Source of the DNA: an uncultured Oscillospiraceae bacterium
Lineage (GTDB): Bacteria > Bacillota > Clostridia > Oscillospirales > Oscillospiraceae
Assembly: GCA_944385125.1 (NCBI GenBank)
Contig: CALWVZ010000019.1
Span: 1 to 33,925, forward strand
Reading direction: 5' to 3'
Length of the DNA stretch: 33,925 nt
Of this stretch, positions 1-33,925 are shown piece after piece. The translations under genes were made by a program, and so were the position numbers. A model generated the notes under the pieces. That model worked only from the letters and a program-made list of their open reading frames with translations, was not told the DNA's origin and searched no databases. Each line of letters begins with the position of its first letter. Position 1 is the stretch's first letter.

Positions 1-153
1 TCCCCGGCAGTTTTATCTATTATAGCATAATTTTTCCACTTCACAAGTTCGAGCCCGGTTTTATGAAAACAAAAAAAACTCCGCAGCTATATACTGGGGA
101 GAACAGTCACTATATTATTTTATAAGCGATTAGCGAAAGAGATTGAGGGAAAA

Positions 154-189
154 CCAAACCGAAGCCCAACGTAAGTGGATTCGGTTTGG
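154..189 (-). terminator. Hairpin downstream of tRNA-Val, possible second terminator
   Basis: A 10-bp perfect inverted repeat (CCAAACCGAA / TTCGGTTTGG) with a 16-nt loop. Read on the minus strand it is followed by a TTTT run, so it could back up the tRNA-Val terminator. The rest of bases 1-240 shows no credible gene; the open frames there are shadows of the tRNA region. Confidence 0.4.
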
Positions 190-240
190 AGAAGGAGGAG
201 CAGCGGAATGAGCGAGCTCTGATTTTTAATGCAAGGCATG

Positions 241-275
241 AAAAATCGGAGCAAGCAATATGAAGCTTGCTCCGA
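241..275 (-). terminator. Terminator of tRNA-Val
   Basis: An 11-bp inverted repeat (TCGGAGCAAGC / GCTTGCTCCGA) with an 8-nt loop lies just beyond the CCA end of the tRNA. On the minus strand it is followed by TTTTT, a standard intrinsic terminator. A related hairpin follows the tRNA-Ser fragment near 28.6 kb. Confidence 0.75.
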
Positions 276-280
276 CGTAG

Positions 281-356
281 TGGTGGACGATACAAGACTC
301 GAACTTGTGACCTCCCGCACGTCAAGCGGATGCGCTACCAGCTGCGCCAATCGTCC
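281..356 (-). tRNA. tRNA-Val (anticodon GAC)
   Basis: Read on the minus strand this folds as a full cloverleaf. The acceptor stem is GGACGAT / ATCGTCC, the D arm GCGC-AGCTGGTA-GCGC, the anticodon loop TTGACGT (anticodon GAC, valine) and the T arm ACAAG-TTCGAGT-CTTGT. The 3' CCA is encoded. All stems pair and the length is 76 nt. Confidence 0.95.
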
Positions 357-510
357 GGCTCTCTATCAGCATGGGGTATTTTATATCATGGAAAGGCAAA
401 TGTCAAGATTTTTTTCATTGAACCGGGAATTTTTAATAAAAGATATAAATACAGGGAATAAGCGGAGAAAAAGCGCAGAAGATATCAACAGGGATAGGAG
501 GCAGAACAAA

Positions 511-951
511 ATGAAAATGACCAAGGCAGAATATAAAGAATATGCCGAAAAGCACTCGCCTCGCTCCAAATCGACTAGGAACATTCTGCGGGCTTTCCTG
601 GTAGGCGGCGGCATCTGCCTGCTGGGCCAGGGTATAACCCAGGGGCTGACGGCCTTGGGCCTGGACAGGGAGGCGGCAGGCGCAGGCTGCTCCATAAGCC
701 TTATCTTCCTGGGCGCTCTGCTGACGGGACTGGGTATTTATGACGATATCGCAAAGTTTGCCGGAGCAGGGACCCTCGTGCCTATCACCGGCTTTGCAAA
801 CTCTGTGGTGGCTCCCGCCCTGGAATTTAAAACGGAAGGTTTCATCTTAGGGGTAGCCGCAAAGATGTTCATAATCTCCGGGCCCGTCATAGTCTACGGC
901 ATTTCATCCGGCTTTATATATGGCCTGCTGCTTTTGCTTTTTGGAGCATAA
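511..951 (+). CDS. spoVAC: Stage V sporulation protein AC
   Basis: This 146-residue membrane protein belongs to the SpoVA complex, which moves Ca-dipicolinic acid across the inner spore membrane during sporulation and germination. Family signatures visible are the N-terminal LRAFLVGGGICLLGQ, the central GAGTLVPITGFANSVV and ALEFKTEGFILGV; length and order match SpoVAC. Four or so hydrophobic segments follow a short basic N-terminus. The ATG at 511 is preceded by AGGAGG (497-502) at good spacing; longer upstream frames read into the tRNA and are rejected. The usual partners SpoVAD and SpoVAE are not next to it, so the locus is split or isolated here. It marks the organism as an endospore former. 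Confidence 0.93.
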   Translation: MKMTKAEYKEYAEKHSPRSKSTRNILRAFLVGGGICLLGQGITQGLTALGLDREAAGAGCSISLIFLGALLTGLGIYDDIAKFAGAGTLVPITGFANSVVAPALEFKTEGFILGVAAKMFIISGPVIVYGISSGFIYGLLLLLFGA

Positions 952-996
952 AAGCTGCCGGGCTGCATAAATATATGAATATAAAAGGAGACAGTT

Positions 997-1143
997 ATGG
1001 CAAAGAAGGAAAAGAAAAAACAGAAAAAAGAGCCCCCTGTGACCACGGGCTATGACAGCCGCTCAATTGACCGGGAGAGGCGCGGCTCCTCCTACCGTGA
1101 GGGTTCAGACGTACCTGACGGAGTTACCGGCAACTGGAGCTGA
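997..1143 (+). CDS. Small basic protein of 48 residues
   Basis: This short frame has a strong ribosome site (AAAAGGAGA, about 8 nt before the ATG) and lies 45 nt after spoVAC. A bidirectional terminator follows at once. The product starts with a lysine-rich stretch (MAKKEKKKQKKEPP) and continues with a polar, arginine-rich tail ending in GNWS. There is no signal peptide or membrane segment. I do not recognise the family. Co-transcription with spoVAC is likely, so a sporulation role (small acid-soluble or coat-like) is possible but unproven. Confidence 0.6.
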   Translation: MAKKEKKKQKKEPPVTTGYDSRSIDRERRGSSYREGSDVPDGVTGNWS

Positions 1144-1150
1144 AAAAACT

Positions 1151-1180
1151 GAAAGGCCGGTTCCGCCCGGCCTTTCGCTT
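1151..1180. terminator. Bidirectional terminator between spoVAC unit and lysR
   Basis: A perfect 10-bp stem (GAAAGGCCGG / CCGGCCTTTC) with a 6-nt loop. On the minus strand it is followed by a TTTTTT run, on the plus strand by a weaker TTTC-CTT tract. It separates the spoVAC unit from the convergent lysR gene. Confidence 0.8.
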
Positions 1181-1218
1181 ATACATATTTAACTGTGCCC
1201 GGCAGCTTTGCTGCAGTT

Positions 1219-2127
1219 TCATTTGCCTGCGGCCATGGCGCTGCCGTACTTCCCGGATATCATTTCCTGGGAACAGCTTATGAGCCTGCGGATATTCTTG
1301 TCGTGCCTGCGCTTCTCGCTGATGATAATGCCCAGGGAGCGGTAATATCTGGGGGAGAGAGATACCGTGCGTACCGCATAGGGCATGTCTTTAACAACCA
1401 GCCTGGACAGGATGGTGACGCCGAGAGAGTGCTCCACCATGGACACTATGGACTCATCGTCAAGGTTGGTGGTCCTTATGTCCGGCTCTATTTTCCTGGA
1501 GGCGGCGGCGAAAATCGGCAGTATGTACATGTCGAAGCCCTGAGCGGGCATGAGGAAGCTGGTGTTGTCAAAAAGCTCCACCGGCATCACGTTCCCCTCC
1601 AGGGGGAAGGAGGCGGGCAGTACCGCCACCAGTTCATCCTCCCACAGAGGTATCCAGCCCAGCCCCTGGGCCAAGGGCTCGTAATAGCTGGTCATGACGC
1701 AGTCCAGCTCGTCGTTCTTAACTGCGCTGTAGAGCTCCAGCAGCCCGTCCATTATGACCGATATATTTGTATCGGGACAGACCTTGCTGTAGTTGGCCAT
1801 TATCTGGGGGACCCAGTGGCGGGCAATGCTGGAATAGGCTCCCAGCCGCAGGGATGAGCAGCTGCGCTGATGGAGCTTTTCAGCGGAAGCGCTGAGGGAC
1901 TCGGCCGCCTCCGCCAGGCGGCGCATCTCCGGCAGCAGCTCCTGCCCGGCGGGGGACAGGCGCACGCCGCTTTTGCTGCGTACCAAAAGGTTGAGACCCA
2001 GCTCTATTTCCAGAGAATTCATCATATGGGTAAGGCCGGACTGGGTATATCCCAGGTCCGAAGCGGCCGCAGTAAGGCTGCCCCTGTCCACCGCAGCAAG
2101 CAGCGCCTGAACTTTTTTAATATCCAT
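1219..2127 (-). CDS. LysR-family transcriptional regulator
   Basis: This 302-residue protein has an N-terminal winged HTH (about residues 1-60; AASDLGYTQSGLTHMMNSLE is the recognition region) and a C-terminal periplasmic-binding-like effector domain. Size and layout are normal for LysR regulators. It is transcribed away from the sodium symporter gene across a 184-bp AT-rich spacer, the classical arrangement for a LysR protein controlling its divergent neighbour, so the ligand may be the transported amino acid. This is inference: nothing in the effector domain identifies the ligand. Confidence 0.9.
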   Translation of the reverse strand: MDIKKVQALLAAVDRGSLTAAASDLGYTQSGLTHMMNSLEIELGLNLLVRSKSGVRLSPAGQELLPEMRRLAEAAESLSASAEKLHQRSCSSLRLGAYSSIARHWVPQIMANYSKVCPDTNISVIMDGLLELYSAVKNDELDCVMTSYYEPLAQGLGWIPLWEDELVAVLPASFPLEGNVMPVELFDNTSFLMPAQGFDMYILPIFAAASRKIEPDIRTTNLDDESIVSMVEHSLGVTILSRLVVKDMPYAVRTVSLSPRYYRSLGIIISEKRRHDKNIRRLISCSQEMISGKYGSAMAAGK

Positions 2128-2195
2128 TGTTAAAAAATTCGCTTTCTTTCTTGAATTTTAGGCATTTTATAAAGCTATCCATGAAAAAATCTTAT

Positions 2196-2213
2196 TACAT
2201 ACATAATAATGTA
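2196..2213. promoter_or_regulatory. Candidate LysR operator
   Basis: A dyad TACAT-N8-ATGTA lies in the lysR/symporter spacer. It sits roughly 30-45 bp upstream of the putative -10 at 2241, a usual place for a LysR activator site, and it is a T-N11-A type palindrome. Confidence 0.4.
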
Positions 2214-2217
2214 GAGT

Positions 2218-2246
2218 TTTAAAAAAAGCAAGCCAAATGTTATAAT
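2218..2246 (+). promoter_or_regulatory. Putative promoter of the NSS symporter
   Basis: A perfect TATAAT at 2241-2246 has a poor -35 (TTTAAA, 2218-2223) 17 bp upstream. A good -10 with a weak -35 suits an activator-dependent promoter, here perhaps the neighbouring LysR protein. Confidence 0.5.
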
Positions 2247-2311
2247 TAGTTCACAATTAAAAAATCGAGTCCCGGCGAGTTCATTTTTTATTTTTAGAGA
2301 GGAGAGACATT

Positions 2312-3886
2312 ATGGAGAACAAACGAGGTTCATGGGCCAGTAACCTTGGCTTCCTGATGGCGGCCATAGGCTCTGCTGTCGGTCTGGGAAACATCTGGGG
2401 ATTCCCCAACAAGATGGGCGCCGGCGGAGGATTTACCTTCCTGGTCGTCTACCTGTTCCTTGCGGTATTCGTGGGCATGCCCATCATGGTCAGTGAGCTG
2501 GCTATGGGCCGTAAGACCGGCCGCGGCGTCATAGGCGCATACAAAAAGGCCACCAAGAAGTTCAAATGGCTGGGCTGGCTGGGCGTTCTGGCTCCCTTCC
2601 TCATAATGAGCTTCTATTCCGTGCTGGGCGGCTACTGCCTCCAGTACATGTCCCTTAACCTGGCTGAGCTGAGCTTCGGCCTCAGCGGCATCTTCGGCGC
2701 TACCATCACGGGAGGCGACACCTTTGCCTCCATGCTTACCAATCCCTTCGGCTGCGTGATATTCACCCTGCTGTTCCTGGCTATCTGCATGATAATCGTC
2801 AAGGGCGGTATCTCCGGCGGTATTGAGAAGTTTAACAAGGTGGGTATGCCCGCCCTGTTTGTGATGCTCCTCATCGTCATCATCCGCTCCGTTACTCTGC
2901 CCGGCGCCGAGGAAGGACTTAAGTTCATGTTCATTCCCGGCTACGCCGTAGAGGCGGGCTTCATTGCCGAGGCCCCCAGCTTTATCAAGGTGGTTGGCAG
3001 CGCCGGCGGCCAGATGTTCTTCTCCCTGTCCCTGGCCATGGGCGCCATGATAACCTACGGCTCATACCTGAGCAAGGATGAGAGCCTCACCAAGAACTCC
3101 CTGATAATCGTCACCTCCGATACCATCATCGCTCTGATGGCCGGCTTTGCCGTCCTCCCCGCCGCCGTCGCCAACTCCATGGCCAGCGGCATACCCAACA
3201 ACGAGATGGTTCTGGGCGGACCCAAGCTCCTCTTTATAACTCTGCAGGACGTGTTCAGCAACATGGGACCCACCGGCCCCCTCTTCGGCGTGCTGTTCTA
3301 CCTGCTGGTGGTCATCGCCGCCATAACCTCCGCCATCTCCCTGATGGAAGTTATCGCCACCCTCTTCCTTGACCGGGCTCACGACGCCGGCAAAGAAGGC
3401 AACCGTACCAAGGTCACCCTCTGGGTCAGCCTGGCAATCACCATCGAGGCTGTCCTGGTTGCCGTCTGCGGCCTGGGCGAGAACGGCATAGCTCCTGCGA
3501 CTCTGCTGGGCAAGGAGATCACCAGCAGCCCCGTGCTCATGGACTGCTGGCTGGACTTCATGGACTGCTGGTCTGAAGGTCTGGCAATGCCTATCGGCGC
3601 CATGCTCATGTCCGTAATGGTGGCCGCCGAGCTGAAACCCAAGTACATACTGGAGGAGGTCAACGGCAATAAGCCCGGCTTCTTCTACTGGTTCTACCGC
3701 GTCTGCATTATCGTCATCGCTCCTGTCGTCATGGCCCTGGTTCTGGCCGGTCAGATAGTGGCCTTCTTCACCAACGTGGACGGCAGCAACGCTGCTTCCG
3801 TGGAGACCGTGAGCTACATCGTCTCCTTCATAATCCTGATCATAGGCTATATCTATGCCATAGTTGGAAACAAGAAAGAGGCCTGA
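2312..3886 (+). CDS. NSS-family sodium-dependent amino-acid transporter
   Basis: This 524-residue polytopic protein belongs to the neurotransmitter:sodium symporter (LeuT/MhsT) family, which imports amino acids with Na+. It opens with the TM1 signature GSAVGLGNIW and continues through the conserved PIMVSELAMGRKTGRG segment. About 11-12 hydrophobic helices are visible. GAGAGG precedes the ATG. One oddity: the TM1 motif reads NIWGFPN where LeuT-type members usually have Arg or Lys after the aromatic position (NxxRFPY), so the usual extracellular-gate residue appears to be Gly. The divergent LysR gene is its likely regulator. The substrate cannot be read from sequence. Confidence 0.92.
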   Translation: MENKRGSWASNLGFLMAAIGSAVGLGNIWGFPNKMGAGGGFTFLVVYLFLAVFVGMPIMVSELAMGRKTGRGVIGAYKKATKKFKWLGWLGVLAPFLIMSFYSVLGGYCLQYMSLNLAELSFGLSGIFGATITGGDTFASMLTNPFGCVIFTLLFLAICMIIVKGGISGGIEKFNKVGMPALFVMLLIVIIRSVTLPGAEEGLKFMFIPGYAVEAGFIAEAPSFIKVVGSAGGQMFFSLSLAMGAMITYGSYLSKDESLTKNSLIIVTSDTIIALMAGFAVLPAAVANSMASGIPNNEMVLGGPKLLFITLQDVFSNMGPTGPLFGVLFYLLVVIAAITSAISLMEVIATLFLDRAHDAGKEGNRTKVTLWVSLAITIEAVLVAVCGLGENGIAPATLLGKEITSSPVLMDCWLDFMDCWSEGLAMPIGAMLMSVMVAAELKPKYILEEVNGNKPGFFYWFYRVCIIVIAPVVMALVLAGQIVAFFTNVDGSNAASVETVSYIVSFIILIIGYIYAIVGNKKEA

Positions 3887-3917
3887 TAATTTAGATCCAA
3901 ACGCTCACACATAAAGC

Positions 3918-3943
3918 AAGGGGCGGGCATTTGCCCGCCCCTT
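3918..3943 (+). terminator. Strong hairpin after the NSS symporter
   Basis: A 12-bp perfect GC-rich inverted repeat (AAGGGGCGGGCA / TGCCCGCCCCTT) with a 2-base spacer sits 31 nt after the stop codon. It lacks a U tract but is stable enough to act as a terminator or mRNA 3' end. Confidence 0.6.
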
Positions 3944-3990
3944 CAGGCTGCCGAAAAACTGTGAGATTAAGGAAAAACAATAGAGCAGCA

Positions 3991-4034
3991 GGGGGCACGG
4001 GGGCTCAAGACCCGCCCCTTATTTTATTATTTGT
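3991..4034 (+). terminator. Second terminator-like hairpin
   Basis: GGGG-CA-CGGG pairs with CCCG-CCCC around a short loop (about 3992-4018) and is followed by a T-rich tract (TTATTTTATTATTTG). It may back up the symporter terminator. Confidence 0.45.
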
Positions 4035-4115
4035 TATGAGAAATATCCGGGCGGCTGGAAGTACCCATTCCAAAAGCCATACACAAAGTAAAAATCGGAT
4101 AAATGCAATGTAAAG

Positions 4116-4142
4116 GACGGCGGGAGACCTGCCGTCTTTTTT
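4116..4142 (+). terminator. Orphan intrinsic terminator
   Basis: A 9-bp stem (GACGGCGGG / CCTGCCGTC, one G-U pair) with an AGA loop is followed by TTTTTT. It is a textbook plus-strand terminator but no gene ends just before it; the closest stop codon is over 200 bp upstream and already followed by two hairpins. Confidence 0.65.
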
Positions 4143-4379
4143 GCTGGGCTATGGGCCGCCGGAATCGAAGGGCCATTTTGCCGCCGTTTATCAAGTCTGA
4201 CGCAGTCAAATTGGAAAAGCCGGCCATTTTTCCCAGGCGCAAAGAAAACAGAAAGGAAAAAAGATCAAAAAACAGAATCGTGCCCCCTTGTACTGGCGAC
4301 CAAATTTTATGTTTGTTGCCTAATTTGGAAGAAATAGCAATAAAATTAAAGCAAATATCAAAAAAAAATAAAAAACCCT

Positions 4380-4408
4380 TTGACAAGGTAATGCATAGGT
4401 AATATAAT
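4380..4408 (+). promoter_or_regulatory. Consensus sigma-A promoter of the hyp-mbh operon
   Basis: TTGACA (4380-4385), exactly 17 bp, then TATAAT (4403-4408): both hexamers match the consensus fully. It lies 50 bp before the hypF ATG and is the only clear promoter upstream of the 13-kb operon. Confidence 0.85.
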
Positions 4409-4412
4409 TTGC

Positions 4413-4426
4413 TTGATAATTATCAA
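4413..4426. promoter_or_regulatory. FNR/CRP-like operator over the transcription start
   Basis: TTGATAATTATCAA is a perfect 14-bp palindrome that fits the FNR/CRP-family half-site TTGAT-N4-ATCAA. With TTTG and CAAA flanks the symmetry extends to 24 bp (4408-4431) with one mismatched pair. It begins 5 bp after the -10, over the expected start site, which predicts repression of an otherwise maximal promoter. The regulator itself is not in the window. Confidence 0.6.
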
Positions 4427-4457
4427 ACAAATTGCCTGCGTGCTTTGAGGTTCCCAT

Positions 4458-6680
4458 ATGAAGGAAAGGCTCTCTTTGAGAATCCACGGTATAGTCCAGG
4501 GCGTCGGCTTTCGGCCTTTTGTACACAAGCTGGTTCGCAACTATGGCTTACACGGATACATAAGGAATTGCTCCTCCGGGGTGGAGATGGAGCTGGAGGG
4601 GGAGCGAGAGAAGCTGGAGGAACTGCTGAGAGCGCTGCCGGAGAAAGCGCCCAGCCTGGCGCTCATCCAAGACATGGAGCACAGCTTCAGCAGGGAGCTT
4701 CAAGGCTTTGAAAGCTTTGAGATAATGAGGAGCAGCCGGGAGGAGCTCAACAACACTCTGGTCTCCCCGGACATCTGCATATGCGATGACTGTCTTAGAG
4801 AATTACGGGATAGAAGTGACAGAAGATACGGATATCCCTTCATAAACTGCACAAATTGCGGCCCAAGGTTCACCATTATCAAGGACCTGCCCTATGACAG
4901 GGCCAAGACCTCCATGGATGTTTTTCCCATGTGCCCTGACTGCGAGAGAGAGTATGGGGACATTGAAAACCGCCGCTACCACGCCCAGCCGGACTGCTGC
5001 GATAAATGCGGGCCCCGGGTCTTTTACCTTGACGGCGAGGGTAAGGAGCTGTGGGGAGACGGCATCCAACTGGCAAGAGAGAGGCTGAAAAAGGGCGGCA
5101 TAGTGGCGGTAAAGGGTCTGGGGGGCATTCACCTGGCCTGCCGCTGGGATGACGAGCGCCTGGTGAGAGAGCTGAGGAGGAGAAAGCAGAGGGACGAGAA
5201 GCCCTTTGCCCTTATGTGCCGGGATGTGGAATGCGCCAGGAAACTGTGCCTGGTGTCGCCGGCGGAAGAGAAATTGCTGGAGAGCTGTCAGCGGCCAATA
5301 GTGCTGCTGAGGAAAAAAGAGCCGGGGCTGGAGTATCTCAGTGAGAACGGCTATCTGGGACTTATGCTGCCCTACACGCCCCTCCACTATCTGCTCATGG
5401 GAGAGGACATCCCCATGCTGGTAATGACCAGCGCCAATCTTTCGGACACTCCGATAATGTATAAAAACAGTGAGGCCCTCAGGGACCTCCGGGGCATAGC
5501 CGACGGCTTTCTGCTCCATGACCGGGAGATACAGACCCGCTGCGACGATTCCCTGTGCTGGGAGCTGGAGGGGAAGGAATACTTTGCCCGGCGTTCCAGG
5601 GGCTATGTGCCCTACCCGCTGACGATGAGGCGGGAGCTTAAAAGCATACTGGCCTGCGGTGCGGAGCAAAAGGCCAGCTTTTGCCTGTCAAGGGGAAATT
5701 ACATTTTCCAGAGCCAGCATATAGGGGACCTGAAGAATATGGAGACTCTGGAGAACTACCGGCAGCAGACTGAACACTTCAAAAAACTGTTCGACATAGA
5801 GCCTGAGGCGGCGGCCTGCGATATGCACCCGGACTATTTGTCCACAGCTTTCGCCGAGAGCTTGGGTATACCCCTTATAAAGGTGCAGCACCACCACGCC
5901 CACATGTGCTCATGCATGGCGGACAACTCCCTGGAGGGAGAGGTGATCGGCCTGGCCTGGGACGGAACCGGGCTTGGGCTTGACGGTACGGCCTGGGGAG
6001 GAGAATGTCTGATAGGCGGCTATGGCGGCTTTGAGCGTTTCGGCCATATACTGCCCCTGGCAATGCCGGGCGGGGACCGGGCGGTAAAGGAGATAGACAG
6101 GCTGGCTTTCAGCCTGCTGGAGGCCTCAGGTCTGGACGGCTCACAGATAGCCGGAGCCGGTATATACAGAAAGATGCTGGAAACGGGGCTGAACTGCCCC
6201 CTGTCTTCCGGGATGGGGAGGCTCTTTGACGGAGCCGCCGCATTACTGGGCATAAGGAGCCAATGCAGCTATGAGGGCCAGGGGGCCGTGCTGCTGGAGG
6301 CGGCGGCTGCACAGGAGGAAGAGGGCCTGTATCCCTATAGGCTGGAAGGCCGCCCCCTGGTCTTTGACTGGCGGGAGATGATAAGGGCCATGGTCAGGGA
6401 GCTGGAGGAGGGACAGGGAGCGGGGCTTGTGGCCGCCCGCTTCATGAACACCCTGGTGGATATGGCCGCAGAGACGGCGGAAGCCGCCAGGCGGGAGACG
6501 GGGCTGGACAGGGTATGCCTCTCCGGGGGCAGCTTCCAGAACATGTACATAATGAGACGGCTGCCTGAGCGGTTGAGGGCCAGGGGCTTTCGGGTGTACC
6601 GCCACCGCCGGGTATCCTGCAATGACGAGGGGCTGGCTCTGGGCCAGCTGATGATAGCCGACGCCAGACTGAGGAGTTAA
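4458..6680 (+). CDS. hypF: [NiFe] hydrogenase maturation carbamoyltransferase HypF
   Basis: HypF makes the carbamoyl group that becomes the cyanide ligands of the NiFe active-site iron. The 740-residue product shows the full domain order. An acylphosphatase domain (about 1-90, GIVQGVGFRPFVHKL) is followed by two Zn-finger Cys pairs (CICDDC with CTNCGPRF; CPDCEREY with CCDKCGP), a YrdC-like domain that adenylates carbamoyl phosphate (about 200-380), and a Kae1-like domain (HHHAHMCSCMADN, AWDGTGLG). Length is normal. The ribosome site is weak (TGAGG). It is the first gene of the hydrogenase operon, behind a consensus promoter and palindromic operator. Confidence 0.97.
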   Translation: MKERLSLRIHGIVQGVGFRPFVHKLVRNYGLHGYIRNCSSGVEMELEGEREKLEELLRALPEKAPSLALIQDMEHSFSRELQGFESFEIMRSSREELNNTLVSPDICICDDCLRELRDRSDRRYGYPFINCTNCGPRFTIIKDLPYDRAKTSMDVFPMCPDCEREYGDIENRRYHAQPDCCDKCGPRVFYLDGEGKELWGDGIQLARERLKKGGIVAVKGLGGIHLACRWDDERLVRELRRRKQRDEKPFALMCRDVECARKLCLVSPAEEKLLESCQRPIVLLRKKEPGLEYLSENGYLGLMLPYTPLHYLLMGEDIPMLVMTSANLSDTPIMYKNSEALRDLRGIADGFLLHDREIQTRCDDSLCWELEGKEYFARRSRGYVPYPLTMRRELKSILACGAEQKASFCLSRGNYIFQSQHIGDLKNMETLENYRQQTEHFKKLFDIEPEAAACDMHPDYLSTAFAESLGIPLIKVQHHHAHMCSCMADNSLEGEVIGLAWDGTGLGLDGTAWGGECLIGGYGGFERFGHILPLAMPGGDRAVKEIDRLAFSLLEASGLDGSQIAGAGIYRKMLETGLNCPLSSGMGRLFDGAAALLGIRSQCSYEGQGAVLLEAAAAQEEEGLYPYRLEGRPLVFDWREMIRAMVRELEEGQGAGLVAARFMNTLVDMAAETAEAARRETGLDRVCLSGGSFQNMYIMRRLPERLRARGFRVYRHRRVSCNDEGLALGQLMIADARLRS

Positions 6681-6683
6681 AAG

Positions 6684-6905
6684 ATGTGCCTTGCAATACC
6701 GCTGAAAATAGTTGAGATAGAGGGAAAGGAAGCCCAGGGGGAGGCCCTGGGCATGAGGAGAAAGATAAGGCTTGACTTTATTAATGAGCCCAGAATAGGG
6801 GACTATGTGATGGTACACGCCGGTTTTGCCATTGAGCGGCTGGAGGAAAGTCAGGCTCTGGAGGATATAGAGGCCTGGGAGGAAATGGGAAATGCTCTGG
6901 AATAA
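6684..6905 (+). CDS. hypC: Hydrogenase maturation chaperone HypC
   Basis: HypC (73 residues) carries the Fe(CN)2CO unit with HypD and delivers it to the hydrogenase large subunit. It begins MCLAIPLKI; the Cys at position 2, essential in the family, is present, and GDYVMVHAGFAIERL matches the conserved C-terminal half. It starts 3 nt after hypF and overlaps hypD by 14 nt, so translation is probably coupled. Confidence 0.96.
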   Translation: MCLAIPLKIVEIEGKEAQGEALGMRRKIRLDFINEPRIGDYVMVHAGFAIERLEESQALEDIEAWEEMGNALE

Positions 6906-7968
6906 GGGGCAGAGAGACAGGCTGCTGGGAGAGATAGGAACCCGGGCCCAAAAGCCCATGAAGCTGATGGAGGTCTGCGGCAGCCACACTATGGCTATAG
7001 CCAAAAGCGGCATAAAGAGCCTGATGCCGGAAAATGTCAGCCTGTTATCCGGGCCGGGATGCCCGGTATGCGTGACGCCGGCGGAGGATATAGACAGGAT
7101 ACTGGCGCTGGCCATGGAGCCGGGGCTCACAATAGCCAGCTACGGCGATATGCTGAGAGTACCCGGCAGCGTCCCGGGAGACAGCCTGCAAAGGCGCCGG
7201 GCCCTGGGGGCAAGGGTAGAAGTGGTATATTCCGCCATGGACGCCCTGGAGCTGGCCGCCGCAGCCCCGGAGAGGGAAGTGCTGTTTTTGGCCGTGGGTT
7301 TTGAGACCACGGCTCCGGGTACGGCCGCTGCGGTGCTGGAGGCCAGGGAGCGGGGAATAAGAAACTTTTCCATCTTCTCCCTGCTGAAAAGCGTGGAACC
7401 GGCCCTGCGCAGCCTTATTGCCCGGGAGGATTTCAATATACAGGGCTTCATCTGCCCCGGCCATGTGGCCAGTATAATAGGGGAACAGGGCTTCCGCTTT
7501 ATCCCGGAGGAATATGGTCTGCCGGGAGTGATCGCAGGTTTTGAGCCGGAGGAGATACTGCTGGCCATATGCCGCCTTACCGGCCAGCTGGCAAGGGGAG
7601 AGGCCCGCCTGGAAAACTGCTACAAAAGAGCGGTCAGGCCGGAGGGAAATCCCCTGGCCAGAGCCGTGATGGACAGCTGCCTTCAACTCCGCAGGGACAG
7701 CTGGCGGGGTTTGGGAGAGATAGAAAACAGCGGCTTTAAACTGAGAGAGGAATTTGCAGACTTTGACGGGGAAAGGAAATTCCCTGTGGAGGTGGAGCTA
7801 CGCTCCGACTGCGCAGTCTGCCGCTGCGGGGATGTGATCTGCGGCAGGATAAGGCCGGAGGATTGCCCTATGTTCGGCGGAGGCTGTACGCCGGAGGACC
7901 CGCTGGGGCCCTGCATGGTGTCCTCGGAAGGGGCCTGCGCTGCGGAATATAAATACAGAGGTTTGTAA
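6892..7968 (+). CDS. hypD: Hydrogenase maturation protein HypD
   Basis: HypD is the iron-sulfur scaffold on which, together with HypC and HypE, the Fe(CN)2CO group is assembled. The 358-residue protein carries the conserved motifs MEVCGSHTMAI, GPGCPVCVTP and GFETTAPGTA. Its C-terminal cysteine cluster (CAVCRCGDVICG, DCPMFGGGC, GPCMVSSEGAC) binds the [4Fe-4S] centre. The start overlaps the end of hypC, and hypE follows after a single base. Confidence 0.97.
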   Translation: MLWNKGQRDRLLGEIGTRAQKPMKLMEVCGSHTMAIAKSGIKSLMPENVSLLSGPGCPVCVTPAEDIDRILALAMEPGLTIASYGDMLRVPGSVPGDSLQRRRALGARVEVVYSAMDALELAAAAPEREVLFLAVGFETTAPGTAAAVLEARERGIRNFSIFSLLKSVEPALRSLIAREDFNIQGFICPGHVASIIGEQGFRFIPEEYGLPGVIAGFEPEEILLAICRLTGQLARGEARLENCYKRAVRPEGNPLARAVMDSCLQLRRDSWRGLGEIENSGFKLREEFADFDGERKFPVEVELRSDCAVCRCGDVICGRIRPEDCPMFGGGCTPEDPLGPCMVSSEGACAAEYKYRGL

Positions 7969-7969
7969 G

Positions 7970-8968
7970 ATGGAAGATATCATAACTCTGGACTACGGCA
8001 GCGGGGGCAAGAAAAGCTCCCGCCTCATTGAAAAGCTGATATTGCCCAGGCTATTCAATCCGGCTCTGGGAGCCCTTGGAGACGGGGCCATAGTTGAGGG
8101 CGGAGAGAGGCTGGCGTTCTCCACCGACAGCTTTGTGGTGGACCCGCTGTTTTTCCCCGGCGGAGACATAGGCAAGCTGGCGGTCTGCGGCACGGTGAAC
8201 GACCTGTGCATGTGCGGAGCAGAGCCCAGATACCTCAGCTGCTCGTTGATAATCGAGGAGGGATTCAGTCTTGCCTCCCTGGAGAAGATAATAGACTCCA
8301 TGGCGGCCCAGTGTGAAAAGGCCCGGGTACAGGTGATAACCGGGGACACCAAGGTGGTGGAGAAGGGCCGGGGAGACGGAATATATATAAACACCGCCGG
8401 TATAGGCTTTATGAAATATCCCGGCCTTAGCCCGAAAAACATCCGGGAGGGAGATTCGGTCATCGTCTCCGGCTCTGTGGGAGACCATGGCACGGCGGTG
8501 ATGCTCTCCAGAAGCGGCATGATGCAGGGAGACATCAGCTCCGACTGCGCCAGCCTCAGAGAGCTGACGGAAAGAATGTTCCTGGTATCGGGAAAGATCC
8601 GGGCCCTCAGGGACCCCACCCGGGGCGGACTGGCCACTACTCTGAACGAATTTATAGAGGGAGGAGAGCTGGGCATAGAGCTGGAGGAAGAGCTAATCCC
8701 GGTTCGTCCCCAGGTGAGGGCCGCCTGCGAAATGCTGGGCCTGGACCCGCTGTACTGCGCCAACGAAGGGAAGCTCCTGGCGGTGGCAGCCCCGGAGGAC
8801 ACGGAAAAGCTGCTGGAGGCCATGAGGCAGACGCCGGAGGGGAAGGACGCCGTCCTTATCGGCCGGGTGACCCGGGAGCACCCGGGAACGCTGACAATAA
8901 AAACTGCTCTGGGGGGCAGACGTATTCTTCAAAAGCTCACGGGGGCGCAGCTGCCCAGGATATGTTAG
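7970..8968 (+). CDS. hypE: Hydrogenase maturation dehydratase HypE
   Basis: HypE dehydrates the carbamoyl group received from HypF to a thiocyanate on its C-terminal cysteine, the source of the cyanide ligands. The 332-residue protein starts with the ATP-binding motif DYGSGGKKSSRLI, carries the PurM-like segments VNDLCMCGAEP and DPTRGGLATTLNE, and ends in the family's invariant PRIC, so the acceptor cysteine is present. It is the last gene of the leading hyp block; the hydrogenase structural genes start 62 bp later with no terminator between. Confidence 0.97.
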   Translation: MEDIITLDYGSGGKKSSRLIEKLILPRLFNPALGALGDGAIVEGGERLAFSTDSFVVDPLFFPGGDIGKLAVCGTVNDLCMCGAEPRYLSCSLIIEEGFSLASLEKIIDSMAAQCEKARVQVITGDTKVVEKGRGDGIYINTAGIGFMKYPGLSPKNIREGDSVIVSGSVGDHGTAVMLSRSGMMQGDISSDCASLRELTERMFLVSGKIRALRDPTRGGLATTLNEFIEGGELGIELEEELIPVRPQVRAACEMLGLDPLYCANEGKLLAVAAPEDTEKLLEAMRQTPEGKDAVLIGRVTREHPGTLTIKTALGGRRILQKLTGAQLPRIC

Positions 8969-9030
8969 CTATAGGCGCAGGGTATTGGATCATAAGCTGA
9001 ATCGTGGACATTAAAGAAGAGGTGAAAGGG

Positions 9031-9432
9031 ATGCAGGAATACAAAAGAATAGATATTTCCAAGGAACAGATAGTCCCGCTGGCGGAACGGATGCGCCGGG
9101 AGGGGCGGCAGCTGGTGATGATACACGGCTTCATAAACAAGGAGGGACAGCCGGATATTTCCTACGACTACGCAGTGGACCCGGCTATTGAATCCTACCA
9201 CGTGGTGGGAGAGACCCAGCTCCCGTCCATCGGCCAAATCTACGACACTGCCGCCACCTGGCCGGAGCGGGAGCTCAACGAGCTTTTTGCCGTGGAGTTC
9301 CAGGGCCTGGACACTTCAAAGAGACTGTTCCTGCCGGAGGACATGCTGGAGACCCAGGGCAAAGGCCAGATAATGGTGCTGCCGCTGAAAGAACTTGTGG
9401 AGAAAAATCTGGGAGGAGGAGACGCCAAATGA
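9031..9432 (+). CDS. mbhK: Hydrogenase 30-kDa-type subunit (MbhK/NuoC-like)
   Basis: This 133-residue soluble protein is the NuoC/HycE N-terminal-like subunit that packs against the catalytic large subunit of group 4 hydrogenases. The matching region includes VMIHGFINKEGQPDISYDYA, LPSIGQIYDTAATWPERELNELFAVEF and the terminal PLKELVEKN. I chose the ATG at 9031, with GAGGTG in front; a GTG at 9004 in the same frame has no good site. It overlaps the large-subunit gene by 4 nt. It binds no metal and is assigned by similarity and position. Confidence 0.88.
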   Translation: MQEYKRIDISKEQIVPLAERMRREGRQLVMIHGFINKEGQPDISYDYAVDPAIESYHVVGETQLPSIGQIYDTAATWPERELNELFAVEFQGLDTSKRLFLPEDMLETQGKGQIMVLPLKELVEKNLGGGDAK

Positions 9433-10511
9433 GCTACATAGTACCCATCGGCCCCTATCATCCAGCTCTGGAGGAGCCCATACATGCAAAGCTCTACACA
9501 GAGGGAGAAATAATAAGGGATGCGGAGGTCTTCGTCGGCTACAACCACCGGGGCATAGAGAAGCTGGCTACCGAGAGGAACGCCATCCAGACCCTGGTGT
9601 TGGTGGAGAGAGTCTGCGGTATCTGTTCCCATTCCCACGCTTTCGCTTACGCCATGTGCGTGGAGGCCATAAACGGCCTGGAGGCGCCCAAGCGGGGAGA
9701 GTACATAAGAGTGATAACTGCCGAGCTGGAAAGGCTCCACTCCCATTTCCTGTGGCTGGGCATAGCCTGCCACATCATCGGCCATGACAGCCTGTTCATG
9801 CACATCTGGGACGAGCGGGAGCTGGTGATGGACATCCTGGAGAAGATGACCGGCAATCGGGTCAATTACGCTATGGTCACCATAGGCGGGGCTCGCCGGG
9901 ACATCAGCGACGACTTGAGAAGAGAGATACTTGCAGCCGGTGAAAAGCTCAAGAGTATTATGGACCGCATTGCCGAGATAGCTACCACCGACAAGACCAT
10001 TGCCCTGCGCACCAAGGGCGTGGGAGTGCTTACCAGGGAGGACGCCTTGCGCATGGGCGCCATAGGTCCCCACGCAAGAGCCTCCGGGGTGGATGTGGAC
10101 GTGCGACGGGACGCCCCCTATTCCTCCTATGGGGACTTTGAATTCAAGGTGCCTGTGGTAGACAGCGGGGACGTATATGCCAGGGTGTTGGTGCGGGTGC
10201 TGGAATGCTACGAGAGCATAAATATAATCCGCCAGGCGCTGGAAATGCTGCCGGAAGGCCCCATAAACCTGGGCAATAAGCTGCCCAAAATAAAGGAGGG
10301 CCAGGCAGTCTGCCGCCACGAAGCCCCCAGGGGCCAGCTGAGCCACATGGTGGTGGGGGACGGAGGTTTCAACAACCACCGGGTGAGCATCCATGTCCCA
10401 AGCTATAAGAACACTCCCACGGTGCCCCATATGCTCAGAGGCAATACCGTGGCGGACGCAGGGCTGATAATTGCCAGCATAGACCCCTGCTTCAGCTGCC
10501 TGGACAGATAA
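9429..10511 (+). CDS. mbhL: Group 4 [NiFe] hydrogenase large (catalytic) subunit
   Basis: This 360-residue NuoD/HycE-like subunit should hold the NiFe site that reduces protons to H2. Both ligand pairs are present: the N-terminal RVCGICSHSH (Cys63, Cys66) and the C-terminal DPCFSC (Cys354, Cys357). That separates it from complex I NuoD and Mbx-type subunits, which lack them. The chain ends DPCFSCLDR, directly after the motif. Most hydrogenases have a C-terminal extension here that a protease removes after nickel insertion; this one has none, as known for CooH-type enzymes, and no protease gene occurs nearby. Closest to the membrane-bound (Mbh) type, given the Mrp genes that follow. Confidence 0.95.
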   Translation: MSYIVPIGPYHPALEEPIHAKLYTEGEIIRDAEVFVGYNHRGIEKLATERNAIQTLVLVERVCGICSHSHAFAYAMCVEAINGLEAPKRGEYIRVITAELERLHSHFLWLGIACHIIGHDSLFMHIWDERELVMDILEKMTGNRVNYAMVTIGGARRDISDDLRREILAAGEKLKSIMDRIAEIATTDKTIALRTKGVGVLTREDALRMGAIGPHARASGVDVDVRRDAPYSSYGDFEFKVPVVDSGDVYARVLVRVLECYESINIIRQALEMLPEGPINLGNKLPKIKEGQAVCRHEAPRGQLSHMVVGDGGFNNHRVSIHVPSYKNTPTVPHMLRGNTVADAGLIIASIDPCFSCLDR

Positions 10512-10512
10512 G

Positions 10513-10854
10513 ATGCACGAGCTGGCTATCACAGAAGCGGTCATCGAACTGATAAACAGGGAGGCCCGGGACAAGGGCTTCGGCAAGGTGCTGGGCATCA
10601 GCCTGCGGGTGGGAGAGTATTCCGGCATAATCCCGGAATGCATCAGAGAGTTTTTTCCCATAGCCGCCAGGGACAGCATCGCCCGGGAGGCGGAGCTGGA
10701 GATCGTCACCGTGCCCGCCGTCTTCCGCTGTCTTGACTGCGGATACGAGGGAGCGGCGGACAGAAGAGCCGCCTGCTGCCCCCGATGCAAAAGCCGGGAG
10801 ATACGCATGTGTTCCGGCCGAGAATTTTACGTTGACAGTCTCAAAGTCGAATAG
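10513..10854 (+). CDS. hypA: Nickel-insertion metallochaperone HypA
   Basis: HypA (113 residues) binds nickel through its N-terminal MHE (His2 present) and delivers it to the large subunit. The zinc site is formed by CLDCGYEG and CCPRCKS. It starts one base after the large-subunit stop codon, a position that ties nickel delivery to synthesis of its client. The usual GTPase partner HypB is not encoded in this window. Confidence 0.95.
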   Translation: MHELAITEAVIELINREARDKGFGKVLGISLRVGEYSGIIPECIREFFPIAARDSIAREAELEIVTVPAVFRCLDCGYEGAADRRAACCPRCKSREIRMCSGREFYVDSLKVE

Positions 10855-10905
10855 ACGAGGAAAAAAGCCGGGGCGAGACCCGGCCATGAAAGGAGTGCTT
10901 CCCAC

Positions 10906-11427
10906 TTGCATAAGACAAGCTTTGGGGGGGTGGCGTCCACCTTCCTGCTGTGCTTTATTTTCTGGATACTGCTGACCTGGTCGGCAGAGCCCCAGGAGCT
11001 GGCCACGGGGGCGGTTATCAGCCTGGCAGTGGCCCTGTTCTCCTCCCGCTTTTTCATCCACGACAAACCGGGCTGGTTCTTCAGGCCCGCAAAGCTCCTT
11101 AACGGCATATTCTTCTGGCTGTGCATTTTCCCGGTGGAGCTGGTGAAGGCCAATGTGGACGTGGCAAAACGCTGCTTTACCGGCTGCAAAAACGTCAATC
11201 CCGGCATCGTGAAAGTGCCGGTTGACCTTAAATCAATGTATGGCCAGGCGGCCCTGGCCAACGCCATTACCCTGACTCCCGGCACCATCACCATGGAGAT
11301 AACTGAGGAGGAGGGACAGACCTATTACTATATCCATTGGATAGACGCCAGGCTCCCCGGCGGAGAAGAGGCCGGCGAGGAGATAAAAGGCAGGCTTGAG
11401 AGAGGACTCAGGAGGGTTTGGGAATGA
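10906..11427 (+). CDS. mbhA: MrpE/MbhA-like antiporter subunit
   Basis: This 173-residue membrane protein is homologous to MrpE (MnhE), a small subunit of multisubunit Na+/H+ antiporters. Early helices (LLCFIFWILLTWS, AVISLAVALFSS) are followed by the family's soluble tail with TLTPGTITMEI. The start appears to be TTG at 10906, behind AAAGGAG; the ATG at 10886 is in another frame. mrpF overlaps its end in an ATGA junction. In Mbh hydrogenases this block forms the sodium-translocating half of the membrane arm. Confidence 0.88.
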   Translation: MHKTSFGGVASTFLLCFIFWILLTWSAEPQELATGAVISLAVALFSSRFFIHDKPGWFFRPAKLLNGIFFWLCIFPVELVKANVDVAKRCFTGCKNVNPGIVKVPVDLKSMYGQAALANAITLTPGTITMEITEEEGQTYYYIHWIDARLPGGEEAGEEIKGRLERGLRRVWE

Positions 11428-11711
11428 AAGATCTTATAATCTTTTCCGTGTGCCTGGGCTTTGTTGCCCTGCTGAACATTTACAGGATGATAAAGGGGCC
11501 TACGGCCGCCGACAGGATGGTGGCTGCCGACTGCACGGATATACTTATATCCCTGGCAATGATGCTCTTTTCCCTCTACAGCGGCAGGGGCATATACCTG
11601 GACATAGCAATAATCACCGCCATGCTGGGCATTATCAACACTATGCTGGTTGGCAGATATCTGGACAAGGGGAGGTGGCTGTATCATGCTGATACTGAGG
11701 ATAGCGATTGA
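11424..11711 (+). CDS. mbhB: MrpF/MbhB-like antiporter subunit
   Basis: A 95-residue protein with three hydrophobic helices and the MrpF signature MIKGPTAADRMVAADCTDIL. The ATG at 11424 overlaps the mrpE stop codon and has GGAGGG in front. The end overlaps the next gene by 26 nt. Confidence 0.88.
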   Translation: MKDLIIFSVCLGFVALLNIYRMIKGPTAADRMVAADCTDILISLAMMLFSLYSGRGIYLDIAIITAMLGIINTMLVGRYLDKGRWLYHADTEDSD

Positions 11712-12033
11712 CCTGCTTATAGCGATCGGCTTGATTTTTGCCCTGGCGGGCACCCTGGGCGTGATGCGTATGCCGGACACCTTCTGCCGCATGCAGGCCA
11801 GCACCTGCGTCACTACCCTGGGCGTGATAGGCGTGGGCCTGGGCGCCCTGCTGTACACCATTTTCATAATGGGCAGCGCCGCCACTGCGGTGAAGGTGCT
11901 GGTGATCTGCGGCCTGGTGCTGGTGACCAATCCCGTGGGCGCCCACGCCATAGCCAAGGGAGCCTATCAGGCAGGAATACGTCCTGACAAGGAGATGGAG
12001 ACGGAGGATTACAGGAGGGACTTTGATGAGTGA
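11686..12033 (+). CDS. mbhC: MrpG/MbhC-like antiporter subunit
   Basis: A 115-residue MrpG homologue with three hydrophobic segments and the family core GTLGVMRMPDTFCRMQAST. The chosen ATG at 11686 follows GGAGGTGG; an upstream in-frame start at 11650 lies deep inside mrpF and lacks a site. The charged C-terminus overlaps the next gene by 8 nt. Confidence 0.88.
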   Translation: MLILRIAIDLLIAIGLIFALAGTLGVMRMPDTFCRMQASTCVTTLGVIGVGLGALLYTIFIMGSAATAVKVLVICGLVLVTNPVGAHAIAKGAYQAGIRPDKEMETEDYRRDFDE

Positions 12034-12280
12034 GATTATTGTTGTTCTGAACGTCCTTATAATCCTGGGGATGGTGGTCTCCGCCATTCTGGCGGTGCAG
12101 TTTGAAAAGCTCCTCTCCTCGGTAATAGCCCTGGGAGTGACGGGCATCTTTGCCGCTGCGGAGTTCCTGCTGCTCCACGCTCCCGACGTGGCTATCTCAG
12201 AGGCTGCGGTTGGCGCCGCCCTCAGCCCCCTGATATTCATCGTCACACTGAAAAAAATACGGGGAGGGGACGATAAATGA
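12026..12280 (+). CDS. mbhD: MbhD-like subunit (DUF4040, MrpA C-terminal-like)
   Basis: An 84-residue protein of three hydrophobic segments corresponding to part of the MrpA C-terminal region, encoded separately as MbhD in membrane-bound hydrogenases. The motif [21 protein letters not shown] is diagnostic. AGGAGGG lies 6 nt before the ATG. It overlaps the next gene by 4 nt. A free-standing DUF4040 protein fits Mbh/Mbx complexes better than plain Mrp antiporters, where it is fused to MrpA. Confidence 0.87.
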
Positions 12281-12642
12281 AAAAACTCCTTACTTACTTC
12301 TCCCTGCTGGTGTTCCTGGCGGTGGGCGTCTATGCCGCCGCAGAGATGGCCGCCATGCCCCGGACCTACGAAGGGCAGGAGGCCGCCGTGCCGGTTCGAG
12401 AACTGCTGGAGGAGCCCTCCTCCTATGATGACGGCGGCGCCGACGGCGTGGCCGCCGCTATAGTGCAGCAGAACCTGGAAAAGACCCACGCCATAAATGA
12501 TGTTACTTCCATAGTCTTTGACTTCAGAGGTTACGACACCATGGGCGAGGCCTTCATACTGATGACCGCCGTCACCGGGGCCGTGGTCATCCTCTACACA
12601 AGGAAGACGGGGAAAAAGGAGGTGGACAGGGATGAAAAATGA
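12277..12642 (+). CDS. mbhE: MbhE-like subunit
   Basis: A 121-residue protein with an N-terminal helix, a soluble loop, and a second helix before a basic tail. The segment [21 protein letters not shown] is typical of MbhE and of the end of MrpA. Stop and start codons overlap on both sides, so translation is tightly coupled. Confidence 0.85.
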
Positions 12643-13096
12643 GGACATCCGCATTAAAAGGGTCATACAGCGCTGCGGCTGCGACGCCATACTCCCCCTG
12701 GCCCTGGTATATATCTTCTACATTATTCTCCATGGCCATCTCTCCCCCGGCGGCGGCTTCCAGGGCGGCGTGCTGATGGTGGCTACCCTGCTGCTTATAT
12801 ACCTGGGACACGGCTATGCCGTCACCGCCCAGGCTATGCGCCCCAAACTGCTGCGCAAGGTGGAAGGCCTGGCCCTGGCAGCCTATATCCTGCTGGCCCT
12901 GCTGGGCGTGGCCCTGGGTTCCCGCTTCTGCGAAAATGTGTTCTACCAGCTGGGCCAGCCGGGGGAGCTGTTCAGCACCGGCACCATCTTCCTTATGGGC
13001 ACGGTGGTAGGGATCGAAGTCCTGGCGGGAGTCAGCGCCCTGGTGATAAACATGCTGGGCGTGCTGCTGGGCAAGGATGTGGACCACAGGGAATGA
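12632..13096 (+). CDS. mbhF: MrpB/MbhF-like antiporter subunit
   Basis: A 154-residue MnhB-domain protein with four hydrophobic helices. The motif [17 protein letters not shown] is the MrpB signature; [16 protein letters not shown] matches its C-terminal half. It starts 11 nt before the mbhE stop and ends 11 nt before mrpC. Confidence 0.9.
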
Positions 13097-13107
13097 GGTG
13101 ATACGAA

Positions 13108-13458
13108 ATGATACTGCTTAACTACATTGCAGCGTTCTTCCTTATCGGCCTGGGCATGTACGCCATCGTCACAAAATATAACCTGGTGAAAACCGTTATA
13201 GGCTTGTCCATTGCAGACTACGGAGTGAACCTGCTGCTTATCTCCATAGGCTTTAACCCGGGGGGCACAGCGCCTATCTTCACCTGGTCAGAGCTGGATT
13301 ACAACAGCTTCTTCGTAGACCCGGTGCCCCAGGCCCTTACCCTCACCAGCATAGTCATCGGCGCTTGCGTCACCGCCATGTCCCTGGCCCTGGTCATTAA
13401 ACTGGAGGAACAGTACGGCACCATCGATACACGGCAGATAAGGAGGCTGAGAGGATGA
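13108..13458 (+). CDS. mbhG: MrpC/MbhG-like subunit (NuoK homologue)
   Basis: A 116-residue MrpC/NuoK-like protein with three helices. IGLGMYAIVTKYNLVKTVIGL and DPVPQALTLTSIVIGACVTA are the family's conserved regions, the latter the usual DPLPQALVLTAIVI motif. It overlaps the next gene by 4 nt. Confidence 0.92.
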   Translation: MILLNYIAAFFLIGLGMYAIVTKYNLVKTVIGLSIADYGVNLLLISIGFNPGGTAPIFTWSELDYNSFFVDPVPQALTLTSIVIGACVTAMSLALVIKLEEQYGTIDTRQIRRLRG

Positions 13459-15371
13459 ATATGCTAGGAAATATTCTCAACTACCAGCACTTTCCCATAT
13501 ACGCCATTATGGTGCTGTTCCTGGGCTCCTTCCTTATCGCCGCCTTTGGGGAAAACAGGGCGGTCCGCAATGTCCTGGCCCTGCTGAGCATCACAGCAGC
13601 CCTGGGCTTCGCCGTCGCCCTGGTAAAGCCGGTACTGCTGGAGGGCGAGATAATATCCTATTGGATGGGCGCAAGAGAACCCGCCGGAGGCTATGCCATT
13701 GGCATTGCCCTGGAGGTGGATGCCCTCAGCCTTTTCTTTGCCCTGCTGGTGGCTACCGCCGTCTTCGTTTCCGGGGTCTACTCCATCCAGTACATGAACC
13801 GGGACCACAACGAAAAAGAGTACTACACCCTGTATCTGCTGCTTTGCGGAGGCGTCATGGGCATGGTGCTCTCCGGCGACCTGTTCAACATGTTCATAAT
13901 GGTGGAGATACTCACCTTTGCCGCCGTGGCCCTCACCGCTTTCCGCAACACCGTGAGAGGGGCGGTGGAGGCTGCCTTCAAGTATCTGGTGGTGGGCTGT
14001 ATGGGCTCCACCTGTATCCTGGTGGGCACTGCCATCCTCTACGCCCAGACCCACACCCTTAACCTGGCCCAGCTGGCTCAGCTGGTGCCCGGAGAGGTGA
14101 ACACCGCCACCAAGCTGGCCTTTGCGCTGCTGTTCGTGGGATTTGGCACCAAGGCCTTCATCGTGCCCTTCCACCCACTGGCCGCCGACGCCCACGGCGC
14201 CGCTCCGGCCTCCATCTCCGTTATCATCTCCGGCGTGCTCACCAAGTCCGGCATTTACGGCATCATCCGCATCACCTATTTCCTCTTCCAGAGCATGGGA
14301 CTGGGAACCGTGCAGTTCCTGCTGGTGTTTATCGGCTCTTTGAGCATGTTCGTGTGCGTCACCATGGCTCTGGCTCAGCATGATTTCAAACGTCTGCTGG
14401 CCTTCCACAGCATATCCCAGATAGGCTATGTGCTCACCGCCGTGGGCCTGTGTACCGCCCTGGGCGTGTCCGCCGGGCTTTACCACGCCATAAACCACAC
14501 CCTATTCAAGGGCCTGCTGTTCCTGGCCGCCGGCGCCGTGCTCCACGAGACCGGCACCACGGACCTGAACAAACTGGGGGGCCTGGCAAAGAAAATGCCC
14601 CACACCACGGTACTGTTTCTGATAGGCGCCTTCTCTATCAGCGGAGTGCCGCCCTTCAACGGCTTTGCCTCCAAGTGGATGATATACCAGGCCAGCTATC
14701 AGAAAGCGGTAGAGAGCGGCAACATCGGCTTTCTGCTGGTGACGATCATTGCCCTTGTAACCTCCGTGCTCACCCTGGCCTCCTTCGTAAAGGTGAGCCA
14801 CTCGGTGTTCTTTGGGCAGCTGCCCCCGGAACTGGAAAATGTCAGGGAGGTCTCCTGGGGCATGCGCTTTGCAATGGGCATCTTTGCCCTGCTGTGCATA
14901 ATCACCGGGCTGTTCCCCAATCTGGTCACGGCCTATCTCACCGAGCCTGCCGCCGCTGCGGTGTTCAGCGTAAAGCCGTACATAGAGGCTATGGGCTTTG
15001 ACGGCTCCGCCGCAGCCGCCCTGGAGGGCGGGAGCTTCCAGTGTGTGGGGGCCTGGGACCCGGTGAGCTGGCTGCTGGTGCTGTGCATCGCTCTGCTGGC
15101 CATAACCATAGTGGCTGTGGCCGGAAAGTACGACAATGTGAGCCGCTGCAGGCTATCCACCGTGGAGGACAAATACCAGCTCTTCTACGGCGGAGAAAAG
15201 CAGGAGCTCTCTCAGCTGGGAGGCGACGACCTGTTCTGGGGCTTCAAGCATAACTGGCGGGCTTACTTCAACTATATGCACCGGCTCCACAGCGGCATCG
15301 TCAATGACTATGCCCTCTGGGCAGTGGTCGACCTGGCCCTGGTCACGCTGTTTAGCCTGATAGTTCTGTAA
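13455..15371 (+). CDS. mbhH: MrpD/MbhH-like ion-pumping subunit with long C-terminal tail
   Basis: This 638-residue protein is an antiporter-like subunit of the NuoL/M/N and MrpD type. The proton-path residues are present: Glu151 in FNMFIMVEIL and Lys264 in SGVLTKSGIYGI, after the PFHPLAADAHGAAPAS loop. Typical MrpD or MbhH proteins are near 490-510 residues. The extra 120 or so residues hold a helix (SWLLVLCIALLAITIVAV), a charged segment that could form an amphipathic helix, and a last helix (ALWAVVDLALVTLFSLIVL). That layout resembles the lateral-helix tail of NuoL, or MbhI, the separate subunit otherwise missing from this operon. A MbhH-MbhI fusion is my inference. Confidence 0.9.
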   Translation: MNMLGNILNYQHFPIYAIMVLFLGSFLIAAFGENRAVRNVLALLSITAALGFAVALVKPVLLEGEIISYWMGAREPAGGYAIGIALEVDALSLFFALLVATAVFVSGVYSIQYMNRDHNEKEYYTLYLLLCGGVMGMVLSGDLFNMFIMVEILTFAAVALTAFRNTVRGAVEAAFKYLVVGCMGSTCILVGTAILYAQTHTLNLAQLAQLVPGEVNTATKLAFALLFVGFGTKAFIVPFHPLAADAHGAAPASISVIISGVLTKSGIYGIIRITYFLFQSMGLGTVQFLLVFIGSLSMFVCVTMALAQHDFKRLLAFHSISQIGYVLTAVGLCTALGVSAGLYHAINHTLFKGLLFLAAGAVLHETGTTDLNKLGGLAKKMPHTTVLFLIGAFSISGVPPFNGFASKWMIYQASYQKAVESGNIGFLLVTIIALVTSVLTLASFVKVSHSVFFGQLPPELENVREVSWGMRFAMGIFALLCIITGLFPNLVTAYLTEPAAAAVFSVKPYIEAMGFDGSAAAALEGGSFQCVGAWDPVSWLLVLCIALLAITIVAVAGKYDNVSRCRLSTVEDKYQLFYGGEKQELSQLGGDDLFWGFKHNWRAYFNYMHRLHSGIVNDYALWAVVDLALVTLFSLIVL

Positions 15372-15383
15372 GGAGGTGGGACA

Positions 15384-16355
15384 ATGACTATAGTTATAGA
15401 AGCTTTGCAGTATCTGGGCTATGTGCTCATTTTTCCCGGCTTCCTGTTTTGCTTTTTGGCCGGGATGCTGCTGTGCGGTATTGACAGGAAGCTGGTGGCC
15501 AAAATGCAAAAGCGCGTGGGACCGCCTGTCCTCCAGCCCTTTTATGATTTCTTCAAGCTCTGCGGCAAGGAGACCATTGTTCCCGCCGCTGCCGAACGCA
15601 TCACTTTTATGCTCTCTCCCCTGGTGGGACTTGCCGCTCTGGTGGTGATCCAGCTTTTTATCCCGGTATTCGGCTTTACAGCCTTTTCAGGCATCGGGGA
15701 TATTATCGTGATACTGTATCTGCTGTTGGTGCCTGCGCTGGCTATGATACTGGGCGGCGCCGCCTCAGGCTCTCCCTATGCCGGGGTGGGACTCAGCCGG
15801 GAGATGGTGACCATAATCTCCTGTGAACTGCCTTTGGTACTGGTGCTGCTGGCAGTGGCGAAAACCGTGGGCAGCGCCATAGGCACGGGGCTGTGCTTCT
15901 CCCTCAGCGAGATAGCGGAATACCAGCTGGTAAACGGCAGCCTTATAACAAAGATAAGCATGCTGCCCGCAGCGGCGGCCATGCTGCTGATAATCCCCGG
16001 CGAGACCGGAAACCACCCCTTCGACGCCGCTGAGGCGGAGACGGAGATCTGCGAGGGCATGCTGGCGGAATACAGCGGCGCGCCTTTGGGAGTGTTCAAG
16101 CTCAGCCACGCCGTGAAGATGCTCAGCCTCACCTCCCTGTTCGTGGCCCTGTTCCTGGGCGGCCTGGGCACCGGGATCATGGCCCTGGATGCGCTGCTGC
16201 TGTTCGTGCTCTGCGCTCTTATTACAGCGGCGTCCATATCCTTTGTCCACGCCTTTACTGCAAGACTCAAGATCGAGCAGATATTCAAATACTACTGGAC
16301 CGTGGTGTCGCTGCTGGCGCTTATCAGCCTGGTCCTGGCCTGGTACGGTCTGTAA
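15384..16355 (+). CDS. mbhM: NuoH/MbhM-like membrane subunit
   Basis: This 323-residue protein with about eight hydrophobic helices is the complex I subunit 1 homologue that anchors the peripheral arm and links electron transfer to ion movement. The conserved DRKLVAKMQKRVGPPVLQP loop and the acidic loop HPFDAAEAETEICEGMLAEY are both intact. GGAGG precedes the ATG and the gene follows mbhH by 12 nt. Confidence 0.93.
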   Translation: MTIVIEALQYLGYVLIFPGFLFCFLAGMLLCGIDRKLVAKMQKRVGPPVLQPFYDFFKLCGKETIVPAAAERITFMLSPLVGLAALVVIQLFIPVFGFTAFSGIGDIIVILYLLLVPALAMILGGAASGSPYAGVGLSREMVTIISCELPLVLVLLAVAKTVGSAIGTGLCFSLSEIAEYQLVNGSLITKISMLPAAAAMLLIIPGETGNHPFDAAEAETEICEGMLAEYSGAPLGVFKLSHAVKMLSLTSLFVALFLGGLGTGIMALDALLLFVLCALITAASISFVHAFTARLKIEQIFKYYWTVVSLLALISLVLAWYGL

Positions 16356-16367
16356 GGAGGGATAGCT

Positions 16368-16811
16368 ATGTTCAAGAAACTCATTGAGGAGAGCACGGGC
16401 AAGTCCCCCTGGCTGTTCCACATAAACGCCGGCTCCTGCAACGGCTGTGACATCGAGCTGGTCAGCGTGCTCACCCCCCGCTACGATGCCGAGCGCCTGG
16501 GCTTCAAGCTGGCCGGTTCTCCCCGCCATGCGGACATAGTGGTGGTCACGGGACCCGTGACCAAGCAGTCCCTGCCCAGAGTGCTGAGAGCCATATCCCA
16601 GGTGCCGGAACCCCGGTGCATTGTTACCATGGGCTCCTGCCCCCAGTCGGGTAACGTGTTCAGAGGCAGCTACAGCGTGGCTGGTCCCCTGAGCAAATAT
16701 GTGGATGTGGATGTGGACGTGGCCGGATGCGCACCAAAGCCAGAGGCGATCATTGACGGTCTGGCTCTGGCGGCAAAGATACTGAAAGAGAAAAGGGGGC
16801 GGAAAAAGTAA
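16368..16811 (+). CDS. mbhJ: Hydrogenase small subunit (MbhJ/NuoB-like)
   Basis: A 147-residue NuoB-like subunit that carries the [4Fe-4S] cluster closest to the NiFe centre. Its four ligands are visible: Cys24 and Cys27 in NAGSCNGCDIEL, Cys91 in MGSCPQSG and Cys121 in GCAPKPE. The length suits the short group 4 small subunit, with no additional clusters. It overlaps the next start codon by one base. Confidence 0.95.
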   Translation: MFKKLIEESTGKSPWLFHINAGSCNGCDIELVSVLTPRYDAERLGFKLAGSPRHADIVVVTGPVTKQSLPRVLRAISQVPEPRCIVTMGSCPQSGNVFRGSYSVAGPLSKYVDVDVDVAGCAPKPEAIIDGLALAAKILKEKRGRKK

Positions 16812-17443
16812 TGGATTTTCCCTTTATGAAAGAGGCGCTGAGCCAGCTGTTCAGCAAGAGCAGCTGCGCCATGTACCCCGCCGTCCCCAGTGAGGCGGCT
16901 CCCGGCTACAGGGGCAGGATAATATACCACCCGGAGCGCTGCATAGCCTGCGGCATGTGCGAGAGAGTCTGCTCCGGCAATGCCATCACCCGCACGGTGG
17001 AGCATCTGGAGGAGGGACAGGATAAGATAACGCTGACTTTCAATCTGGGTTCCTGCACCTTCTGCGCCACCTGTGCCGATTTCTGCGCAAAGCAGGCTAT
17101 CGAATTCACCGGGGACTACCACATGGTTGCCACCAAGGAAGAGGATCTGCTGGTCAGCGGCAGCTTTATAAAGGCGGCTCCCAAAAAGAAGGCTCCGGCG
17201 GCCGACAAGTCCCAGGGCTGCCAGGCTCCCGCTTCTGGCGGACCCACGGTAAAGCCCAGGGATGACGGCAAGCCGGTGAATGATCCGGCCCGCTGCGTCT
17301 ACTGCACCCTCTGCGCCAGAAAGTGCCCCGTACAGGCCCTGACGGTGGACAGGGCCGCCAAGACCTGGACGCTGGATGAGGACAAATGCATAGCCTGCGG
17401 CAGCTGCGCCCAGGCCTGCCCCAAAAACTGCATCATCATTTGA
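16811..17443 (+). CDS. mbhN: NuoI/MbhN-like polyferredoxin subunit with extra 2x[4Fe-4S] module
   Basis: This 210-residue protein is the NuoI-like subunit that takes electrons from ferredoxin. The usual two CxxCxxCxxxC motifs sit at residues 44-54 and 82-92. After a linker of about 40 residues rich in Lys, Ala and Pro, two further complete motifs occur at 162-172 and 193-203, the last followed by an extra Cys207. Ordinary MbhN and EchF proteins are about 120-140 residues with two clusters, so a bacterial-type 2[4Fe-4S] ferredoxin seems fused to the C-terminus. It may be a tethered electron carrier or a docking site for another donor. It is the last gene of the operon, before a strong terminator. 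Confidence 0.92.
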   Translation: MDFPFMKEALSQLFSKSSCAMYPAVPSEAAPGYRGRIIYHPERCIACGMCERVCSGNAITRTVEHLEEGQDKITLTFNLGSCTFCATCADFCAKQAIEFTGDYHMVATKEEDLLVSGSFIKAAPKKKAPAADKSQGCQAPASGGPTVKPRDDGKPVNDPARCVYCTLCARKCPVQALTVDRAAKTWTLDEDKCIACGSCAQACPKNCIII

Positions 17444-17504
17444 ATATGCCCGCCCGGGACACAGGCGGGAATCCACGGAAACAGATGAAAAAGCATACAC
17501 GGAT

Positions 17505-17545
17505 AAGGCCCTGCTCTCTGAAGACGGAGAGCAGGGCCTTTTAAT
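17505..17545 (+). terminator. Terminator of the hyp-mbh operon
   Basis: A perfect 14-bp stem (AAGGCCCTGCTCTC / GAGAGCAGGGCCTT) with an 8-nt loop is followed by TTAAT. It lies 61 nt after the mbhN stop. Confidence 0.85.
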
Positions 17546-17691
17546 ATTAAGCTTTTATACCCAGCGATTTTCCAGCTTATCCCGGAATGTTGCAGCGGCC
17601 GGCGGATTGCCGCCGGGGATAAATGATACAGGGCCGGCAGACAATAAGCAGGGGAACAAAAATGAAGCCGGTTCAGAGAAGGAGATGCATA

Positions 17692-19116
17692 ATGGATTCT
17701 ATTTGGAGCAGAACCTGCCATATACCCAGGAGGGAAAAGCTGAGGGGAGAAGTCAGAAGCCAGGCCGCAGTTATAGGCGCAGGCATGGCGGGGATATTGA
17801 TTGCCTCGGCATTGCAGGAGGCCGGACTGGAGGTGAAGGTCCTGGAGTCAAGACGCATTGCCGGGGGCCAGAGCCGGAACACCACGGCCAAGATAACGGC
17901 CCAGCACGGCCTTATATATCGGCGGCTGATAGACGATGTGGGCATGGACAGGGCAAGACAGTACGCCCAGGCAAACCAGGAGGCAGTGGACAGCCTGAGG
18001 CGTATCGTGGCAGACAGGGGGATAGACTGCGACTTTGAGGAGCGCAGCGCCTATGTTTACGGCAATGGTCTGGAGCAGCTGGAGCGGGAACTGACGGCAG
18101 CCAGGATGCTGGGGCTGCCGGCCTCTTTTGTGGAGCTGCCGGCAGCCGCTGCCGGAGCAGTTGCCTTCAGCAATCAGGCTCAGTTCAACCCTCTGAAGTT
18201 TATCGGCAGCCTGTCTCAGGAGCTGAAGATATACGAGGAAAGCCCGGTAAAGGAGATACGGGAAAACAGGCTGATAACGCCGGAGGGATGGCTGGAGGCT
18301 GAGCATATAATATTTGCCTGCCACTATCCCTTTGTAAACTTCCCGGGCATGTATTTCACCCGAATGCACCAGGAACGCTCCTATGTTCTGGCCCTGGAGG
18401 TGGAACGCCCCCTGGAAGGCATGTGGATCTCCGCAGAAAAGGGCGGATATTCCCTGAGAAATTACAAGGGAATGCAGTTTATAGGCGGAGAAAATCACAG
18501 GGCCGGGGAGAACCGGGAGGGCGGCTGCTATGACAGACTGCGCCGAAAGGCGGCGGAGCTCTTCCCCGGTAGCCGGGAGCTGGCCTGTTGGTCCGCTCAG
18601 GACTGTATCACCGCCGACGGCATACCCTATATAGGCGGTTTTTCCCCGGACAGGCCGAACTGGTATGTGGCCACAGGATTCAACAAATGGGGAATGAGCA
18701 GTTCCATGGTGTCGGCAAAGCTGATAAGGTCTATGGTCTTGGGAGAAAAGCCGGCCTGCGCAGAGGTTTTTGACCCCGGACGCTTTGATGTGGATACAGT
18801 GGCCGGAGCTGTGGCGGAAGGAGTCCAGGCAGTCAAGGGCTATGCAAAACGCTTTTTCCAGATACCGGCAAAAGCCGCCGCAGGGATAGCTCCCGGACAG
18901 GGCGGCATAGTGTTCCTTGAGGGGGAAAAGCTGGGAGTTTACAGGGACGGAGAGGGGAGGCTCCACCCGGTGGACATCCGCTGCCCACATCTGGGCTGCC
19001 AGCTGGAGTGGAACAGCGATGGGCTCAGCTGGGACTGTCCCTGCCACGGCTCCCGCTTCGACGCCTATGGGCATATAATATCAGGCCCGGCCCAGGAGGA
19101 TGCGGGGGGCAGATAA
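17692..19116 (+). CDS. FAD-dependent oxidoreductase with C-terminal Rieske domain
   Basis: This 474-residue protein joins a DAO-type flavin oxidoreductase domain to a Rieske [2Fe-2S] domain. The dinucleotide-binding motif is AAVIGAGMAGILIASALQEAG near residues 25-45, with GGQSRNTTAKITAQHGLIY after it. The conserved ATGFNKWGMSSSM is present near residue 345. The Rieske ligands are CPHLGC and CPCHGS near the C-terminus. The ATG at 17692 is chosen because GAAGGAGA precedes it at 8 nt; upstream in-frame ATGs lack a site. The family is common in Clostridia and its substrate is unknown. It follows the hydrogenase terminator on the same strand, so a redox link is possible but not shown. Confidence 0.9.
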   Translation: MDSIWSRTCHIPRREKLRGEVRSQAAVIGAGMAGILIASALQEAGLEVKVLESRRIAGGQSRNTTAKITAQHGLIYRRLIDDVGMDRARQYAQANQEAVDSLRRIVADRGIDCDFEERSAYVYGNGLEQLERELTAARMLGLPASFVELPAAAAGAVAFSNQAQFNPLKFIGSLSQELKIYEESPVKEIRENRLITPEGWLEAEHIIFACHYPFVNFPGMYFTRMHQERSYVLALEVERPLEGMWISAEKGGYSLRNYKGMQFIGGENHRAGENREGGCYDRLRRKAAELFPGSRELACWSAQDCITADGIPYIGGFSPDRPNWYVATGFNKWGMSSSMVSAKLIRSMVLGEKPACAEVFDPGRFDVDTVAGAVAEGVQAVKGYAKRFFQIPAKAAAGIAPGQGGIVFLEGEKLGVYRDGEGRLHPVDIRCPHLGCQLEWNSDGLSWDCPCHGSRFDAYGHIISGPAQEDAGGR

Positions 19117-19217
19117 AGGCAGGGCGGCTGCGGCAAGGCGAGCAAGGAGCCTTGCCCCTTGCGCTCCCCCGCTGCTCTATTGTCTTTCATCAATTCTACA
19201 GTTTTTTGACAAGCTGA

Positions 19218-19248
19218 GCAGGGCCGCCTGTAAATCAGGCGGCCCTGC
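19218..19248. terminator. Hairpin between the Rieske oxidoreductase and the convergent broken gene
   Basis: A perfect 13-bp GC-rich inverted repeat (GCAGGGCCGCCTG / CAGGCGGCCCTGC) with a 5-nt loop lies between two convergent genes. There is no T run on the plus side. It probably ends transcription from one or both sides. The rest of 19117-19305 shows no gene. Confidence 0.6.
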
Positions 19249-19305
19249 CATTTACATATTCGGGTTAATTTTATGCACGGTCTTCAGCTAAGAGAGCTTA
19301 TACTC

Positions 19306-19982
19306 TCAGCGGCCGCCGGCGTAGCCCGTAGGTGGATCAGAGAGAAACATAACCTCACCCAGTTCAAGCTCTTCCAGCTGCTCCAGGAATTTTTCCGCAT
19401 ATTCCCGTTCAGACTTGTTGCCCAAAACCTCCACAGCATCTCCGATAGATTGCGCCGTTTCCTTATAGACAGTGAACATCATCTGCACCATCTCTATGGA
19501 TTCCGGACTGACATCTCCGTATTTTACATTTTTGATAGCTTGCTCCAGGGCGGCTTTCACATTATACAGCAGCTCGACGGAAGTGGCGCCCTCCAGCATG
19601 ATCATATCTGAAATAGATACTCTGGCATCAAAGATCTCTTGCATGTCAGAAGAAACATTAAATATAGAGTACACAGTTTTATCCAGCATACTGGTCGGGC
19701 CATAGCTTTTGCACAGTTCAAGCAGCCTCAGCTGTTCATCCGTAAATTCAGCGGAAGGAGCAGCACCTTTGTCCACCGGGAAAAAGTATTGGGTGCCGGA
19801 AGATTCTGCCTGGGGGTGTTGTTATCTGAACTGCCATCATGTACCACTACCATTGCGCTGTCTTTAATGGTGATATCGCCCTTGACAGAGCCGGCGATTT
19901 CCGTCAGGGAGCTGCCTCCGGCTTCTATGGCATTGCCGTCTGGAGCGTCCGGGCCTGTGTAATTTGAGACAACATCTCCCAT
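19306..19982 (-). pseudogene. Frameshifted gene of unknown function
   Basis: Two minus-strand frames join naturally if one T is added to the TTTTT run near 19782-19786. The first part (from about 19982) reads MGDVVSNYTGPDAPDGNAIE and continues to PAPNTF; the second reads DKGAAPSAEFTDEQLRLLEL and continues to the stop at 19306. The joined product would be about 225 residues: a Gly/Ser-rich N-terminal part, then helices rich in Glu, Met and Leu that look like a helical bundle. I do not recognise the family, and no signal peptide is evident. A sequencing error in the homopolymer or phase variation would look the same as a true pseudogene. If unshifted, only the second half (19306-19776) has a long frame. 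Confidence 0.5.
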
Positions 19983-19998
19983 AACGTATACCATCCGA

Positions 19999-20054
19999 AT
20001 TATATATAAACTACTGATTAGGAATAATTTGCAACTTTTAAGGAATAACTTGCA
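19999..20054 (-). promoter_or_regulatory. Direct-repeat operator and -10 upstream of the frameshifted gene
   Basis: On the minus strand TGCAARTTATTCCT occurs twice (20041-20054 and 20020-20033), with a period of 21 bp, two helical turns. A TATAAT follows at 19999-20004. Tandem repeats with this period are typical of dimeric regulators such as LytTR response regulators, but the motif does not clearly match a known one. Confidence 0.4.
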
Positions 20055-20137
20055 TTCCACCCCGACGGAGAGAATTTGAAAAAGGAATGGGGCTGGGCTC
20101 GGCTGCCGTTATAAGTCATAAAAAGAAGGCCATGGAA

Positions 20138-20182
20138 CAAAAATGGACGGCCGGCCTGAATAAATACCCAGGCCGGCTGTCC
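20138..20182 (-). terminator. Terminator of the sda operon
   Basis: A long stem (GGAC-G-GCCGGCCTG / CAGGCCGGC-T-GTCC, one mismatch) with a loop of about 10 nt is followed on the minus strand by ATTTTTG. It lies about 70 nt after the sdaAA stop. Confidence 0.8.
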
Positions 20183-20252
20183 ATATATATTTTCATGCCA
20201 GAGAAAAAGGCCAAACTGCACACACATCAAAAAAGTCAGAGTACCCGGGCGC

Positions 20253-21119
20253 CTATCTGCGTACGCAATGTGCGCAGGCGCTGGGGGCGGCGGCGCAGCC
20301 GCCCAGGGCGGTCTCCTTCAGCTCCACGGGGAGGCTTCGGCCCACCTTATACATGACGGCCAGCATCTCGTCAAAGGGGATGAGCTGGCGTATACCGCTG
20401 AGGGAGAGCTCGGCGGCCACCAGGGCGTTGGCTACGCCGGCGGCATTTCGGTTCTGACAGGGATACTCCACCAGCCCGCCTACCGGGTCGCACACCAGAC
20501 CCAGCATGTTCATCATAACGGTGGAAGCGGCGTCCAGGCACTGCTCAGGGCTGCCGCCCATAAGCTCCACCGCTGCCGAGGCGGCCATGGCGGAGGCTAT
20601 GCCCACCTCAGCCTGACAGCCGCCTACGGCTCCGGCAACGGTGGCATTGCGCATGGCCAGGTAGCCTATGGCTCCGGCATTGAGCAGGCCGTCCAACAAA
20701 CGCTCGTCAGGGATATGGTATTCCTCCTGCAGCGCCAGCAACAGTCCGGGAACTACTCCGGCAGCGCCGGCGGTGGGGGCCGCCACTATGAGGCCCATGG
20801 AGGCGTTGACCTCCAGCACCGCCATGGCGTAGGTGACGGCCTTCTGGAGCAGGCTGCCGCATATGGCCTTGCCGCTTCCCGAATGGGCGGAGAGAAGAGC
20901 GGCCTGGCCGCCTATGAGCCCGCCCATGGACTTCACCGGCTGGGACAGAGGTATTGTAGCCGAAGAGCGCATGATGGAAAGGGCCTTGGCCATGCGCTCC
21001 ATTACGGCCGGGGTATCGGTCTCTCCCAGGGAACATTCCCGAAGCAGCATTATCCGAGAGATGGGGAGAGACTTGCGGCGGCACAGGCTGAGCAGTTCTT
21101 CTGCGTTTTTAAAATCCAT
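20253..21119 (-). CDS. sdaAA: L-serine dehydratase, iron-sulfur-dependent, alpha subunit
   Basis: This 288-residue subunit carries the catalytic [4Fe-4S] cluster that deaminates L-serine to pyruvate and ammonia. Family motifs include SSATIPLSQPVKSMGGLIGGQ near residue 52 and VAAPTAGAAGVVPG. Cluster-type cysteines occur in VGGCQAEVG, GLVCDPVGGLVEYPCQNRN and the C-terminal GGCAAAP. The length is typical of the two-subunit clostridial enzyme. It follows sdaAB by 11 nt. A GGGGGTGC site precedes the ATG. The tail SACAHCVRR adds two further cysteines. Confidence 0.96.
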   Translation of the reverse strand: MDFKNAEELLSLCRRKSLPISRIMLLRECSLGETDTPAVMERMAKALSIMRSSATIPLSQPVKSMGGLIGGQAALLSAHSGSGKAICGSLLQKAVTYAMAVLEVNASMGLIVAAPTAGAAGVVPGLLLALQEEYHIPDERLLDGLLNAGAIGYLAMRNATVAGAVGGCQAEVGIASAMAASAAVELMGGSPEQCLDAASTVMMNMLGLVCDPVGGLVEYPCQNRNAAGVANALVAAELSLSGIRQLIPFDEMLAVMYKVGRSLPVELKETALGGCAAAPSACAHCVRR

Positions 21120-21130
21120 TTCAGCACCCC

Positions 21131-21799
21131 CTAAGGCTGGACTATCATCACATCGTGAATGTAGGGATTGACTTTAAGCTGGGCCGGGATGCCCTCAGGC
21201 AAAGTTCCGTCGGATTCTATTATGCTGTAAGCGATATCTCCCTTGGCCTCCCGGAACAGACGCATAAAGGCGATATTCACGCCTCTGTCGCTGAGGACCT
21301 TTGTAATGTGGGCCACCACGCCGGGCTTGTCTTGATGTATGGCAATGACGGCGGCATACTCCCCGCTGAAGTCTACACGGACTCCGTTAATGGCCACAAT
21401 GCGCACCTTCCCGCCGCCCAGGGACTCGCCACGAACGGTCATCACCTGGCCGGCACCGTTCTCCATACGTATATCCACAGTGTTGGGGTGAAGGTCCGTC
21501 TCGGTCTCGTTGGAGGTAAAGCGGTATTCAAGGCCCTGCTGCCGGGCGATCTCAAAGGAGTCCCGGATGCGCAGGTCGTCGGGAGCAAAGCCCAATATAC
21601 CGCCCAGCAGGGCCCGGTCGGTGCCGTGACCCTGGTAGGTCCTGGCAAAGGAGCCGTACAGGATGAAGTCTACCTGCTTGAGAGGGGCGGGTATGAGCTT
21701 GTGGGCCAGGTGAGCGATGAGAGCTGCACCGGCTGTGTGGGAGCTGGAGGGGCCTATCATGTTGGGGCCCAGCACATCAAACACGCTGATGAAAGACAT
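21131..21799 (-). CDS. sdaAB: L-serine dehydratase, iron-sulfur-dependent, beta subunit
   Basis: This 222-residue beta subunit starts MSFISVFDVLGPNMIGPSSS, the hallmark of the serine dehydratase beta domain, where the serine-rich loop helps bind substrate. The C-terminal 70 residues form an ACT domain (HQDKPGVVAHITKVLSDRGV), usually an amino-acid sensing module. GAGGAGAG precedes the ATG at 21799; the longer frame (five extra residues) has no separate site. It sits between the symporter gene and sdaAA. Confidence 0.96.
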   Translation of the reverse strand: MSFISVFDVLGPNMIGPSSSHTAGAALIAHLAHKLIPAPLKQVDFILYGSFARTYQGHGTDRALLGGILGFAPDDLRIRDSFEIARQQGLEYRFTSNETETDLHPNTVDIRMENGAGQVMTVRGESLGGGKVRIVAINGVRVDFSGEYAAVIAIHQDKPGVVAHITKVLSDRGVNIAFMRLFREAKGDIAYSIIESDGTLPEGIPAQLKVNPYIHDVMIVQP

Positions 21800-21815
21800 T
21801 TTTTCTCTCCTCAAG

Positions 21816-23030
21816 TTAAGCGGGATCTTTAATGATAAACTTTCGGTAGACGGTGTCCACGATAAGGCCTATGGCATTGTCGCCGGACACATTGCAGGCG
21901 GTGCCGAAGGAGTCCTGAGTGATATACAGGGCTACCATTATGGCGCAGATAGGGCCGTTCACATCTCCGGCCTCAGTCCCGAAGATCATATACAGGAAAG
22001 GAAGAGCTGTCATGATAGAGCCGCCGGGAGCGCCGGGGGAAGCCACCATAGCGACGCCCAGAGTCATGATAAAGGGCACCACAGTGGCGGGGCTTATAGG
22101 CAGCCGATACATGAGACAGACGGCGGTGGCGCAGGAGGTGATGGTTATCATGGAGCCGGCCATGTGGATGTTGGCGCAGAGAGGCACAACAAAATTGCGT
22201 ATCTCCCCGCTGATGCCGTCCTTCTCTGCGCACTTCAGGTTCACCGGGATGGTGGCGGCGGAGGACTGGGTGCCGATGGCGGTGGCATAGCCGGGGATCT
22301 GGTTGCGGATAAGGACAAAGGGGTTTTTCCCGGACACTGCCCCCGCAACCAGGAACTGGATAAGGATGTATACCAGATGCATGACGATCACCACCAGGAA
22401 TACCTTCCAGAGGATGCTGAGGATTGCAAAGGTCTTGCCGGAATAGGTCATATTTGTAAAGGTGCCGCAGATATACAGGGGAAGCAGGGGGATGATGGCG
22501 GTCTGGAGCACCTTGTCTATGACGGCGGAAAAATCCTTTACTGCCAGATAAAGAGTGTCGCCTATGGTCTTGCCCCTCAGCCCGGACAGGCAAAGGCCCA
22601 GGACAAAGGCCAGAACCACGGCGGACAGGGTGTCCAGCAGCGCAGGGATGGATATGGAAAAATACCCGGCCAGGGACAGGTCAGCCGTTTCTGCAATACG
22701 CTCCATTGCCCCTTGGCTCATGAAGGAGGGAAAGAGAGAGGAGGAGATCAGATACGAGGCGGAGCCTGCCACAAGGGTGGAAAAGTATGACAGGGCCAGG
22801 GTGATGAGCAAAAGCTTACCGGCGCCCATTCTTAGGTCTGCAATGCCCATGGTCACATAGGCAAGTATCATCAGAGGGATGATGAAAGACAGAAAGCTGC
22901 TGAACAGTGAAGAGCAGGTCACCACGATTTTGTTGAACCATTCAGGCATAAAGGCTCCGAAAAGGATGCCCAGGATGATGGCCGCAATTAGCTTTGGAAT
23001 CAGGCCGATTTTATGCTTTCTCTTTTCCAT
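21816..23030 (-). CDS. DAACS-family sodium:amino-acid symporter, probably serine/threonine
   Basis: This 404-residue transporter belongs to the dicarboxylate/amino acid:cation symporter family (SstT/GltP/DctA). It has the serine-rich re-entrant loop GTQSSAATIPVNLKCAEKDG, the CANIHMAGS stretch at the place of the usual sodium-site NMDGT motif, and DSFGTACNVSGDNA near the end. About eight helices are visible. The ATG at 23030 follows GGAGAAG. It is the first gene of a unit with sdaAB and sdaAA (gap 16 nt), so import of serine, perhaps also threonine, with Na+ is the most likely job. Substrate assignment rests on context. Confidence 0.88.
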   Translation of the reverse strand: MEKRKHKIGLIPKLIAAIILGILFGAFMPEWFNKIVVTCSSLFSSFLSFIIPLMILAYVTMGIADLRMGAGKLLLITLALSYFSTLVAGSASYLISSSLFPSFMSQGAMERIAETADLSLAGYFSISIPALLDTLSAVVLAFVLGLCLSGLRGKTIGDTLYLAVKDFSAVIDKVLQTAIIPLLPLYICGTFTNMTYSGKTFAILSILWKVFLVVIVMHLVYILIQFLVAGAVSGKNPFVLIRNQIPGYATAIGTQSSAATIPVNLKCAEKDGISGEIRNFVVPLCANIHMAGSMITITSCATAVCLMYRLPISPATVVPFIMTLGVAMVASPGAPGGSIMTALPFLYMIFGTEAGDVNGPICAIMVALYITQDSFGTACNVSGDNAIGLIVDTVYRKFIIKDPA

Positions 23031-23085
23031 GAAAATCTTCTCCTTATATATTCTGGCTGTTTTACAGGATTTTAAGCCCTTGGTT

Positions 23086-23125
23086 TCACCTTGGCTAATA
23101 TAGCATTCAAAGGTGATTAAGTCAA
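23086..23125 (-). promoter_or_regulatory. Promoter and candidate operator of the serine uptake/dehydratase operon
   Basis: On the minus strand TTGACT (23120-23125), 17 bp, TATATT (23097-23102) form a good sigma-A promoter. A 7-bp inverted repeat (TCACCTT at 23086-23092, AAGGTGA at 23110-23116) straddles the -10 and could be an operator. I see no riboswitch or T-box in the leader of about 65 nt. Confidence 0.65.
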
Positions 23126-23147
23126 ACACAGCCTTAATCTTTCCCCC

Positions 23148-23189
23148 ACAAAAAATAAACCCGAAGCCCGGCACGGCGGGTTCGGGTTT
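23148..23189 (-). terminator. Intrinsic terminator upstream of the symporter promoter
   Basis: A 9-bp stem (AAACCCGAA / TTCGGGTTT) with an inner CCCG/CGGG pairing is followed on the minus strand by ATTTTTTG. It insulates the serine operon from minus-strand transcription coming from the glycosidase-like gene, although its original partner gene seems to be gone. Confidence 0.75.
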
Positions 23190-23250
23190 GAAATGAGCTG
23201 CGACAGAATGAGTGAGAAGCGGCGGGGGCTCCAGGGGAGTATCCGCCGCT

Positions 23251-23589
23251 TTGAAGTATGTGGAGTTTGTTCCGACACTGCGCAGGCAGCTTCTCATACT
23301 GCTCTGCGTCCCTTTGCTTTTCGGCCAGGTCTTCAGCCGCCCGGCCTGCGCCGACGGCAGCAAGGACGTGGAGATACGCTACACCGTGACGGAGGATATG
23401 CTGCCCAAGGCATCCCCCAGCCTTAGGCCCAGCGCAACGCCCCACCCCGGCAAGGGCCAGCCGCCCGAGACCGGGGACGAATCCAATATCATGCTCTACG
23501 GCCTTATCGCCTCCGGCAGTCTGCTGGCAGGGATAGGGCTGTTCTGCTATGTAAAGAACAATGGAAGAACAAAATGCACCGATGAATAA
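23251..23589 (+). CDS. Duplicate copy of small putative sortase-substrate protein
   Basis: This protein of about 112 residues is a near copy of the product at 33179-33511. It has a hydrophobic N-terminal segment (LLILLCVPLLFGQVFSRPACA), a short polar body (SKDVEIRYTVTEDMLPKASP), a Pro/Ser/Thr linker, the motif PPETGDESN, a hydrophobic stretch (IMLYGLIASGSLLAGIGLFCY) and a basic tail. That is the layout of a sortase cell-wall sorting signal. The N-terminus differs from the right-hand copy, and TTG at 23251 is a guess. The partner gene behind it is cut off, so this copy may be non-functional. Confidence 0.5.
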   Translation: MKYVEFVPTLRRQLLILLCVPLLFGQVFSRPACADGSKDVEIRYTVTEDMLPKASPSLRPSATPHPGKGQPPETGDESNIMLYGLIASGSLLAGIGLFCYVKNNGRTKCTDE

Positions 23590-23672
23590 GAAGAGTCTCA
23601 TAAAGTACGGCGCTGCCGCCCTGGTGCTGGCGGCAGCGGCCATGGCCATGGTGACCGTGGTGAGCATCAAGC
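23291..23672. repeat. Left copy of a 382-bp diverged duplication
   Basis: It aligns without gaps to 33213-33594 (offset 9,922) with about 20 mismatches counted by eye, roughly 95 percent identity. Homology ends abruptly at 23672, only 23 bases from the 3' end of the convergent glycosidase-like gene. Confidence 0.9.
23582..23672 (+). pseudogene. 5' remnant of membrane-anchored protein gene (truncated duplicate)
   Basis: The first 30 residues (MNKKSLIKYGAAALVLAAAA and on to SIK) match the gene starting at 33504: same overlap with the upstream stop codon and the same membrane segment. Homology then stops and the frame runs on antisense through the glycosidase-like gene, so about 110 or more residues are missing. 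Confidence 0.8.
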
Positions 23673-23694
23673 TCGAGTATTTCCGACTGCTCTC

Positions 23695-25938
23695 TTACGG
23701 TTCCTGGTATTTCTGGAGCAGCTCCAGAAGTTCCATGTTCACGGAAATGTATCCATCATATTCCACAAGCTCGGCGTCAGCAATGCGGCTGGGGGAAGTC
23801 TCCAAAATGATCTCATAATCATTGCTGAGCCAACTGAAACCGTACCGCTTAAACGCAGCAAGCATATCCTCATAGTATCGGAGAATAGAGGCCTGGGTGG
23901 TGCCCAACGTAAAACATGCGTCTTCATAGCGGACGATGCACTGGGGAGAGAAGCTGGAAATCCGGGCGCACCAGGCGTCGATGGTCTCAGCGTTGGACTG
24001 GGAAACAACAGAATCCGTGGTGAAACTCACGTCATCGTGGATGGTGATCTGCCTTGCATCGGAGTGCTCATAGGGACTGATCATCACCGTGGAAGTGGCA
24101 AGGAGCAGGAAGGGTTCGGTATTCTCCTCAAAATAGTTGTCATAGCCGCTGTTCATATACCACCGCTCTACGCTGTATTCTTCCGGTAAGATCACGTCCA
24201 TACCGCTCCATTTTACATCAGCTCCCTGGGCGGAGATAGTCAGTGTATCTGTCGCTTCGGCCAGTGTAACGGTGAGCTTTTTATCGCTGGCAGCGTAGGG
24301 ATAGAAGGAGGAGAGGGGACGTCCCGGGTTGTATGTACCGGGGGAGAGGGTTTCACGGTAAAGCTCCGCACCGTCCCCTGTTATTGTCAGGGTGCTGCTG
24401 CCTGCTGCCTCGGCCAGGTACAGGTCAATGACAGTGCCGCCAGGCAGAAAGCCCCCGAGGGTCAGCCCACCGCCGGAGGGGATAGTATCGCTGACGCCGT
24501 AAACGCTTACGGGATACTCCGGCTTGAACATGCTGTAATTCATCATGTCAATATCTTCTCCCGCAACGTCAGTCATCTCCGCAAAAACATAGGCGTCTTC
24601 ACAGAAATTGTAGGAGATCATCAGATTATCAAAGCGGCTTTTCAGCGGCTCATAGAACAGGCTGCTCTCTTCAATGGTCGCATCAGCCGCAATGTGCGCC
24701 GTAGGTTCATAGAAGATGAAACGGTCAGGGTCTTTTTCGCGGATGACTTGGATCAGCAGCTCCAGGGTTTCAAAGGTTTCCTGAGGCGTATGCTGCCAGC
24801 CCTCCTCACTATTGACGCTCAGATCTCCATCCGGCTCCCAGAAGGGGGTGAAGGACAGATGGGCGCCGGAGACATCCCGGTACCGGGCTGCCAGCGCAGC
24901 CCAGATCCCGGCGGCCTCCTCCTGCCGCTCCGGGTTGAGAAACAGATCGATTTCGCTGCTGGTGGTCCCACCCGTCACATCGATCCACTTTGTGCGCCCC
25001 GGCAAAGTGCTCAGCAAAAGATTCAGATGAATATCCTCATCAATGGCGGCGGCCACCAGTTCATCCAGCTTTTCAGCCTGTGTCAGATCTATCATGGAGC
25101 CATCCTGACTGAACAAAGCCTCATAGGCAATACGAATGCGGACGGTGTTGAACCCCCAATCGGCAATGCGGCGAATATCGTCAGCCGTACTGACGACGGT
25201 GTGGATCGTATAGTCTCCGTCACTTTTCAGGACAAAGCCGGTGAGGCGCGGCAGGTCGTCCAGGGCTTCGCCGCTGCGTGCGGCAGTTTTCTCCAGTACC
25301 TCCTCGCTCAAAACGGCGCTGGTTGCCTCGGCACTGTCCACAGACACATATTTTTTGATACCGTAGCCTGTACGTAGGCGCTCAATGGAGGCTTCGGCCT
25401 CCTCCATGGTGAGCATATCATACATACGCATGCTCTGAAGCTCTTCGTCAAATGCAAAGACCTGCTTGCCGCTGACCACATCCACGTGCCACACATTCCA
25501 AAGCCCGGCGGCGGTGAATTCGTTGTCCCATGTATGGCCAGCCATGGTGACAGGAATATCCGCATATGCATCCGGACATATCTCCTCCAGACGCTCTCCG
25601 ACTTCCCACATACGGCCGTCGGAATCGGCCAGGTCACTGCTAAAGTTATAGCCGTTATAATCGTCAGCGCCGATGCATACAGCGGCATAATATGCCATCC
25701 GCACGGCGTCGCCGCGGGTGATGGGAATATCCACATCTTTTACCTTGCTGTCAAAGTAGTCCATCTGTTGGGGGGCCAGCTCCGCTATCATCTCAGCCAG
25801 CATAGCGCGATACGTGGAGGCAGATACCTCTTGAGGCACTTCTTCCTGTTCCATGGACTGTGTATCTCCGTCAGAGCCGCAGCCAGACAGGCTGAATGCA
25901 ATTACCAGCACCAAAAGCATGCATATCCATCGTTTCAT
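23695..25938 (-). CDS. Lipoprotein with GH5-like (clan GH-A) glycosidase domain
   Basis: This 747-residue protein begins with a lipoprotein signal (MKRWICMLLVLVIAFSLSGC) whose lipobox LSGC predicts a lipid anchor on the outer face of the membrane. Residues 30-200 hold a region with an SLH-like segment (PITRGDAVRMAYYAAVCIG). A TIM-barrel resembling GH5 cellulases follows from about residue 230: TADDIRRIADWGFNTVRIRI is the classic early strand. The expected acid/base motif NEP is replaced by FWEP (Glu368 kept, Asn changed to Trp), and I cannot find a convincing nucleophile Glu. A beta-rich insertion (about 470-560) precedes the C-terminal part. It may be a divergent glycosidase or a sugar-binding pseudo-enzyme. 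AGGAGG precedes the ATG at 25938. Confidence 0.65.
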   Translation of the reverse strand: MKRWICMLLVLVIAFSLSGCGSDGDTQSMEQEEVPQEVSASTYRAMLAEMIAELAPQQMDYFDSKVKDVDIPITRGDAVRMAYYAAVCIGADDYNGYNFSSDLADSDGRMWEVGERLEEICPDAYADIPVTMAGHTWDNEFTAAGLWNVWHVDVVSGKQVFAFDEELQSMRMYDMLTMEEAEASIERLRTGYGIKKYVSVDSAEATSAVLSEEVLEKTAARSGEALDDLPRLTGFVLKSDGDYTIHTVVSTADDIRRIADWGFNTVRIRIAYEALFSQDGSMIDLTQAEKLDELVAAAIDEDIHLNLLLSTLPGRTKWIDVTGGTTSSEIDLFLNPERQEEAAGIWAALAARYRDVSGAHLSFTPFWEPDGDLSVNSEEGWQHTPQETFETLELLIQVIREKDPDRFIFYEPTAHIAADATIEESSLFYEPLKSRFDNLMISYNFCEDAYVFAEMTDVAGEDIDMMNYSMFKPEYPVSVYGVSDTIPSGGGLTLGGFLPGGTVIDLYLAEAAGSSTLTITGDGAELYRETLSPGTYNPGRPLSSFYPYAASDKKLTVTLAEATDTLTISAQGADVKWSGMDVILPEEYSVERWYMNSGYDNYFEENTEPFLLLATSTVMISPYEHSDARQITIHDDVSFTTDSVVSQSNAETIDAWCARISSFSPQCIVRYEDACFTLGTTQASILRYYEDMLAAFKRYGFSWLSNDYEIILETSPSRIADAELVEYDGYISVNMELLELLQKYQEP

Positions 25939-26014
25939 AGAAACCTCCTGCATCGTTCAATGTAGTTCATTTCCGCCGCAGAACCTGCGGCCTGAAATGC
26001 CAGATTAATCCAAT

Positions 26015-26052
26015 GTTAGTCTAACTATACCTTGGATGCAGTTTGAAGTCAA
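26015..26052 (-). promoter_or_regulatory. Promoter of the GH5-like lipoprotein gene
   Basis: On the minus strand TTGACT (26047-26052), 17 bp, TATAGT (26024-26029) make a good sigma-A promoter. The palindrome GTTAG-T-CTAAC (26015-26025) overlaps the -10 and start region and may be an operator. A 6-bp hairpin (CCGCAG / CTGCGG, 25976-25990) sits in the leader. Confidence 0.6.
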
Positions 26053-26085
26053 CTTGATATTGTACGGCTCTGGATAAATGTTTAA

Positions 26086-26535
26086 TCTGTAATAAATGTG
26101 GCCTTTGCTCTTTTTCTGCATCCTTGCCTTTTGACACAGTTTATTTCATAATGGCTCAGAAATTGAGAGTGGAGGTGACACCCTGTGGTGGAAATTGGCC
26201 TGTTGAAGTTGGCTTTGTAGATCGTGATTGCGTTTCTGATAAGCCCCTTTGGGCTGCCGAAGTTGACCTTTTGGCTGCCGGGCAAGATGCAGGAACTGGA
26301 ATTTGCGATACGGGATTTTATTTGCGGCTAAAAACATACCCCATCCATTAGGAGAGGGCATATCGATTTTCCGCCTTGCGGCCCATACAGCGAGGAACAG
26401 CGGGAAGCAGCACGGCGGTTTGCCAGAGAGACTGACACCGCGCCGACAGGCTGAAATGATGTGGACTTGTTCATGGTTTTGTACTATACTTTTTCTAAAA
26501 AATCGAGCGGTAAATCGGAGCTTGGAGGAATAAAG
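26086..26535. other. Decayed mobile-element sequence
   Basis: No frame here has both a ribosome site and a recognisable product. One plus-strand fragment (26371-26454) reads as a protein tail (PPCGPYSEEQREAARRFARE), and another short frame ends in LPGKMQELEFAIRDFICG. Both look like scraps of larger genes from an accessory element. I cannot name them. Confidence 0.35.
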
Positions 26536-27081
26536 ATGAATCAAGGCAGAATAATTGTAATTACAGGTTCCCCGGGGACAGGAAAGAGCACGACGGCAGC
26601 TCTTGTTGCCAAGGAATCTGATATGGATAAATCAGTGCATATGCACACAGACGACTTTTTCCATTACTTAAGCAAAGGCGCAATACCACCACATTTACCA
26701 GAATCCAACGAGCAAAATCTGGTTGTCATTGAAGCCTTTTTAGAAGCTGCAAAGCGATATGCACGCAGCGGATATGATGTAATTGTAGATGGAATTGTCG
26801 GGCCGTGGTTTTTGGAACCATGGAGAGCCCTTGTTCGAGAAAATTATGAGGTACACTATATTGTATTAAGAGCCAGTAAAGAAGAAACCTTAAAACGAGC
26901 TGTTGAACGCTTAAAGTTAGACCGAAAAACAAATATCGAATTGGTAGAAACAATGTGGGAGCAATTTTGCAATCTGGGAATATATGAATCGAATGTTGTA
27001 GATACGACCACCTATTCCATTCAAGAAACCGTTTCCGCAGTACAAGAAAAAATTGCAAGTGGGGCAGCGCTGTTGTCTTAG
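26536..27081 (+). CDS. P-loop NTPase, small-molecule kinase-like
   Basis: This 181-residue protein has a Walker A motif, ITGSPGTGKSTTAAL (residues 8-22), an early acidic segment HTDDFFHY that resembles the substrate/Mg site of nucleoside and zeta-toxin-like kinases, VIVDGIVGPW as a likely Walker B, and an Arg-containing lid region (KRAVERLKLDRKTN). Size fits a small kinase or phosphotransferase, with no added domains. GGAGG lies 6 nt before the ATG. Codon use is more AT-rich than the hydrogenase genes, suggesting transfer. The substrate is unknown; resistance-type phosphotransferases and housekeeping kinases share this fold. Confidence 0.75.
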   Translation: MNQGRIIVITGSPGTGKSTTAALVAKESDMDKSVHMHTDDFFHYLSKGAIPPHLPESNEQNLVVIEAFLEAAKRYARSGYDVIVDGIVGPWFLEPWRALVRENYEVHYIVLRASKEETLKRAVERLKLDRKTNIELVETMWEQFCNLGIYESNVVDTTTYSIQETVSAVQEKIASGAALLS

Positions 27082-27273
27082 ATCGTTTTGGTACATTCCC
27101 GTTTGCTGAGCAGACCATCAGCCCCGCAACTGAATATAAACTCACAGAGCAGCTGTTTTCAATCACGAAAACGGCTGCCCTTTCCTTTTGCCCATGAGCA
27201 GAAAGGAGCGGCCAGCCATGACAAAACCGAAAGAGAAAACCCGCTAGAAAGCGATTGACAAAGATCAGATAGT

Positions 27274-27304
27274 AAGACCTCCGGCGGAGCTCGTCGGAGG
27301 TCTT
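27274..27304. repeat. Inverted repeat overlapping the end of the XRE gene
   Basis: A 10-bp perfect stem (AAGACCTCCG / CGGAGGTCTT) with an 11-nt loop, overlapping the stop codon of the XRE fragment. It lacks a U tract on either strand, so terminator function is uncertain. Bases 27082-27273 show no gene. Confidence 0.5.
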
Positions 27305-27536
27305 ATGGTTCCAGATTATCTTCCTTGAAAAGTGGCGAAGCAAAAAAGATGTCTGTTCCAATTCCCAGCCCTTGGCACATCTCATGGATGATCCGCAGCT
27401 TTACGGAATCGTAAGAACAGTTGATGATATTGCCTATGTTGGACCTGGGGACGCCGCTTTTCATATACAGCTGATACTGCGTCATTTTACGCTCCTCCAG
27501 CAATTCTGAAAGGCGTCTGCTGACCGCCTGATTTAT
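27303..27536 (-). pseudogene. XRE-family HTH regulator, 5' end lost
   Basis: The minus frame reads INQAVSRRLSELLEERKMTQ and then YQLYMKSGVPRSNIGNI, a Cro/CI-type helix-turn-helix. The frame is open back to about 27536 but then fuses to unrelated DNA without a start codon. An internal ATG at 27503 would give a 66-residue protein starting inside the first helix, and no good ribosome site is seen for it. The normal start is probably lost at a deletion junction with the helicase fragment. Family members of this type regulate conjugative elements and phages. Confidence 0.65.
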
Positions 27537-27760
27537 GGGAAATCACCGAGGGTATCTCCGAAGTGGAGTCCAGCGGCGGGGAACACTTCACGGTGAAACA
27601 GTTGGAGCGGACAAAGAAATCCCTGGAGGCCAGGCTGGAAAAGCTGCAAGCGGAAGGCCGCAAGGATGATGTGGTAACTTTTGAACAGCTCGGCGTGGAC
27701 CGGCTTTTTGTGGACGAGGCGCACAACTACAAAAACCTGTTCCTCTATCAGGTTATGCGG
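27537..27760 (+). pseudogene. Internal fragment of an integrative-element SNF2-type helicase/methylase gene
   Basis: The plus frame reads WEITEGISEVESSGGEHFTV and continues with KQLERTKKSLEARLEKLQAE, VTFEQLGVDRLFVDEAHNYK and NLFLYQVMRA. The DEAH box and its surroundings match the very large helicases (over 2,000 residues) carried by integrative conjugative elements of Firmicutes. Only about 75 codons remain, without start or end. Both ends abut other broken genes. Confidence 0.7.
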
Positions 27761-27892
27761 GCTATTGCTGCCGCCCTGGCCCCTATGGATGTAGTGGTGT
27801 ATCTGTAGATACCTCCCGCTCCCACACAGGGCGCACATGAAGCCGTCACGCCGGTATATCGCTTTCCTCTGGGCATTGGTCAGTTTTGTCAT
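27755..27892 (-). pseudogene. HNH endonuclease gene, 3' end lost
   Basis: A good ribosome site (AGGAGGTACAGACA) and an ATG at 27892 begin a typical small HNH nuclease: MTKLTNAQRKAIYRRDGF, MCALCGSGRYLQIHHY, IHRGQGGSNSPHNL. The frame then runs into the antisense of the helicase fragment, so the last zinc ligands and the final His are missing. The break lies near 27755. Confidence 0.7.
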
Positions 27893-28184
27893 TGTCTGTA
27901 CCTCCTATAAAAAGATACTTCATCGATAAGCGCAGTTTGTAAACAGCCGTCCCGCTCAGCCGTAGGCTATTTTCGGGAGGGGCAGCAGCCGGCTGGCATG
28001 GCCTGCCGGATGGCGTCCCGCTCCGAAAATACATGCATGGATTTGTCCATGGATGTGGCGGGGCGGCTTGTCTTGCTGTTTACTCTGTGCTATGATGGGG
28101 TCTCTTTTTGGTGGTGCAGGCGGTGACAGAACGGTGCCCAGGTGTTGCGATATGGTATCAAGGCGGCTGCATCCCTGGGGCCGG

Positions 28185-28359
28185 TCAATAGTTTCTGATA
28201 TACTCTTGGATGATTCTGCAGGTCAACTCATAGTTGGACAGCTCCCGCTCAACGGCTATAGCATGGAGTCGGTCCTTTTCGTCTTTCGTGAGCTTGGTGC
28301 ATGCCGTGTGATTTGCTCCGGGTAATCGCGCCTTACTATATCTTGTGGTAATCGTTCAT
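28185..28359 (-). pseudogene. Frameshifted 57-codon protein, possible ribbon-helix-helix type
   Basis: With one A removed shortly after the start, the minus frame reads MNDYHKYSKARLPGANHTAC and TKLTKDEKDRLHAIAVEREL, then SNYELTCRIIQEYIRNY and stop. A GGGGGTGAT site precedes the ATG at 28359. The second half has the helix-turn-helix spacing of small mobile-element DNA-binding proteins; I cannot name the family. As read, translation stops after seven codons. Confidence 0.5.
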
Positions 28360-28594
28360 ATCACCCCCGGATATAGTATATCACATGGTCGTATGATATT
28401 AAGATGCTTAACCTGGAAGTTTCCCACAAAATTTTCCACACAGCACTTTTCCCCGGCTCCCGCTCAGTGTTCTGGCTTCCCTGCGCTTATGCGCATGAAA
28501 TGAATATCTTTTGTAGGCTGTCGTGTGGGTTTGAGAGGAGGAGCAAGAGAGCGGAGCGGATGGTGTTTTCTATTCCCCGTGAAATAGAAAACGC
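28360..28594. other. Gene-free stretch between element remnants and the tRNA-Ser scar
   Basis: No credible gene. The region has palindromic AT-rich DNA (around 28370-28385) that may hold the promoter of the frameshifted 57-codon gene, and a TTTTCTATT / AATAGAAAA hairpin near 28566-28591. Confidence 0.35.
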
Positions 28595-28618
28595 CGGAGC
28601 AAAGCGGACTTTGCTCCG
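28584..28618 (-). terminator. Terminator behind the tRNA-Ser fragment
   Basis: A 10-bp stem (CGGAGCAAAG / CTTTGCTCCG) with a 4-nt loop is followed on the minus strand by GCGTTTTCTATT. It is in the same position and of the same type as the terminator behind tRNA-Val, so it is probably the original terminator of a complete tRNA-Ser gene. Confidence 0.7.
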
Positions 28619-28624
28619 ACGCTG

Positions 28625-28680
28625 TGGCGGAGGGTAAGGGATTCGAACCCCTGTGAGCTTGCGCTCTAATGGTTTTCAAG
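28625..28680 (-). pseudogene. tRNA-Ser 3' half, likely attachment-site scar
   Basis: On the minus strand the sequence starts in the anticodon loop (CTTGAAA, anticodon TGA), then 3' anticodon stem ACCAT, a serine-type long variable arm (GAGC-GCAA-GCTC), a T arm (AGGGG-TTCGAAT-CCCTT), acceptor ACCCTCC and GCCA. No 5' half precedes it: AAAA stands where the matching ATGGT stem should be, and no GGAGGGT occurs upstream. A tRNA cut exactly at the anticodon loop is what a tyrosine integrase leaves at the far end of an integrated element. Confidence 0.8.
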
Positions 28681-29008
28681 TTTTACCCTTTAATTGGATT
28701 TTAATGGAACACAGCGCTCTGAAAGCTACTCTGCTGGAAGCCCCAAAGACCTGAATCTTCAATGGATACAGGCTGCGGAAAACCCGCAAAGCCTTGAAAA
28801 TTTGAGCCTTTCACCGCTCGGTGAAATGTTCCTGAAGGGCTCGAATTTTTCTCGGAAAAAATGTAGAACAAGAAGAGAACTGGGAAAAAAGAGAGAACTG
28901 GAAGAGAACTGAGAGCTCCATTTTGACGCAGAATCAGCGTAATATTCGAGCCACTTTTTGCTGCGCCCTCGCTAAGGTTGATGGCAAATACTATTGTCGA
29001 GGTGCAGC
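28681..29008. other. Gene-free end of the putative integrated element
   Basis: No gene is seen. The stretch holds a perfect TTTCACCG-CT-CGGTGAAA palindrome (28809-28826) and three copies of AGAGAACTGR (28874-28883, 28892-28901, 28903-28912). Such repeats beside an attachment site may be arm-type binding sites for an integrase or excisionase. Confidence 0.4.
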
Positions 29009-29602
29009 ATGAAACTTGAGACCTACTGTAAATATGTACTGAATAGTTATCCCGAAGAAATAAGCAAAGAACAGCTGTGCAAAATATGCCATATCAGTAA
29101 AAGGAAAGGGCTGGCCTTGCTTACTAATGGCTTGATTCCATGCAGGGATATGAAAACTGCGACCCATAGATTCAAAATAAAAACTGTAGATGTGATAGAA
29201 TACCTGCGGGACAGAGAAGTGAACCCGGAAAAGTACCGGATAACTTGGGTGACAAGCGCTGTTCAGGACGCTACACCCAAGTTGCCAAAGACCAGCTTGG
29301 CTGTTTTGCCGGACTTCTATGCCGATTTGATGAAAAGTCAGCCCAGTTTGCTTGACATAAAATATATTTCTGAATTTACCGGCTATTGCCCCTCTGCTGT
29401 TGCCAGATGGTGCAGGATCAAGGTGTTGAAGAGCTTTGTCGTAGATAAGAAGAACCTTGTCCCCAAAGAGTGGTTTATCGAATTCCTTTGCGGCCCATAT
29501 TATGGAAAAATCACCCACAAATCTGCTAATCACATATTTCATCTGAAAACATTCCTGAAGTGTTACAAAGATTACTTGCCTTCCATGAATAACATTGAAT
29601 AA
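29009..29602 (+). CDS. HTH protein of accessory-element type
   Basis: This 197-residue protein shows two helix-turn-helix-like modules: residues 17-50 (ISKEQLCKICHISKRKGLAL) and about 110-150 (DIKYISEFTGYCPSAVARWC). Between them is RFKIKTVDVIEYLRDREVNPEK. Proteins with this layout occur in clostridial integrative elements, often close to the integrase, and a role as excisionase or element regulator is likely but unproven. The ATG at 29009 follows GAGGTG at short spacing; an in-frame TTG at 28994 has no site. It is the first gene inside the putative attachment site and ends in a strong terminator. Confidence 0.6.
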   Translation: MKLETYCKYVLNSYPEEISKEQLCKICHISKRKGLALLTNGLIPCRDMKTATHRFKIKTVDVIEYLRDREVNPEKYRITWVTSAVQDATPKLPKTSLAVLPDFYADLMKSQPSLLDIKYISEFTGYCPSAVARWCRIKVLKSFVVDKKNLVPKEWFIEFLCGPYYGKITHKSANHIFHLKTFLKCYKDYLPSMNNIE

Positions 29603-29622
29603 TATCAATATTGTAATGCACA

Positions 29623-29668
29623 AAGGTACTGCCTACAATGAAAACTATTGTAGGCAGCACCTTATTTT
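29623..29668. terminator. Terminator between the HTH gene and hipT
   Basis: AAGGT-A-CTGCCTACAAT pairs with ATTGTAGGCAG-C-ACCTT around a 7-nt loop, followed on the plus strand by ATTTTCT. It ends the HTH gene and may also serve the convergent hip operon. Confidence 0.8.
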
Positions 29669-29698
29669 CTCAGATACAGAAAGCAGCATAAAGAGGAA
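29669..29698. repeat. 30-bp direct repeat, copy 1 (ATPase 3' remnant)
   Basis: Identical to 31398-31427. In the second copy these bases encode the last residues (PLYAAFCI) and stop of the DUF4143 ATPase. Here they stand alone between a terminator and the hipT stop codon, as if a former ATPase gene had been replaced by the hip cassette. Confidence 0.85.
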
Positions 29699-29699
29699 T

Positions 29700-30659
29700 T
29701 TAAATTGCATTGCCCTGAAGAATGGTAGTACGCTCCTGGATTATTGTCGTCAACCTTGTTTTCAGCTCTTCCGGCAGCAGCGAAGACTCACACATCGACA
29801 AGAATTTCGGCTCCATATCAACAAGCCGTTTGATCATTTTCTCCGCTGCCGCTCTTGAAATTCCGCAGTAGTCAGCGAACTTGAGAAAATCGTTTCTGCG
29901 GATATTCATCTTCTTGCCGTTCATGGGTAAGGCGAGTTGCTCCTTGTCCGAGGGTACATTGGCGTTGACCGGGAGCAGATCGTAAGCAGGGGACAGTACA
30001 TACTCTCCTGTGCCCTCATCGGTCTCAATCAAAGAAAAGTTCTTCATGTGCATATCCGAGTTGCCAGCAAAAAAGGAAAAGACCACCCGTATATAAAACT
30101 CTGCCATATCGATGCCGGTGCGGGAGGAGTATTTCTCTATGACTTTGGCGCAGCGCTCGTAAGAGCCTTTGTATTTATCTTCTGTCAGACGCAGATCCAG
30201 CTGACAGAAATCCTCCATGGCCAGCATCCCTGTTTTACCTTTATCGAGTTTCCTGTCAACCCGTTTCGTGATATAGGCAAGACCGTCGCCGCTTCGAATA
30301 AGCCCATGGGGTACAGTTGAAATCCCGGCTGCATCCGCCATTGACATGACAAGCTGTTCAGACTCAGGCAAGGCTTCATACTCAGCGACCTGAGGTTTTA
30401 GAATATAGCCGGTGGGATAGTTCACCAGGGTCAGCCTGGGATTGCTTCTGTCGCTGAGAAGATGCAGAGACAGTTTCTTCTGCACACCTGGAACAGTGAA
30501 GCCCTTGTTTGTGGTCTCAATGGCCAGCAATTCCAGTGTTTTATCGTCTATTTCAATTTCAGGCAGCCTGTTTGTGCCGAAGAACTTTTTTATACAGGCC
30601 TTATGCCAGCCGGACTCATCTCCGCTGTGAAGGGGCTTACCGCAGCATAAACAGTTCAT
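29700..30659 (-). CDS. hipT: HipT-like toxin kinase of a HipBST system
   Basis: This 319-residue protein is a HipA-family Ser/Thr kinase lacking the N-terminal subdomain of full HipA. In E. coli the related HipT phosphorylates tryptophanyl-tRNA synthetase; the target here is unknown. Visible features are an N-terminal Cys/His-rich segment (CLCCGKPL, WHKAC), the glycine-containing loop TVPGVQKKLSLHL with Ser64, the catalytic GNSDMHMKNFSL (Asp202, Asn207) and the Mg-binding SPAYDLLPV (Asp227). All key residues look intact, so the toxin is probably active. The start overlaps hipS by 4 nt. The missing subdomain is supplied by hipS. Confidence 0.85.
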   Translation of the reverse strand: MNCLCCGKPLHSGDESGWHKACIKKFFGTNRLPEIEIDDKTLELLAIETTNKGFTVPGVQKKLSLHLLSDRSNPRLTLVNYPTGYILKPQVAEYEALPESEQLVMSMADAAGISTVPHGLIRSGDGLAYITKRVDRKLDKGKTGMLAMEDFCQLDLRLTEDKYKGSYERCAKVIEKYSSRTGIDMAEFYIRVVFSFFAGNSDMHMKNFSLIETDEGTGEYVLSPAYDLLPVNANVPSDKEQLALPMNGKKMNIRRNDFLKFADYCGISRAAAEKMIKRLVDMEPKFLSMCESSLLPEELKTRLTTIIQERTTILQGNAI

Positions 30660-30985
30660 ATCCGCTCCTCCCTGATAGAAACATTGCCTATTGCGTCTTT
30701 ACAAGCTACAAGCAGAATCCCAAACCGGTCTCTGGAGGAGATCTTCCAATTATTGCTGACTACTTTTAATAGCCAGCCCTCCGGAATAAGGCCGTCAAAA
30801 AACGGAAAGAGATTTTTTGAAAAATATGGCTCACTCCGCAGCGGCAAGGTCAGGGATACATGGGAAGCGTCAGGGCGTCTCAGGTAATCCATATCATATG
30901 AAAAAGTATAGCCCTCATCGGTTTCACATAAGATCCCGGCAAAAACATTTCTCACATATACATAAGCCGTTCTGAAAATACTCAT
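30656..30985 (-). CDS. hipS: HipS-like small antitoxin (HipA N-terminal subdomain)
   Basis: This 109-residue protein corresponds to the N-terminal subdomain 1 of HipA (couple_hipA type): VRNVFAGILCETDEGYTFSY, followed by SLTLPLRSEPYFSKNLFPFF and DGLIPEGWLL. In known HipBST systems HipS binds HipT and acts as the antitoxin. It lies between hipB (3-nt gap) and hipT (overlap), the same order as in E. coli O127. Confidence 0.82.
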   Translation of the reverse strand: MSIFRTAYVYVRNVFAGILCETDEGYTFSYDMDYLRRPDASHVSLTLPLRSEPYFSKNLFPFFDGLIPEGWLLKVVSNNWKISSRDRFGILLVACKDAIGNVSIREERI

Positions 30986-30988
30986 AGA

Positions 30989-31198
30989 TTATTCTCCCTC
31001 ATGCTCCTTGGGGCCGGGCACGGCCTGCCGGTTGAACATGGCCAGGGCCTGATTTACCTTATCCATCCGTACAGTCTCTTTCCCCTGTTCAAGCTCACGG
31101 ACGAAGCGGAGACCCAGCCCTGAGCGTATGGCAAATTCCTCCTGAGTCAGTCCGGCCAGCTTTCTGTTCTCTTTGACAAATTTAGCAATTGGATTCAT
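30989..31198 (-). CDS. hipB: HipB-like XRE antitoxin/repressor
   Basis: This 69-residue protein is a compact Cro/CI helix-turn-helix: MNPIAKFVKENRKLAGLTQE followed by EFAIRSGLGLRFVRELEQGK. HipB proteins repress their own operon and boost antitoxin action. The ATG at 31198 follows TTGGAGGA at 8 nt; the longer open frame upstream covers the promoter and operators and is rejected. Its probable binding sites are the three palindromes at 31235-31327. Confidence 0.88.
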   Translation of the reverse strand: MNPIAKFVKENRKLAGLTQEEFAIRSGLGLRFVRELEQGKETVRMDKVNQALAMFNRQAVPGPKEHEGE

Positions 31199-31232
31199 TT
31201 TGAAATGTCCTCCAAATAGTGTTGCATATATT

Positions 31233-31258
31233 TTATACCCGTTAGGGTCAAGTGTCAA
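31233..31258 (-). promoter_or_regulatory. Promoter of the hipBST operon
   Basis: On the minus strand TTGACA (31253-31258), a 17-bp spacer, then TAAAAT within GGGTATAAAAT. Operator 1 sits inside the spacer, so bound repressor would block RNA polymerase. Confidence 0.75.
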
Positions 31259-31327
31259 ACAATATGATTTGGAATATACCCGATAGGGAGCTGAAATTAC
31301 AGTGATCAAAACACCATACCCGATAAG
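31235..31327. promoter_or_regulatory. Three palindromic operators of hipBST
   Basis: ACCCGTTAGGGT, ACCCGATAGGGA and ACCCGATAAGGT occur in three longer boxes, each starting ATACCCG, at 31235, 31276 and 31316. The spacings are 41 and 40 bp, close to four helical turns, so all face the same side of the DNA. They fit cooperative binding of HipB, with DNA looping or wrapping. Confidence 0.7.
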
Positions 31328-31352
31328 GTGCAAAGAGAAAACTCAACACCGT

Positions 31353-31397
31353 CAAAAAATGCCGCCTGTGTATTCACAAGCGGCACCGTGTTTTTTG
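31353..31397. terminator. Bidirectional terminator between hipB promoter and ATPase
   Basis: TGCCGCCTGTG (31360-31370) pairs with CACAAGCGGCA (31375-31385), one mismatch, 4-nt loop. A TTTTTT run follows on each strand. Confidence 0.75.
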
Positions 31398-31427
31398 CTC
31401 AGATACAGAAAGCAGCATAAAGAGGAA
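31398..31427. repeat. 30-bp direct repeat, copy 2
   Basis: Identical to 29669-29698. Here it encodes the C-terminal end of the DUF4143 ATPase. Confidence 0.85.
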
Positions 31428-32694
31428 CGATTTTCTTGTTATCCTCAAAGCCGAAGTTCCTTGCAGAGAGCTTGATAGCATAGGCGGGCTTATAAGTCTC
31501 CATATAGACTTTTAAGCTCTTTGCCTTTGTGTTGTCGGCTGACTTGACCTCGATAGGAATAAGCTGGCCGTTTCGCTGAATGACAAAGTCAATTTCAGCT
31601 CCTCGTTCAGATTCCCAATAGAAGGTCTGATACCCGTTTATGGTAAGCTGAACATTCACATAGTTTTCTGCCATACCGCCCTTGAAGTCATTGATTTCAT
31701 CCACCATGTAGAGAATATCATTTGCAACCAGATCCTTTTTGGCGCAGAGCAGGCCCAGATCGGATACATAGATCTTGAAAGCATCAATGTCACGATAGTT
31801 TTCAAGGGGCTTTTTTACTTGCTCCACTTTGTAGACCTGGGACACGATACCGGACAGACAAAGCCATTGGATGGCATTTTCAAACTCTGAGGCCCTGCCG
31901 CCTTTCTTTATCAGCTTATATTGGAAACGGGTATTTTTCTTTGAAAGCTGTACAGTGATGTTATCATAAGCAAGCCGTGTTTTCTTTATTTCATTCAGGG
32001 TATTATACTTGCTCATGTCATTGAGATAGCTGGTCAGGATGGTATCCTGGGTGTGCCGCACAAGGATATAATCCTTTGTTTCAACAAACTGCATTACACA
32101 TTCAGGCATACCGCCAACCACAAGATACTGACGGTAAAGCTGCATGGCAGCATCATGCAGGGCAGATGGCAAAGGCTCATTATTTGCAAAGCATTTCCTT
32201 ATCTGCTCTGCAAGGGCGCTCTCGCCGCAAGCTATCATGAATTCTTCCATGTCCATGGGATAGAGAGTCTTTATATCCACCTTACCAACGGGAAAAGAAA
32301 ACTTGGCCCTGTTTACCGCAACACCCAGTAGACTTCCGGCGACAACGATATGATAATCAGGTGCATCCTCACAGAAGTATTTCAGACTTGTCAAAGCCCT
32401 TTCGCACAGCTGTACCTCGTCGAATACTATCAGAGTTTTTTCCTTTACTATCGTCTGCCCGGCAATATGGGATAAAATTGGTATCAGATAATCCGGACTG
32501 ATATTCTCCTCAAAGGTTTTGTTCAGCTTTGGATTCGTCTCAAAATTGAAGTAGGCCACATTCTCATAGCAGCTGCGCCCAAACTCCAGGAGGGAGTAGG
32601 TTTTACCAACCTGCCTTGCTCCCTGCAAAATAAGAGGCTTGCGGTGAGGGCTTTCTTTCCACGCTTCCAATAAGCTCATTATTTTACGATACAT
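31399..32694 (-). CDS. AAA ATPase with DUF4143 domain
   Basis: This 431-residue protein has an N-terminal AAA domain with Walker A GARQVGKTYSLLEFG (about residues 24-38), Walker B TLIVFDEVQLCERAL, and a sensor-like HIVVAGSLLGVAV. A winged-helix segment leads to the C-terminal DUF4143 domain with a PD-(D/E)xK-like core: ERGAEIDFVIQRNG, then IPIEVKS. These proteins are frequent, mobile accessory genes in gut Firmicutes and Bacteroidetes; the physiological role is not known. AAAGGAGG precedes the ATG at 32694. A second, nearly vanished copy is suggested by the repeat at 29669. Confidence 0.9.
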   Translation of the reverse strand: MYRKIMSLLEAWKESPHRKPLILQGARQVGKTYSLLEFGRSCYENVAYFNFETNPKLNKTFEENISPDYLIPILSHIAGQTIVKEKTLIVFDEVQLCERALTSLKYFCEDAPDYHIVVAGSLLGVAVNRAKFSFPVGKVDIKTLYPMDMEEFMIACGESALAEQIRKCFANNEPLPSALHDAAMQLYRQYLVVGGMPECVMQFVETKDYILVRHTQDTILTSYLNDMSKYNTLNEIKKTRLAYDNITVQLSKKNTRFQYKLIKKGGRASEFENAIQWLCLSGIVSQVYKVEQVKKPLENYRDIDAFKIYVSDLGLLCAKKDLVANDILYMVDEINDFKGGMAENYVNVQLTINGYQTFYWESERGAEIDFVIQRNGQLIPIEVKSADNTKAKSLKVYMETYKPAYAIKLSARNFGFEDNKKIVPLYAAFCI

Positions 32695-32723
32695 AGTCAG
32701 GCCTCCTTTTAGGTGCTGACAGC

Positions 32724-32752
32724 AGTATAGCATATATTCGTGCAAAAATCAA
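32724..32752 (-). promoter_or_regulatory. Promoter of the DUF4143 ATPase
   Basis: On the minus strand TTGATT (32747-32752), 17 bp, TATACT (32724-32729). An inverted repeat, TTCGTG (32737-32742) and CACGAA (32784-32789), flanks the -35 and may be an operator. Confidence 0.65.
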
Positions 32753-32830
32753 AGAATTTCTAGCCAATAATTACATTATATTACACGAACTTTTTGCTAA
32801 TTACTTTGAACTTCAACACGAAAAACCTCG

Positions 32831-32873
32831 TGCCGCCAACAATGTCGCTTGTAAGAACACAGGCGGCATTTTT
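32831..32873 (+). terminator. Hairpin upstream of the sortase-substrate operon
   Basis: TGCCGCC (32831-32837) pairs with GGCGGCA (32862-32868), followed by a T run. No gene ends just before it on the plus strand. Its right part, read on the minus strand, resembles the hairpin at 31357-31385 (AATGCCGCCTGTG, then ACAAGCG). Confidence 0.5.
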
Positions 32874-32915
32874 ATATATATCGCAATATCCCAATACAGC
32901 CCACGAAGGGAGGTG

Positions 32916-33182
32916 ATGCACATATTCTTTTCCAACAGGGAGCACAGGGCCTTTGAGCGGATGATGCAGGAGAAGCCGGGGCATGACCACTATGACAGCG
33001 GCGTGGACGGGAAATACCCGGAGTGCCGCCGCTGCCTGTACCATCAGCCCTACCGCAGAGATCGCTTCTGCCGTTACACCCTCTGCCCCTTTGCCCCGGA
33101 GCGCAGCACAGTCAGAACAGAGGAGGTGAGGCAGGTAAAAGCCAACACAGAAATCAAAACAGAATTGGAGGTATCAAGTTGA
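32916..33182 (+). CDS. Small cysteine-rich protein of accessory-element type
   Basis: A protein of up to 88 residues with four close cysteines (PECRRCLYHQ, then RFCRYTLCPF), which suggests a zinc-binding knuckle. Its stop codon overlaps the TTG start of the next gene (TTGA), so translation is coupled. The start is uncertain: the Shine-Dalgarno stretch AAGGGAGGTGAT (32907-32918) covers the only ATG, and the best-spaced codon is ATA at 32922. Such Cys-rich proteins appear upstream of surface-protein genes in clostridial conjugative elements; I do not know a function. Confidence 0.6.
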   Translation: MHIFFSNREHRAFERMMQEKPGHDHYDSGVDGKYPECRRCLYHQPYRRDRFCRYTLCPFAPERSTVRTEEVRQVKANTEIKTELEVSS

Positions 33183-33511
33183 CAAAGACCATACCCAGAG
33201 GACACAGACAGTTTCTCATACTGCTCTGCGCCCTTTTGCTTTTCGGCCAGGTCTTCAGCCGCCCGGCCTACGCCGACGGCAGCAAGGACGTGGAGATAAG
33301 CTACACCGTGACGGAGGATATGCTGCCCAAGGCATCCCCCAGCCCTACGCCCAGCGCAACGCCCCACCCCGGCAAGGGCCAGCCGCCCAAGACCGGGGAC
33401 GAATCCAATATCATGCTCTACGGCCTTATCGCCTCCGGCAGTCTGCTGGCAGGCATAGGGCTGTTCTGCTATGTAAAGAACAAGGAAAGGACAGAATACA
33501 CCGATGAATAA
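33179..33511 (+). CDS. Small putative sortase-substrate surface protein
   Basis: This 110-residue protein has a signal peptide (RQFLILLCALLLFGQVFSRP, probable cleavage after AYA), a short body (DGSKDVEISYTVTEDMLPKA), a Pro/Ser/Thr linker (SPSPTPSATPHPGKG), then PPKTGDESN, a hydrophobic segment and a basic tail (KNKERTEYTDE). That is a sortase sorting signal of the xPxTG type with a non-canonical first residue. TTG at 33179 is the start, with GGAGGT 6 nt before it. It overlaps the next gene by 8 nt. A diverged duplicate lies at 23251-23589. No sortase gene is in the window. Confidence 0.72.
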   Translation: MTKTIPRGHRQFLILLCALLLFGQVFSRPAYADGSKDVEISYTVTEDMLPKASPSPTPSATPHPGKGQPPKTGDESNIMLYGLIASGSLLAGIGLFCYVKNKERTEYTDE

Positions 33512-33594
33512 GAAGAGCCTCATTAAATACGGCGTGGCCGCCCTGGTGCTGGCGGCAGCGGCCATAGCCCTGGTGACCGTGGTGAGCATCAAGC
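33213..33594. repeat. Right copy of the 382-bp diverged duplication
   Basis: Ungapped match to 23291-23672. This copy keeps intact flanks and complete downstream coding, so it is probably closer to the parent. Confidence 0.9.
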
Positions 33595-33925
33595 CCATGG
33601 AAAAAGAGGAGGAGGGCATGGGCCTCACCGTAGACCCTTATTCCGGCACCTACGTTGCCCCTGAAAAGGCGGAGACTGAGGAGGACAGCGGCGGCATAGC
33701 CATACCCGGCTGGGGCAGCATACGCATAAAGGCCGGGGAGAAGCTGGTGGACGTGAATCTGGAAAATCCCGCAGACAACAAGGACTGCTACAACATGAGC
33801 TTCACCCTATACCTTAAGGGAGAGACAGAGCCTCTGGCGGAGACCGGACTTATCCGGCCTGGAGAGAGCGCCCTGAAGCTGGAGCTGTCCCGCCCTCTGG
33901 AGGCGGGGGAGTATGAGGCCACCGT
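33504..33925 (+). CDS. Membrane-anchored extracellular protein (partial, runs off window)
   Basis: The first 140 codons are present. An N-terminal anchor (LIKYGVAALVLAAAAIALVT) is followed by an acidic linker and a beta-rich region: GIAIPGWGSIRIKAGEKLVD, VNLENPADNKDCYNMSFTLY and ETGLIRPGESALKLELSRPL. That pattern resembles extracellular beta-sandwich accessory proteins found in clostridial conjugative elements. It starts inside the previous gene (8-nt overlap). The duplicate at 23582 keeps only its first 30 codons. Confidence 0.7.
   Translation, partial: MNKKSLIKYGVAALVLAAAAIALVTVVSIKPMEKEEEGMGLTVDPYSGTYVAPEKAETEEDSGGIAIPGWGSIRIKAGEKLVDVNLENPADNKDCYNMSFTLYLKGETEPLAETGLIRPGESALKLELSRPLEAGEYEAT

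Follow-up and report, generated by a model that had tools for sequence, protein, structure and literature searches.

Organization of the locus

The window, i.e., the whole stretch of 33,925 nucleotides that was analyzed, contains a run of 18 genes, all on the + strand (4458-17443), each of which matches the expected family in profile searches. Their order is hypF, hypC, hypD, hypE, NuoC/MbhK-like, MbhL, hypA, MrpE/MbhA, MrpF/MbhB, MrpG/MbhC, MbhD, MbhE, MrpB/MbhF, MrpC/MbhG, MrpD/MbhH, NuoH/MbhM, NuoB/MbhJ, and NuoI/MbhN, and the intergenic gaps, whose exact sizes vary with the choice of start for mbhK and mbhA, lie between -26 and 62 bp. The flanking signals, the maturation genes and the hydrogenase core are as follows:

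4380..4408, + strand: sigma-70-type promoter, TTGACA-17-TATAAT, a perfect 12/12 match
4458..6680, + strand: hypF, carbamoyltransferase for the NiFe cyanide ligands (TIGR00143, 765 bits, above cut-off)
6684..6905, + strand: hypC chaperone (TIGR00074, above cut-off)
6892..7968, + strand: hypD (TIGR00075, above cut-off)
7970..8968, + strand: hypE (TIGR02124, above cut-off)
9004..9432 (GTG 9004 or ATG 9031), + strand: NuoC/MbhK-like 30-kDa subunit (PF00329)
9429..10511, + strand: MbhL, catalytic [NiFe] large subunit, 360 aa, without C-terminal extension (motifs, 6cfw match)
9609-9638, + strand: MbhL L1 motif, RVCGICSHSH
10482-10508, + strand: MbhL L2 motif, DPCFSCLDR
10513..10854, + strand: hypA, nickel chaperone (TIGR00100, above cut-off)
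15384..16355, + strand: MbhM, NuoH-like (PF00146, 6cfw_M)
16368..16811, + strand: MbhJ, NuoB-like small subunit (PF01058, 6cfw_J)
17505..17540, + strand: intrinsic terminator, 16-pair stem with 10 G-C pairs (terminator scan)

An earlier note on this DNA had read the 18 genes as one operon between a single consensus promoter and a single strong terminator, and this reading holds. Among the 8 promoter-like matches in the window (mean by chance, 7.8), the one at 4380-4408 scores 12/12 and the runner-up 10; 37 of 62 relatives have a match of at least 10/12 in the 200 bp preceding hypF, vs. 2 of 62 shuffled controls. The internal + strand promoter-like matches (9347, 14875, and 15675) score 9/12 each, within a total that is at the chance level. 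Terminator-like matches number 25 vs. 13.6 expected, both strands together. Splitting of the operon by internal terminators is rejected given that no internal + strand match in the window is comparable with the one at 17505-17540. The order is broken in none of the 80 relatives kept out of 112 found, and all 35 relatives in which 18 intact genes were found retain it.

Many of these relatives are gut or rumen Oscillospiraceae-type MAGs; we take the order of the host and its relatives to be Oscillospirales. The host group is common in animal guts. The window also contains a SpoVAC/SpoVAEB gene at 229-951, which fits the earlier description of the host as spore-forming and carries it no further.

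The claim that the operon brings its own maturation genes stands for hypF-C-D-E and hypA but not for hypB, which is located on another contig. There is no maturation protease gene among the 18, nor is one to be expected, since MbhL terminates at the L2 motif; this absence thus cannot be considered a defect.

Affinities of the Mrp-like and catalytic modules

All four NiFe-binding cysteines of MbhL are intact, with L1 and the DPCFSC of L2 kept in 80/80 relatives, and the NuoB-, NuoH-, NuoI-, and antiporter-like partners that characterize group 4 [NiFe] hydrogenases were all identified with Pfam and NCBIfam profiles. The four cysteines reject an Mbs- or Mbx-like enzyme lacking the NiFe site. The top PDB match for L, H, M, and J is the Pyrococcus furiosus MBH (6cfw, HydDB group 4d), which shares the subunit families of the operon, including the Mrp-like module:

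10906..11427 (TTG start), + strand: MbhA, MrpE-like (PF01899)
11418..11711 (TTG 11418 or ATG 11424), + strand: MbhB, MrpF-like (PF04066)
11686..12033, + strand: MbhC, MrpG-like (PF03334; TIGR01300 above cut-off)
12026..12280, + strand: MbhD (PF13244)
12277..12642, + strand: MbhE (PF20501, 27.2 bits, barely above the cut-off of 27)
12632..13096, + strand: MbhF, MrpB-like (PF04039)
13108..13458, + strand: MbhG, MrpC-like (PF00420)
13455..15371, + strand: MbhH, MrpD-like antiporter subunit with MbhI-like C-terminus, 638 aa (family match, 6cfw, MbhH tree)
15048..15353, + strand: MbhI-like part of the MbhH fusion, aa 532-633 (phmmer match to 6cfw_I, E 0.0016)

The full Mbh set reported previously is thus present by family, although without a separate mbhI. 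In the Mrp-type relatives L162 and L170, mbhI is a distinct gene directly downstream of mbhH; here, MbhI has been fused to the MbhH C-terminus rather than lost, and the MbhA-H plus MbhI complement typical of group 4d is complete. In the MbhH tree, which includes CooM rows, the protein groups with Pyrococcus MbhH (support 95/96, starred), i.e., within the antiporter clade expected of group 4d. Among the charged residues aligned with Pyrococcus MbhH, which presumably participate in ion transport, K233, K264, H348, K352, and K407 are invariant and E151 nearly so across 38 MbhH rows. Taken together, the NiFe cysteines, the Mrp/Mbh families, the 6cfw matches and the MbhH grouping lend good support to the prediction of an energy-converting [NiFe] hydrogenase that includes a complete Mrp-type module.

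The Mbh-type label given earlier, if taken strictly (group 4d), is established for neither the enzyme as a whole nor its hydrogenase module as a sister of Pyrococcus Mbh, even though MbhH and the Mrp module resemble those of Mbh. In the MbhL tree, in which L170 is an Mrp-type locus, the clade of the window stands alone, and the approximately unbiased (AU) test rejects neither its joining the Pyrococcus type (p = 0.424) nor its joining the three-antiporter type (p = 0.414). The concatenated L+M+J tree places the window with CooM-type systems (93/97, below the star threshold), a grouping not recovered with MbhL alone; in the AU test on these subunits, joining the Pyrococcus type by itself is marginally rejected (p = 0.043), and joining both is not (p = 0.291). 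The gene order also differs from that of L162 and L170, which resembles the P. furiosus order. Further differences from P. furiosus MBH are the mbhH-mbhI fusion, the hyp genes inside the operon and a ferredoxin arm on MbhN. The loci L165-167, which we take to be CooMKLXUH-type, CO-linked hydrogenases (HydDB group 4c) on the strength of a 1290-aa CooM-like protein, share with the operon the blocks H-M-J-N and K-L-hypA (K matches weak; hypA in 2/3). Unlike these loci, the operon includes a complete Mrp module and lacks the giant CooM; the CODH partner that would mark a group 4c enzyme was not found either (the own genome, 76% complete, gave no match to TIGR01702). A true group 4d Mbh derived from archaea or thermophiles and merely reordered would agree with the MbhH grouping and with the AU test on L; given the L+M+J placement, the AU rejection of the Pyrococcus type alone and the CooM-type blocks, we consider such an origin unlikely, albeit the most plausible of the alternatives.

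A ferredoxin arm on MbhN

The oddest part of the operon, overlooked previously, is the 3'-terminal portion of its last gene:

16811..17443, + strand: MbhN, NuoI-like subunit with ferredoxin arm, 210 aa, four CxxCxxC motifs (family matches, motifs)
17177..17257, + strand: flexible linker of MbhN, approximately aa 123-149 (pLDDT under 50 at aa 126-145; composition)
17258..17440, + strand: tethered 2[4Fe-4S] ferredoxin domain of MbhN, aa 150-210 (PF12838/PF13187; pLDDT 84-90; dN/dS)

In the AlphaFold model, a disordered linker separates two ordered parts, so that the arm is flexible at the level of prediction; its Fe-S cysteines are intact. Because of this arm, polyferredoxins top the PDB search with MbhN, and 6cfw_N appears only at rank 13. 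The linkers of the relatives, 20-132 aa long, are composed of A (36%), P (22%), K (15%), and E (10%) among 3038 residues (56 of 65 copies, 9 not having been parsed); the linker in the window is milder than most, with 59% A+P+K+E. The tethered domain is subject to purifying selection (window vs. L003: dN 0.029, dS 1.09).

The tethered domains are slightly basic, with a mean net charge of +2.1 (n = 43) or +1.2 for 73 longer slices, compared to -8 for soluble ferredoxins (n = 18), a biased sample given that the 20 loci, 18 of them parsed, were retrieved in a similarity search with a single acidic query. The core of MbhN has an acidic net charge (-2) whether an arm is present or not. The existence of the arm is thus not accounted for by charge, and the idea that arms compensate for lost basic charge on the core is unsupported, armless copies being acidic too.

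Distribution and origin of the arm

Among 64 complete MbhN proteins (L009, L041, L048, and L071, with a frameshift or contig end, were left out), 49 have a single tethered domain; two domains occur in 6, three in 7, and none in 2. There are at least 8 changes in domain number on the tree. The armless proteins are those of the complete relatives L068 and L075; the sister clade L145-147 likewise lacks the domain, and the hydrogenase genes are kept in all these loci, indicating that the enzyme can do without the arm.

Arms of this kind, with 1-3 domains, are found on EchF in 9 of the 15 Ech loci seen in the same order, and the Ech locus L134/L235 has a further arm on the NuoC-like subunit.

Arm-bearing Ech loci (group 4e, same order): L096, L097, L098, L134-136, L141, L143, L184

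Unlike the operon, the Ech loci examined at length (L182, L184, and L233-236) yield no Mrp A-G matches. The tethered domains of the Mrp-linked enzyme and of Ech form one set with the EchF cores in a tree that was built from only 59 columns by a quick method and carries a long-branch warning. No arm was detected outside the order in 94 comparator rows from 75 genomes, counted without a motif filter; these are best MbhL matches rather than a random sample, with 19 genomes contributing two rows. In this sample, then, arms are not spread across the phylum. A search of the open-access literature, at the level of titles and the beginnings of abstracts, found no description of ferredoxin arms on Mbh or Ech. 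A parallel is RnfB of the RNF complex, which has a ferredoxin-like domain on a flexible tether and, at the C-terminus, a domain whose [4Fe-4S] clusters vary in number and which receives electrons from soluble ferredoxin (PMC12174285). RnfB is a different enzyme with different domains, and the available part of that source describes no repeats on Ala/Pro linkers extending from a NuoI-like subunit (PMC12174285).

Proposed electron delivery and its alternatives

We slightly favor a ferredoxin-oxidizing, H2-forming, ion-pumping [NiFe] complex with the swinging ferredoxin arm as a relay. Electrons would pass from reduced soluble ferredoxin to the tethered domain of MbhN, to the two MbhN clusters, to the MbhJ cluster, and to the NiFe site of MbhL, and ions, either Na+ or H+, would be transported via MbhM, the MbhH-I fusion and the Mrp-like subunits MbhA-G. 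The slightly basic domain on its flexible leash could capture the acidic soluble ferredoxin and swing the electrons to the enzyme, with one, two or three such capture domains per MbhN chain in the relatives. The lipoyl arms of pyruvate dehydrogenase provide an analogy for domains hung on linkers. The own genome retains an acidic soluble ferredoxin and contains two rnfC matches above the cut-off, which imply ferredoxin-based energetics.

The arm might instead store electrons or be an addition that an ordinary Mrp-linked hydrogenase could do without, with soluble ferredoxin docking on the MbhN core, as the armless L068, L075, and L145-147 and the 94 armless comparator rows would suggest. However, at least one domain is present in 62/64 complete copies and is under purifying selection, and direct docking would bring together two acidic partners, which leaves this possibility at roughly half the weight we give to the relay. 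Reverse operation in the gut, in which the ion gradient would drive H2 oxidation and yield reduced ferredoxin, appears improbable: HydDB gives the related Ech enzymes as physiologically reversible (PMC5037454), but the window ORFs with a family name reveal no ferredoxin-consuming autotrophic pathway, and the lack of a CODH match in the 76%-complete genome argues, also weakly, in the same direction. Least probable of all, although the leash does carry an entire 2[4Fe-4S] ferredoxin domain, is that the arm takes the place of soluble ferredoxin, docking directly on a donor (e.g., pyruvate:ferredoxin oxidoreductase) and channeling its electrons to the hydrogenase, since the arm differs from the soluble ferredoxins compared in its slightly basic charge, and the genome keeps an acidic soluble ferredoxin.

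Returning to the relay, we tentatively propose, with somewhat less than even confidence in the whole, that energy-converting hydrogenases of gut Oscillospirales evolved swinging arms of 1-3 slightly basic EchF-type 2[4Fe-4S] domains on Ala/Pro-rich linkers that were shuffled between the Mrp-linked enzyme and Ech, underwent repeated gain and loss, and serve to take up electrons from acidic soluble ferredoxin. Under this scenario, the enzyme would be a mosaic of CooM-type catalytic and Mbh-type Mrp modules and may belong to the rumen group 4g.

Relevance to gut and rumen hydrogen metabolism

Mrp-Mbh-like group 4 enzymes in Clostridia have already been noted (PMC6349859), and the Mrp-linked group 4g enzymes of Cloacimonadota and Omnitrophota, which like the one in the window are Mrp-linked members of group 4, are predicted to use ferredoxin (PMC8542988). 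In the sheep rumen, the functionally unresolved group 4g is reported to rank among the classes whose RNA/DNA ratios are highest (PMC6776011). Hydrogenases of the rumen and gut help to set the amount of H2 passed to methanogens, and an 18-gene Mrp-linked hydrogenase found in dozens of related MAGs, many from rumen or gut, is a candidate for ferredoxin-driven ion pumping in these habitats. The ferredoxin arms could represent a design rule for electron delivery to hydrogenases, and the relatives, with 0, 1, 2, or 3 domains on linkers of 20-132 aa, offer a natural series in which to ask whether a tethered electron carrier speeds up the enzyme.

A ferredoxin arm on MbhN

The most interesting part of the operon, overlooked in the earlier note, is an arm at the C-terminus of MbhN that consists of a flexible linker and a 2[4Fe-4S] ferredoxin domain. 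The protein (210 aa) contains four CxxCxxC motifs, two of which belong to the NuoI core. More than two such motifs are present in 63 of the 67 MbhN frames of relatives; among the other four, those of loci L041 and L048 leave the contig within the linker, and those of L068 and L075 stop there. The 64 complete copies counted, i.e., those with tree data, window included, carry one (49 copies), two (6), three (7) or no (2) extra domains, a number that changed at least eight times on the tree. In the 56 parsed copies, the linker spans 20–132 aa and is composed of Ala (36%), Pro (22%), Lys (15%) and Glu (10%; 3038 residues). Together, these four residues make up 81% of the linkers, 59% of the window's own linker, 24% of the cores and 25% of the window proteins in the test.

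The AlphaFold model of MbhN (pTM 0.45) has pLDDT of 85–90 over most of the core (aa 41–100), 57–75 in its first 40 residues, 68–85 at 101–120, below 50 in the linker and 84–90 in the arm domain. Among 17 pairs of relatives, dN is low relative to dS in both core and arm domain, and in most pairs the linker changes faster than either.

In a domain tree built by a quick method from few columns and subject to a long-branch warning, the tethered domains and the cores of EchF, the counterpart subunit of Ech, form one set (SH-aLRT 97, above threshold; 75 rows in all, including a distant one from the window's own genome), with the MbhN cores apart. In the seven MbhN proteins with three domains, the final domains cluster together (SH-aLRT 89). 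In L055, the first and second tethered domains show no difference in the stretch compared, which points to a recent tandem duplication. Of the 15 Ech loci seen in Oscillospirales, 9 likewise carry arms, made up of one to three domains, and in L134 (842–1483; also in L235) an Ech NuoC-like subunit has its own fused ferredoxin domain, with an armed EchF alongside. Outside the order, the arm was found in none of 94 comparator rows (75 genomes). The sister clade of the gut enzyme (L145–L147) has just an Ala/Lys-rich tail. Among the matches to the arm domain listed for the window's own genome, no other exceeds 44% identity. Of the published flexible ferredoxin-like domains found, that of RnfB comes closest as a precedent (PMC12174285); the titles and abstract openings searched contained nothing on ferredoxin arms of Mbh or Ech.

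Judging by net charge, we propose that the arm is a basic landing site, which would take electrons from acidic soluble ferredoxin and then pass them on to MbhN. The tethered Mbh domains have a mean net charge of +2.1 (range −1 to +4; 43 domains, 24 proteins; window +3), or +1.2 in 73 longer slices, and the tethered Ech domains +1.5 (−6 to +5; n = 15). The mean is −2 for MbhN cores and −8 (−9 to −6) for 18 soluble ferredoxins of the genome and relatives, a biased selection picked by similarity to one acidic query. Against a landing site, however, armless MbhN copies likewise have acidic cores, and the Ech cores of the order are basic on average, armed or armless. Ferredoxin may also be used elsewhere, as the same genome encodes an [FeFe]-hydrogenase domain and has two rnfC matches that pass the cut-off.

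Affiliation of the hydrogenase

Comparator loci from the same phylum were typed by gene neighbourhood, or by position in the MbhL tree if short.

Comparator loci by type
Three-antiporter systems: L148–L161, L163, L164
Mrp with separate mbhI: L162, L170
CooM-like: L165–L167
Ech: L168, L169, L171–L178, L181–L184
Hyc-like: L179–L180

In the MbhL tree, the gut clade (the window operon and its close relatives) is a single group (100/99, above threshold), and Pyrococcus MbhL joins L162 and L170 (95/97, above threshold) with the gut clade outside; deeper forks are open. AU tests on MbhL did not reject grouping the gut clade with the Pyrococcus type (p 0.424), the three-antiporter type (p 0.414) or both (p 0.426). 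In the MbhH tree, gut, Pyrococcus and L162/L170 sequences form one group (95/96, above threshold). In the combined L+M+J tree, the gut clade joins the CooM-like loci (93/97); forcing it onto the Pyrococcus type costs 17.2 log units (p 0.043), and a single group of gut clade, Pyrococcus type and CooM-like loci is not rejected (p 0.291). The CooM-like loci share the blocks H-M-J-N and K-L-hypA with the gut operon (K matches are weak; hypA is present in two of three), so that gene order too points to CooM. The Mbh-type reading of the earlier note was right in kind, but its class was too narrow. The enzyme is possibly a mosaic; the P. furiosus branch is long.

HydDB (PMC5037454) defines group 4d by its coupling to ferredoxin and its link to Mrp, and treats 4g as a loose, uncharacterised group. 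Subgroups of 4g are described (PMC7886697), and Mrp-linked 4g is noted from Cloacimonadota and Omnitrophota (PMC8542988). An Mrp-bearing group 4 enzyme of Saganbacteria is presented as kin of Pelobacter propionicus and Clostridia enzymes (PMC6349859). A rumen survey (PMC6776011) lists groups 4a, 4c, 4e, 4f and 4g; its functionally unresolved 4g enzymes are among those with the highest RNA/DNA ratios.

The operon and its surroundings

The observation of a hydrogenase operon is sound: all 18 genes are present in the stated order, every gene was assigned to its expected family, the consensus promoter (4380–4408) scores 12/12, and the terminator lies at 17505–17540. The same 12/12 match precedes hypF in four relatives, and matches of at least 10/12 in 37 of 62, vs. 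2 of 62 shuffles. The maturation set, claimed to be the operon's own, is incomplete, with hypB on a different contig (C23) of this genome (2.02 Mb, 86 contigs, 75.9% complete; the window is one entire contig). MbhL terminates at DPCFSCLDR and therefore has no C-terminal peptide to cut off. The MbhI part sits within the 638-aa MbhH (aa 532–633 match 6cfw_I of P. furiosus MBH, E 0.0016) and is a separate gene immediately 3' of mbhH in L162 and L170. The antiporter part of the MbhH AlphaFold model is good (best match 6cfw_H, TM 0.91 on target); aa 557–617 are modelled poorly, and hence we claim no lateral helix from it.

Among the best 80 of 112 relatives, the nearest named ones are MAGs classified as Oscillospiraceae, Ruminococcaceae or Clostridiales. 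Many bear sample names that refer to rumen or gut, and Candidatus Limivicinus and Scatomorpha are among these relatives. Gene order is broken in none of these 80, many of which are partial; 35 have all 18 genes as intact frames, all 35 in the same order. MbhL matches occur in 19 of 200 genomes sampled from the family, 12 of them (own genome counted) at 72–100% identity. A few relatives have insertions or long intergenic gaps, the largest in L035, L043–L045 and L032. Insertions separate hypF from hypC in L044 (1911–5363), L045 (3854–7305) and L035 (2759–6892). Named by eye, the minus-strand frames in L044/L045 include one resembling a LysR regulator and another beginning like an Fe-S protein of the window's genome (L195); L035 has a LysR-like frame and one with a His-rich start.

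Other genes in the window
229–951, plus strand: SpoVAC/SpoVAEB sporulation protein, the sole sporulation family among searched window ORFs
2312–3886, plus strand: sodium symporter of the SNF family, immediately preceding the operon
17623–19116, plus strand: fusion of an FAD-dependent oxidoreductase with a Rieske domain, right after the terminator
23695–25953, minus strand: protein of 752 aa that matches glycosyl hydrolase family 5
29700–30985, minus strand: two adjacent genes for the N- and C-terminal domains of HipA

Many related contigs have a relative of the SNF symporter at the same position.
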